From: Hexactinellida sp. DTS-2022
Lineage: Eukaryota > Porifera > Hexactinellida
Direction: 5' to 3'
Assembly: GCA_028753945.1 (NCBI GenBank)
Contig: JAPNXP010000010.1
Coordinates: forward strand, 189,042 to 253,041
DNA: 64,000 nucleotides
Both the position numbers and the translations under genes were made by a program. Below, piece after piece: positions 1 through 64,000 of this stretch. The notes beneath the pieces are model-generated. The model did not search any database and had not been told where the DNA came from. It saw only the letters and a list, made by a program, of their open reading frames with translations. Every line of letters starts with the position of its first letter. Within the stretch, counting starts at the first letter, position 1.

Positions 1-1881
<1,881 letters not shown>

Positions 1882-2078
1882 AAGACAAGCACTCGAGAGG
1901 GTGTTTATATTTACTCCGTCTTCTTAGTTTTAGTTTAGTACATGAATGAAACTATTTTTAGAACGTAAGTCTATCTTATGCATTACTATCACTTAATTAT
2001 TATTATATTAAATTCACTTCTAATTATTATGTACTTTTAAAGTGATAGCAATTGGTACAGGAATCTGAATTGGTATAA

Positions 2079-3980
2079 TTAGTCAGAGACTTTCCACCAG
2101 TCTAGCACTCGCATAAATTCCTCCTCGCTAAATGCGAGCATCTTAGCAGCTTCTATGTGCATTTTCTGTCTCTTTAGATTGTCGATGAGTTTCATTTGTT
2201 TCTTGAACCCGGTCAGTAGCTCCTCTCTCTGCTTGAACAGAATCCTGTTCTCGGTTTGCAGTTCTTCCAGTCTCTTGCTGCTGGACTGCTGTGTGTCCTT
2301 AGTGTCGCTCTTCAGGTGTTGGATTGCAGACTTGTGTTTCTCTATTTCTTCCAGAGCTCTGTTCAGTCTAACTTCCACAGCAGACTGAGTGCTGTCCGTC
2401 TTCTTCTGGGTTCGAACTTGCGAGTCCACATCTCTCTTCAGTCCGGCTATCTATACAAAGCTATTTGTTATACAATTCGTTTGGAACAGTGGTTCGCAAC
2501 CTGGGTCCACAAGTTCTACAAATTAGTATTACTGTCAATGGGAGGGGTCCACAGAATTACTATAAGGGGTCCACGGTTGGAAAGGGTTGGGAATCGCTGG
2601 TTTAAACACTAGTCTCACCTCCAGCTTGCTATTGTCCAGTTCATTCGTGACGAGGTCTAGCTTCTTTTGTTGCTTATCTGTCTGTGCCCTGAGGCTGGTC
2701 ACCTGTTTATCCAGCAGCTGGCTTTGCTCCTGCTTAGAGAGAAGCTCTTTCTTGCACTCCTGCAGCTCTGCGTCTTTCTGCGCTATCTCCTCCGAGCCCC
2801 GATCCAGCTCCTCCTTAAGCACATTCAGTTTCGCCTTCAGAAACCTCTGCAGCGCCTCCGCCCCCACTTCATCCGGCGGCTCGATATCTCGTATCGGGTC
2901 ACTCGCTCTCGCACCAGCTGACCTCCTGGGAACAGGGGCTGGGGCAGTGGCGGGACGGGCCAGGATATCTCGAGACTCCTCTGCTCTACTCGCTGCTAAC
3001 TCACTCTGTTGAGGAGCTGATGACTTGACAGGGTCGGTTGGTTGGTTGTCGGGTGTAGGGTGATCTGGGTTGCCATTTATTTGCGTTACTCTTTCTTCAA
3101 TTCTACGAATCACACCTGCGAAGTCAGTTCCAGACATTATTTCTTCTCGCAACGCATCTAGCGACTCATCGGAATCTGTTCGAACTCCTGCTGTATTGGA
3201 AAGTGCTATAGGTATAGGTTGGTTGGGAGGTTTGTCTACTATGGACCTTGTGCGTACACTCTTGCTCACTTGAGGCGGTTTCCTGTCTAACTTTTGAGAC
3301 TTATTTCGCTGTTTAGATAAGAGAGCTTCTGCCTTTTTGGCGATGCTCATGTTCTTCTTGTCCAGCTCCTCATCCATTCGCCTATACTCCTTCTCTCGAG
3401 CCATAAAGGTGTCGAGATCGGTGGGATCAAGCCCTGTCTCTTCTTTCTGTTCAGAATGTAGCTCTAGTTTGGGATTTAGCTTCATCAGGAGAGCTCTACA
3501 GTCCTCCATCATTCCGGAGTTCTGTCTGTTTAGCTCCTCATTCAGCTGCATATACTCGCTTCCTTTCTCTTGCAAACCTCCTAGCACATCCACTGCATCT
3601 GTCGGGTTGTGTGTGTCTAGTAACTTAGCAAAGTTTTGGATCGATTCCTCTCCCGCACCAGATTGCGGGATGAGACGGTTAAATGTTTCATACATTTCCT
3701 CGGTTGAAGCCGGCTTGGCTGGGGCTGAAAAGTTAACCATTTTCTTCAAGAAATCTTCAATTGACGAAGGGTTAGACGGATCAATCATGGCTTCATATTG
3801 CTCGGATATTTCGGGGAATTCCTTATTCAGTTCTTCATTCAGTCTCTTGTACTCCTCCTCTTCAGCTTTAAGCGGGTCCGGGGGCTTGTTCTGTTTGGGT
3901 GCGCTGGTATTAGGACGGGCAGGGTACGACTTGACGTCCGGCTTAGCTCGACCCTGACTTGAAATGGGACGGCGGGACAT
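2079..3980 (-). CDS. TEX9: TEX9-like coiled-coil protein with repeated N-terminal motif
   Basis: Exons 3980..2619 (454 codons) and 2450..2079 give a 577-residue protein; the junction is in phase 0. The C-terminal coiled coil, with VEVRLNRALEE, GFKKQMKLID and LKRQKMHIEAAKML followed by FSEEEFM, is diagnostic of TEX9, a testis/cilium-associated coiled-coil protein of unclear biochemical role. Human TEX9 is about 390 residues; here the N-terminal half is longer. It contains three spaced copies of an EYxxLNEEL-type motif at about residues 40-66, 138-166 and 195-221, where I recall one in the human protein. The single intron holds a hAT-like MITE. The 110-bp gap to the CaMKII stop is very tight. 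Confidence 0.88.
2487..2599. mobile_element. hAT-like MITE in TEX9 intron
   Basis: It begins CAGTGGTTCGCAACC and ends with the complement of CAGCGATTCCCAACCC, typical of hAT/Charlie termini. The flanks gtttggaa and gtttaaac could be a decayed 8-bp target duplication. No coding capacity. Confidence 0.7.
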
Positions 3981-4090
3981 CTCTATTTACGCTATTTAAA
4001 CTCAAAGATTTAACCTCTGCCATATGCCTCTGCTTTTAAATTAGTTCATAAACATTAAAAATAGTATAATTTAATAAGTCAGTATAAGTG

Positions 4091-5533
4091 CTATATCTCA
4101 GAAGAGTGGCAGTGCAGACAGACCCAATCGGCCCCAGATCTCTGCCATACCCGAGTCTCCTTGAAGCTCCTAACATTCGTGTGTACACCGCAACCATTGC
4201 TAGACTCCCCGATACACACACAGATGTACGCGATACAAACCGCCTCTGGGCTCAGTGTGTGGAACACTGGCTGTATAATTGAGTGTCTGTGAGATTGAGC
4301 TGAGCAGACAGTAGCTGCCAACGGCTTATCTCTCGCAGTAATTATACTCGGGTAGCCAGGTAGAAACTCTGTCGACTTATCACAGATAGCAGTGGTGTCA
4401 GTGTTGAGTAACTTCTGAGTTAAATCTAAGATCTGTTTTTCTATAGAAACAGTATCAATAGACAGCCTATCCATTGAAGCATGAGGTAGTATTCTGAGTG
4501 GGGATTTGGCTGGGCTGGCCGCTATTGAACTGAGAGGTCCTAAATCGACACTCCATCGGTTAATAGCCATTATGCTATGAACTGTGTTTTTAAGTTTCCG
4601 CTTAGCAGTGAATCTTTTGAGGGCCCCAATGGTTTCTGCTCTATTCTCGGTGCTAGCGATGCTATTCCTGTCCCTGACCCAAACGTGAGCCAGCAGACCC
4701 GAGGCAGGCGGCCTCTGGTCCGGGTCGAGCGACAGCATGGACCGAATCACGTCTCTCCCTTTGGGGGTCACGGAGTCCCATTCGGGGGAGTGGAACTCGT
4801 ACCTCCCGCTTGTAATGCTGGCGAACAACTCCCGTTGGTTCTCATGCGAGAAGGGCGGATACCCACACAGTAGAATGTACAGAATAACCCCACACGCCCA
4901 AATATCGATTCCCCTTCCATACTCCTCCCGATTAATTATTTCAGGGGAGAGATAGCTTAGAGTGCCTGCGAATCCAAACCAAGATTTAGTTTGTCCCTCC
5001 AGCTGTAACGCCAAGCCGAAGTCTACAAGCTTAATCCAAATCCCCTTTGATTGTGAGACAAGCAGCAAGTTCTCTGGTTTCAAATCTCTGTGTACAATCC
5101 CTTTGTGATGGCAGTGATCCACAGCCTCTAAGATCTGCTGAATGCAAATGCTGGCGTCTCTCTCTGTGTAGTAAGATCGCTGTGTTATTTCCTCAAACAG
5201 GTCACCGCCTGAGAGGTAGTCTATAACCAGAAATAATTGGTTTGTGTCTGTGTAAAAGTCGTGAATACGGACTATGTTTTTGTGGTCAAGTTGTTGCAAG
5301 ATATCGATTTCCTTCTTTAGGTACTTCCTGTCCTGTTCACTTGTTTGAGTTTTCTTAACGATTTTCATAGCAAAAGATTGTCTATTGCTCTTAAGCGTAC
5401 ATCGCTTAACAACACTGAATTTCCCCTGGCCGATTTCTTCATTAATATCATAACGGATGTAGAATTCTGATATATCTTTGTCTAAGAGAGTAGAGTTCAT
5501 TGCTAATGTTTCATTAGTAAAGACAGATGCCAA
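4091..5533 (-). CDS. CAMK2: Ca2+/calmodulin-dependent protein kinase II
   Basis: Intronless 480-residue Ser/Thr kinase. The kinase domain spans about 28-286: glycine loop GQGKFSVV, catalytic lysine K57 (FAMKIV), HRDLKPEN at 148-155 and DFG at 171-173. The regulatory segment has NRAET, whose Thr301 corresponds to the Thr286/287 autophosphorylation site, and RFTAKRKLKNTVHS, the calmodulin-binding autoinhibitory helix. A C-terminal association (hub) domain is recognisable from IEKQILDLTQKLL, VCIAYICV and KETRVWQR (about 363-476). The central part of the hub seems about 20 residues shorter than in vertebrates and poorly conserved. The linker is short (about 325-360). Role: Ca2+-dependent holoenzyme kinase. 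The start uses the first ATG; a second Met lies at residue 12. Confidence 0.93.
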   Translation of the reverse strand: MASVFTNETLAMNSTLLDKDISEFYIRYDINEEIGQGKFSVVKRCTLKSNRQSFAMKIVKKTQTSEQDRKYLKKEIDILQQLDHKNIVRIHDFYTDTNQLFLVIDYLSGGDLFEEITQRSYYTERDASICIQQILEAVDHCHHKGIVHRDLKPENLLLVSQSKGIWIKLVDFGLALQLEGQTKSWFGFAGTLSYLSPEIINREEYGRGIDIWACGVILYILLCGYPPFSHENQRELFASITSGRYEFHSPEWDSVTPKGRDVIRSMLSLDPDQRPPASGLLAHVWVRDRNSIASTENRAETIGALKRFTAKRKLKNTVHSIMAINRWSVDLGPLSSIAASPAKSPLRILPHASMDRLSIDTVSIEKQILDLTQKLLNTDTTAICDKSTEFLPGYPSIITARDKPLAATVCSAQSHRHSIIQPVFHTLSPEAVCIAYICVCIGESSNGCGVHTNVRSFKETRVWQRSGADWVCLHCHSSEI

Positions 5534-5667
5534 TTAATCAACTGGGCCTTACAAACCGTGTACAAATATAAATAAAGTAATAAAAATATAAATATAATAT
5601 ACGGGAAATAATATTACAAACGAGTTAGAATAAATAAAAAGGGCATATATTTCCTAATTGACTTTTC

Positions 5668-8600
5668 TCAAAGGCTCTCATCGAAGCTTGAGCTCATATT
5701 CCGACCTCTTAGTACCTGCTTCTTCAAATTGGCAATCATATCATACTGTTTGGATATTAAATCCTTTAGTTCATCAAAGTTCTTCTCATTGGAATCAAAT
5801 TTGCTAGCAATTTCGCTATCATCTCCTCTCCCCATTAAATCTAACTCTTCGTTGCAATTCGGGGACACCAGATCGATGACATGCTTCCATACAACAGAGA
5901 TTGCCCCCAGTCTGTGTCTACAGGGGTACTCTATTAGCACACGATTCTTCATATCTCGCTTCACCCACTCAGGAATCAGTCTATCCATATTCCCAAAGAA
6001 TATTATCCGATCTACCACTCGCTTCAAGAACGCACCCTCCCTCACATTAGCGATATCTCCTACGGCCAAACCGATCAGCAAATTGGTGAGAATAATCGTC
6101 ATAAGAAGCCCAGCGAATATCAGGAAGAAGTACACAGTCCCTTTGCTTGGGAGCTGCCCTTCAGTACTATCCGCGTATGCGAAATCGGTAACGAGTCCAA
6201 AGCCAGGCTCCCCTAGTAGCATCTGAAACACGGTTAATATCGACCTTTCTACATTTCTATGTTCTACTATTACTGGAGATAGTAGTATGTACAGTGCAAA
6301 TGCGAAAGAACAAACTACCAACAACACAAGTGGAAGCATGAAAATCACGGTTTTTAACACAGCAATTAACATGCGGGTGTAGAGCGCGAAAATACCATAT
6401 TGTCCGATGTAAAACAAAAACGTAATCCAACCGAAAAACAATGCGAACGCCCCAGCCCCCCATATTGGACACGGCGTGTGTAACGGCAGAAACACGAGTG
6501 TAGTTAGATAGCAGAGCAACTCTGCCAGGGAGTGAATCGAGATTATGTAACTCAGCTTGTGTTTGGCTAAAAAGATGCCAGCAATCAACAGCCCTAAATA
6601 ACCCAAAGCCAACGCATCCAATACTCCTCTGTAAATATAGTAATTTCTGTTATCCAAATAGGTTGAATTACCAGATAAGTTAACGCTTGACCAGAAGGGA
6701 GCAGAACACGTGTACATCGGTCTGTATACAATCACGAACACGGAGAGTAATACGATATACACTAAGAAGAAACTCAGACTCGTAGCATAGAAACTGCTCC
6801 CATAACGGAACCACTTATCCTGCAGGAACTTGCTTACAAGCGGGTGGCCCAGTAAGTTCCTACGCACATACTTTCTCATCGTGTCTAGAATATACATCTG
6901 ATCTACTTTCTCGTACTCAAACAGAGTTTCAGTTGCTCGCAGCGTTGAGCTTATCGAGAAACTTATAGAGCTGGAGCCTTCATTCGTGCTGTTCACAGAG
7001 ACCCCGCTAGAGCCTAACGAAGGCGTCTTGGACATGACCGGGAGATTAGTCGGGGGGACCAAATACTTAAAGTTGTATTTAACCCAGTTCTCTTTCTTGA
7101 TGTCGTTGAAAGAAGAGTTTTCTATGGACTGGTCTAGCACCATTTTAGCTAGCGCGGGCATGCGGATAACCAGTGCCGCGAATGGAGGCGGCTGCGAAGT
7201 GGCCAGTACATCCAAGGCTTCTTGCCAGCGTTTGTGTTTCAGAGTAGTAACAACGACATTAGAGTGGTCGTATACAATAGCGTCGTAGAAGAATGTAGTG
7301 CCTTCGTTGTTAAGCGTGATAGCCGCTTTGCTGTCCAGGAGGAAGTTAACTATTTGCGCGTGCCCCTGGCAGGCCGCTACGTGGAGCGGAGTGTTTCCCT
7401 CGTGATTGCATTTGTCCTTTGCGTGTGGGAACGATTCTAGCAACACCTGAAGTATTCGCAGGTAGCCGAACTTGGCAGCTGTCGCGAATGGCGTGTAGCC
7501 CACTGGACAGTTGTGGAGAATAGCTCCGTACTTAAGCAGGAGTTTTAGCACCTCAATGTTCCCGTTTAATGCAGCCAGATGTAACGGGGTGAGTCCTGAA
7601 TCGTCGTACTGATTCATTATGCTCTTGCCTACACGGAAAATGTCCTAATGTATTTACCTTAAATATTCTAGTTAATATATACCGAATTTATAAATGTATC
7701 GATTGTAATATTCTAGTTAATATATACCGAATTTGTAGTTGTCCTCAATCAAGAACTGAGCCATCTGGTAATGCCCCTTCTCTGCAGCAATATGCAAAAG
7801 ATAGTGTTTTTCTGGTGAATTAATCGCACTACATTTTGGTGAAAGAATGATTAGTTGTTTTAAGGCCTCGAGTTTGTTGTATCTAACGGCCACCTGGATA
7901 GGTTTCATATTCTCACTGTTTTGTATGCTGGCCAGCGTGCACACTTTCTCGTGTGACAGGATCTTCTCAATAACGTTAACGTTAGGCAGTCGCAGAGCCA
8001 GATGTAGGATGGTGTCTCCATTCCCATTCAGCGAGCTGTGAGGGAATACACATACGTTATATAGCATTGTAGACACACTATACTTGCATTAATACGAACA
8101 CGGAAAAGCGAAATTTCAGTTAAGGCTACAAATTTTAATTCCCCTAACTTATACAAATGAATGCAAGTGACTCCGGTTAATACAAATTCCAGAATTATAA
8201 AGACGGTCCCCTGGTGTTCGTATTAACGAGAGTCTACTGAGTTTGTATGCTTACAAGAAGTCGGCTCCGTAGTCGAGTAGTTTGGTAAAACAGCTCTCGG
8301 AATTCAGACGGACAGCTATGTGGAGCGGAGTGTCCTCACTCACTCCGATCTTAATGTTGGGATCAGCCCCAGCCCCCAATAGGATATCAGCTCCCTTTAA
8401 GTTTATAGCCACGATAGCTCGTGCCAGGCCGGTCTTACCCTCTTGATCCAAGGTGTCCAACTTGCTCCTATCCACTTCCCTATTGTACGGAATTTGTATC
8501 AATCAATAGCATTACTCACTATGATAGCTAAACTAATATACAGTGAACTCCCGTTATAACAAAGTGGGATATAACGAAATAACCGCTTATAACGAAATGG

Positions 8601-10379
8601 AGATTTTCCCCCAGAACACTAAACGAATATCCGGATATAACGAAGGATTTACAATCACTCCGTTATAACTATAGTTCCCTGTCTAATACTCACTCGACCA
8701 TAACCTCCATGCAGCTGGCCTCAGACATAGAGGCGGCTATGTGGAAGGGAGGCAGCAGCTGTCCCTGAGTGCAGAAGGGATCTGCTCCGTACTGGATCAG
8801 GAGTCTAATGACTTCTGTGTGTCCCCCGTCTACGGCGTTATGTAGGGGAGTGGAGTTCTCAGAGGAAATGAAGCCAAGGATGTCTTCGTTGGAGTATCCG
8901 TGCTCTAAAGAGCCTTTGAATATCAGCCTCAGTACCTACAGTGCGAGTATAATACAGTAGAACCTCGTTAGTCGAACACCAGGGGACCGTCAAAATGCGT
9001 TCGCCTTATCCGGAATTCGTATTAACCAATTTCATTTCTATTGAAAAGGCTTTGAAGGGGATTGAAATAATGTTCGTATTAACCTGAATTCATATTAACC
9101 TCGGTAGTACGAACACCAGGGGCCGTCATTGGCCCGTCAACAATATTATTTCTATTGAAAGGCTTTGAAGGGTACTGAAATAGTGTTCGTATTAGCCTGA
9201 ATTTATTATAACAATGTCGTACTAACGAGGTTATACTGCGCTGTGGTACCTTTGCAGACCCCGCTCTGGCGGCAGTGTGCGTGGGAGTGTTGTTGTCCGA
9301 ATCTCTGGCGCAGAGACGGAACTGCTGGTTCAGATTCCCACACAACTTCCTTTTAATCCCGTAATCAAATATCTCAGTGCACATCTCCAGGTTGTCGAAC
9401 TCTGCTGCATAGTGCAGTGGTGTCTTATCTATATCATATTATACGTATATTCTCTCTATAGCATATTATACGTATATTCTTTCTATAGCATATTATACAG
9501 TCACTAGTCACTCGGTATAAAGGTACATATAACTTACTCTTAGGCCCCGGAATAACAATGTCAATGTCATACCCCGCATTCAACATAGTTTTAAAATAGT
9601 CTACTCTATTGAGCACCACAGCTAAGTGCATGACTGACTCCGACTCGTTGTTAAGTTTCTTGTAGTCGGCCCCGTGGCCTAGCAGCGCCAGCATGCTCAT
9701 ACTCGCGTTGTGAATAGCAGACCAGTGTAGGGGGGTGTTGCCTAATTATACACAAGATGAATGGTAAGTTAACGAATGTAAGTGTATTCATACCATCGTC
9801 ATCGGTAGCTTGGATATTCGCTCCCAACTCCGCCAGGGTGTCAATAACCGCGCTCTGATCAAATTCAACCGCGAAATGAACCAAACTGGCACCCTGCAGC
9901 TGATCCCTTAAGCGCAGGAATTGCGGTCTCTCAGTTATAAATTCCTTTAAGCCATCGCAGTTGCCGGTCTTGATTAAAGAGTACAAGCTGTCTGCCTGGT
10001 TCCTAACAGCTGAGTCGAGATTTCCTAACAGCAGGTAGTTCTCGAACCCGGAATCGGCTACTATAGGAATATATTAACTCAACACTGCTACTAATAATTA
10101 CACTACAGTAAACTCTCGTTATAACGAAGTGCTTGGGACCTGTTAATCCCTTGTTATAAGCTGATAATAATTAATGCATTTAGTGCTCTGGGGGAAATTT
10201 GCTTTCGTTATATCCGACTTAGTTATAACGGGAATTTACTGTATGTAGTATAATATACCTGTTTTTCTACGGGAGAATCTAGAAAGTTTCTGCTTTAAGG
10301 TTTTACCACTGTCCGTTCTGTTCCTATACTCTCGGTACCTATTCATGTCTGCTGGGATGGATTGGCTATTCTTCTTCAT
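5668..10379 (-). CDS. TRPA1: TRPA1-type ankyrin-repeat cation channel
   Basis: Eight exons: 10379..10259, 10060..9794, 9741..9538, 9428..9250, 8935..8694, 8479..8255, 8035..7728 and 7628..5668. All junction phases agree, giving 1,168 residues (human about 1,119). A long N-terminal ankyrin array (TPLHxAA motifs in nearly every exon) is followed by six membrane segments, a pore with QMLLGEPGFG, and TNLLIGLAVGDIA after S6, then a coiled-coil tail. The linker motif YNFKYL is shared with human TRPA1. At the positions I align to human Cys621, Cys641 and Cys665 the residues are Pro, Ser and Pro, so classical electrophile sensing is doubtful. The last exon is almost 2 kb while the others are 120-310 bp. 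Introns 1, 4, 5 and 6 carry MITEs. Role: non-selective cation channel at the plasma membrane; its stimulus is unknown. Confidence 0.93.
8073..8239. mobile_element. Diverged pogo-like MITE in TRPA1 intron 6
   Basis: The right end GTTCGTATTAACGAGAGTCTACTG matches family A ends; the left end (tgcattaatacgaacacgg) is more decayed. The left boundary is approximate. Confidence 0.6.
8541..8681. mobile_element. Pogo-like MITE, family B, in TRPA1 intron 5
   Basis: It starts CAGTGAACTCCCGTTATAAC after a TA and ends in a decayed complement (GTTATAACTATAGTTCCCTG). Family B siblings are at 10106, 27482 and 61784. Confidence 0.75.
8955..9238. mobile_element. Family A MITE, double-length, in TRPA1 intron 4
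   Basis: It starts CAGTAGAACCTCGTTAGTCG after TA and ends TCGTACTAACGAGGTTATACTG. The body contains the family core (TTTCTATTGAAAAGGCTTTG) twice, so it is a tandem or nested pair of units. Confidence 0.75.
10106..10241. mobile_element. Family B MITE in TRPA1 intron 1
   Basis: It starts CAGTAAACTCTCGTTATAAC and ends GTTATAACGGGAATTTACTG. TA duplications are at 10104-10105 and 10242-10243. Confidence 0.85.
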
Positions 10380-10636
10380 GGCACAGCTAGCAACTATAGT
10401 ATAAATACATAGGCAAGCTTGTTACCCAATACCCTGCCTAGTGCCTAACGAGAACATGTGAGCTAATTAATAGCGTATCTATAATAAATATATATTACGA
10501 ATAAGGGAACAATTTTGTGAGTAAGTGATCGGGTATCTATAGATATATATACTGTAGGATTAGTTCTTTAAGCTGGGTGGACTTCGGCCTAGAAAGAGTG
10601 TTTAATTAATTGCGATAATAATAAACTAGATGAATA

Positions 10637-11707
10637 TTATTGCTTGATTTTTTCCGCAGATTTCGACAGCTTTTCAATATCTCGCGCTTTTGTATCGTTT
10701 GATTTCCAAGCAAGGACTTTAGTCTGAGGCGTGTGTTTAATGAAAGAAATACTTTTCTTCTTATCGACCGATTGAGGCGTCTCGACCTCCCTTAGCTGTT
10801 CTGGCTCTTCAATCTGCTCTACATACGAGCTGTTAACCTAATTATAAATAGAACCATACATAAGTATACCAACTCATTTCAATAATATTTCAAACCAGCT
10901 CTGGGAGAATTCTTAATTCGTGGATTTTCTGTGTGTAAAAGTGTTTCCAGAATCCAAGCACATTCATAGGCAATTGGATGTCCGCATACCAACCGATAGA
11001 CCGGCACTTTATGTGCCATATTGAGTTGTCAGACGCGAGGTAGTTCCAATACCAACATACCTATAGTGTTGCTATGTGTTATCTCTGTACAGAACCGGTT
11101 TTTCTAACTAACTATTTATTCTAAATGTGTAGGAAATTCCAATTTTGTTTTATTTCAATCGGTTTATTCCAACTATCGGATTTTTCTTACTTTATTCCAT
11201 GCAAAGAATTGGTTAGAAAAACCGGTTTCGACTGTATAATGATACCAATATACTAATTTAATTACCTGAGCAGCCCTGCAAAGGGATTTGGGGTCTAAAT
11301 ATGACAGAATCCTTATTGATAGGAATTTTAAGAGCGTTCGAGTGAAATCAACAGACTGTATAGGTGTTACATATTTTAATAGGAAATTAGTATAGTAGAG
11401 CTCTTCTTCATTACACAGTCCCAGGCTGTAAGTAATGAAGTCTCTCCTCTGAGCTTCTGACCAAGCCTTGAGCTACAACACAGCAGTTATAACAGCGGCT
11501 ACTACAGTATTGGTATGCATAGGCATAGTCCTTACCCAATGGGAGAGTAGCTTCATCCGTTCATTGAAAAGCTATAATTAAAATGTCTGTAATTTTATAG
11601 TAATTCTACCCTCGAAAACAGTGGATTACCTGTCTATTGGCCACTTGGTCATTTATAGGGGTCCAAGAACTTTTTGCTCTCTCAATAGATTTCGATCTTT
11701 GAAGCAT
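10637..11707 (-). CDS. FBXO16: F-box protein, FBXO16-like
   Basis: Exons 11707..11630, 11571..11536, 11472..11266, 11060..10896 and 10837..10637, all phase 0, encode 228 residues (human FBXO16 about 290). The N-terminal SSWTPINDQ followed by LLSHW and WSEAQRRDFI matches the conserved FBXO16 start. The F-box follows: LKFLSIRILSYLDPKSLCRAAQVCWYW. Downstream, WHIKCRSIGW and FWKHFYTQKIHEL also align. The C-terminal tail is basic and unconserved. F-box proteins recruit substrates to SCF ubiquitin ligases through SKP1; no substrate can be inferred. It lies 232 bp downstream of the glutaminase stop and 257 bp upstream of TRPA1, all the same strand. Every exon-intron junction lies between codons. Confidence 0.83.
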
Positions 11708-11939
11708 TATAAGTTGTTATGACTATGGATTAATAATTATATGAGGAGTTTGCTACAATCCAATGTATACCTGAAACTATAAGGTTGCTAAAACAAGTTT
11801 AATTAATTGGTAATCTTGACAGGATATCAGTGCAGAAAAATTGATTGATTAAATACGTGTTAAGGTAAGTTAGTTCATTAGTTAATTAAGTGGAAATGGT
11901 AAAATAGAGAATGTAATGCGATTAAAAAGTTGAGTCATT

Positions 11940-14900
11940 CTATAAGTTCGCATCTTTCGGTTTGAGATATTCTTTAACGTCTTCGTGTCCGAAAAGAATC
12001 GCATCTTTAATCGGTGTCTGGCCCCACCTACAGATTGATTCCCAATAAATGCTAATAAACGAATGTATTGTTAATTTGTACTACCTGTCAATGGGATTGG
12101 GATTGACTCCAGCTTTCTCAATCAGAAACTTCACAATAGAGAGTGCACCTAACAGAACAGAGTCATAGCTATACCCGCGTGTCGCCACTGGCTTACCTTC
12201 TGCCGCTGCAATATGCAGACAGGTCCGTCCGTCGTAATCAGCAGCGTCGAAGTTATACCCAGCTGAGAGGTATCTACGGTGTTAAACAGAGTTAATTAAA
12301 TCTACAAATAAAGCAGTAATAAATAGTTAGGTTACCGGTGCATTGAGCCCAGAGATCCATGTTGCACAGCAAACAGCATTGTAGTAATTCTGTGTTCCTA
12401 TTGATATTAATATGTGTGTTATAAAGCGAGTGTTTTAGAGAAATCAGCATTAACAAACCTCAACGGAGTTCCTCCTAATCCGAGGGTTCTTGTGATCTTT
12501 GTCACGCGAAAAGTCATAGTTATGGAAATTGAACCTCTCAACTAGTTTCTACCAAACAACCCCAATAATTACACAATAAACTTCAACTCTACCATTGACA
12601 AACCTCCATAAACTTGACCCCCCTAACGCTATTGCTCCTGGAATCCAGAGGAGGGGACCATGTACATATCCCCATCACGTTAGGGATCACAGCCATTACA
12701 AATCCCGATACAGAAGACTTAGCAGGAAACCCCACCTATAAGCACAAAGCGATTATTAAGCAGAATATCTTAAACAGAGATAGAAAGGGAGCATCCCTAT
12801 ATGTAGCGGTCTATTTCTAGACGATCTATAAAAACCCAATACAAACTAAGCCAAAAAAATTTAAACCGTCTCTAAATTATGTAGACCAAAATCCCTGCCG
12901 TCTATGGGTAATAGTAATTTATGTTAAGCTTAAGAAACCTGGTCTATTTCTAGACGGTCTACATATAAGTTATTTCATAGAAAGGAGAGGAGAGTTAACC
13001 TTGAAAGCAAACATGCCGGAGTAATTGTACAGTCCGCATGAATTCATCATGCTGAGTGTGTCTCTAACGGCAATGGAGTTAAGAATCTGAGAAAACAAAC
13101 AGTAAACAGAAGATATCATACATTGTACTTGTAACGCTAAATACTCACTCTTTCTCCTGTCAAGGGACAAACGCCGTCATTAGCAAGTGAGCCTGCGATT
13201 ATTGACAGTTTTCCACAATCCACAAGTGAAGAAGACAGCTATAATTAGTAGCATTTCAACAACCAATAAGCAGAATCTATCAAATCCTACCTGGAAGTAA
13301 AGGTCACATATCTCTTTGAGTTTTATGTTCTTAGCATAACACTATAGATAAGAAAATCAAATTGGACAGAAATTTATGTATTTATTAGTTCCTATTTACC
13401 TTGTTTTCTCGGAGAAAGTATGCGAGAGCATAGTTCCTATCAGCGTGTTCTCTCTCGTAAATAAACCTATGCAATTCCAGATCAGAGACAGTAATTAATG
13501 TAATTATATCCAAAATGTAATAGAACTTACGTTGGTAAATCTATAACTGTGTTTCCACCTCCACACAGCTTGTTCAGTTGGCTTATCATCTAAATGTATG
13601 GAATAATTAAAGCTATTGTAATAGTGCAAACAAGTACAAATAGTAAATAGGATGTCTCACATAGCCGATCCTATCTGGGAGTGGTTGGTTGGGCTAATAA
13701 AAAGAAAGAATTTACAAATCAGAATTAATATCACAATCATATATGATTAATTACTCACTGCTACTAATGATGACAACACCAGGGCTCCAGAATTTATCAT
13801 TGGATTGTGAGGCAGGCCTAGAAGAATATCAAACTTATTAATTACATTTCTCAATTAGCAACAAGTAATGCAGCCCCCTAACCTTTGGCGTTCAGCATTA
13901 ACTTATCGTACCCGAACCCACTCGGTTCATGTCCTATGAAACTATGCACCAAATCTTCCCCGAGGTCTGTCAGTGCTATTGCGTACATGAGAGGATTCAC
14001 AACTTGCTGGATCGAAGTCTTATCGTCGTAGTCTCCAATAGAGAGCCTCTGTCCGTCCACAGTGCAGAGCGACAGACCGAACTTATTCGGATCGAGTCTG
14101 GCCAGTTGTGGGGTGTGGCTAGCGTTCTCTCCCCCGCGGATGTTCTTGACGTCATAGAACAGATCGGTGAGCTCCTCGGCGAAGAGATCGAAGTCGTTTA
14201 TAACGCTGCGGCCCTGGAAAGTGCTCACAATCACATCGAGCACCGGGTTGATTAAACTAAGACACACAACATTAATACAATATTGGTATAGCTAATTCCA
14301 TGACATACTCTCTGAACGTTTGGAATGTACACTGGCCGTCATGCTCTCTGATTATAACATCAATCTCCTTGGTGATAGGGGCGAACCTCGGGTCTTTGTT
14401 TACGATAATCCCATGAGACTCCAGTTCCTGGGACAAACAATACATTAGCAATAATAATTAATTAATTAATTAATCTACATATGTGTATAAACAAAGTACC
14501 TCGATGAACTTGAGTATGCGAATCTTTCCGTCATCCGCGTAAATGTGGAACAGAATCTCATCGATATCTTTGGGCTGCTCGTTGTCGGAGATCTGGAATT
14601 TCTGACTGAAAGACTTTTCCTTTGTCAGAGAGCGAAAGTAGCCAAGATTCTTATAACTGTACAACATGTAAATAAACAATTGATAAAACAGTTCAAATGA
14701 GTGTTAGGGGCCGTTCAAACGCTACGTAATGATTCCAAGGGGGTGGGTGTTAAATAATGTGTGACAAACAATAATTCTTGTACTACAAAAGTGACCAAAA
14801 AAGTGTGACATAAGGAGGGGGGGGTCTAATTTCGGGAATTTGCGTTTCGTACGTTTGAACTCTTACCTCCTCTTCTGAATGCGAGGGAGGGGACTGTCCG

Positions 14901-15007
14901 GCTTGAACAGGGGAGAGCAGACCCCTGCTGGAATGAACTGGGCCGTGAGAGCGTGGCGGAGTCGACAGATCGTGCTCACGTGTGTCAGCGAGGTGGTAGC
15001 ACGCCAT
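11940..15007 (-). CDS. GLS: Glutaminase family protein with ankyrin tail; catalytic dyad missing
   Basis: Seventeen exons with consistent phase: 15007..14867, 14649..14500, 14427..14309, 14256..13883, 13817..13759, 13693..13661, 13589..13531, 13466..13400, 13341..13291, 13238..13149, 13086..13000, 12735..12604, 12548..12459, 12397..12336, 12273..12197, 12148..12085 and 12027..11940; 580 residues. The glutaminase domain is clear: STFQGRSVI, CTVDGQR, HNPMINSGA, EREHADRN, CGLYNYSG and VGFPAKS. It is followed by ankyrin repeats as in animal KGA-type enzymes. The segment aligned to human QSCVKPLKYAIA reads QQVVNPLMYAIA, so Ser286 and Lys289, the nucleophile and its partner, are Gln and Asn; human Tyr249 appears as His. 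The equivalents of Asn335, Glu381, Asn388, Tyr414, Tyr466 and Val484 remain. The fold is probably intact but hydrolysis unlikely. No mitochondrial presequence is evident at the N-terminus used; an upstream exon cannot be excluded. Confidence 0.9.
12798..12966. mobile_element. MITE family F in glutaminase intron 11
   Basis: Both ends carry the TAGACCGTCTA-type motif: left tatgtagcggtctatttctagacgatctata, right ggtctatttctagacggtctacata. A close relative lies at 56981-57128 in the citron kinase gene. Boundaries are approximate. Confidence 0.7.
14706..14861. mobile_element. MITE family G in glutaminase intron 1
   Basis: Inverted ends GGCCGTTCAAACGCTACGTAA and the complement of GAGTTCAAACGTACGAAACG. 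The core contains TTGTACTACAAAAGTGACC. A relative is at 31341-31493 in ABCC10. Confidence 0.65.
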
Positions 15008-15399
15008 AGCGAGTTCATATCCACAAGCTAATCGATAGAACCAGGAGAGAACAGATAATGAGAGTCGAGTAGATTGAAACAGTTTACAGTAGTCGGCTTA
15101 TAATGTTAGGTTGTACGGGCATGCTCTAGCTTTATAACTTTGCAGGTTGTTGTTGTTATTATGTAATAGCGATTATGCAGTTTAGCAGACTTATGAAAAT
15201 GTAATTATAGAATATACATTTTCTTATAGTAATGACAGTGCCAAACCGATTCGAAATAAACCTATCATAATAACTCGTCATTATAACGTACATATAAACC
15301 AGACAGTACTCCTACACAATCAGTGAATCAAAAAGGAGACTTCATAATCATACACCATGTTGCAATTCATATAATTATATTAATGACATCGAATTCGTG
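15008..15399. other. Intergenic region between glutaminase start and CDK5RAP3 stop
   Basis: An AT-rich 392-bp gap containing no ORF or repeat that I recognise. It presumably holds the glutaminase promoter and the CDK5RAP3 3' UTR. Confidence 0.5.
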
Positions 15400-16818
15400 T
15401 TATAAACGGTTAATTTCTCCCACAATATTAACTTCTCTATTCTCAAGTAATGCTGGAGCTTCATTTTCAAATAGTTTTTTAAGATATTTGCATTCTGCGA
15501 TAATCTGTTCGATCCTTTTAGTGTAGCTTAGTAGTGTTCTTACCAAACTTGTTAACGTTTGGTTAACAACTTCCATCTTATCTCCATTTTTCCTGATGCT
15601 AGCTTTCAAGTTGATAATTTCCCCTTGAAGTCTAAGGCTATATGGCTTAGAACGTAATAATTTATAAGCCTGCTGTATTTGGGGTGAATTCAATCGAATC
15701 TTAACTTGTTTCAATGTTAGCAACATCTCTGAAATTTGAATCGTATCTACTTTCTCTAGCTCTTGCATTAACAGGGTTGTCTCTACTAATTGCGATAGGG
15801 AAAATACGTCTCCAATTGAGTCTGATATTTCCAATTCTCTCTGTTTTAAGAAATGCTCCAATTCAAATAATTCGTTTATAAACTTGTGCCGAAATGCAAG
15901 ATCATTAACAAGTGGGAAAGTATCAATTCTAGTTGCACAATCTGCTATATTAAGTTCTTCTTGTGGATCTACAATTTCGATGCCATAACTAAGCTCAGCG
16001 ACAGAAGAACCATGGGACTGCTCATAAGTGATTCGCGAGTCGAGGAAGCTAAATATTTCCGTTAACAGAGGCAACATTTTGTTGGTTACCAAATCTTCGT
16101 TGTTTTCTACATGCCAAGCTTGTATAAATTTAAGATAGTAGTCTTTAACTGGTCGAAGATTATTCACGATATCTGATTGCAACAAATCTAACATTTGACG
16201 TTTTCCATCATCAATCAAACCAGAAATCGCGAAATTCCACACTTCCTGTTTGCTAAAGTCGCTTTCAACACTCAGTCCCAATCCAGAGCAAGTTCTACTA
16301 TACCTTTCGTTCTGGCTGTCTCGGAGACGAGCTAAGGAATTTATTTTCAGATTCGAAGCTTGTATTTGTTGGTTGATTCGTTCCTTCTGCTTGCGCCAAT
16401 AAGGGAGCTCGTATTTCAGATTATTCGCGATTAAGTACCCGCTCTCTCCCACATGCAACCAGCCCTTCTTGTATTCATTCAGAATATTAAACCAGGTTTT
16501 GACGTTTTGAGAGGAATAAGTGCCAAGTAGGTCGGTTGCATCTCCTTCTTTGGAGAGGAAATATTCGAACACCAGCTTACACGCAAAATAAGGCGCAAAG
16601 CTACATTCAGACACACCATAGCCAACTTGCAGTTGGGGTATGCTCTCAATTAATGAATCAGGGAGGGAAGAGATTTGTGGGGAAATTAATTCCTCTTTAA
16701 TTTTCTTAACCGCGATTAGCCAATCTCTCTGTAAATGGTTCCTCTGTACTAACCATTCAGATATCTTCATGCACTGAATGTCAATAGGAAATGTGGGCAT
16801 AGGGAACGCTTCAGCCAT
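15400..16818 (-). CDS. CDK5RAP3: CDK5RAP3 (C53/LZAP), UFMylation and ER-phagy factor
   Basis: Intronless, 472 residues (human about 506). The N-terminus PIDIQCMKISEWLVQRNH matches the family start. YSSQNVKTWFNIL, LPYWRKQKERI, NELFELEHFLKQRELEIS and C-terminal REVNIVGEI align with conserved stretches. In animals the protein works with the UFL1-DDRGK1 UFM1 ligase at the ER. The middle disordered region of human CDK5RAP3 carries several IDWG motifs that bind UFM1 and ATG8-type proteins. Here the corresponding region (about 265-300) is short and no DWG or IDW occurs anywhere in the protein. Upstream of the ATG is a TTCTCGTGTAG sequence that could be a splice acceptor in the 5' UTR. Identification is strong despite divergence. 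Confidence 0.85.
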   Translation of the reverse strand: MAEAFPMPTFPIDIQCMKISEWLVQRNHLQRDWLIAVKKIKEELISPQISSLPDSLIESIPQLQVGYGVSECSFAPYFACKLVFEYFLSKEGDATDLLGTYSSQNVKTWFNILNEYKKGWLHVGESGYLIANNLKYELPYWRKQKERINQQIQASNLKINSLARLRDSQNERYSRTCSGLGLSVESDFSKQEVWNFAISGLIDDGKRQMLDLLQSDIVNNLRPVKDYYLKFIQAWHVENNEDLVTNKMLPLLTEIFSFLDSRITYEQSHGSSVAELSYGIEIVDPQEELNIADCATRIDTFPLVNDLAFRHKFINELFELEHFLKQRELEISDSIGDVFSLSQLVETTLLMQELEKVDTIQISEMLLTLKQVKIRLNSPQIQQAYKLLRSKPYSLRLQGEIINLKASIRKNGDKMEVVNQTLTSLVRTLLSYTKRIEQIIAECKYLKKLFENEAPALLENREVNIVGEINRL

Positions 16819-17003
16819 TTCACAATCTCAATTCTACACGAGAATACTATTATTTTAGTCTATTTACTAAGTAGGTATTTTAGATAGCAAATATTTGTTT
16901 TATTAGTAGGTACGTAACAAATTTCAGGAAAATTTATCTCATAATTAAAGTACGCATACAAGGTAATATGATTCACAAGTAAAAATGTTCTTTTGGTGAA
17001 CAC

Positions 17004-17348
17004 TTACTGGATTTTTTTCTTTTTAACGTTCTTCTCTTCGCCAAGTGGTTTATCTCTCTCTCTCTTCTTCCTGCTATTATTCAATCGCTGAGCTTCCATC
17101 TCTATTTCTTTCTCGCGCTGTTTCATCCGTTGTCGTTCCTTTTCTACTTCCTTAAGGAAGGGGTGTGATTGTCCGAATTGTAATTTGACGGATCTCGAGT
17201 TATCAACAGTGATATCTTTATATAGAATTTTAGCTGGTCGGCACTCCCTTGATGGCTCAAAATTTGCTAAAAATGTAGAATTGCACATGTGGAGGCCGGA
17301 CAAGAAGTCAGAAAGGTTCTTTCTCCTTTCGGCCTCTCTAGCTGTCAT
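17004..17348 (-). CDS. Small lysine/glutamate-rich protein of unknown family
   Basis: ATG at 17348 opens 114 codons. Residues 1-60 hold an order-prone segment (KNLSDFLSGLHMCNSTFLANF then PAKILYKDI). The C-terminal half is a charged helix rich in K, R and E ending in a KKRERDK...NVKKKKIQ nuclear-localisation-like tail. I do not recognise the family. The frame stays open upstream of the ATG through VTTTLLPILASQVK, so an earlier exon is possible. The stop overlaps a GTAAGT, so a downstream exon is also possible. It is 185 bp upstream of CDK5RAP3 on the same strand. Confidence 0.5.
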   Translation of the reverse strand: MTAREAERRKNLSDFLSGLHMCNSTFLANFEPSRECRPAKILYKDITVDNSRSVKLQFGQSHPFLKEVEKERQRMKQREKEIEMEAQRLNNSRKKRERDKPLGEEKNVKKKKIQ

Positions 17349-17399
17349 CTTAACTTGTGAAGCGAGAATTGGTAATAAAGTTGTGGTCACAAATTTGGA

Positions 17400-19830
17400 A
17401 TGGTAAGTCCTCCTATTTATCAGATGCTAAAGGATTGAAATTAAGACATCGAGAAAGGATTGGTGGATTTATCGAATGCCTATAAACTCAGTTTTATTGT
17501 ATGAAATTGTGGTATCCATATACGTATGTAATTTATAGAAGATTGTATTTATTTTGGGATTTCTTGCTAAAATTGGAGTAGGAATAAGATTTCTGTTTTA
17601 TTACTAGTTTATCAAGTGAATTTAGTTATCAGATTTGAGATAAGTAAATATACTCAGTAATCAAAAATATGAAAGTAATTATTCCTTAAATGCTCTATTC
17701 TCTCGGTTTCTAACTATTTTTGCTTCATTAAAAAGCATTTTCATAGAAAAATATTTGATTGTAATGTAAAAACATGATTTACTGCCATGTTCTACGTGAT
17801 ACGCTGTTTGTAACTAATCTACAAATTTCCTAGAATAAATGAACATACTATTATTATTCCAGCATTTTCCTGGACATAGAGTCAACGAAAAACATTCGAA
17901 AAATGAGTGGGAAAGTAGAATTAAATTAATGCACTCATCCCACGAGCTATTCGTTACTTGTAAATTGATTGAGAATATTGAATAAATCATCGCAATATCT
18001 CTGTCTCTTTGAGCAAATCATGTACAACTAGATGGAGGTTCAACGTCACTACAAACTTCTGTAGAATAAAAACTATATTTTCCAATTAATAGACACTCTA
18101 TTAAAAAAGAATAAAACAAATTAGCAACTCAACCAAAGGTTAATTTATATTTTATAACATAGCTAAGTTTTAAATTTGTAAGATTATCGCAATAATGTAG
18201 TGTAAATTAATGAACTTAAAAATATGAAAGGACGAAATTATAAAACTGGAACCAAAATCATCACATCTGACAAACTTTTTAGAGAGAAAAGATGCGTTAC
18301 ATAGAAAGAAGATTTTAATTAGAAAATTAAACATAAAAGCGATTATCGGTTTGTACAAATTAACAGTTGCTACGTATTAAAAACGGCAACAAAAGTTATT
18401 ACCAATCACATTGTAAAATACAAAGGTTGCCATTTTAATGTGGGTTGCATTGAATCACTTTAAAATGATCAGCAATTGCACAATTCAAGCATTTTCAACT
18501 AGCAAAGCAATAAGATAACACAGAAAATCGTTTGCTAAATAAGGTAGGGAAATAGAACATATCCACCTTACTGCTAGTCTGCTAATGGGTGTAAAAACCT
18601 TGAAAATTGATATTTTGATGCATAAATAAATTGAGTTCCTTGCGTTATCTATCGGCTATCCGTTATACAGATTCTATCCAAATTATAAGAACCATCCATG
18701 AGAGTATTTAACATATTAGAAGCTGTATAGCTTAAAGGTCAATCAATGGGATTTTCTATGAAGAACAAGAATTGAACTACTATGTATTAAGTGTTGGGAC
18801 AAGCTGCTGTACACTAGGTGGGGTTTGAAGAAGCTAACTTATTCTGGCACATAAAACGATTATTACTCTCTATAAGATCGGAAAGAGCAAAAGGAAAACA
18901 TAGGCAGTTAAACTTGAAGCCCACGCTACGAATGGAAATCTTGAGTAAGGAATAATAGAAATCCTGTAATTTGTTCACAGTAATAAGTGTACGACAATCT
19001 CAAGTCATAGTTAAAAGTAAAGTGAGGTTTTAAAGGTGTAGGGTAAGTTTTCGAGGTTGAGTCATGAGAATTCGTTGCTAGGCTTTGGTAATTGCAAATA
19101 GAGTCATTTAACTTGAATGAGAGATTTTCTAATTAACATTAAATGCTATTATTCGAACAAATTTATTTATATGAGTATATTAAAATGTTGTTTAGAACGA
19201 ACAAACTGGTTCAAATTTAAGTTTCATTAGCATAGATATTCACCAAATCTAACTATTCAAGTTATCCCACATAGACATCTGTTTCCTTATTTACGTGGGT
19301 CTTAACATTAGTAACAATTTCCTAATATATTATGATAATTAACGCTCGTTAATGGATCGTTATGCGCAAATTAGAAGCTTTATGAATTAAACTAACTTAT
19401 GATTTATGAACTTCTTATCAAGTGAATAAATTTAAAATAACTAAATTAAGTAAAATACTTTCAAACAATTCTACGTAGAACACTGATATAATTTCGGGAG
19501 CTGATTCCTAAATAAGATTAAAACAATATTAATTAACTTATAGAATATCAGAATCCATTATGAAACACTCATTTCACATGTTTCACAGGAGGGATTCCTC
19601 TAATCAAATTCCAAATGAATCAACGCAGCCGAGTGCAAGTAAGTTGAAAGCACTAAATCCCTTATCATGATACGACTAATAAAGGTCATAATTTCGCAAA
19701 GTATATTTAATAAAATAACATAGATGTAACAACAAGACACTTGTTTGATAAAATTGTCATGCAATATTGCTTGATTATTGGAATCAAACAATCATAAAAC
19801 AGTCTCTATAAATCTTTATGTATAAATTGG
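17400..19830. other. AT-rich gene-empty region
   Basis: About 2.4 kb without a credible ORF on either strand; the few short ORFs have low-complexity, non-conserved translations. I see no terminal inverted repeats or tandem repeats. It could hold distal regulatory sequence or unannotated non-coding exons. Confidence 0.5.
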
Positions 19831-19846
19831 CTTATTCTCTTCAATT

Positions 19847-20734
19847 TTATTTGTCCTTCTTCAAATCCTCAATCGAAAGGTAATCCTTTGTCACCAGGTC
19901 GGGATTAGATTTATGCTGTAGCAGTAATCTTATGATATCCTCGTTTTCCCAGTAATAAGCTGCGTGTAAGGGGGTCCAGTTCTCGTTATCCTTGGTGTCT
20001 ACCGCTATTAGTTTATTCTCCAATAAGTAAGTGGCAAGTTTCTTGAACCCGTAAGCTGCTGACAGATGGAGAAGCGTTCCTTCGTTTGAGATGAAAATTG
20101 TTTTCAGGAAAGTGTCAACTCGATCCTCAATCACTGCGGCTTTCAGGCGAGCCAAAAGCGAAATTTCAAAGTTTTCCTTTACTTTTGCTTTGTCGTAGCG
20201 ATTAAGCACTGCTTTGATTTCTTCATTATCAGTCAGGTCAATTGGGAACTCATCATCGAGGTTGAGAAGACACGGATCAGCGTTGTACTCCAGGAGCAAC
20301 TTGACTATATCCAAGGCGTTCTGACTGCAGGCGACATGCAATGGAGTCCATTCGTCCGCGTCTTTGACGGAGGAGTTTACACCTCTCTTCAGAAGCAGGT
20401 CTACCATGGGGAAGTTCGAATCGAGACACGCTTGGTGCAGTGGGGAAATACCAGAGGTGCCAGTGGCGTTCAGAGAATGCAGACTCAGAGAAGACATTAC
20501 AGCCTGTGCGTCCTCAATGATATCCTCGCGAATGGCAGAATTCAAAATGGTCATATTGTCGAAAGAAACTCGCCTCTTCTGAAGGGGTTTAGGGAAGGAA
20601 TTGGTGGTAATACTGTTTATACTGAGCTTAAGGGGAATCGTGGATGTGGTGTACGTCTTTCTGTCGCGACGTGCACAAGTTATGGTCTTTTGAAGGGAAC
20701 CTTCACTGGCTTTTTTGTGAATATAAAATTCCAT
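19847..20734 (-). CDS. Short MYPT-like protein phosphatase 1 regulatory subunit
   Basis: Intronless, 295 residues. KRRVSF at residues 53-58 is an RVxF PP1-docking motif placed just before an ankyrin array, the arrangement of the PPP1R12/PPP1R16 (MYPT) family. Ankyrin repeats follow: SPLHQACLDSN, WTPLHVACSQN, then a spacer, GTLLHLSAAYG and WTPLHAAYYWEN. The break between repeat pairs matches MYPT. The basic N-terminal 50 residues are unconserved. The protein stops after the ankyrin array, so the long phosphorylated C-terminal region of MYPT1 and the CaaX tail of PPP1R16 are absent. Likely role: targeting PP1 to a substrate. Which paralogue is unclear. Confidence 0.75.
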   Translation of the reverse strand: MEFYIHKKASEGSLQKTITCARRDRKTYTTSTIPLKLSINSITTNSFPKPLQKRRVSFDNMTILNSAIREDIIEDAQAVMSSLSLHSLNATGTSGISPLHQACLDSNFPMVDLLLKRGVNSSVKDADEWTPLHVACSQNALDIVKLLLEYNADPCLLNLDDEFPIDLTDNEEIKAVLNRYDKAKVKENFEISLLARLKAAVIEDRVDTFLKTIFISNEGTLLHLSAAYGFKKLATYLLENKLIAVDTKDNENWTPLHAAYYWENEDIIRLLLQHKSNPDLVTKDYLSIEDLKKDK

Positions 20735-20759
20735 TTTTCGATGAAAATGTTATTTTAGT

Positions 20760-22190
20760 TGAAAGCAGTACGTTGTATATAGTATATAATCCACATATCA
20801 ACTCATCTCTTTATATACTTACTGAGTAGCACTGGAGTACTGTTAGAGCAGAGTGGAATCGAATTATATGGACACGATTATTGGAATAGAAGACCTGAAG
20901 CAAATGCTCATATGAACTCAATTATTGCTAATAATATTATAACATAGGGTTCGTTACATTATTAAGTTACCCTTGTTTAATAATGAAGCATAAGATATAG
21001 TTACAAGACTTCAAGTATTGTAAAAATATGCAAATTCAGGTTAGTATTGCAAGAGTTCAACCAGGCGCGAATCACGCTCCTAGAGAATCATAGATTGGCA
21101 TTTGTTTACATCTAGGTATTAAAATTTTTGAAAAAAATGATTTTAAATGTATAAATTCAGGCGTGTACTATGGTATTTTTGTCCATAGATAAAACCTTGA
21201 GGAAATACAATAACTGCGAGACGTTCCGTAAATAGAATAACTACGTAAGACAGCATATCAGTTTGTCAAATCGAGCCATAATTCTTATTATCGAAATCAG
21301 CGAGTGATATCTTAAGAAGTGTATTAAGTCCAATTAGTGAGTGAATTAATTAACGACTGAAAATAACCCAATCCTTCGAACATTTGTACGAGGCTGTGCC
21401 AGTCAATTCTCATAAAAGTATGCAAACTAACCACATAGAAATATTCTCAGATTTCACAGATGTCCGCTTAACTTAAGATTAAAATTAAAATATCTTAATA
21501 TTGGGGTTTTCTATATAGATATGGTATATTATATTTGTCAACTACTATCATTGGAAATTAATAGAAACTGATTGACGTAATTAAGTAGAAGTAATTAACA
21601 ACGGGTAGTTCATAACTAAGAGCTAGGGGTATTGATTTCAGAGTGAAGTAGTGTTTTAATAACGTTTTATAAGTATTCCAATTAGAGGCAGGACGATGAT
21701 ACAGTTTGGATCAGCAACAAACAAGAATAACAAAATATATATCAACGTAACTATTACACTTCAAACTTTCTCACTATAGGGTCATAATACACCTAATAAG
21801 GTACTTGTAATATTCCTGAGAATATTGCCCAATAAATTGATAATCAACTTCTAGCTAAAGACAGGATTTCATGGTTTCAAACAAAGGAAATAAAACTGCT
21901 CTATCAAAAACAAATCTACAGTTGAAGGTCAAAGCCACATCAATTAATACCATCAACTTTTATTACTTTTAATAACATAATTTATTAATAAACTACCCCG
22001 TAAACAGCAGAAGAGATGTTAGTGACATCTATTTTTTAATTGTCAAAAAAATTAAACCATAAATGATATAACAAATCACATAATTGGAACAACAGGAAAA
22101 TGCCCGCAACAGAAATTAGAGTCTAAATGCTGTGGGCATCAAGCAGCAAGAAGTGCTGATCAAAAATAAAAATAGTACAAGTGTATATAA
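20760..22190. other. AT-rich intergenic region
   Basis: About 1.4 kb with no credible ORF or repeat. It lies between the RANGAP1 stop and the start of the MYPT-like gene. Confidence 0.5.
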
Positions 22191-22199
22191 ACGAAATAA

Positions 22200-24317
22200 T
22201 CACATAAACAGTTTACTTATAAGAGTGCTTAATTCTTCGGTAGACTGTAATAATTTTGGAAAGGGTTTTTGTAAGAAAATTAACAAAGTATCTATATCAT
22301 TTTTAGTAAAGTAACTTTTCTCAACTAACTCAGATAAGACCAACAGATGTGTACCTAATTTCTCCAGAGGCTTGAACTTCTTATCTTCGGGCTTGACCAT
22401 TCCAAAATGCACTAAAATGTAGTTAACAAACTGTGAAGAGAAGTATGGATTATCTTTCGCGCACTCTGATAAAATAGCGTCTAGTATCTTGATTAGAAGA
22501 GTTCTCAACTGAGAGCTCTCACAAGCGGAGTATATAGCAGCTAGTCGAACTACAGTAGCCGTGACTTCTTCAGGATCTCTCCTCACGGAAATGTAGTCTA
22601 AAACAAGTGGAATGCAGTTGGTACCTATAACAGAAAGCTTTTCGGAAGATGGAGAGGAGATAAAATCCTCTACTTGCCCATTGGTAGGCAAATCTGTAGA
22701 TATTATAATTTCAAATTCTTCTGAGATTACATTTTCCTGAGTGGTCTCATGCGATTCATCTCTCCCCGAGTCATTTCCTATATTACGACATAATTATAAA
22801 TAGTACATAATATAATACAAACAGAGAATAATTAATTATAATAATAAAATCTATAGCAATTTGTATGAATATGCTTTAGTAGACATTAGTGGCTAAGTAA
22901 TATCACATGCTTACAGAAAGTGTATTATTCTTTTTGACGTGAATATTCATTTTCCCCTCAAACATATGTTTACAATTTATTTAATAATTAAAATCCAAAG
23001 AATTGGCTAACTTCTAAATTTCTATTGTTAATCAGACCAGAGTGCATGTACTATAACCCATTATACAAGTGTACTTCCAATATTATTCAGGATATATAAT
23101 AATTATTATGCCCTCAAATTAAATATTAAGCCATTTATATTTCCCTAACCTTGGCATTGAGATTCATTTTTCTCTGGGTCGTAGCTATCATCTTCATTAT
23201 CACCTGCTAGCTCGTCATCGTTGAAGGAATCCAATGCATCATACTTGCTAGCAGCAGCCATTCTAACTTTAATTTCGTTAATCGCCTCGTCTCCAAGCTC
23301 ATTTCCATTCAAATTGAATAGTTTTATCGCGGGTAGACTTGCAATAGCATCGGTCAATGCAATGCCTCCTTCAAACTGAATCTCGTTGTATCCTGTGGGT
23401 ACAGTCAAGTAAATATTGTTAGTTATTATAGCTACCTACGTACCTAAATTGACGGTTTCTAACTCAAGATGATCTAAAGTGAAGCCTTGTGCCAGTATTT
23501 GAGCCCCTTCATCACGGATCAAACAGTCTTGGAACATTACTCTTCGCAATTTAACTAAAGTCGGTAGCACCTGTGATATAGATTTGGCTCCTTTGGCGGT
23601 TAATGTATTGTCACTAAGGTCTAACTCTCTGAGATTGGGATTCATCTCAAAGCTCTCAGCCAGGGCTGTAATTCCTTCGAAATAAATTCCATTTTGTTGC
23701 ATACGGATGACTTCCAATGTTTTCAGGACTTTGAAAGCCTCCGCTAAAATTACGGCTCTACTATTTTCAATTCGGTTCTTCCCACAAACAAATATTTTAA
23801 GCACAAACTTGGTCCCAGCCTCATTCGCCTTCTTATGACACTCGATCATAGCGTTGGCTAGGATCTCGCCACCTTGTCCCAATCCATTGTTATTGAAATA
23901 CAGTTCCTCAATTGAGAAGGCCGCAGGGCTAGTAAGGAGCAGCCGAACAGAGTTTATCCCGTCAGGACCAAACGCATTATCAGACAGGTCTAGCACAACT
24001 AAATGCATATTCGCCTTCATTATAGCATTAGAGAGACTGGTCAGTATCAACGGAATTTCGTCGCGAAGCCGGCCGGTAAACATATCCGACCAAAGACAAT
24101 TCTTTAGAGACTTTTTCTCCTCCAATACCTGGGCTATTGCTGTTGTTGCTTCCACTCCAAACGTGTTACCAGCAAACTCAAGTGTCTCTATTTCCACACA
24201 AGCCTCAATCCTGTCAATAATGACTTGGGCATCTTCGATAGTATCAACTTTAAGCGCATGACCGCGGAAACTAACAGTATGTTCGTCCACCTCTCCGGTG
24301 TCTAACTTACTCGCCAT
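22200..24317 (-). CDS. RANGAP1: Ran GTPase-activating protein 1
   Basis: Exons 24317..23444, 23392..23150 and 22777..22200 (both junctions phase 1) give 564 residues. Leucine-rich repeats carry VLDLSDNAFGPDG, LRELDLSDNTLTAKGA and LFNLNGNELGDEA. The catalytic neighbourhood WSDMFTGRLRDEIP is intact, with the family arginine. An acidic stretch (DSFNDDELAGDNEDD) follows the LRRs, shorter than in vertebrates. The last exon encodes the C-terminal helical domain. GMVKPED sits where human LKSE is sumoylated and keeps the VKxE consensus, so SUMO-dependent nuclear-pore association is plausible. Function: stimulates GTP hydrolysis by Ran at the cytoplasmic face. Confidence 0.95.
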
Positions 24318-24572
24318 TCAATAACCAATGCGTTCTAACAGCAGCAAACACAAACCTTAAACTTACGCTAGAATATACATCCCATATGCCAAATAACAAG
24401 CAATAAAAATTAATTTACACAATATATACGTCCTAACATAAATTCAACATTTAACTGGTCTCAACAGGGGAATTATATAGCCTATAGTCTCTAGCAAATC
24501 AAAATTATCTGTACTCAAAGGGACGAGAAATAATACATAAATTATATATATTCTTTGCCACTAAAACGTTAT

Positions 24573-27434
24573 TTAGCTCGTGTTAGGACAGCTGTTATTA
24601 CTAAGCCATTCCTCAAACCACTTTTCCAAGCTGTCGAGATTTTCGCCCAACCACTGGATGTTAGATTTGATTTGCTCCAGCCCAGATTTGAGCGCCACTA
24701 GACCAGACCCTGCGTCTCTGTCTGCGAAAAACGACTTCACTTCGTCCAGTTCATTCTGTGTCGTAAAATGACCGATCGAAGCAGTGATTGCTCTCCCAAA
24801 GCTGAGCGACTGACCGTACCTCTTAAACAACTCGTCATAGTTATTCTTAAAGAAACTCCAGAGGTAAGGCCATGCGTACTCATTGTTAGCCAGCCTCCGC
24901 AGCACAGTCAGGCCGTCCTGACTGCGTACCTCTTTCAGACTTCTGCTCAGGTACAGCTGGATCAGCCACGGCTGCTTCGCGTATGCGAGTGCCGACAGAA
25001 TGGTAGCCTGTTCAGTGGGGTTCTGAGAGGTAACGTAAATGTTCCATAGGAATTCCCACTCCTGAGAGCCCCCCTCCCGGATCCCAGCTGTGAGTATTAC
25101 ATCCTTAAGGTCTGGAGTCGGCTCCTTGCCAGCATTCATATAGGACTGGAATTCTGTGTAAGCTGAAGCAGCAAACGTGCTGTTACCGTAAAGAAGCGCG
25201 TATTTCAATAGCAAGCTCCTCTTCAGGTTGTCTAGGTGACCGTCAATGGCCCCAGGGAAACTCGCGGCAGCTGACTGAATTTGAGAATCGAGCAGACATA
25301 GAATGTACTCTGAGAACTTCCCCTCCACTCGGGAGGTGCTTATCTTCGCGTGGATCTGTGCGAGAGAGAGCAGGCCTACCCTAAGCGCAACATAGTCGGT
25401 CTCTCTCTTCAGATAGGACACGAGGTCTAGCGCCTGCACTGGGGTTATAAACCCGGCTATGGACAGGGAGACTGCGTCGTCTACAAGGTTGGCGCGATCA
25501 GCTGTTTGTAACGTCTCATGACTTGTGAGGAGTAGATTAGTGAGCGCATCCCATTGCTGCTGATGGTAGTTAACACGGTAGAAGCCTAAATCACCGAAAT
25601 TAGCTTTTAACCAGGAACAAGTCTGATGTCCAGTCTCAATCTCATCAGACTCCGTATCAATCCAAGCTGTGTTAGAAGGATCCGCACTGTTGTTGGTAAT
25701 GAAATTAAACGGGACACTCCAAATGTAGTCGAATTCAGAAAACGCGAAATCCTCTGGGTTGGTAGGGACTATAACAAACCGCTGCTGCTGAATGCTTAGC
25801 TTAGAACACCCGTCCACTAGTGTCACGTTAAGAACAGGGTACCCGCCCTGTACCGTCCAGGTGTCCATCACAGAAGTGAGGTTATACCCCGGGTCACTAA
25901 CTACTGCCTGTAAAGCAGCCCATAGGTCAGAGCTCTCAGCGTTGCCATAACTATGTGCAATCAAATACTTGTGGAGTCCCTCCTTGAACTTGTCCATCCC
26001 CATAAACCCTACGATCATACGGATAAGCGAGGCGCCTTTCGAATAAGAAATGGTATCAAACAGAGCGTTTATCTGGCTCAAGGTCTCCGCCGGCTGAATA
26101 ATCGGATGTGTCTCGTTATACCCATCTACCTCCAGAGCTAAAGAAAGGTCCCCGATTATGAAGAAGTCTAGATAGTTCCATTCAGGGTGACTCGTGTTAG
26201 TGCCTAGATACTCAATGTAGGTAGCAAAACCTTCGTTAAGCCACAGGTCTTGCCACCATTGCATCGTCACGAGGTTACCGAACCACTGGTGAGCCAGCTC
26301 GTGAGCGATTACTAATGTCACCCGCTGTTTGTTCGATGCGGAGCTCATACCTGGTGTCACCAAAAGCGCAGTTTCGCGATAAGTAATCAGCCCCCAGTTC
26401 TCCATGGCACCTGCTGCAAAATCAGGGATTGCAACCAAATCCAGTTTCTTAAGAGGGTATTCTATACCGAAGAAAGTCTCGTAGTACTGCAATACGATTA
26501 CGGTTATGTTAAGAGCGTATTCAGTGGCGTTAACAAGGCTGGGACGGGACCACACACTCACATTAACTCTGTCGTCAACTATTACGGACATAGATTTAAA
26601 CTCACAGACAATGAATGCCACTAGATACGTGCTCATGCGGACAGAGGTCGCGAAATGTGTCGCGATATTCCCATTCACATTCTCCTGGCTCATAACTTGC
26701 ATATTGGAGAGTGCAGTGGTGTCCGGAGGGTGCACAATGGTTATGGTGAAGTTAGCCTTCATTTCAGGCTCGTCGAAGCAAGGAAACGCCTTTCTAGCAG
26801 CGGTAGGCTCAAACTGAGTCGTGGCAAGAATCACAGCCTTTCCATCTTCAGTGTACGTGCTGTTGTAGAACCCAGAGAGACCGCCAGAGTATAAATAGTA
26901 GGAGAACTTGACAAATACCGTGTACACTCTATCGGTAACGAAGTCCCCGTCTTCATTTGTAATTATTAAGTAATCGTTCTCAGTGTAGTTACTCCAGGAG
27001 CTCTTAACAGGATCGTTAGAATCAAACACTTTTACATCAGATATGTTCATAGTCTCACTGTACTGCAGTAGAATCCAAGAGCTCTTTTCTTGTAGGCAAA
27101 CTGTGATGTTCTCTTCTCCATTTACAGTCAGGGCGTCGAGATCTACAGCCAGCATAATGTCATAAGTCTCCGGCTTGATTGAGGAAGGCATTCGCCTGGA
27201 TTTCCATGGCTCTGTGTTTGAGTTCTCATTGACAACTCGGTGAAGAACGAGTGCTAATACGACGGCACACAATACTACTATTATCGTGACAAGTAATAGC
27301 AAGAGAATTAGACAGCGAGATAGCTTGTGCGAACGCTTGCTGGTTAGTTTCCCTAAAATAACGTCCTCTGAATATAGCTTCTTCTTGTCAGTGTGAGGCG
27401 TGAGGGGGGCAGATGCCTCGTCACTACTACTCAT
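24573..27434 (-). CDS. ANPEP: Membrane alanyl aminopeptidase-type M1 metalloprotease
   Basis: Intronless, 953 residues, a single-pass type II ectoenzyme. The cytoplasmic tail is residues 1-40 and the membrane segment about 41-65 (LILLLLLVTIIVVLCAVVLAL). The ectodomain has GAMENWG near residue 340 (exopeptidase motif). The zinc site HELAHQW near 376 is followed by LNEGFATY, which supplies the third ligand. YSKGASLIRM carries the catalytic Tyr. Many N-x-S/T sequons are present, including NNS near the C-terminus. The C-terminal ERAP1-like helical domain is complete. It trims N-terminal residues from peptides outside the cell. Animal M1 paralogues (ANPEP, ENPEP, TRHDE, LNPEP) are not separable by eye, so the symbol is provisional. 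Confidence 0.9.
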   Translation of the reverse strand: MSSSDEASAPLTPHTDKKKLYSEDVILGKLTSKRSHKLSRCLILLLLLVTIIVVLCAVVLALVLHRVVNENSNTEPWKSRRMPSSIKPETYDIMLAVDLDALTVNGEENITVCLQEKSSWILLQYSETMNISDVKVFDSNDPVKSSWSNYTENDYLIITNEDGDFVTDRVYTVFVKFSYYLYSGGLSGFYNSTYTEDGKAVILATTQFEPTAARKAFPCFDEPEMKANFTITIVHPPDTTALSNMQVMSQENVNGNIATHFATSVRMSTYLVAFIVCEFKSMSVIVDDRVNVSVWSRPSLVNATEYALNITVIVLQYYETFFGIEYPLKKLDLVAIPDFAAGAMENWGLITYRETALLVTPGMSSASNKQRVTLVIAHELAHQWFGNLVTMQWWQDLWLNEGFATYIEYLGTNTSHPEWNYLDFFIIGDLSLALEVDGYNETHPIIQPAETLSQINALFDTISYSKGASLIRMIVGFMGMDKFKEGLHKYLIAHSYGNAESSDLWAALQAVVSDPGYNLTSVMDTWTVQGGYPVLNVTLVDGCSKLSIQQQRFVIVPTNPEDFAFSEFDYIWSVPFNFITNNSADPSNTAWIDTESDEIETGHQTCSWLKANFGDLGFYRVNYHQQQWDALTNLLLTSHETLQTADRANLVDDAVSLSIAGFITPVQALDLVSYLKRETDYVALRVGLLSLAQIHAKISTSRVEGKFSEYILCLLDSQIQSAAASFPGAIDGHLDNLKRSLLLKYALLYGNSTFAASAYTEFQSYMNAGKEPTPDLKDVILTAGIREGGSQEWEFLWNIYVTSQNPTEQATILSALAYAKQPWLIQLYLSRSLKEVRSQDGLTVLRRLANNEYAWPYLWSFFKNNYDELFKRYGQSLSFGRAITASIGHFTTQNELDEVKSFFADRDAGSGLVALKSGLEQIKSNIQWLGENLDSLEKWFEEWLSNNSCPNTS

Positions 27435-27481
27435 CGCAGCTAATTTATATCCTAGCGTTATAAGTTAGTTAATATCAAGTA

Positions 27482-27654
27482 CTGTGAACACCCGTTATAA
27501 CGAAGTACTTGGGACCTGTAAAACCTTCGTTATATCCGGATATTCGTTCTAAGCGGATAATAATTAATGCATTTAGTGCTCTGGGGGAAAATCTCCTTTT
27601 TCGTTATAAGCAGTTATTTGTTATATCTGATTTGTGTATAACGGGAGTCGACTG
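27482..27654. mobile_element. Family B MITE upstream of aminopeptidase
   Basis: The left end CTGTGAACACCCGTTATAAC and right end GTGTATAACGGGAGTCGACTG are flanked by TA on both sides. It fills about half of the 27435-27785 gap between ANPEP and FNBP4. Confidence 0.8.
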
Positions 27655-27785
27655 TATTTCTTATTATAATTGAAATTATTTGTGTGTACAAATTAATTGC
27701 AGTTATAGAACAGAAGCAGCAGCATTTGATGACGTAACATCCTCCTTACCTTACAACCGAGCTAGCTAACTTACCAGCTGTCTGT

Positions 27786-29783
27786 TCAGAGATTGAGAAG
27801 GGAAGAGGCAACAGCCGGGGTTTTCTTGGCTCGCTTTACCTTGTCCCTCCAGTTACCATGGATGTTCTGGAAGTTCGCATTCTCCACTGCTTTCCCAGTA
27901 GTTATCTGTTCCTTCTTCCAAAGGGCGATCTTATCCTTGAGACTGGTTTCCTGCTCCCCCTCGGAACTGGACTCGGAGGAGGAGACATCAGCTGATCGCA
28001 TCTGCTGCCACTTGTCCAGCATGCTGGCCACGCCCCGCTTCTTAAGGGAGACCGCGTGCGTGGAGAGGGAGGAGGGGGCGTTCTTACTGCCCCCCGTATT
28101 GGGCCTCTTGCTTCTGAGGCGCCCAGAGGACTGGGGGCTCTTGGGGGGGTCTGCCACCGGCGGGTACTGCTGCTGCAGGTAGGCAGCTTGGTTGTGCGAC
28201 TCGGAGTTAGCAGCAGTGGGCGCGTAGTAGGCGTACACATACTGTTGTTGTTCAGGCTGGGTATAGTACTGAGATTCAGAAGGCTGCTGCATGGATGCGG
28301 TTAGGGGAGGTTGGAATGTCTCCTCTGAGGGGTAGGGGGAACTGGGCTTTGTGGAGGGGGAGCGGGAGCTGGCCGGGGAGTGGGACATGTTGGAGGAGAG
28401 CTCGGAGGGGGGCAGAGGGGGCGTGGGGACATCCGGACAGGGGGGAGGGGCAGGGGAGCCGCTGGGGGGCAGGGGAGGGAGAATGGAGGCGTCAGAGGGG
28501 GGTTGGTCTGGGAGGGGCGGGTTGCTAGGCTCAATAGGAATGGAATGTGGAGGGGGGCCGGGGAGAGGAGGCGCAGGAACAGCTGGTTTGCTTGTGACGT
28601 CAGAGGGGGGCGGAGGGGGGCCTGAGGTGGGGGAGGGGGGCAGAGGAGGGAGGGGCGGGTACCCGTCAGACTCTCCCTCTGACAACACCATGTCATCGTC
28701 CTCCAACACCTCTGAACACGCCGCAGTAGTGGTCGGGTACTCCCAGGTGGTTCTGCCACTTGACACCTGCACGTACTGGTACTTCTGCTGGGCGGGGTCC
28801 CAGCTGCAGCCCCAGCCCGCAGGCGCAGCTGACTGCTCGTACTCCCTCAGCACCCGTGTGCACTCCTGTACACGGGTGAGGGCGTACTCGGAGGGGAGGT
28901 ACCCAGCTGTCCAGTCGTGCAGACGTGTCTCCAGCTCGATAAGCATGGCCTGCAGTCTATTGAGTTGCTGCTGGTCTACGCCTAGGAACTCCAGCTTGTG
29001 TCTGACCTCACTGGACAGCTGATTGATGAGAGGCCGCAGAGCGTCCTCTGTGGGCATAGCGGGTGTCTCCTCTGTCTGTGTGGAGGCGTGGATGGGGGGC
29101 TGTTCGTATCGGTACGTAGTAGTGTTGTGAGTTTCCGAATAACTAGATTCGAACTCGGGTCTATTATCCAGCTGATACACCTGTGGATCTGTTTGTTGTA
29201 CGATTGTGTTACTTGTTACGTAATCCATGGTATTTATTGGATTTTCTATTTCATCATTTTGTAAAGATGTAGCTGGCATTACTGTTCGTGGTAATATCTG
29301 CAAACTTTCTGTAAATTCGCGGTTCTCAACACCTTCCTTGTGCCCGGCGGGTTGTGCATTAGAGCCGACAGGAGAGTTATCCGAATCGGACTCCGAGTAG
29401 GCGCTAATGAGAGAGAGCCCAGCTGCTGGGGTTGGCAGGGCGGGGGCCTCCCAGCTGGTATCGTTTGTAGCCACATTCCAGAAGTAGGTGTACCCGCTCT
29501 CAGGGTCCAACACCTGCTTCCAGCCCTCCGGCAGTACAGAGGTGTCGCTGCCACTTGGTGCCTGTGTGTCGCCTGTATTGATACTCTCCTGCTCGAGAGC
29601 TGAAATCTCCTTCAGGAACTCGGCCACTTCGTCAGCCAGCGGGTCAGGGGCAGGCGGCTGCTCCCGTTTGGGGGCGGGGGCGGGGGGACTAACATTGCTG
29701 GATCTAGATACCTTATTAGAGTCAATTTGTAAGATGGTCCGTCGCTTAGTGCCTGCCTCCCTGGAGCGCTTCCCTTTGCCCAT
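27786..29783 (-). CDS. FNBP4: Formin-binding protein 4-like, two WW domains
   Basis: ATG at 29783 gives 665 residues. The start MGKGKR...RRTILQI matches FNBP4. WW1 (LPEGWKQV...NDTSWEAP) is at about 85-114 and WW2 (AGWGCSWD...RTTWEYP) at about 318-348. A proline-rich block at about 375-480 follows, then a conserved C-terminal module: ASMLDKWQQM, DKIALWKKEQ and NANFQNIHGNWRDKVKR. Human FNBP4 is about 1,017 residues, so linkers are shortened but all landmarks remain. WW domains bind the proline-rich FH1 region of formins and splicing-related partners. The frame continues upstream of the ATG, but CTTTCTCTACAG immediately before it looks like a 3' splice site of a 5' UTR intron, so I reject an N-terminal extension. 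Confidence 0.9.
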   Translation of the reverse strand: MGKGKRSREAGTKRRTILQIDSNKVSRSSNVSPPAPAPKREQPPAPDPLADEVAEFLKEISALEQESINTGDTQAPSGSDTSVLPEGWKQVLDPESGYTYFWNVATNDTSWEAPALPTPAAGLSLISAYSESDSDNSPVGSNAQPAGHKEGVENREFTESLQILPRTVMPATSLQNDEIENPINTMDYVTSNTIVQQTDPQVYQLDNRPEFESSYSETHNTTTYRYEQPPIHASTQTEETPAMPTEDALRPLINQLSSEVRHKLEFLGVDQQQLNRLQAMLIELETRLHDWTAGYLPSEYALTRVQECTRVLREYEQSAAPAGWGCSWDPAQQKYQYVQVSSGRTTWEYPTTTAACSEVLEDDDMVLSEGESDGYPPLPPLPPSPTSGPPPPPSDVTSKPAVPAPPLPGPPPHSIPIEPSNPPLPDQPPSDASILPPLPPSGSPAPPPCPDVPTPPLPPSELSSNMSHSPASSRSPSTKPSSPYPSEETFQPPLTASMQQPSESQYYTQPEQQQYVYAYYAPTAANSESHNQAAYLQQQYPPVADPPKSPQSSGRLRSKRPNTGGSKNAPSSLSTHAVSLKKRGVASMLDKWQQMRSADVSSSESSSEGEQETSLKDKIALWKKEQITTGKAVENANFQNIHGNWRDKVKRAKKTPAVASSLLNL

Positions 29784-30227
29784 TGCGTTCTGTAGAGAAA
29801 GAACGTAACACGAGCGTAAACAAGTATAAATATGGGGAACTGGAGATGCAATGCATCTCAACATCAAAACAAAATCAAACTTATTTGTAGTAATTAGAAC
29901 ACTTGAGATGTGCATAGTGACCTCACTGCCTATAAGGAATGTACGTATAGTATGGCTGGAGCAGATGGCACAGAACATACAAAGGTAAATTCTTAAGAAT
30001 TCAGTTTAAACGTGATCTCCATTAGTCGTCAAGGGAAGTATAGAATTATTAATAGTGATTACTTGCAAATATTGGAAAACAACTACACGCGTTGTAAACA
30101 TAATAAAATTTCGAATTGTAAATAACAAGTAAATCCTAACTATCTTTCGTAAGCTTTCACTGAAAGTACGTATGTATGTGTTTAATGGAATATTGCTAGA
30201 TACAAGTTACAAGTATCAATTGGGTTC
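29784..30227. other. Gap between FNBP4 and cytochrome c, with probable 5' UTR intron acceptor
   Basis: A 444-bp gap. A pyrimidine-rich CTTTCTCTACAG on the minus strand ends at 29790, six bases before the FNBP4 ATG. The rest has no ORF. Confidence 0.5.
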
Positions 30228-30545
30228 CTATTTACTGGTGGCGCTCTTCAGATGAGCGATCAGGTCCTGTCTTTCCCCTGTCTTCTTCAGCCCAGCAAAT
30301 ACCATCTTAGTTCCCGGAATATACTTCTTGGGGTTCTCTAGATAGATGAATAGTGTGTCTTCTCCCCATGTTATGCCTTTATTCTTGTTAGCGTCCGTGT
30401 AAGTGAAGCCCGTAGCTTGGCCGGTTTTGCGACCGAAAAGCCCGTTCAGATTAGGACCGGTTTTGTGTTTTCCTCCTTTGTCAGTCGTGTGACACTGCGC
30501 GCAGCGTGTTTTGAATACCTTCGCACCTTTATCAGCGTCTCCCAT
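30228..30545 (-). CDS. CYCS: Cytochrome c
   Basis: Intronless, 105 residues, the normal animal length. Heme attachment is CAQCH near residues 15-19, and the axial Met lies in [26 protein letters not shown] and the C-terminal [13 protein letters not shown] are canonical. It carries electrons from complex III to IV in the mitochondrial intermembrane space and triggers apoptosome assembly when released. The lone exon could in principle mark a retrocopy, but there is no A-tract or decay and the protein is intact. Confidence 0.97.
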
Positions 30546-30733
30546 TACTACAAGCTTATAGCTAATTAAGTTTACTAACTCTGTTAATTCTATCTACTTA
30601 TGTGCTCACAAACAGGCCTAATAGACTGTCTATGAAAGCTGAATAGTGGTTGGCTGTCTACAAAGCAGAGACAACTAGAAAGTAATTTAATAAAAGAATC
30701 ATTCAAACTAAGTTGAATCAGATTATACAGAAA

Positions 30734-33700
30734 CTACAGTGATTGGGATGCCAGATTGAAGAATTCAGAATTATGATCGTCCAACAGGAGCTGTGGAGTT
30801 GAGTGCTCCAAAACTCGCCCAAAGTCCATCACCAGAATCCTATCGCAGTGCAGAAGCGTATTGATACGATGCGCTATAGTGATAACAGTGCTGTCATGGA
30901 ATTTATTCTTTATGACATCTTGTATCTGTCTGTCCGTGGCAGCATCGATGTTGGCAGTCGCCTCGTCGATACAGAGCACCCGTGGCTTCGTTAGGATGGC
31001 TCGGGCTAAGCACAGCAGCTGTCTCTGCCCTGAGTAAATAATTCGTGTACAACTCGCGTATAACGTCCCCCTTGGGAATGGATAATAAGTATGTACTGTT
31101 GTGTACGAAGTACGTACGAAATTAGGGTAAGTTATAACCAAGATGTATTATATTAAAATGTTTGAATGAACAATGACACGCTTACCAACAGAGAACTTCT
31201 TTCCACCAATCCCAACTCCGGCGTCTAGACCTCCCATCTGCCGCACTGCTTCTTTCAGATAAGTATCCTCCAGAGAGTCCCAATACTCCCCCTCAGTGAA
31301 TCTACACAGTACATACATATAGCTGCTAACAACCTTCTCACTAGGGACGTGCAAACATTACGTAACGCAAATTCCCGAAAATATACACATCTCCATAGCA
31401 CGTTTTTTTAGCCCTTTTGTAATACAAAAGGTGATCTGTCACACATTGGTTAACCACCTCCCCGGAAGCGTTACGTGACGTTCGAACCCTTAGGTACCTA
31501 CCGCTCCGTGTCTGGAGACAGGTTCTCCCTGACGGTGCCGCTGAATAGGAACGGGTCCTGCGGGATAGCAGCCAGGCTGCTCCTCAGCTGATGCAGGGAG
31601 TACTCTAAGATATCGACGTCATCGAGGAGGATCCTCCCATTCGATACATCTGCCAATCTGAAGAGCACGCGCACCAAACTCGACTTTCCAGCTCCCGTTC
31701 TACCGACCACGCCCAGCTTCTCTCCCCCCTCCACGCGAAACGAGACCTCCCTCAGGGCCCGAGGCTGTCCCTCTCTGTAGCACAGCGTGACTCGCTCGAA
31801 GGCGATAGAAGGAGCACGGGCATCCCAACGGATAACTCGATTTCTACAAACACACATCACACACGAACTCAGTTAAATAATATCACTTGTAGAATAAGTT
31901 ACTAACGGTATATTCTTATTGTCACTGTTCGGCAGAATATCCTCCACAGGAGTGCTATTAGTGTACTCGTCAATGCGCTCTACAGCTACCATTAGCATTT
32001 CCAACTGAGTGAATGTCTCGACCGTGCTGCCTAGGATTCCGGTAAGAGTTATGGCGTAGGAGAGAGCGAGACCCAACAGGCCGGGATTAACCTACACAGG
32101 GTATAATAAGTGCTACGTCATCAATGCACAGTGTTTCCTCGAAAAGTAGCACCCTCGAATATTTTGAGATCAAACCAAAGTGTCTTAAATAAAGAAACCA
32201 CTCTCTCGAAAATCCCCGGCTACTTTTCGAAGAATTACGGCATTTCAGTGAGCTGACAAACCGGTAAATAGAACTGGTGCTGTAGCACAGCGAATAGCCC
32301 CACCCCTGTCACCACCAGAACAGATATCATCTGAATGCGAATACGGAACCAGCCAGAAGCTATGTTAGACGTGAAGTTAGCCTGTTGGTTTCTGTCGACA
32401 TTTTCAATGTAACTGTGGACAAAGCGATCAGCAGCCCTGTAAAATGCAGTTTATTAAAAGTATGTATTCAGTGAGAAATCCTAAGAACAATATTGTTACT
32501 TCATTCCTTTGATGGTGGCAATGCCAGTGAAGGTCTCAGTGAAATGTGAGTATACGGGAGAGAGGGAAATGCTAGCAATCCGCTTCAGCTCCCTGGAGGT
32601 CCGTCTGTAGAAATGTTGCAAAAAGAAATACACTACAGCCAGTAGAGCCAGGAGAACCAGGATTAACGGCAAGCCATATATGGTAATAATAAGAGCTCCA
32701 GTGAGTGAGAATATCTGAGCTAGGAATATGTTCAGATTGAAGGGCAGGTCAAAGTCAATGGTGTAGAGATCAGAAGAAAATCTGTTAAGAATTCTCCCTA
32801 TCGGTGTTGAGTCGAAAAATAAAATCTAAAATAAGTTCCAAAGAATAAACAAAGTACAGTATAACCTGTTCGCCTTATCCGGAATTCGTATTAACTGGTG
32901 TCATTTCTATTGAAAAGGCTTTGAAGGGGACTGAATAGAGTTCGCATTACCCGGAATTTCGGATTAACCGTGATCGCACTAACGATGTTCTACCATACTT
33001 ACTGTTGCTCTTGTGATCCTATTGTAGAGCTGATAGTGTATTAGCTTGGAAGCCTTGAAGGTCCCAACAGCGAAAGAAGCAGCTCTTATAACAGTGACAA
33101 GACCAGTAGCGAGACTCAACCCAGCATAAATACTGAGGTAGTACAGGGTCTCTGAACTTGAAATTGAATTCTATAAGACGAATGTCTAGTCAATTATTGG
33201 TTTAACAATGGGACATGTTGTTAATGAATAAAACACCATTTAAACTGAACGCTTACAAATAACGTGTTTCCCCTGAGCCCTGAAAAGTGAATAATAGAAA
33301 CTCATCCATAAATTCAATTAGACGCGAGACACTATAAAGTTGGGTTAAAGTAATTATCTAATTAGTAAATAAAGTCAATTCATTTTATGAGCGCCCTCAA
33401 TTAAGAAGTCTGGAGGAAGCAAAGGCTCGTTATCAGGCAGGCTAGGCATTATCTGATCTAAACCTGATTCCACGAATAGCTCGCTATTAGCTTCCGTAGT
33501 CTCTCCCTGCTTAACAAGGTCGTGAGATAGAGACATCACGGACATGTCATTAAGAGGATCTTCCTCAGATTCGTCATCAGAGGCATACAGCTCATCAACC
33601 ATGACGTCATCTATAAGCGGGATACAGGCCTCGCTATATTGACCGGTTTTCTTCATTTTAACCGCGGTTTCGTACGGAGGGTGGATAGGAGCCTGAGTCG

Positions 33701-36700
33701 GCTCCAACTGCTGGTATTCTCTGTCCTTAAGCTCGTCCAGGGAATAGTTCTTATCGGCGTCCAAGCAGTTAAGATCTCCACACACCACAAAAGGCACCAC
33801 GACCCTATTGATGCCTTCCAACTGGGAGAAGTCGGGACACGATTCTGGATTCAGAAGAGGGTTGGCCATATTCGGAACGTAGCCCACTGGAGGAGAATAG
33901 TCCTGACAAACAACAAACGCTTCGATGCTTGAATTCCTGCTTGCTCGCGGTTTCGCACAGCTCACGCGTTTGAAGAACATCTGTAACTGCATGAACAGCA
34001 GAGACACATCTTTCCCGCGAAAAATCTTAGCTACAAATGTCCCACCCGTTTTCAACACGTGAGTAGTGATATTAAGCGCAGCGAGCAGCAGCTGCGCTTG
34101 TATGTACTCATCAAGGTCGTGTATACCCGTGACGTCAGGCGCGCCATCGCACACAACAACATCCGCATGGTTCCCTTCAAAGTGTGCGATTATTTCCTTA
34201 GCAGTCGACTCGGATGTAATGTCCCCTTGTATCTGCGTTACGCCAGGTAACGGGGCCATCGCCTGGAGGTCTACAGCTACGATTTTAACACTGGAGTCCT
34301 GGTCTGGTCTCAGTTTACGCGACAGCACTTGCGACCAACTCCCGGGAGCAGCGCACAGGTCTACAACACTTTTAGAGCCCTCAATGACCTTATACTGGTC
34401 GTCTATTTGTATTAGCTTGTAAGCACTACGCGCTCTCCAACCCTCCTCTTTGGCAAGGCGATAGTATATGTCGCGTTTGTCCTTGGATGTTTTGCCCATT
34501 CTAGTTTAGCTAAGTAGTGTAAGCTTTATCAGAAATTCGAGAAATTAGCGTATTGTTTGCAACGTTTAGCATTTTTGCTGAAAACTATATTCAGTGGCTT
34601 TTTTTTCTAAAGTACGTACTAGGTATTAACCATTAAATAGTTGCACTCCTTACAATCTAAACTTGCATAATACTTTCATTTCTAGGAAATACGATTAATT
34701 CTGTCAGAAATTTCATATTAGACAAAATAAAGCAATCACGGCTACACCATGTGAAGAAAATTAGTTATATATAATAACTAGTATACGTTAATCATTAATT
34801 ATGTCAATACTACAACAGATAATATATTTGCAAATGGAGAAACTTCAGCTTCAAAACTATGTACACGAAATGACATAAAGTTTCATTGGGTTTCATAGAA
34901 TCAACTTTAAATTCGACACTTTTATGTTAAATCAACTCGGTTGCCGAAAGCGAGACTATCATATGAAATATAGTTCAAGAAATGTGTCGAATTACATTTT
35001 CAATTCTTTGCAAATTATTTTGTTCATAACCCTTTAGTTTGTTCACTCAGCGAATCAAGACCATTTCTACCATTTCAGGGGATCAGGTAACCTTATATAA
35101 ATGTGTGGTAATTACTGAACAGAGAAATCCTATATCATAAATGTGGGGAATAGTGTATCTGTAGGCCTAACATGTGCATTGTCTGCCAATATAGTGAGAG
35201 TGTATTATAATCTTATAGCCAATTTAGAAATTCAAAACTGAAATGGACGGGAGTAAAGCGCTAAACGGTCTGAAAGGTTTATTCCAGTCTGCGACAGATC
35301 GGATAAAGGGGACAGGGCCGGGGGGAGTTAACGGGGCCGCACCGGTACAGAAGTATCAACCGGTCGAGAAGCGACACGTTGAGAAACTATGGAAGAGTAT
35401 GGATAAAGTGGTCACACTCTGTTCCAACCGAAAATTGTCACTAAAAAATAGTCCTCCTTTTATCCTGGACATCCTGCCAGATACGTATCAACACCTAAAA
35501 CTGATCATGCACGCTTATGAAAACGACTCAACTTCCCTCGCTGACTTTTTCTATTTCCAAGTGTTCATCGAGAACTTCAACACGAAATGCAAGCAGATTA
35601 TAAAGCTATTCTCGACAGCCAGAGACCAGATATACAACGAGCTCAGCGACGCCAGGCGAACTCTAACCAAGATGAGTCTCATATTCAGTCACATGGCCAC
35701 AGAGCTTAAGGCAATGTTTCCACCGCCGACCGGCAAGTTCCTAGGCGTAGAATTTCGCATTACGAAAGCAGACGCAGGTGAGTTCTGGCACACGAACTTT
35801 CCCGGGCAGTCCCTGGTCACTTGGTCCGACTTCCGAAGTAAGCTCGAGCTAGTGCATCTAATCAACGACCAAATGGAGGCGTCTGCGCTTAAAACTACAA
35901 TGGACCTGTCTCAGTCCGACCACATATCAGTGTTCGAGTTCGATGTGTTCACTCGGCTATTCCAGCCCTGGTCTAACCTCCTCGAGAACTGGAACAACCT
36001 GGTTGTAAAGCACGTCGGATACAAGGCATTCCTGACTTACGACGAGGTGAAAGCGCGTCTAAGCGAGTTCATAAACAAACCGGGGACCTACATATTCCGT
36101 CTCTCCTGTACGCGACTAGGGCAGTGGGCAATCGGTTACGTCACGCACGACGGGAACATCCTACAAACCATCCCGCAGAACAAATCTCTCATTCAAGCAC
36201 TCCTGGAGGGATCCCAAGAGGGGTTCTACCTCTTCCCAAATGGAGAGGATCATAATCCTGATCTGAAAGCTGCGGTTACTGTCACCTCGAAGGACCACAT
36301 CCGCGTGACGCAGGAGCAGTATGATATATACTGCGAAATCGGTTCCACATTCCAGTTGTGCAAAATATGCGCAGAAAGGAACAAGGACGTTAAACTCGAG
36401 CCTTGCGGTCACCTCATGTGTCAAGAGTGCCTGCACTCATGGGTGGACTGTGGGGGGACGAAGTGCCCCTTCTGTCGAGAGGATATTCGCGACAGTTGCA
36501 ATATCGTAGTGGACCCGTTCCATTTCCAGGCAGAGTACTCAGCTGTGATGGACAATGACCACGACCCAAACGGCAGGAGCCGTCTCCTCCCCAAAAGCAG
36601 CCGTCCCCTCCCGAAGGAGCCCCAGTCCCTGTTCGACGAGGATGAAGATATTCTGCCCGTAATGCGAGTGGGGTCCATAGAGGACTCGAGCGACGGTATA

Positions 36701-39700
36701 GCGGTCCCGCCCCCCCTCCCCAGCAGGGGACAGAGGCGTGTAAATAGCGTGTACGACCCGAAGCGAGCGCAGCAGACTGGATCAGCTGACTCAGCTCAAC
36801 GCCAGGACTCCCCGACTCTAGGGCTAGCAGAACGAAGCAAAAGCATCTCGGTTGAGAGGAGCACTCGAGTTAAAAAGATAGCTAATAAACAGCTGTCGGA
36901 CTGTGACAATCCCTTAGATAATAGCGAGCTAACAGGAAGCGAGAACAAAGTAGTAGCAGGCTATGCTAGTGTAGGCAAGAAGAGTGCATCCAAGACACCG
37001 AACAATCTCCCAGTACATGACCAACATGCGCCGAGTCGCCATCTACAAGAGTCAGAGAGAAATAATTTCGAAATATACGACGAACCAATCTTACATTCAG
37101 CTCTAGGGTCCCCCACACGAAACGCTACTAACAAAACTGACCAGAAGAAAGATATAGACAGACTCACGTACATCGAAGTGGCTGTATTGCAAAATCCAAA
37201 CTACGGAGATTTGACAGGAATACATGATGAAGGAAATCGTACGCTAAAGTACAGTGACGTAATAGCTACTGACGTCAATGGGGAGTGTGTCGTAGCGCTG
37301 GCCGAGCCGATACCCAGTACAACGAAGATACATTCGTTAAGCAGCCCAAACACCCCGCTGATCGTACCAGCTGAAGAAAGCGAAAAGAAAGGAGAAACGC
37401 CCCAAGATTCCACTGTACATAGCAAGCCTAATATTAAAAGGAGCGCATCCGATAATCCAAACCCTTTTTTGATTGAATTCGATGATGTTACTACTAATCT
37501 TCTCAATAAAGACCCATTCAAGGAGACTGACACGATTCAGGAATTAGAAAGAGAATTCATCAACCCATTCTCCACAGAGAATGCTACCATTACGAGAACA
37601 ATCAATCAGATAGAGCCTGGCAGCGATGGCAACTATGTTAACCTAAAACCCCAGAACATTAAAGAGATGCAAAAAGAGGATCTTTCGATGCCACCGCTCC
37701 CCCCTAAGCAGGTGAAAGCCCCGGTCAAGAAGGAAACCTACCAAGCAGCCATGCAAGAGTTGAAGGCACTGGGCTACCCAGAGGACGAAGTTATACGTGC
37801 AGTAGGCGTAGCAAAGAACAACATTGAAATGGCAAAAAGTATCCTCGAAGCTTTCTGCCCACTCCAGAAGAAATAAGAAAATCCTATAATAAATACGTAT
37901 AATGATTGGAGTTTTACTAGAATCAATGTTTTGTATGTATACCGGTTACGTTATCTGCTTTTCAATGTTACTGCATTCTTACTTTCTCTGTTAAGTGTAC
38001 CCTCCTAAACTAACTAAATGTCAGAAATTTTAACTTGTAAATGTATGATATTTAGAGATACTTGATTGCATTAATTAATGGAATTAATTATATGGGTGTA
38101 TATTGTGTTTGAGGGTTAGCTAACCTGTGTTGTATTAACTGTTGAAAAGGTTTGAGTATTATTTTGCGATATATTGGCAGTTGTCCAGATGGAGAGCCAG
38201 ACATCTGTGGCTCTCTTAGAAGACTCCATTAATAGCATTGAGAGTAGGATTAGGAATGCTAAGATATGACCGACTGATATCCAATAGGACCAGTAAATCT
38301 TGAACCTACACAACACAAGTTATAATAAGCAACTACAGTATAACCTCGTTAGTACGAACACCAGGAGCCATTAAAATGTGTTCGCCTTATCCGGGATTCG
38401 TATTAACCAATGTCTTCTGTATTGAAGAAGCTTTGAAAGGGGCTGAAATAGTGTTCGTACTAACGAGATTCTACTATAAAGTGAATATAGAGGAACCTAC
38501 TTGACTGATCCAGTACATTTCTCTTCCTTTTTAACTAGCATAGCGTCTTCTCCTTTCAAGTTATTCTCTGTTTCCTCTTCCCTTACTGTCCCACGGTTAC
38601 ACGGCTTATTTCCTTCTGGCACGAATTTCTTATCCACGGATGGCAACACCGTACCAGGGGACCCTGCACTAACGATTTCCCCTTGGTTCACAACCAATAC
38701 AAAATCCACAGATTTGAGTAACTCAACACGATGCGTGATTAAAACCCGAGTCCTATGTGCCAGCAGTTTGTGAAAGCAATTATTTACGATGTGTTGCGCT
38801 ACGTTAGCGTCCACAGCAGACAGTGGATCGTCTAATAGGATACAAGGTTTCTGTTGGTAGCAAGCTCTCGCTAGGCTAATTCGAGCCTTTTGCCCTCCGC
38901 TGAGGTTAATTCCATTCTCACCAACCTGTAACAAGCCAGAAAACAATAAAATGTATACAAAAACATAAATTCCTATAGTTAATATTTTGGCTCAGGCTTC
39001 TCTCCGATTAGTGTAATAACATAAACCTTAAATTCCCACTTTACGTATAACTAATCACAAGCCGTATTAAAGTAAATTGATAATTAATGTGAATCGTTAC
39101 GTTACAAGTCTCCTGCTTACTTCTGTGAGGTCACCAGCGTGTGCCAGCGCGAAATCTGGCAGCAGAGCGCAAGCACTCACCACCTGCTCGTACAAGTCAG
39201 GTTTGTACCGAAGTCCGAATAGTATATTGCTTCTCAAGGTGCCGTGTTGTATCCAGCTCTCTTGGGAGACAATACCGAAGCCTTCGTTCAAATACTTATC
39301 TATGGGATAATCGTATTAATTAAATGATTAGATTGTATCATGCATGTTACTTATCAGTTATCACTCACAGTAAACAGTTCCATCTACCTTATTCAGCTCC
39401 ATTGTTAGGGCAGACAAAATTGAACTTTTCCCACTTCCAACTTGTCCTATGATACCAACAAACTGCCCAGAATGCACGATCAAATTGATACCCTTTAAAA
39501 TTGGTCTTTCAACTGGATTCAATAACTGCTCTCTCTCAGAGGGATTCCTTCTATTATTTACTTGATTATCGTCCCAAGAGAACTTCCCGTTCTGTATGCA
39601 GATTACTACATTAGGATCTGCAGCTAGAAGAATAATTCAAAGATTCTTACAGCACAATAGGAAATCTTAAAATACCAATGTGACTAGTGGGCTATGCTAG

Positions 39701-42700
39701 AAATCCTAGTAAAGAATAGACTCACGAGGGAACAATGAATAAAATTGTTCTTCACTGAGCTCTCCGACTGACAAGAAATTGTTTAATCTCTGAAGAGAAA
39801 TCCACGCCTCAGCCATCCATTGGAGTACCAAAGGGAATCCGTTCAAGGGTCCGATTAGGATAGCGAATAATGAAACGCTCGTGAAAACCTGAAAAGAAAT
39901 CAAGAGAGAGAGAAAGAAAATACGATAGTAGAGCTAAACAATTTTATATTCTAATATTATAATAAAACTACCCTTTAATAACCCGCTACTCTATATAGTC
40001 CCAATGTAAGCTGAAGAAACACTGTAAAACAAGTGTCAGATCAAGACGAAAATAATAACAACTGATTTGCTGCACGTAAAACTAGAGAATCCGTGTGTAA
40101 TAGTAAAGAAATCAATCATATTGAACAAAACTAATACTGTACGTAATTAAGTATATGTATGAATTCTGAAAAGAGAGAGAAACGTTGAACATGAAACAAA
40201 TACTCCAGCTTATGCCCCCCACAGAAAGAACTATCGATGTAGTTAGTATACGTACTCTAAAATTTAAACATTTAGAATTTGCACTCAATAAAACTTGTTT
40301 GGTAGGTTAATCTTTTTGATTGTACGTTTAGTTAATACTTCGAAGAGCAGACATAAGGTGCATGCCTGCTACTTTTGGGTCTGGATGGTATCGTGGTAGA
40401 GGGGAGAAGGTATCATGTTTCGCACTGGGGGACCCGCTCCCTGCATTTGGAGGAGATTGTGACTCTGCTCCTTGCTGAGGCCGGCGCTACCGAACATGTG
40501 TTCTCCAGCTGTGAGGTCGGGACTGGTATTGAAGTTGGGCTGCAGACCGATGGTGCTCTGAGGGGGTCTGAGGGGCTGTGGCGGGCGCTGGGGGTACGGG
40601 CTCGGTGGTGAGTAGTTATAGGGCGGAGCCATCCCGCGACCCATGGGACCGACTATTGGCAGCTGCATGTCCTGACCACGAGGTGTCATATTCCGCGCGA
40701 GCAGCTGCTGGAGGAAGGCGATAGGCTGATGCTGCTGCATGTTCTGACTCTGTAGCGGGTTTAAAGGGGGACTGGTGAAACTGTTCGCAGTGAGACCAAG
40801 CGGTGATTGAGTCTGGCCTGTGAACATATTATTGGATGCCTGAGCAAGAGATACGTTGTTAGGGAAAGTAAGTGGGATGTTGGTCATCTGTTTGTGGTTT
40901 AAGGTGAGCTCGCTCTGCGCGTGGTGGGACATTTGAGGTCGGAGGAGAGGAGACTGGGTCGGGGTCACAGTCCCGTGGGCCTGAGCATGAGCCTGGGAAT
41001 TTGGGTCGTTCAGTTTGAGAGCAAGAGCTCTCAGCTGTTTGATGTTCTCATCGATTCGGTTGATGAGAACAATCTTCTCTTCCTGCGTAAGCGGCTCCTG
41101 GATAATCGCTTCTTTCACTTTGAAGAGATCTCTGATGCGAGACTCGACTTTCTCGTTTGTCTGCGGGTTTGACATACCCTCTGAGGGCAGGCGTGGCACA
41201 ATGGGCCGCTGGAGGGGCGGGAAGTGCGCGTGGGCGCTGTGCTCTTTGGGGAATGTCATGGATGAGTTGGGAACTGTGTAGGGCACCTGCAATGGCATAT
41301 GGGTTCCTGGGAGAGGATTCGGAAGGCCACGAGGCCCCTGTGTGGGCATATTCATGTTCATATTCATGTTCATACCGATAGGCATGGGCTGATCCTTGTA
41401 AGCCGGCTGCTGCGGCTGTTGCGGCCTATTCATTATAACCTGGGCTTGCTTCTGTGTCTGCAGTGACGTAAGCAGCTGCTGGAACAAGCCTGAATTGTTG
41501 GGAGGGGTCTGGTTGATAGGCTCGGGTTGCGGCATCTGACTATACACGCGAGGCGCCATACTGTGTATAGGGTTAATCGGATTGTTTCCGTTTGCAGCCA
41601 TAAGGTGGGACTCCGTGCGAGGAGAGCCGCCCTGCTCCAGCTGATCCAGCGTCATGGCGTGGACAGGGAGCGGCTTGGGGGCCGTCGGGTTCTGCACGAG
41701 AGAGACGTTACCGAACAAGTTGTTGAGGAGCTCAGGCTTCTTGCTAGGCGCTGCAGGCTCCGCGTGAGCCCACTCGGGCTCCTCCTCGGGACTGGAGGCC
41801 GACTGTCTCTGGGAACTGTCCCCAAGCTTCCGAAGGAACCTCCGTCTAACCGCCGCCTCGTCGCGGAGCCCTCTCAGCTCGACACACTCCGTCTGGGATA
41901 CGGGACCGAACTCGAGCCACTCGGGGGTCTCCTCGTCAGAGAACTGCCCCTCGTCCTCCTGTCTGCTCCCGTGTCTTCCCTCCCTGCCCCCGGGCCGTGT
42001 CCCTAGTCCCTTCAGCTCTATCGTCTCGGTGCAGGACTGGGGCCCGTAGAGCATCCACTCGGGCTCCGGGTCTTCTCCCGACACGGAGCGTCTCCGGTAG
42101 CCCCCGTGCTGCTCGGACTCGCGGGACTCGCTCCCGGGGCGCCGCATGCGGCTCCCTCTCCAGTTATCCTCCGCGTCCGCGGGGCGCACGCCCTTCAGCT
42201 GCGGCTGCCTGGGGTTGGCACCGGGGGGCGGGGGGGGCCTCTCGTGGGGCGGGACGTACCGCTGTCCGCGAGCAGACATGGCCTCCGAGCCCTGGCTGGA
42301 CCCCGGCGCGTACTCGTACACATTCGAGGGGGAGCGGGGCGGGCCGCTGGAGACTGGGTACACACACCCGCGCACGAAGGAGCGTCTCTGCGGTGAGAAC
42401 ACCATCTCGTTCTTACGCAACTCTTCGTTTATAATATTTATGTGGCGCGCTCGCGTGTCCATAGACTCTGAATTGGAGCTCCTAGCGCGCGCCTTCTTCG
42501 GGGAGGGCACTTCCATCTCCCAAGAGTCGGGTAGGAAGATAAACGGCCAATCTTTCAACACCTCAGGGATAGACAGGCCGCTGAAAACATCGCGAAAAGC
42601 GTATATCTGCTCGCGAGAATACACGAACTTGTACGCCTCTGGGTCCAACAAGATCGACTGTTTTATTTCCTCCCCCCTCAAGGTTTCGTCCTCGTCCTCC

Positions 42701-45700
42701 GAAGAGACCGCACTGCTGTCCGAGGAGAGGCTGTGTGTGCGCTGGCAGTATGAGGGCTTGTCGGACTGAATCAGTCTAGGCATCGAACGGGACTGCAGAT
42801 TATTTTTATCATTGTTGGGTGCAATTTCAGAACTATTAATACGTATAGAGTGAGATACTGGTTTTGCCGTGTAAGGGAATTTAGGTAATATTTCGTTAGT
42901 TTTATTATTCGAATTATTGCTCATTCTGCCTCGCGGTGTGATAGATGTTGTTATCGATTCAAAAAGTGTTAGTCTCCTTCTATAATGAACTAACTATATA
43001 CAAGCTATATGTACACCTGTATCAACAAATCAACTGTATCAAAAAATATCAACAAAGTAGAACTGAGAAATTTGTGAAATGAAAACCCGGTATAGAAATA
43101 AAATGATTTAAATGGAATGAGGATAATGAAGTCAATTAGGGCGGGGTTATTATAAAGTATTTTTTACCAACAATTAGTCTGTAGGCTTAATGAACCAGAC
43201 AAACTGTCAATTGAATAATTAAATTACATTATCAGATAAACAATAAAGCTATTTCCCTTTCGCTATATAGATAGAAACACTACCACTGCTTTATATTAGA
43301 ACTCTAAGGCTATTGTGCATGTGTACAAAAGATGTGCATTCAAAGATATAAAGCCACAAACCAAATTTTATTAATGGACGAGCATAGCTTTTTTGGGTTC
43401 CCTAAAAATATTGTAAAGTAAATTAGTGCTGATTAAGATGTTATACACCATTGTATTTACATAAAAGTAGCTAGAGGGTAAACAAACAACAACAGATAAA
43501 CATAATGTACCCCCTATATGCATCCAATGGTAACCAAAGTGCCAAAGGTCACATGTCAGGGGATTACCTAAATAGGGCATAAAATAGAAATTACCTTCAT
43601 AAGTTTAATTAATTTCAGAAGTTTGTATGGACTTACCCTTGCAGCTGTGAGTTCATTTCCCAAGAGCGAATAAGTAATGAATGTCAGCACACACATCATA
43701 GTGGCAGTGCATGCCCAGAAGAACACACAGAAACCATCCAAGCACTTTACCCATGCGAGCTGCTTAAGTTCATCAGAGCGAATCTTACCGATCTATAAGC
43801 ATAAGAGTGGCATTCATAAGTCAATATTATAACCAGGCTTTCATCCAGGCAAAATAAATGTGTGTATAGATTAAGTTTGAGCTCACACGCGCCTAAATAC
43901 TCATTTTGTATTAAGTCGATGGGAGAATCTCGCGAATTTCGCGCGTCTAGAAAAAATTTCCGCGCTTGGATGAAACCTTTATTATAGCTATTCTGACTAA
44001 CTTTGTTTTTGAATATTCCCTCCCACGCGTATAGTTTGATAACTCTGACCCCAGCTAGAATCTCAGACATCATTTTGATCCTCTCATCCTTGCACTCCAT
44101 GTACTTCTTGAACACCCTGCTAATCAGCACTGTGAGCACCTGGTTAATAGCGATCACCGCAACGCAGAAAGCTAGCCCCGCGAGGAAGGAGAGCCCCACC
44201 TGTAGATACAGCAGGTACAGACAGAGGGAGATCATGACGGGCATGCTCCAGAAGAGATGCACGTTCCATACGCTCGAGAGTCTACTGGCGTCCGTGCTCA
44301 TATAATCCAGGACTTGACCTAAATAGAGACACACGCGGTTAACAAGCCATTGAATATCAGCTGTCCATATTGCTAGGTCCCACCAGTAGAGAATCTCGAG
44401 AGCTTAGCTAGATTGAGTCGAATCACTTTCTGGTACACAGCGTTCATAAGAGCTGACTGGATAGAAACATTCACTTTATCCACGAGGTATTGAAAATGTA
44501 CATTAAGCAGCATCCCAATTAGAGAACTCACAAATAGACCAAGGACGTATAAGTAGCCTATAGAAATGGGTTGACTGTTGTTCTCTACCAAGTATACCAA
44601 TCCATTGAGTAGGAGTGGCCCTGTGAAGGTCACGGCATCAGCTGTTAGCTTTAGGATGCCGGCCAGGTAGAACTTAAAGCCGGCAACCCTCACCACACTC
44701 AACAGCAGCTGCCATCTAATGGAAACATAATTGAAGACATTATATAAAGTAGAAATATATTACACATACTTGTTAGAACTTTTCCCATTCAATTGCCTGT
44801 TTGTGTAGAACTTGTTAAATTTCGCGATGAGGTGAGACCCTCTCAGGTATCTGGGGAGAGAAGGGAGATCGTCTAATGTCTCAATCTTCCTTTTGTATCC
44901 TTTCTTAATTGTTTGGTTAAACCAGCTGAAAAATAGATAAGAAAACCAACTAACTCCTTCTTCGTTAACAGGACGAGTTAATTTATCGGACACGTCGCTA
45001 CGAAAAGATCCATAGGAATGCTGTATGTTGAGTAGATTGTGTGATTGAGGATCAACTGTTCTCCAATTGAGAGTTAACAAAAGGAAACGATGCTTGAAAC
45101 AAGACAGAATAAGAGAAATTCCATAGAGTGAGTGCAGAAAGAGTTCAAGTGAAATTGAATACAGAAAAGAGTCTCCACTTAGGAATACTGAGTCAATTGT
45201 ACTGTGCCACTCAGGGTGTACCTATAGAAATACTATAATATCAGTCAACTTATAGCAGAGCTTATCTCACCTTGTAAGTAACGAGTGATGCGAAGTAAAC
45301 CAGCGTAATAATTAATATGAACAGCCAGCTTATTATAGAAGATATGGGAGGTCGATCTTGCAGGTATTGAATCGAGTAAATGAGTTGTACAATACAAAAA
45401 GTATGGACTAGCCAAGTGAGTAGCTTCACGATTAAAACAGAGAGCAGGACGAGAGAAAAGTTTTCAGAAGTGATAAATAGAAACAGATACATGAAATTAA
45501 TTGTCCAAGTTAGAACGAGTAAAGAGGACACTACTGCTATAAACTGGAGAGTTGTTGGAGTTATTTTAAACTTTGTTCTTCTGTAATACTCCCCTGCATA
45601 GAACGAGCTGACGAAGAGCAATGGGAAGTGCAAGAGAGCTAGCAGCATAAACTGAGTGCAGAGAGGGACTCCTCTACCAGACCATATTATGCTAGTGTTG

Positions 45701-45804
45701 TTGTTGACGCTTAATCTGCCCAATTCCCCCGCACAAACATACCCCCAGATTTGTAAACCATTCGAAGTTGCATCTAATACCATGAATAGCTGTAGTTCAT
45801 TCAA
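30734..45804 (-). CDS. ABCC10: ABC transporter, subfamily C member 10 (MRP7-like), host of three nested genes
   Basis: Seventeen exons: 45804..45271, 45221..44764, 44715..44384, 44318..44002, 43792..43637, 39888..39726, 39623..39369, 39299..39121, 38925..38501, 38305..38125, 33170..33003, 32825..32500, 32436..32262, 32091..31907, 31843..31502, 31301..31186 and 31029..30734. Every junction keeps phase, giving 1,535 residues (human about 1,490). The order is TMD0, TMD1, NBD1 (Walker [10 protein letters not shown], signature LSGGQ, Walker B LLDDP with Asp in place of the catalytic Glu as usual in ABCC), TMD2 ([18 protein letters not shown]) and NBD2 ([20 protein letters not shown]). [12 protein letters not shown] in NBD1 and the TMD2 motifs fit ABCC10 better than ABCC1-3. 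It is an ATP-driven exporter of amphipathic anions and drugs. Intron 5 (3.7 kb) contains EIF4ENIF1; intron 10 (5.0 kb) contains FTSJ1 and CBL. Confidence 0.92.
31341..31493. mobile_element. MITE family G in ABCC10 intron 15
   Basis: Ends CTAGGGACGTGCAAACATTA and the complement of CTAAGGGTTCGAACGTCACG form inverted repeats. The core CTTTTGTAATACAAAAGGTG is self-complementary. It is related to 14706-14861. Confidence 0.7.
32857..32994. mobile_element. Decayed family A MITE in ABCC10 intron 11
   Basis: It starts CAGTATAACCTGTTCGCCTT (left arm internally deleted) and ends GCACTAACGATGTTCTACC. The core TTTCTATTGAAAAGGCTTTG is shared with 8955 and, with changes, with 38336. Confidence 0.7.
33375..34499 (-). 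CDS. FTSJ1: tRNA 2'-O-methyltransferase FTSJ1/TRM7
   Basis: Intronless, 374 residues, lying inside ABCC10 intron 10 on the same strand as the host. The N-terminus [20 protein letters not shown] is highly conserved. The SAM site is [13 protein letters not shown]. The K-D-K-E tetrad is K28 (SAYKL), D118 (CDGAPD), K158 (FVAKIF) and E193 (SIEAFVV). [12 protein letters not shown] is also canonical. The C-terminal third (about 255-374) is acidic and unconserved, as in other animals. It methylates riboses 32 and 34 of tRNA anticodon loops with adapter partners. It is divergent from CBL, with 743 bp between start codons. Confidence 0.95.
34500..35242. promoter_or_regulatory. Divergent intergenic region FTSJ1/CBL within ABCC10 intron 10
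   Basis: 743 AT-rich bp with no ORF between divergent start codons. It must contain promoters for two genes that fire inside an intron of a third; this is inferred from the layout only. A TTTAG lies shortly before the CBL ATG and could be a splice acceptor. Confidence 0.45.
35243..37876 (+). CDS. CBL: CBL-family RING E3 ubiquitin ligase
   Basis: Intronless, 877 residues, antisense to and nested within ABCC10 intron 10. The tyrosine-kinase-binding module (4-helix bundle, EF-hand, SH2-like) covers about 40-345; the SH2 part keeps [18 protein letters not shown] with the phosphotyrosine Arg and the Gly of classical loss-of-function alleles. The linker [14 protein letters not shown] keeps the regulatory Tyr (human Tyr371). 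The RING starts at C373 ([18 protein letters not shown]...CPFCR). Proline-rich docking sites include PPPLPSRG and [10 protein letters not shown]-terminal UBA ([18 protein letters not shown]) is at about 832-873, so it resembles the long CBL/CBLB form. It ubiquitinates activated receptor tyrosine kinases. Vertebrate orthologues have many introns; this copy has none in the coding region. Confidence 0.96.
37877..38124. other. Host-intron sequence downstream of CBL
   Basis: The CBL stop is followed by 248 bp of AT-rich sequence up to the donor of ABCC10 exon 10 at 38124. No feature seen. Confidence 0.5.
38336..38476. mobile_element. Family A MITE in ABCC10 intron 9
   Basis: It starts CAGTATAACCTCGTTAGTAC and ends GTGTTCGTACTAACGAGATT followed by CTACTA. 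TA is present at 38334-38335 and 38477-38478. Confidence 0.85.
39889..40368. other. ABCC10 intron 5 segment downstream of EIF4ENIF1
   Basis: 480 bp of AT-rich sequence between the EIF4ENIF1 stop and ABCC10 exon 6, ending in the TTCTTTTCAG acceptor. No ORF. Confidence 0.5.
40369..42924 (-). CDS. EIF4ENIF1: eIF4E transporter 4E-T, nested in ABCC10 intron 5
   Basis: Intronless, 851 residues, same strand as its host. [13 protein letters not shown] is a 4E-T signature. The CUP-homology segment, which in other animals binds DDX6 through W, IEL and FDF elements, is represented by EPEWMLYGP...ETIELKGL at about 286-306. It recurs as TPEWLEFGP...ECVELRGL at about 333-354, and partly as EPEWAHAEP at about 380. 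I see no clear FDF. The expected eIF4E-binding helix is weak: Y102-SREQ-I107-Y108 approximates YxxxxL-phi but lacks Leu. The C-terminal half is Q-, P- and M-rich, with low-complexity NMNMNMNM. Role: repression and P-body storage of mRNA. Confidence 0.87.
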   Translation of the reverse strand: MSNNSNNKTNEILPKFPYTAKPVSHSIRINSSEIAPNNDKNNLQSRSMPRLIQSDKPSYCQRTHSLSSDSSAVSSEDEDETLRGEEIKQSILLDPEAYKFVYSREQIYAFRDVFSGLSIPEVLKDWPFIFLPDSWEMEVPSPKKARARSSNSESMDTRARHINIINEELRKNEMVFSPQRRSFVRGCVYPVSSGPPRSPSNVYEYAPGSSQGSEAMSARGQRYVPPHERPPPPPGANPRQPQLKGVRPADAEDNWRGSRMRRPGSESRESEQHGGYRRRSVSGEDPEPEWMLYGPQSCTETIELKGLGTRPGGREGRHGSRQEDEGQFSDEETPEWLEFGPVSQTECVELRGLRDEAAVRRRFLRKLGDSSQRQSASSPEEEPEWAHAEPAAPSKKPELLNNLFGNVSLVQNPTAPKPLPVHAMTLDQLEQGGSPRTESHLMAANGNNPINPIHSMAPRVYSQMPQPEPINQTPPNNSGLFQQLLTSLQTQKQAQVIMNRPQQPQQPAYKDQPMPIGMNMNMNMNMPTQGPRGLPNPLPGTHMPLQVPYTVPNSSMTFPKEHSAHAHFPPLQRPIVPRLPSEGMSNPQTNEKVESRIRDLFKVKEAIIQEPLTQEEKIVLINRIDENIKQLRALALKLNDPNSQAHAQAHGTVTPTQSPLLRPQMSHHAQSELTLNHKQMTNIPLTFPNNVSLAQASNNMFTGQTQSPLGLTANSFTSPPLNPLQSQNMQQHQPIAFLQQLLARNMTPRGQDMQLPIVGPMGRGMAPPYNYSPPSPYPQRPPQPLRPPQSTIGLQPNFNTSPDLTAGEHMFGSAGLSKEQSHNLLQMQGAGPPVRNMIPSPLYHDTIQTQK
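42925..43636. other. ABCC10 intron 5 segment upstream of EIF4ENIF1
   Basis: 712 bp between the EIF4ENIF1 ATG and the donor of ABCC10 exon 5. AT-rich, no conserved ORF; it presumably carries the nested gene's promoter. Confidence 0.45.
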
Positions 45805-46048
45805 ATAGGTAGTATAAAAATAACAAAATCCTTATACAGATTAGAAATAGTCAATTCTCCTAGCGCTCCTATGGCTAACAATTTTTCGTCTGCTTGATAT
45901 GAAAAACTTCTATTATCACCAAGACTGTGATCTCAATTTAACAACAACTTACATAGGGTTTGTATTCAGAACAATTTTGGTCCCTTGAATGCTCACAATA
46001 AAGAACCTGACTGTCATAAAAGCTTTATTTATTACAAATAATATCACA

Positions 46049-47056
46049 TTAGTCTCTCCATAATACATCTACCTCATCAGTCCTGTATCTCTGAGTGCAC
46101 CAAGAGTCCTTTAGTTCTGTCGTAATTCCACACTTGAACATCTCCAGTCCCGTGTGAGCGATCATAGCTCCATTATCAACGCAGTATCTTTCGTCGGTAG
46201 CGCATAAAACCGCGCCACGCTCAACACACATCTGCCGCATCATATCTTGCAGTCGCTCGTTGCAACCGACTCCACCGACTATCAACACCTCTTTAGACCC
46301 CGTGTGTGCCATCGCGCGCTCCGTCACTTCAACCAACATCGCGAAAATCGTTTCTTGGAGCGAGAAACATAAATCGGCTTTGGAATACTCGCCACTATCA
46401 AGTACTTTATTCGCTACAGACTCAATGTAGGTGGTTATACCAGAAAAAGCCACATCCATTCCTTTGACACTATACGGTAACTCGAGATACTTGTTCCCCT
46501 CCTTAGCAAGCTGCTCTATGTTATATCCCGGGCTGGGGTCGTTCGAGAGCTTTATAACGCGAGCAAACCTATCCAGACAGTTCCCAACCGCTATGTCAAT
46601 AGTCTCCCCGAATATCCGGTATTTCCTATTGCAGTACGCGATAACTTGCGTGTTGCCTCCACTCACATACAGCACAGTGGGATCACTGGACCCTGTAACG
46701 AATCTCCCCATCTCTATATGCGCTATGCAATGGTTAACGCCCACAAGCGGCTTGCCCCACAGCTGGGATAATGTCCGAGCCACAACCGCTACTGTCACGA
46801 GAGGGGCGCCCATCCCAGGGCCCTTTGTATAGCAGACACAGTCTATTTGTTTAGGGTCGATACCCGCTGTCTCGAGGGACCTTTGTAGGAGTCCTATGAT
46901 CTCTGTTCGGTGGTGAATCGCAGTGTGTTTAGGCTGGAATCCGTGGCCCGGGGGCGTGATATAGGTGCAGCGGAGATTGGAAAGTATGAGCCCGTTACTG
47001 ATAATCCCAATCCCAAGTTTGTTAGCACTGCCCTCAAACCCGATTGAGATCGACAT
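46049..47056 (-). CDS. OSGEP: tRNA N6-adenosine threonylcarbamoyltransferase (KEOPS subunit)
   Basis: Intronless. From the ATG at 47056 ([15 protein letters not shown]) it is 335 residues, exactly the length of cytosolic OSGEP/Kae1; an in-frame ATG ten codons upstream (47086) is also possible but adds an unconserved leader. KGPGMGAPL, the metal-binding [55 protein letters not shown] and CVDNGAMIA are all present. In the KEOPS complex it transfers the threonylcarbamoyl group to A37 of ANN-decoding tRNAs. It sits 244 bp upstream of ABCC10 and 143 bp downstream of UBE3B. Confidence 0.97.
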
Positions 47057-47199
47057 GGCACTAAATAAAGCTATTAAGGACCCCATTCAAATTTGATTGA
47101 AATACCAGTTAAGTTAACACTTACATATTGACAATAATATTTAACATAAAAGATTCATGCACAATATGAATACAAGAATAGTCCTTGCGGAATGATTAA

Positions 47200-50100
47200 T
47201 TAAGACAGTTCAAATCCTGCATTAGAATTGATAGCATATTTCAATTTGTCTTTGAGAGTTGCTCTTTTGTCATAACAAGGTAGTTTAAGCAAGTTAAAGC
47301 AAGTAGAAGCAGTGGGCAACCTATCTTGACTAAGCTTTCCCCTCTTTATGGAGAACACGCCCCTTAACACACTCCCCATTGTATCGTCCCTTAAGTCATC
47401 TTCAGCTTCAGCTAACTCAACGCACCGTATAGAGAACTTAGGATGCAGGTTTGCAAACCCCATAAGAGGAGGCTTAGAACAGCTAGTAACGAATTTGAGG
47501 AACTTTCCTCTCTCCTCAATATCGAACTCGTTAGCGAGAATATCCCAGAGCCAGGAAATAACTCTGTGATTCGAATGGTACCCGCCGTGGTAATCCGTGT
47601 GATGCTTAAGGTCTGAAATATCGAACGATTGAGCATCGCCTGCAATCAACTTTTGTAATTCTGGCACTGAAAAGCAGCTCAACCAGGTAGGATCAATAAT
47701 GCTATGAAAACCTTTACAAAAGGCTGCGATCTGTTTCTTAATCTGGGTGTGCATGTAGAAGGTAGCAGCTAGATGCACATAGCTAATCTTATTCTCGTTG
47801 TTAACCTTAATCTGAGACCCGTCTTGCTTCAAGTCATAGCTCACCATTTGTCCCATCCTGTCTTCCTGTATTGAGAAGTAGAGCTCGAGATCCTCAATAT
47901 CTCCTTCGTAGTGCTTTATATAGGACAGGGAGTTTGAGAGCTCCTGGTTAAAGCTAGGCAGCTCATCGAACAGACTGTACATTATACTCGTTTGCTGCAG
48001 TAAGTAGCGTAGGAAGAACGGTGCGAAGTTAAGCTCCATTATCAAACCGTTGTACACAGCTTTTCCAAGCATGCAGCCAATAAAGTGGAATAAATCGAGA
48101 TGATTCTCGTGAATGAAACTGAGGTAGGAAGGGTATATTTGGTTGTTGACACCTCCCATAAATAAACTCATGTTCGGGTTAAACGCTTGTAGAATTAAAT
48201 TCTCTAAGAACTCTTTGAATACACCCATTTGATCAATCCCAGGTTCTTCAAGCCCTTGTGCGTTGAAGAACCTTACAGATATCTGTGCTTTAACCATGTC
48301 AGCTGAAATAGCATGCAATTGACTAAATCCATCCTCCAGAATTCTACCTCTGGTCACTTTAATTCTTGTTGAGGGTTGTGAGAATATGTCGTCTCCATAA
48401 TTGAGGGATCTACGGTCCTCTTGTACATATTTTCTGAATAACTTAAGTCTCTGTTCAAATGGAATCGCGTGAGGAATATATTGTAGTATCATAGTGGCTC
48501 TATGTAATCCCTTATCGAGCTCTCGGAGAAAAGAGCTCGACCTAAGTTCTTTCAAAATCCACATGTCTTCCTTGCAAAATGACTTCCTACAGTCTCGTTC
48601 GTACAGCACCATTACCAGACCGTGTACAGACTTGACGACAGGGGGAAGTTCACTAGTGTTGCCAAATTTAGATGAGCTTAAGTTGGATATGCTATTGTAT
48701 AAGAATCTATTCAAGAAGATGGCAATCTGAGACAACTCATCGAGAGTGAAGTATATCTGGTGTTCGTATAGCTCCTTAGAGTCCTGTATGCTAATGCAGT
48801 AGCACGTGCACTCGGAGAAGAACTGTAGAATATCCATAACAGGGTCAGAGAGAGAACAGTCCAGTAGAGTCTTAAGTCCGTCCCCCGTGTGTAGAGTTCT
48901 AACCAGGTGCCACAGATGCGAACACAGGTTGTTGTCACAGCTGAGACTGATGGTGGCCTCGCGATGGAAGTTGGAGAGAGTCCCTAGAATTGAGGCGTAC
49001 ATGTGGCAAATGAGAATAGCCTGGCGGATTTTGTTAGAGGGCAGTTTGGGTTTTTTACTGAAAGCAGGTGCAATCCTGAATATGTACCTCCTCTTCTCAG
49101 CCGCGGTCTGGGACTTTATGATCTCCTCCTTGTGTATGTCCAGCCCTAGATAGTCCTGGAACAGCAGGGTGAGCGTGTCGCGGTTCCAGAGCATACGGAG
49201 CTGGTTGCTCACACGAGACACAGAGGACTGGAACAGAGAGTCCGTGCTTAACTCGCACCAGCCGAGGATCGGGTGCCACTGGCGAGAAGTAGCGCGCTTC
49301 TTATTGTCTACACCCATATGCATGTTTATGTGGTCCACTAATCGGCTAACAGACCGCACGTACAACTCAACATACGATAAGCTCTGCACCTTACAGAGAT
49401 GCACCAACTGCACGAGATTCCCTAGCATATTAAGAGCCTGTGCGGTGTTCAACTGTCCGACTAGATCCATCTTTGCATAGCCCTCTTTCTCGCAACAAAT
49501 CATATCCAACACATATTCCTGTATCCTAGTCTCTCTGTACAGTGCAATGGCCTCAGGAGCTATCTCTAAGGCAAACTGAATAAGCCCGGGTATTGTGAGT
49601 GTGTGTAGCGCGCACCCGTATATAACAATGTTGTTAGATCCCGTGGAGACGATGGGCTTAATGCCTAGAGCAGCTAACAGCGTGGTGTTGGAGAAATGGG
49701 GAGTGCTAGCTGATAAGCCAGAGACGAGCAGCTTCTTCAAATTAGCGTAGAAGCCCTTGTTGACGAGATGCAGCATCAGTTTAAGACAGAGCTCCTGGAG
49801 AGTGGTTAGAATAGCCTCGGTACACTTACCGCTAATCTTCCAGAGTTTGTAGTCTGTGAAGAGGAATATGAAGCGGAGATAAGCCTGTATTCGGAACATC
49901 TGTTCGGGGTTAGAAGGCTTGTACACAGCCAGAAGATCTGAGGCGTATACCAAGAGCTTTTTAAGCTGCTGGATGAAGTCACTCACGTAATTGCGGTGAA
50001 GTGCTAATCCTACGTACCATACCTTCTTGTTACTCGACTCCATACTCTGGAGTATGAAATGTGAGATTTGTAGCAGTCTCTCCTGGTCAAAATTGGGGTT

Positions 50101-50364
50101 GTAGATAAAGACCAGCTTCCTACAAACTCGGAATATCTCGAGAGCATTTAAATGTTTGTAATTTCCTGCTAAGAAGGCATCGACCTCTTTTCTGAGAGAA
50201 GTGAATAATCGTTTGTTGCTGATGCGCATACGCATCGCGGATTGTATCTTTAGAATAGACTCTCCTTTGTTTCTTGATACACTTCTCTGTTCGCGATCTT
50301 TTCGCAATTGCGTTAGTAGGTTTTGATTCTGGGAAACGTTGTGTTTCCATGTGAATTCAGTCAT
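47200..50364 (-). CDS. UBE3B: HECT E3 ubiquitin ligase UBE3B
   Basis: Intronless, 1,054 residues (human UBE3B 1,068). An IQ motif is at about 37-55 (ILKIQSAMRMRISNKRLF). VKSVHGLVMVLYERDCRKSF in the middle is diagnostic of UBE3B versus UBE3C. The HECT domain spans about 690-1054 with RFFNAQGLEEPGIDQMGVFKEFLE, NENKISYVHLAATF and the catalytic loop LPTASTCFNLLKLP; the active cysteine is C1022. The C-terminus NSNAGFELS is the family ending. Calmodulin binding through the IQ motif and a mitochondrial association are known for the family. An orthologue this long in one exon is striking, since vertebrate UBE3B has over 25 exons. Confidence 0.96.
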   Translation of the reverse strand: MTEFTWKHNVSQNQNLLTQLRKDREQRSVSRNKGESILKIQSAMRMRISNKRLFTSLRKEVDAFLAGNYKHLNALEIFRVCRKLVFIYNPNFDQERLLQISHFILQSMESSNKKVWYVGLALHRNYVSDFIQQLKKLLVYASDLLAVYKPSNPEQMFRIQAYLRFIFLFTDYKLWKISGKCTEAILTTLQELCLKLMLHLVNKGFYANLKKLLVSGLSASTPHFSNTTLLAALGIKPIVSTGSNNIVIYGCALHTLTIPGLIQFALEIAPEAIALYRETRIQEYVLDMICCEKEGYAKMDLVGQLNTAQALNMLGNLVQLVHLCKVQSLSYVELYVRSVSRLVDHINMHMGVDNKKRATSRQWHPILGWCELSTDSLFQSSVSRVSNQLRMLWNRDTLTLLFQDYLGLDIHKEEIIKSQTAAEKRRYIFRIAPAFSKKPKLPSNKIRQAILICHMYASILGTLSNFHREATISLSCDNNLCSHLWHLVRTLHTGDGLKTLLDCSLSDPVMDILQFFSECTCYCISIQDSKELYEHQIYFTLDELSQIAIFLNRFLYNSISNLSSSKFGNTSELPPVVKSVHGLVMVLYERDCRKSFCKEDMWILKELRSSSFLRELDKGLHRATMILQYIPHAIPFEQRLKLFRKYVQEDRRSLNYGDDIFSQPSTRIKVTRGRILEDGFSQLHAISADMVKAQISVRFFNAQGLEEPGIDQMGVFKEFLENLILQAFNPNMSLFMGGVNNQIYPSYLSFIHENHLDLFHFIGCMLGKAVYNGLIMELNFAPFFLRYLLQQTSIMYSLFDELPSFNQELSNSLSYIKHYEGDIEDLELYFSIQEDRMGQMVSYDLKQDGSQIKVNNENKISYVHLAATFYMHTQIKKQIAAFCKGFHSIIDPTWLSCFSVPELQKLIAGDAQSFDISDLKHHTDYHGGYHSNHRVISWLWDILANEFDIEERGKFLKFVTSCSKPPLMGFANLHPKFSIRCVELAEAEDDLRDDTMGSVLRGVFSIKRGKLSQDRLPTASTCFNLLKLPCYDKRATLKDKLKYAINSNAGFELS

Positions 50365-50631
50365 TTTGTTATTGCAAGAGCTTATACTTGCCAGAAGTAA
50401 ATTGCAAGAAGTCTTTATATTGTCTACTTATACAAAGGACTACTTTACAGAGATTTCCTAGAGTGTAGTTTGTATCTACGCTTCTGTAATTCTGCAATAT
50501 AATATTGTAAATCAAACTAAATGCATTGTCGAAAGGTTAACTTTCAACTCGTCATGTTTGTTTTATACGATGCAGTTCTATTGTATCAATAATTTAATTA
50601 ATTAATTACTCAGCGTTTATTGTTCTAGAAA

Positions 50632-51174
50632 TCAGTGAATCTCGGGTGGATAGGCTAGCTTTTGTCTATGCGATCTGACGCAATTGATATACGAGTCAGC
50701 TAAGTCGTTGCAATTGAGAGTTCGGTTCGGATTAATTCTAGAACATTCGAAGAATTCTTTGATTTGCTGGTTGCAGAGCATTGGCTTAGTCTCGGTTCTC
50801 GGGGCTAACTTAGCATGGACAGAGTCTGAGAGCTCGTTAATAATTGGGAAAGTTGTGTTCTTCAAATCGGTATTGACTTTCTTCTCCTCTAATAACTGTC
50901 CGTTTAGAGTGGATAATTGCTCCTCCATCTCCGATTTCATTTCCTCCCGTCCCTTCTCTTTAGCTGCCTTCACTATTTTCGATACTTGCTTATCGAATTG
51001 TTGTTGGAGTCTTCCCTGCGAAACCCACTGCCCTTCGTCATGCCTCGCTTGCTCCTCCAGCTGTTCGATAAACCCTTCCGTTATACGAATGTCCCCGGTG
51101 TCTGATTTGGACAAGAGGACGCCCTTCTGCAAGTCCTGTTCTTCGGCCTCGCCTTGTGAAGGCGCGTTCCCCAT
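50632..51174 (-). CDS. CHCHD3: MICOS subunit MIC19/MIC25 (CHCHD3/6)
   Basis: Intronless, 180 residues. The N-terminus MGNAPS is an N-myristoylation consensus, as in CHCHD3. The central region is a charged coiled coil (about 40-110). The C-terminal CHCH domain has twin CX9C motifs: C-NQQIKEFFE-C and C-NDLADSYIN-C. It belongs to the mitochondrial contact site and cristae organising system in the intermembrane space, imported by the Mia40 disulphide relay. CHCHD3 versus CHCHD6 is not resolvable; a single ancestral-type gene is likely. It lies 195 bp downstream of citron kinase on the same strand. Confidence 0.92.
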   Translation of the reverse strand: MGNAPSQGEAEEQDLQKGVLLSKSDTGDIRITEGFIEQLEEQARHDEGQWVSQGRLQQQFDKQVSKIVKAAKEKGREEMKSEMEEQLSTLNGQLLEEKKVNTDLKNTTFPIINELSDSVHAKLAPRTETKPMLCNQQIKEFFECSRINPNRTLNCNDLADSYINCVRSHRQKLAYPPEIH

Positions 51175-51368
51175 TTACCCTAACACATTTATATTTAGAA
51201 AAACACAGTTTTGAAACAGTAGGGTGAAAAGGCATCTAAAAGCTCATGACTACTAGAACAACAAAATAGAAAATAGAAATTGAGTGATTTATTAAACAGG
51301 GTGATGCTAAAGCTAAGTGAGAGAGTCCGTATAGTACATATCACACGATAATAAAACTCGGAAATCCA

Positions 51369-54300
51369 TTATAAAACAGATTCAGTTAGATCTGTCAAAG
51401 AAGTCGTTTGAGATCGTTTCATTGCAGGTTTAATCTCGCCTTTTGAATTAGATATCTTGATAACGGGTTGAAATAAAAACTTACAACAGTATAGAAGGGT
51501 GGTGTCCCCTTCAGAGGAGGTATACAGCATAGATTTGCTGCCTGGAATGTAGCATAAGAAATGGCCTCTGGAGTTGAGTTTGTAGATGGAAGGGTCACTT
51601 GGGATTTCGCCTTTAACCAAGCGATAAATCGCAACATTCTTCGCTGAAAGAATGAAGAGAATATCTTCATCAATCCAAGCATGGACAGGGGCTGCGTTCC
51701 ATACAATAGCCTCCTCTTTAACGTATATCCCACCCCCGTGTCGTGAGATGACCACTCCCATGTCTGAGTATACAAGCAGGTATTCGAGCTCTTGAGGGAG
51801 AGCAAGCATCTCTATTGGATTGCGGAGAGTTTTCGTTTCATTGATTACAGTGTTCTGCATCGATATTTGAGATTCGCGGAATAGCTTTTTAGGCGGGTTG
51901 TAGCTAATGATAACGTGTGAGCCGATAAAGAACTTTCCGGAAGTTGCCAGTATGCTAGCGCACTGCGCCAGTGGTCGCTCGTTATAGAGCTGTAACGGAC
52001 ACTTTGAGTAGTTAGAGGGAACATTGTAGTGGGTTAGAAATCGGTTGTTAGTCCCCTTCATGTCCTGGTGGAAGCTACACATGTAAGGAACTTCGTTAAT
52101 CTTCCCACACTCTATAATGTGACACCCACTCGTGTTCGCGATAGTTAGGAACTTTGGATTTGTCTTTTTCTTGTCTCGCAAGAGTCCGCAGATAAACTCA
52201 ATCATCGGCTCCAGAAATGTGACCATTATATTCCGCTCTCTCCCCGCAATCATGACAACCAGACCCATCTCCGGGAATGTCTTCAGACTGAAGATCGGGG
52301 CGATCAGCTGCGAGCATTCAATCTGAATGGGAGCTGACCACGGACGGGTGAAAGAGGGCATTGACATAACGAATAGAGCAGAGTATTCGGCGAGCAGGAC
52401 GAAATTGTGATCTTTAAATTGCAATGCTGAGAAGAAGAATAAATTAGTGGTAGAAGGACTGCTATAGATGGGCTCCATAATGAAAGGATCTCGGAAGTCA
52501 TTATTTCTCCCTAGCTCACTAACTGTTGCGGTCAGTAGATTTATCCATTCCTGCTTCTTCTCGCTGGACGGCAGCTGTAGAAAGACCCCTTCCATCTCCC
52601 CGGAGTCCGGAGGGACCTTCTGCAGAAACAGAGCCAGGGTACAAAGGTAGTTCAGGTTTGAAAAAGCGGTAATTCTCTTGCGCACGTACTCGCTTCTAAC
52701 GGTTAGCTCCGCTTTATCGTACGGGCCTAGCTTAAGGATTCGGGTAGCCTGCGACCTGTCAGGGATTGCCGGCTGCTCCGAGTATAAAAGGAGAGCATCG
52801 TTTGCCAAAATGATAAAGAACTTTTCCCATACCTGTTTCGGACAGGGCCAGAAGAGCACCTTGAACCAGTCACAGGGGGGCTGGGGCTCATTCGCTGCCA
52901 CTTCCAACTTGTTGACGAGTGGCAACTTAGATTGACATGCACAAATACTGTCGTAGTTGCTGGAGCATTTGGGGTGTACCACCGCGCGACAAAAAGCGCA
53001 TTTCTCTTTTCGCTCGCCAAACTTAATAGGCATTGAGCAAGCGTCACACATGGTGCCAGACTTACATATCTTTGTTGCGAAAAAATGCTTTGGAATTAGC
53101 CTGCCAGCTGGGACTCGGAATTCTGGACAAATCTTTTTGGGCGGGGAAGTCAGCAGATCCGCTTCATCGAGCTCTTTCGATCGCTTCGAATTCCCTTCTG
53201 ACTCAGAACAGGGAGAGAGGGAGTAGGTCGCGTTACTAACCGCACTCACGGGGGAGAGAGTCTTGTCAGACCGGAAACGGGGTATGGAGATATCTTTTAG
53301 GGATTTGGATTGTAGCTGTTTGGAACCTGTGATTATATTGGGATTCGTAGCTTCGGTGTGTCGCCCACTCAGAGTACTCTTGACTCTCTCTAACATTCCA
53401 TGTCCACGGTCGTTATGTAGAGGTGTACATTCCATCTCGTTGCTGGGTAGAGTCTCAAAAGTGAATGGGTAATGATCAGACACGGGTCGCTGTAAGTTTG
53501 GTGTATCGAACACATGATCCGTGAACCGATCCGGGTCTGATTCAATGGAAGTTACGCCAGAATCGGATCCATTAGTCTTAGGTGGGTATAGTATTCGTGC
53601 AGGCTTTTGTGCTTTAAGTTTGTCTTTGTTCAATTCGAACTCTTTCTTTCTCATTTTAGCAGACCACTTGGAAGCGTCCTGTTTCCCATCAGCCAGGTAG
53701 TTGATGAGCTTAGTTTGCTGCTGGAGCTGAGTTTCCATTCGAAAGTGGCTCTCTTTCAATTCCTTTTCTTCTTTCGTATGTAATGCGTCATCATCATCTC
53801 GATTGCCAAGTTGCTTATTGGCGTTCTCTAAGTCAATAGTCAGTTTATGGTTAGTCGCCATTAGCTGCTGGAACTGCAACCGAGCGCAGGTTGACTCGTC
53901 CTTTGCCTTCTGCATCTCTTGGAACTGAAGGTCGAGTTGGAGAGCCAGCGTATTGTTCCTGTCCTCAACCCCTTGTTTGTCCTCTGCTAGCTTAGAAAGC
54001 TCAATCTCCTTACTGGAGTTGTCTTCTCTCAGAGCATTAGTGACTCGAGTATGGTTCTCAGTCTCAATTCTAGCCTTGTTATACTTGTCTCTCCCCTCTT
54101 CCAGTTCCTGGATTCGGGTTTTAAACTCAGTTATTTCGTCTTCAAGATCCAGGACACGCTCCGGCTCGTTCAGGTTTCCCTTCTCCAGCTGTCGCACTAC
54201 CATCTTCAGCTTCTTAACTTCATCCCTGGCCCGCATTAGCTCAGTCTGTACCTTGCTAACCTCGCTCTTATGTCCGGAAATGACATCATTAAGTTTAGAC

Positions 54301-57300
54301 TGCTCGCCAGTCCATTGAGCGGAGTGCAGCTCGTGTTTGCTTGTCGTGGTTCTGAGGTCAGCCAGCTGTTGCTCGGCTTCCTTAAGCTCTAAACGGAGCT
54401 TCTTCAGCTCATCAGTGTCTCTGTTATGCCGTGACAGCTTCCCTTCTAGCTGCTCGATCTCATCGCTCTTAGAAACCAGTTCATTTTCCAGTGATGCCAA
54501 TTCATCCGTTAATTTGAGGAAATTCTGTCTGACGTGATTATTCTCCTCGATCTCTTTCTTCATTTCGTTCAGCTGCTTGCTATTCTCGAGCTCTCCGTCT
54601 TTCAAAACGCGGTATTCCGCTCGCAGCGAGCTCAGCTGGAAGTTACTCTCCTGCACTTCCTCAACCTTCTTCTTGAGAGCCGCGATCTCAGAGCGATGAG
54701 CTTCGTTCTTTTCCCTCAGCTCATTCAATCGGACCTTTGCTTCTTCTTTCGAAGCTTTTTCGTATGCCAGTTCTTGAGAGAGTTGGTTCGCATGTTCCTT
54801 AGACTGATCTTGGGACAAAAGCTGTGAATTTTCGCATTCACCAGCTTCTCGCAGTTGTTGTTTTAGTAGCAGCATTTGATTGGCAATATTGATTTCCTTT
54901 CGCTGTAACATTTGAATGTCTTCCTCCTTCCTCCGTAAGCTGACTTCCAATTCTCGGTTCTTGTCCACAAAACTCAGGTACTTACGACTCTCCTCTTCGT
55001 GCAGTTTCTTCCAAGAGTCTATCTCGACCTGATACAGGTTCTCAGCTCGCTGCAGGGTCCTACGCGTGTCTTGTAGCTCCTGCTCGCTAATGCACAGCCT
55101 CTGCGTCTCCTGAGTCAGTCTAGACTTATACTCCTCCAACTCAGTTTGGAGAGTATTCATAGCGCTTGTAGCCTCAGTCTGATCAGAGGGAGAGATGCAT
55201 TCCAATGTGGATATAGTGTTGCGTAGGCTTTCTAAGGTAGCTTTGTCCGCCTTCATTTGTTGGTTCGCCTGCTGCAGCTGCGACTCAGTACGTAGAGAAT
55301 TGCTCCTCAGATTTCTAAGTTCTGTTTGTAAGCTCTTTACAGAATCTTCATAGTCCTTATTAAGTTTGTTAGCTTGCGTCAGAGACCCCTTCATCCTATT
55401 CAGCTCTTTCTCTCCCTGTTTTAAATTATCCTGCAAGTTGGCAGAAGAGAGTTTGGAGCGTAGTTCTTCCTTGTACACTTCCTGGTTCTTCAGCTGCTGT
55501 ATTTCTCTTTCAAGCGAGGTCTGCACTCGCCGCATATCTGCCACTTTACTGGAAGCCTTATTGCACTGATTCTGTAGTTCTATATTTCTAGTTTCCAGAG
55601 TCTCAATCTTACCCTTGTGACTCTCTTCGTTGCTGGTCAATTTAGATTTATAGTGTTCCAGAGATCTCCCTATGTCGTGCGTCTTTTTCTTAGCAACGCG
55701 ATTCAACTCAAAGTATTTCTCTCTCGTCTGCACATGATCCTTCATTTCCTTATCCAAGTTCCCCCTTACTTCAGCTAGCTGTGTTGAAAAGCGAGATTTC
55801 CCCGCTTTACGGTTGTCACCAGTCCCAACCATTACTTCAGTGTCAGACTGTGCTCCATCAGGGTGAGTGGGGAGGACAGTTTGTTTGTATTTATACTCTA
55901 ACCGCGAGTTGGCATCCTCTTCATACCCCTGTATGTGTAGACGGGCCGTGTTCAGCTCCTGCTCCAGCTGTGAGATCACCTCGCGCTGGGTCACGTACTC
56001 CTTTTCCTTCAGATCCATGTCAGCTGACAGCACCTCTAGTTCCTCCTGTACGTGCTCCCTCTCGGCTAGCACCTCGATCAGCTCCTGCTCGGCCTGCTGC
56101 AGCTTCACGTCTTTGGAGAACTCAGAGGACTCGAGATCCTCCTTGCAGCGAGTCGTGTCGAATAGTTCTTGTTCCAGGACCTGTATCCTCTCTTTCTCCT
56201 GCACTGAGATCGCTTGGTCGATATACTCAGCATGTGGTACCTTGTTCTGCCCTATTGCATCCTCTAGTTCCTGTACGCTGACTGTTAAATGTGCTACGTG
56301 AGAGAGAGCAGCCTCTTTCAACTCTATCTCCAGGATCAGCTGTTTATCGGTCTCGTTAACTTTCTGTTGATTCAGCTTTAGCATCTCTTCAGACTCTTCT
56401 AGTGCCGACTCTTTCATCTCAATTTCTCTCTTTTTCTGTACCAAGTGTGCGTGTGCTTCCTCAGCCAGCTGACAAGTACAAGAGTTAATACAAACACATT
56501 CCTAGTCCCCATCTCGTATCTACCTTGTTAAACTTATCAGAACATCTATTAGCTTCCGTCCTGGCATGAGTAAGCTTCTTTTTGAGATCGTTCACTTCGC
56601 GTGTCTGTTCATCCCAGCTGCTGTTCTTATTCATCAGCTCCTGCTCCAGGCGTCTCGCGCGCTGCATGGCGAGCTCCTTTTCCTGCGTCAGCTGTTTCAG
56701 GACCGCTTCCTGCTCGCGGTCGGTGCGCCGCGCCGCGTCCGCCTCTCTCATTTCGCAGACGCGCCGCGACCCCTGGCGCACCTCCTCCAGGAGCTTGAGG
56801 GTCCGCTCCTCCATTAGGGCTCTCTCCGACTGCTCCGACTGCAGCCTGCTCCTCAGGTCCTGTACCTAGCAGAGCACAGTGTTATAATGCATTAGTTACG
56901 TTGTCAACTTATATCCATTGCATGAATATTATAAGGTGTCCGTCCCACAATAGGACTTATAATTTAATAGAAATAACTTATATGTAGACCGTCTAGAAAT
57001 AAACCAGGTTTTCTTACACATAAATTAGTATTGCCCATAGAGGGAAAGGTCTTTGGTCTACAGAATTTATAGACAGTCTACAAATTTTTGGCTTAGTTTG
57101 TATGGGCTTTTATAGACCGTCTACATATATGGATGCTCAATTTAATAATCCGCGGAACGAACAGTTTAGTTTGACAATTCATACAATCGATCATAAGTGA
57201 CTAATGGGACAAAAACATGCAATTATACACGATACTAACAATAACACAACGAATACCTGTTCCTTCATAATATCGCTCTCCTTCTCGATAAGTCCCTTCT

Positions 57301-59830
57301 CCTCTATACTCATGTCCAGCTCTCGCTTGTTGTGCTTAAGCAGCGTCTTCAGCTCGCTGACGTCAGCCCAGCCCGGAGAGGGGTCGCTGGCAGGCACTGA
57401 CGTCACGTCCATCTGGTACTTGACTTCCTCATTGGAGCTGCATACCAGAGGGAGAAACGAGTATCCAACGAAACACAGATCTGTGTCCGCACTCGTGGGC
57501 TGCTTCCTGCCTAACAACCATGGAATGTATATTATGAGTCCCTACTTAGATGCGGGACTATTCACCTGTCGATAATTCAAAGTCACAGTTCCGCGCACTA
57601 AGATTGCTTCTGTCACAGCTATCAAAGTTAGACACGTCATCAGGCCCAGCCACCTGGGGTATGTAAGGCGGGACAGTATTCAGGAGATCGTCCCAATCCA
57701 CTCCATTGAAAAACTCGTGTCTTATAATCTCGTAATAACCTAGAAGCATATAATCAAATTGATTGATTCCAGTGTATTATACAGCCATTTGTAAATACGC
57801 TCCTAATACTGGTCTGATCCAATTTTCATACGCTTAAATCACAAATTAATGTTACGGTATAGCAGAGGATTCCAAATTTTCGCGCTCCTAAATTCAAATT
57901 TTCCAAAAATCATGCTCCAAAAGGAGCGTCTCGCGCTCTTGGATAATTCCTTGATTGATTCGTCTAAAAAATAGTATATTAGCCAACCTATTCTATCCGT
58001 TATTCCCGTGCAAAGTGAAGCTATTAGGCCTACTGCCTCCTTGCTGAGTTGGGGCTCTGTAGGGAACACCAGTGCCTTCTTATAGTTCTGAATATTAGCG
58101 TGCGTCTCTATCCGAGAGCCCGACTCGAAGGGAGTCTTCCCAACCAGCATCTCGTACGCCAGGACCCCCAGGGACCACCAGTCGCACTCGCGGCCGTACA
58201 GACAGCTCTTAGACACCGCGTGTTCCAGCACCGACAATACCTAAGCGACAGTGCGGTAGTCAAGAGAGATTTACACTGATATGGTTATTCAGTATAGTTT
58301 GCCTAATAGCAAGCGTATTTGTGCGAAATTTGTTAGTACAGTAGACTTTCTATAATCCGGAATTCAGCAGAACCGACACTTCCCTTTTCCCTTATCCCAA
58401 TGAGCGTCGGACTATGCATTTTTAGAACCTGCAAAATCCGACAATTTGGCAATCCGACATTTATGATTTTTCCCTATCCCAACGTGTGTCGGATTAGTTA
58501 TACTGTATTAGTCGGATTAGACAGGTTCTCCTGTATTAGGAAATAAGTGTACACTCTCTCACCTCTGGAGCCACGTACTCGGGGGTACCCACTGGGAAGG
58601 GGATCTGTCCTACGATCCTCCCGTCCTCCGTGAGCCCAGCAGCTGATCCGAAGTCCGCCAGCTTGATATGTCCGGACACGTCCACCAACACATTCTCCGG
58701 CTTAACGTCTCTGTGTATGTAGCCCATCTCGTGGATGAAGTGAATAGCTGTGGAGATCTCAGACAGGTAGAACCGTGCCATGCATTCCTACATGAACAAT
58801 GTACATACTCAGTTAGCATAATTATACAAGAGATAATTTTACAGTATTTTGTATTAGTTAATTCAGGCACTGAAAAAGGTAAAGTTTTCTCAATTATCAA
58901 ATTTGACTTTTAAAGTAAGCCTGGTATTTTAATGTTAGAGAAAACTGAGTTCTATTTAAGTATTCCCAAATCAAACTACCTTCATAGGATCAAACTGTTC
59001 TAACACACTCAAAAGGTCTCCTCCTGCATAGAATGTCATTATAAGATAGAGCTGTGTGCTGTCTTGGAAGGAATACGCGAGATTAGCTACCCACGGGCTG
59101 TTCTGTGCCCGCACCATGACGTCACGTTCCTCCTTAAAACACGCCACGCTAGGGCCCAGTTGAAACAGCTGGGATTTCCTAAGCGTTTTCATAGCATATA
59201 TCTCTCCACTGTTTTTCTCCTGCACAACCCTGACCTCGCCGAACTGGCCAATGCCTATAACGTCCTTTGGGATAAAGTCTTCTTTCGAGGGGTACAGCTG
59301 TTTCAACAGCTTTATCTCATCGGAGTACCTGTGTACAATAATTCAATTCAGTGGTGTTTGCATAATAGCAAAAATATTGCTCTATTAGCAAGTTATTTTC
59401 AGTCCCCAATCGAGCATTTAATTTTAACTCGGTTCTCTAATAGCAAGTTGGCATAATATAAAGCAAATTAGAAAATTTCGTGCAAAATGCGACTTGCTAT
59501 AACGCGAACTGTATTTGCACAAGACAATCTGGCATAACATTACCTTTCGGCCAAAGTATACAGTAAACTGTCCTGTCTGTAAGACTTGAGTTTCTCCTCG
59601 CTGAACACAACAAACACGGTGTCCAGAAGCGACTCGAAAGAGCCGATCGATATAACAGAGCCACATCTACAGTTGTGTCGCGTGTCGTTGAGATCCCGGG
59701 CGGTATTTAGGTCTGCTTTTGAGTCATCTCCCAAACTTGTCAGGCCCTGGTTCAATAGTATCTCACGTAGGAACGAGAGTCGAGATGCAATCTCAATATT
59801 ATGTTGGTTGTCGAACTCACCAAAAGACAT
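51369..59830 (-). CDS. CIT: Citron Rho-interacting kinase
   Basis: Eight exons with consistent phase: 59830..59544, 59331..58980, 58787..58563, 58240..57988, 57739..57566, 57510..57257, 56865..56524 and 56468..51369 (5.1 kb); 2,328 residues. The AGC kinase domain is at about 108-400: GIGQFGEV, Lys in YAMKTL, HRDVKPEN, DFGSA and GTPEYVAPE. The C-terminal extension has FFNGVDWDDLL and DDVSNFD, with FVGYSFLPL as hydrophobic motif. A coiled coil of over 1,000 residues follows. Then come a C1 domain (about 1757-1808, HFFATKICKSGTMCDAC), a PH domain, and a CNH domain near the C-terminus. This order, plus kinase-tail details, points to citron rather than MRCK or ROCK. In animals it organises the cytokinetic midbody with RhoA, anillin and kinesins. 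Introns 1, 3 and 6 contain MITEs. Confidence 0.94.
56981..57128. mobile_element. MITE family F in citron kinase intron 6
   Basis: It begins TATGTAGACCGTCTAGAAAT and ends TTATAGACCGTCTACATATA. An internal copy of the motif (ATAGACAGTCTACA) lies near 57072. It is the sibling of 12798-12966, which reads in the opposite direction. Confidence 0.8.
58289..58328. mobile_element. Remnant end of a family I MITE, adjacent to a family C insertion
   Basis: TAGTTTGCCTAATAGCAAGC then GTATTTGTGCGAAATTTG matches, in reverse orientation, the right end of the element at 59355-59520. The family C MITE begins 10 bp further on. Confidence 0.6.
58339..58533. mobile_element. MITE family C in citron kinase intron 3
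   Basis: It starts CAGTAGACTTTCTATAATCC and ends GTCGGATTAGACAGGTTCTC followed by CTG. TA duplications are at 58337-58338 and 58534-58535. The core has repeated TCCGACA motifs. Confidence 0.8.
59355..59520. mobile_element. Diverged MITE family I in citron kinase intron 1
   Basis: The right end CGACTTGCTATAACGCGAAC followed by TG and the left CAGTGGTGTTTGCATAATAG are weak inverted repeats. Internal TAGCAAG motifs recur. Boundaries are approximate. Confidence 0.5.
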
Positions 59831-60133
59831 GTTACAGTGCTAGTGAAGTCTGAAATACAATATTTATAGGAAAATCAACATATTAACTTAAGATTTATAA
59901 AATACATATTAAAATAATCTCAATAATTAATCATAAGAGATGACATAGTAATAATTCACATTCAGATAAAATAATTACACGTATGCTAAACAAGCAAATT
60001 AAGTGTAGGTTATTTATGTCTAATGCAAACTAGGAGTTCTGGCATATATAAAGTACAGAGAGGTACATACAGTGATCAGATATTAAGTAGTGAGCTGTGG
60101 CGAAAGATGCCAGCATTAGAAGCCAAACACACG

Positions 60134-62877
60134 TTAGCTCTTATAACCTGTGTTTTCTTGAATTTTGTTTGATATTTGAGTCTCTTGACTCGGTCCATTT
60201 AACATAGCATTTGCTAATACCTGCGAATAAGTAAGGCCACTTTTTGGATTCTCATCCGACTTCGTTTCTGTACCACTTTTCTCCATCTCTTTGCAATCAT
60301 TGCTTAGTTCATTTACAGTCTCTATAGCGTTACTGTCTATGGTAGGTAAATTAAGAGAAGGCTTAGATTTTAACGCCTGTGAATAAGACAGGGGTTGTGG
60401 GTTTAATTTATCATTTAGAGTCTCTTTAGTAGAGTGTGAGAGTATGTCTACCTCCATCGAATCGTCAGTGCAAGATTTATGTTTAACATCACTTACAACA
60501 ACGCTAGGGGGTAATTGGTATGTAATATCCACCGTGGGAGGTGTATCAGGAGGGAGAGCATCCTTATCCACTCTCTCTTCCGATATTTCCGTATTTCTAC
60601 ACACTGTAGGCATCAGTTTATTCTCATCTTTATGAGACTCGAGTATTCGTGGAGTTTCCACTGTATGCACTGAGACAGGCGCTTTCAGTACAGAGGAATA
60701 CGTCAATGGCTTTGTGACTGTAGGCACCTCTTCTGATATGTTAGTAGTATTACTTATACTGGTTGTAGGCAGCTCTTCTGTTACAACAACGACTGGTGTA
60801 TTAGTGCTACTAATACTGGTTTGTTTAGCTGGTTGTTGTTGGGGCGGCTGGTCATTATCCTCTGTTCAAACATACACATAAGGTGAGAACTTACAAACAA
60901 TAATAAGCTGTAACATACCCCACAAGTTCTGTAACACGAGACTGTAGAAGAACTGTGTTTTCTCTTCGTCTACTGGATTAGTCCCTGGAGCTAACTGATC
61001 CTGTGGCAAGGTAGGGAAGGTGTTTGCATCCTCAATGTGATTAAGGAACTCCTAGCAACAACAAGTGCGTTTGGAATGCCATACATACAAGTATATAAAT
61101 AAAGTCGACTCCGCTTAATAGAGTCAATGGTTAATAGATTTCTCCGCTTAATGGGGTCAAAATTTCACAGGATTTATAGGACGGATGACAGTTTGGCTTA
61201 AAATATGGTTAATAGATTTCTCCGCTTAATCGGGTAGAAATAACCTGATCCCGAGGTGACTCTATTAAGTGGAGTCGACTGTAATTCCTTTGACTCTATA
61301 TAAACATTCTTACTTTAGGTTTAGGCTCGGGAGTAGGCTCATCCCACTTGTGCAGCCCTTTCCGCCATTTGGTCATGAGTCCCAACCAGCGTCTGTGCGA
61401 GTACCCTATGGTCTTGTCCGGTGTCCGGGGCATGTCCATTCTCCGACTGAGCTTGGGCCATAGCCTGCTGTAGTTCCTGTATCCCTCGGTGTTCTTGCCG
61501 TAGTCCAGCTGTCTCTGTCTCTGCTCCAGTCTGTGCGGGTCCGTCACTAGCGGGAGCTCCTCTCTGCGCTTGGCGCGCTTGCTGGTGAGGGTGGAGGTGG
61601 AGGAGGTGTCCGAGTAGGCGGAGCCCGTCTCCAGCTCCGTGTCCGACTCCAGGGTGCTCACGGAGGGCGAGTGCGGAACCGCGAGGCGGAGCGACTCTGC
61701 ACCTGTAAGCCAAATAAATATACGGTCTCTCCAAGCTAATGGTCAGCAGCAAGGAATAAGATTAGAAATAACCTTGCAAAGTACAGTGAACTCCTGTTAT
61801 AACCAAGTCGATATAACGAAATAAACGCATATAACGAAATGGAGATTTTCTTTTCCCTCAGAGCACTAAATGCATTAATTATTATCCGCTTATAACGAAT
61901 ATCGGATGTAACGAAGGAATTTACAAGTCCCAAGCACTTGGGTATAACAAGAGTTCACTGTATAGTAAGAATAAATAGAAAAGTAGACTATTAGGGAGAA
62001 TTACTGTATGAGATAGAATGTGTCACTAACGGTTAGATCTCCAATCAAAATCTGAAGTGAATATGAAGTCGTCATCTCCGTACTTCCACTGTCGGTTGTA
62101 GCAGTGCTCTGAGATCTTCAGACGTTTGTTGTCGTGCAGAGAGGAGGGGGAGGGAGGTAGTCTAATCGCCTGAACGGAAATATACAGTAGAACTCGGTTA
62201 TAACGTACTTGGGTAATACGTACTAATGTATTTTTAACGTACGTACTTATTTTCCTTTCCCAAGGGGGTACGTTATAACCGAGTTCTACTGTAATATTAT
62301 TTCTATCAATGAATGATCATAACTAACCTTTCTCTCTGTGTGTGAGTGCGCTGAGTCTTCAAGTGATCGCTTTCCCATCTGTATTGGCAGAGCGGGGATT
62401 TTGAATAATTCTTTTTTTCTCCACGCAGGAGTCCTAGCAAACATATTAAAACTAAAACAAATGAATCTAATGTATAACTCACTTGTTCGCTGATAATTGG
62501 TTACTACTACTAGTAATGTTGTTGTTGTTGTTTTCAGCTTTATGTTTATTCAAAACGCCTGAGAATGACACCAGCATTGGAACGGAGCCATTGTTGACAC
62601 CTCTCAGCTGTTTCGTGTCCAGCGGAGGCAGGCCTCGCGAATGGTCGTCTAACTTTAAACTGTTTAGGGACGGGAGTCCAGTCTGGGTTACGGTAGAACG
62701 AAATATATCAGAGCGAAGAGAATAAGACTTCTGTTGCAGCACGTCCAGTTTCGATTCAGGATTGCTGGCATCTTCCGCTATCATTATGTCCTCCCAGTCT
62801 ATGTGTTCGAACTTATAGTCCAGGTCCGGGAACGAGTCAACCGAGCTCTCGATCTCTGCTCGAGAAATCCTCTCCAT
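60134..62877 (-). CDS. SLBP: Histone mRNA stem-loop-binding protein with long repetitive C-terminus
   Basis: Exons 62877..62483, 62433..62328, 62169..62031, 61702..61314, 61051..60919 and 60861..60134 (phase consistent) encode 629 residues; human SLBP is 270. The RNA-binding domain (about 267-336) is clear: TDPHRLEQRQRQLDYGKNT, then TPDK (human TPNK with the phosphorylated Thr), YSHRRW and WRKGLHKWDEP. It binds the 3' stem-loop of replication-dependent histone mRNAs for processing and translation. The 240-residue last exon is Ser/Thr/Pro-rich and carries three copies of a motif: LTYSSVLK (Tyr 442), LSYSQALK (Tyr 547) and LTYSQVLA (Tyr 599). I do not know a function for it. The poly-Asn tract in exon 1 (AENNNNNITSSS) is low complexity. 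Introns 3 and 4 and the intron between exons 2 and 3 contain MITEs. Confidence 0.92.
61102..61281. mobile_element. MITE family E in SLBP intron 4
   Basis: The left AGTCGACTCCGCTTAATAGA and right TCTATTAAGTGGAGTCGACTG are a near-perfect inverted repeat. The body repeats AATAGATTTCTCCGCTTAAT twice. TA follows the right end. Confidence 0.8.
61784..61960. mobile_element. Family B MITE in SLBP intron 3
   Basis: It starts CAGTGAACTCCTGTTATAAC and ends GGTATAACAAGAGTTCACTG. TA is at 61782-61783 and 61961-61962. It is the best-preserved family B copy here. Confidence 0.88.
62185..62291. mobile_element. Short palindromic MITE family D in SLBP intron 2
   Basis: A 107-bp element, CAGTAGAACTCGGTTATAAC ... 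GTTATAACCGAGTTCTACTG, flanked by TA. The terminal arms are perfect complements, so the whole element can form a hairpin. Confidence 0.9.
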
Positions 62878-63514
62878 ATAACCACTACTAACACACTGTA
62901 CAATGTAACGGGTAATTAGGGATGTCCCATATGTTAGAATACAGTTACATACAGGTTAGTAGTGTACAATACGGAAACTGTAATTGCTAGAGCTTGTTCT
63001 GGGACTAATGGAATAATGTCCCATAAGCGAATATAAATATTGTGAGGTAATAACTCCATGCATAATGGTTGTATTCTAATATATTCGAGAAATTGCAGGA
63101 ACCAATTAACTTGCAGAATAACGATGTTACCGCTTGTCATCACCTGGCTTCTAAACAAATATTCTAGATAATCGTCATGATTATACCAGCTGATCACATA
63201 TACTCGCTAAGCAGAGTTGAGTATCAATTACTTATCCAACTAATATTATTTCATCTTTCATCCTCAATTAATCCTGCTGAGGACATCAGATAAACCCTAT
63301 GGTGACATAGGAGTGTAATCTTTTGTGTATAAAGTGGTTGGTAGGTAGTCAGATTATCTAATATAAATAATAAGGAGGTCAGCATTACAATTTAGTTGCA
63401 ATTAAAACGTGATTTAGTGGCAAACGAAGAAAATAAAATATTTAGTAAGTGCTTACGAATTAATCGACAATAAAATAAAGAAAACGTTTAGATTCCAAGT
63501 GGATATTTGCATAG
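62878..63514. other. Intergenic region upstream of SLBP
   Basis: 637 AT-rich bp between the SLBP ATG and the stop of the edge gene. Small ORFs look random; no repeat seen. Confidence 0.5.
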
Positions 63515-64000
63515 TTAGTTACGGGAAGAAAGAGAGCGAGAGAACTTCTTATAGGTGGGCTTTACTTTTCCAGGATTATGCAACAACAGTCCCTGATAAT
63601 CCAGGTACATACCGAACCTCTTTTCAACCGGGATATCAAACGAAGAGGGCTGGTACCTAAGCTTGAAAGTATTACTCCTGTACCCTCCGTCACCATTCCA
63701 CCCAATCACAGGCTGGAATACATCAGTATTGTGTCCACGGAATTGGTCCCACGCATAACTATCTCCGTTACGGTTGCGCTGACTGATGTAGTGGGCAGAG
63801 GAACATCGTTCTAGGAACTTGTCCTTGTGGCATCCGGCCTGAGTTGGGAGAGATCGGTTTCGAGAAAGACGGGCGGAAACTGCTCTCGGGATACTGGCGA
63901 ACTTGAAGTATACTCTGCAGTGCTCGTCTTTGGCGGGATTGTAAGCGGGGAGAGAAATATCGTGCTGGGGCTGGGAGCGAAATACTTCGTTGTTACTCAA
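63515..64000 (-). CDS. Unidentified protein, 5' part beyond the window
   Basis: An open frame of 161 codons from the right edge to a stop at 63515, without a convincing start Met, so it is the 3' end of a gene or its last exon. It has a mixed, basic composition with DSYAWDQFRG, FQPVIGWNGDGGYRS and FDIPVEKRFGMYLDYQGLL, and a Ser/Arg-rich tail (KKFSRSLSSRN). The balanced composition and low repetitiveness argue it is real. I do not recognise the family. The tyrosine/aromatic-rich short motifs recall small axonemal proteins, but that is only an impression. Confidence 0.55.
   Translation of the reverse strand: MSNNEVFRSQPQHDISLPAYNPAKDEHCRVYFKFASIPRAVSARLSRNRSLPTQAGCHKDKFLERCSSAHYISQRNRNGDSYAWDQFRGHNTDVFQPVIGWNGDGGYRSNTFKLRYQPSSFDIPVEKRFGMYLDYQGLLLHNPGKVKPTYKKFSRSLSSRN

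Follow-up and report, generated by a model that had tools for sequence, protein, structure and literature searches.

Can a glutaminase gene stay whole after losing the residues that hydrolyse glutamine and, if so, what role might its product have? The question is raised by a GLS gene in a stretch of 64,000 nucleotides from a hexactinellid sponge, referred to here as the window. A sequence-only reading had described this gene as coding for a glutaminase with an intact fold but no catalytic Ser-Lys dyad, either a maintained pseudoenzyme or a diverged paralogue beside a normal gene. We call the window gene C2, and its two paralogues on other contigs of the same assembly C17 and C9. Residue numbers are those of human glutaminase.

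Gene structure and catalytic positions of C2

C2 lies on the minus strand at 15018-11940 of the window and comprises 17 exons, whose 1761 joined bases encode 586 amino acids (Table 1). The exon model was based on splice signals and homology. All introns are of the GT-AG type (16/16) and the sole stop codon is the terminal one, confirming the earlier statement that 17 exons join in frame without a stop. The limits previously given for exon 4, which is flanked by ...tgtcttag and gttagg, proved exact. The first acceptor considered for exon 13 was rejected because of a frameshift; an AG 7 bases upstream gave the in-frame model. The Pfam glutaminase profile PF04960 matched C2 over its full length (1-286/286) with 307.4 bits (cut-off 27), and Pfam ankyrin repeats were matched as well. 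The EF-hand-like N-terminal domain scored slightly below the Pfam cut-off (23.1 vs 23.7 bits). In a phmmer search the best solved relatives were human GLS2 (455 bits) and GLS (438 bits), and C2 is 41-42% identical to the human glutaminases over ~500 amino acids. The first 35 residues, encoded by exon 1, contain three Arg/Lys and no Asp/Glu.

Table 1. Coordinates of features in the window (exons, codons and intron are those of C2)
Feature	Position	Strand	Detail
Exon 1	14867..15018	-	start codon; presequence-like N-terminus
Exon 2	14500..14656	-	N-terminal helical domain, EF-hand_14-like
Exon 3	14309..14427	-	N-terminal helical domain
Exon 4	13883..14256	-	lid loop, former catalytic motif (QQVVN), activation loop
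Exon 5	13759..13817	-	PHNPMINSGA block; Asn335 kept
Exon 6	13661..13693	-	splice model
Exon 7	13531..13589	-	splice model
Exon 8	13400..13466	-	Glu381, Arg387, Asn388 kept
Exon 9	13291..13341	-	Tyr414 kept
Exon 10	13149..13238	-	splice model
Exon 11	13000..13086	-	Tyr466 kept; Met465Leu
Exon 12	12604..12735	-	Val484 kept
Exon 13	12459..12548	-	glutaminase part ends here, exactly at human 550|551 splice point
Intron 13	12398-12458	-	phase 0
Exon 14	12336..12397	-	start of ankyrin tail
Exon 15	12197..12273	-	ankyrin repeat
Exon 16	12085..12148	-	ankyrin repeat
Exon 17	11940..12027	-	ankyrin repeat and stop codon
Tyr249 lid position	14115-14117	-	codon CAC = His
Ser286 nucleophile position	14004-14006	-	codon CAA = Gln
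Lys289 general-base position	13995-13997	-	codon AAT = Asn
CDK5RAP3-like uninterrupted frame	15400-16818	-	directly upstream of C2
Protein kinase uninterrupted frame	4091-5533		weak match, at its C-terminus, to the CaMKII association domain (E 1.1e-6)
M1 aminopeptidase uninterrupted frame	24573-27434		953 aa
Cbl uninterrupted frame	35243-37876		877 aa
HECT-domain uninterrupted frame	47200-50364		1054 aa
GTTAATACGAACAC copies	142-272, 8088-8227, 9070-9196, 38348-38464, 56484-56497

The 17-exon C2 gene stands near long uninterrupted frames for an M1 aminopeptidase, Cbl and a HECT-domain protein. The window also holds nine copies of GTTAATACGAACAC (at most one mismatch), vs 0.01 expected; six of the nine are arranged as three pairs in inverted orientation, with spacings of about 100-130 bases, and may belong to a family of short DNA transposons. 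As to gene content, the genome gave 16 homeodomain matches and two nuclear-receptor DNA-binding domains, and a search with the Antennapedia homeodomain gave 3 matches, the best 46% identical. Innexin gave no match, in this genome or in the control genomes. Counts of this size are typical of sponges, and the gene content accordingly points to a sponge.

In exon 4 of C2, QQVVN takes the place of human QSCVK. The codons confirm the replacement of Ser286 by Gln and of Lys289 by Asn, and also that of Tyr249 by His (CAC). Alignment to human and bacterial glutaminases showed Tyr249, Ser286 and Lys289 in all references, namely in both human enzymes, in C17 and in 80/80 bacterial sequences aligned (the 80 of 202 relatives most similar to C17), whereas C2 lacks all three. 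The equivalents of Asn335, Glu381, Asn388, Tyr414, Tyr466 and Val484 are kept in C2 by alignment, as had been claimed. Asn335, Glu381, Arg387 and Asn388 are present in each of these 80 bacterial proteins (out of 202), and C2 keeps all four; note that the two seed patterns by which the bacterial set was found exclude positions 249, 286 and 289 but include Asn335 and Tyr466, so that the constancy of the latter two is partly by choice.

Fifty-nine columns are invariant across the 83 references, which comprise the bacterial set (80 of 202), the two human enzymes and C17, and C2 keeps 52 of these columns. It changes the other seven by Y249H, I250T, S286Q, K289N, S380Y, C418S and M465L, among which Ile250Thr, Ser380Tyr, Cys418Ser and Met465Leu are additions to the sequence-only reading. 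When each reference was left out in turn as a control, 71 of the 83 changed no invariant column, 11 changed one and 1 changed two, the maximum. The changes in C2 affect 3/7 catalytic or ligand residues vs 4/52 other invariant columns (Fisher p 0.03), and those in C9 affect 3/7 vs 7/52 (Fisher p 0.09), the seven residues in both tests being our own choice.

Ser286 and Lys289 form the catalytic dyad and are reported to be critical (PMC13204110). Mutation of the equivalent lysine in a bacterial glutaminase (Lys69Ala) reportedly abolished activity (PMC10159865), and Tyr249 in the lid is described as part of the substrate lock (PMC10912226). Both marks of a catalytic enzyme, the Ser-x-x-Lys dyad and lid Tyr249, are missing from C2. 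With Ser286, Lys289 and Tyr249 replaced, C2 should be unable to hydrolyse glutamine by the known mechanism, and we consider it very probable that it is devoid of classical glutaminase activity. Judged by its sequence, C2 is an enzyme fold minus the catalytic residues, i.e. a probable pseudoenzyme.

An assembly or sequencing error could in principle mimic such a loss, as could an allele or alternative exon that carries the dyad. We give this explanation hardly any weight, since several separate base changes in the catalytic codons would be required and C9, another copy, has the identical Lys289Asn. The Gln codon CAA differs from the TCC of C17 and C9 at 3/3 bases and from any Ser codon at 2 or more, and an error in one base is therefore an insufficient explanation; the Asn codon AAT differs from the AAA of C17 at one base. 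The exon 4 DNA of C2 has a single match in the assembly, namely itself. A six-frame scan of positions 11701-15200 for three S-x-x-K patterns returned two matches, none in a glutaminase context, and the alternative dyad exon considered in the sequence-only reading was not found in this interval.

Glutaminase paralogues and the history of the lysine loss

Searching all 18 contigs of the assembly (112.4 Mb) with PF04960 gave eight matches, which represent three genes: C2, C17 and C9. C17 (L010 3358-6890) has seven exons encoding 550 amino acids, contains QSSVK and Tyr249, and is by sequence a canonical glutaminase. The surmise of a normal GLS gene elsewhere in the genome was correct at the level of sequence, and C2 is indeed a diverged paralogue, accompanied by canonical C17 and a second altered copy. 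The latter, C9 (G000 contig C9:1728902-1730512; L001 1105-2715), consists of one exon encoding 536 amino acids. Its motif reads QSCIN, with Ser286 kept and Lys289 changed to Asn; it also carries Tyr249Asp and Asn388Ser and has lost Asp386. C9 is a probable second pseudoenzyme. C2 and C9 are alike in Lys289Asn, Ile250Thr, Cys418Ser, Met465Leu and the loss of Tyr249. In contrast to C2, C9 has no introns, retains Ser286, has lost Asn388 and Asp386, and sits on a longer branch. The genome would thus encode one predicted enzyme (C17) and two predicted non-enzymes (C2 and C9). One GLS enzyme is reported for most metazoans (PMC4685580), and three GLS copies, two of them without catalytic residues, are unusual by comparison.

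Local similarity between C2 and C17 is uneven. In the lid and dyad region (human 245-326) the two are 35% identical, below the identity of each to human GLS (49% and 57%); over human 471-533 they are 71% identical, above the identity of each to human GLS (57% and 60%). This pattern possibly reflects gene conversion or co-evolution. Animal-like glutaminases also occur in bacteria of several phyla (loci L011-L090, the best 80 of 202), and many of these 80 matches extend from the N-terminal domain through to the end with the ankyrin repeats, at 38-47% identity to C17.

The 16 introns of C2 and the 6 of C17 have no position in common. Intron 13 of C2 falls exactly at the junction of human residues 550 and 551. 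Human GAC chains equal KGA through residue 550 and then differ, and KGA and GAC are reported to have exons 1-14 in common before they diverge (PMC11224379). The chance that a C2 intron falls at one given position is ~1% (16 introns, ~1,760 sites), 550|551 being the only human junction compared with C2 introns. This coincidence suggests that intron 13 is very old. We infer that C2 retains the old animal GLS gene structure, that C17 passed through a retrocopy stage or extensive intron turnover, and that C9 originated as a retrocopy.

The three sponge genes form a clade relative to the human and bacterial sequences (support 100/99 with 40 of the 80 bacterial rows), with branches of 0.92 for C2, 0.81 for C17 and 1.85 for C9. 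Grouping of C2 with C9 had a support of 92/88 with all columns and of 92/52 without the catalytic columns, or 80/44 when 20 bacterial rows (of the 80) were used. In the AU test the alternative C2+C17 was not rejected (p 0.374 without the catalytic columns and 0.179 with all columns), and C9+C17 had p values of 0.111 and 0.040, respectively. C2+C9 was dropped as a proven clade because support was low and the AU test leaves C2+C17 standing; long-branch attraction involving C9 is possible.

Rare changes and synonymous codons bear on the number of losses in different ways. At the 136 columns with at least 90% conservation among 82 outgroup rows, C2 and C9 have 7 identical derived residues, and C2-C17 and C9-C17 have 2 each. 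At the 59 invariant columns, C2 and C9 have 5 changed sites in common vs ~1.2 expected (hypergeometric P 0.0009). These common rare changes, including Lys289Asn, favour one old loss of the lysine. Among the three pairs tested by shuffling synonymous codons within amino acids, C9-C17 had 36/93 identical fourfold codons vs a shuffle mean of 26.8 (85/5000 shuffles as high) and 75/194 identical degenerate codons vs a mean of 66.4 (405/5000 shuffles as high), the fourfold difference being 0.61 vs 0.76. No excess was seen for C2-C9 (19/94 fourfold codons vs a mean of 27.8) or for C2-C17. The C9-C17 excess is a weak signal, given that three pairs were tested. It fits poorly with a sister relationship of C2 and C9 and hints at two losses; it also lowers the odds that C2 is maintained and raises those of decay. 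It might conceivably stem from a later link between C9 and C17 or from gene conversion. Weighing both kinds of evidence, we think that Lys289 was probably lost once, in the common ancestor of C2 and C9, which would make the broken state old.

Constraint on C2 and its possible roles

The fraction of fourfold sites that differ between C2 and C9 is 0.80 (saturation 0.76), and their nonsynonymous pN is 0.405. With nonsynonymous sites far below saturation and synonymous sites saturated, simple decay is unlikely. Compared by exon, pN/pS in exons 3-17 was 0.24-0.57 for C2 vs C17 and 0.23-0.69 for C2 vs C9; it rose to 0.85-1.03 in exons 1-2 vs C17 and to 1.08 in exon 2 vs C9, where alignment is poor, and because synonymous sites of C2 are saturated these ratios are no formal dN/dS. 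With 32% amino acid identity to C17, exon 4 of C2 is one of the more weakly conserved. We also determined mean identity to the best 80 of 202 bacterial proteins by segment, for C2 vs C17. The values were 0.21 vs 0.20 in the N-terminal domain, 0.25 vs 0.30 just before the lid, 0.45 vs 0.45 in the lid and dyad segment, 0.43 vs 0.47 and 0.60 vs 0.61 in the core, and 0.41 vs 0.41 in the ankyrin tail. When the C17 frame was simulated without constraint, 21/300 frames were stop-free at 0.05 substitutions per site, 1/300 at 0.1 and 0/300 at 0.2 or more, with a mean of 14.4 stops at 0.4.

From these comparisons, C2 is likely to have been maintained by selection. The argument of the sequence-only reading against decay holds as far as the appearance of maintenance goes (intact frame, most invariant columns kept, bacterial-like identity). 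The measured constraint is an average over the C2 branch in one species, and its timing relative to the dyad loss rests on the C2-C9 pairing. There may have been recent relaxation after long constraint.

Slow decay would mean that catalysis became dispensable thanks to C17 and that the copy is as yet unbroken. We regard this as improbable in view of 16/16 intact introns, 586 codons without an internal stop, the 52/59 invariant columns retained, the rapid loss of open frames in the simulation, and a resemblance to bacterial proteins about as great as that of C17. It would nevertheless account for the loss of three catalytic and lid residues, the lesser conservation of exon 4 and the pN/pS near 1 in the poorly aligned first exons, and if the lysine losses were separate, that of C2 could be younger. 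Even less probable is an active enzyme with an altered mechanism or another substrate, operating through Tyr466, a catalytic residue of glutaminase, or through another residue. C2 does retain Tyr466 and most amino-acid-binding residues. However, Ser and Lys are constant in the bacterial set (80 of 202), and the bacterial Lys-to-Ala mutant is reported to be inactive (PMC10159865).

A further explanation, which we consider doubtful though better than decay, is a ligand sensor or scaffold that acts independently of the active enzyme: its pocket would bind an amino acid (glutamine, glutamate or another) but leave it unconverted, and its ankyrin tail would relay the signal. Our comparisons give this role, suggested in the sequence-only reading, no advantage over that of a non-catalytic partner of C17. 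The six pocket residues retained in C2 are consistent with such a role, as are the polar amides that stay in the pocket where Gln and Asn replace Ser and Lys, and an ankyrin tail whose similarity to bacterial tails equals that of the C17 tail. The replacement of lid Tyr249 by His and of neighbouring Ile250, invariant in the 83 references, by Thr argues against it, as does the loss of Asn388 in C9, the probable sister of C2. We lean towards the broader reading that C2 is a maintained mitochondrial-type pseudoglutaminase with a non-catalytic role, as partner or as sensor.

Predicted co-assembly with C17 and comparison with known systems

Human GAC and GLS2 are reported to be tetramers that build filaments, with activity coupled to oligomerisation (PMC10912226). 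Because the human glutaminases act as tetramers and filaments, we propose that the C2 protein would enter the same compartment as the C17 enzyme, co-assemble with it as a non-catalytic subunit and tune its activity. By analogy with trypanosome DHS and AdoMetDC, this co-assembly is the likeliest mechanism among those considered, though at somewhat less than even odds. The first 25 residues of C2, C9 and C17 contain 3-4 Arg/Lys and no Asp/Glu, a composition like that of matrix presequences. C2 keeps Arg387 and Glu397, which are paired across the dimer-dimer interface. At the phosphate contacts, Lys320 is kept, Tyr394 is changed to Phe and Lys398 to Asn. The filament residues Phe355, Phe373, Asn375 and Gln379 are altered in C2, C9 and C17 alike and are uninformative on the dead state, and neither they nor the changed phosphate contacts give a direct sign of co-assembly; loss of the filament interface was accordingly rejected as a trait of the pseudoenzyme.

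Pseudoenzymes are a known kind, and one in the glutaminase family appears to be new: among the titles and abstract openings listed from an open-access collection, a scope outside which most subscription papers fall, none described a glutaminase pseudoenzyme or a glutaminase paralogue without the dyad. GLS is described as a cancer drug target (PMC10912226), and a natural subunit with the fold but no chemistry would allow the structural role of glutaminase to be told apart from its catalytic one. In domain order (PF04960 followed by an ankyrin tail) and in the intron at the KGA/GAC splice point, C2 resembles animal GLS/KGA and GLS2. It differs from animal GLS in lacking Ser286, Lys289 and Tyr249 and in its replaced filament residues, the latter being replaced also in C17. 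A more speculative scenario, which we consider unlikely as a whole, is that C2, intron-rich and ancestral in structure, specialised as a non-catalytic subunit or sensor and gave rise to the intronless dead C9 while catalysis moved to the intron-poor C17. This would be the first glutaminase prozyme system, with glutamine use set by an inactive subunit incorporated in the oligomer.

The closest parallels are the prozymes of trypanosomatids. Trypanosome DHS is reported to form a heterotetramer with a dead paralogue, resulting in 3000-fold activation (PMC3663545), and co-assembly and activation are likewise reported for the AdoMetDC prozyme (PMC5201418). There a dead paralogue exists beside an active one in an oligomerising family, as is predicted for C2 and C17. 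In contrast to C2, for which co-assembly is a proposal, these prozymes belong to other enzyme families and have co-assembly and activation on record. If C2 is such a subunit, the prozyme concept would also hold for a central enzyme of mitochondria.
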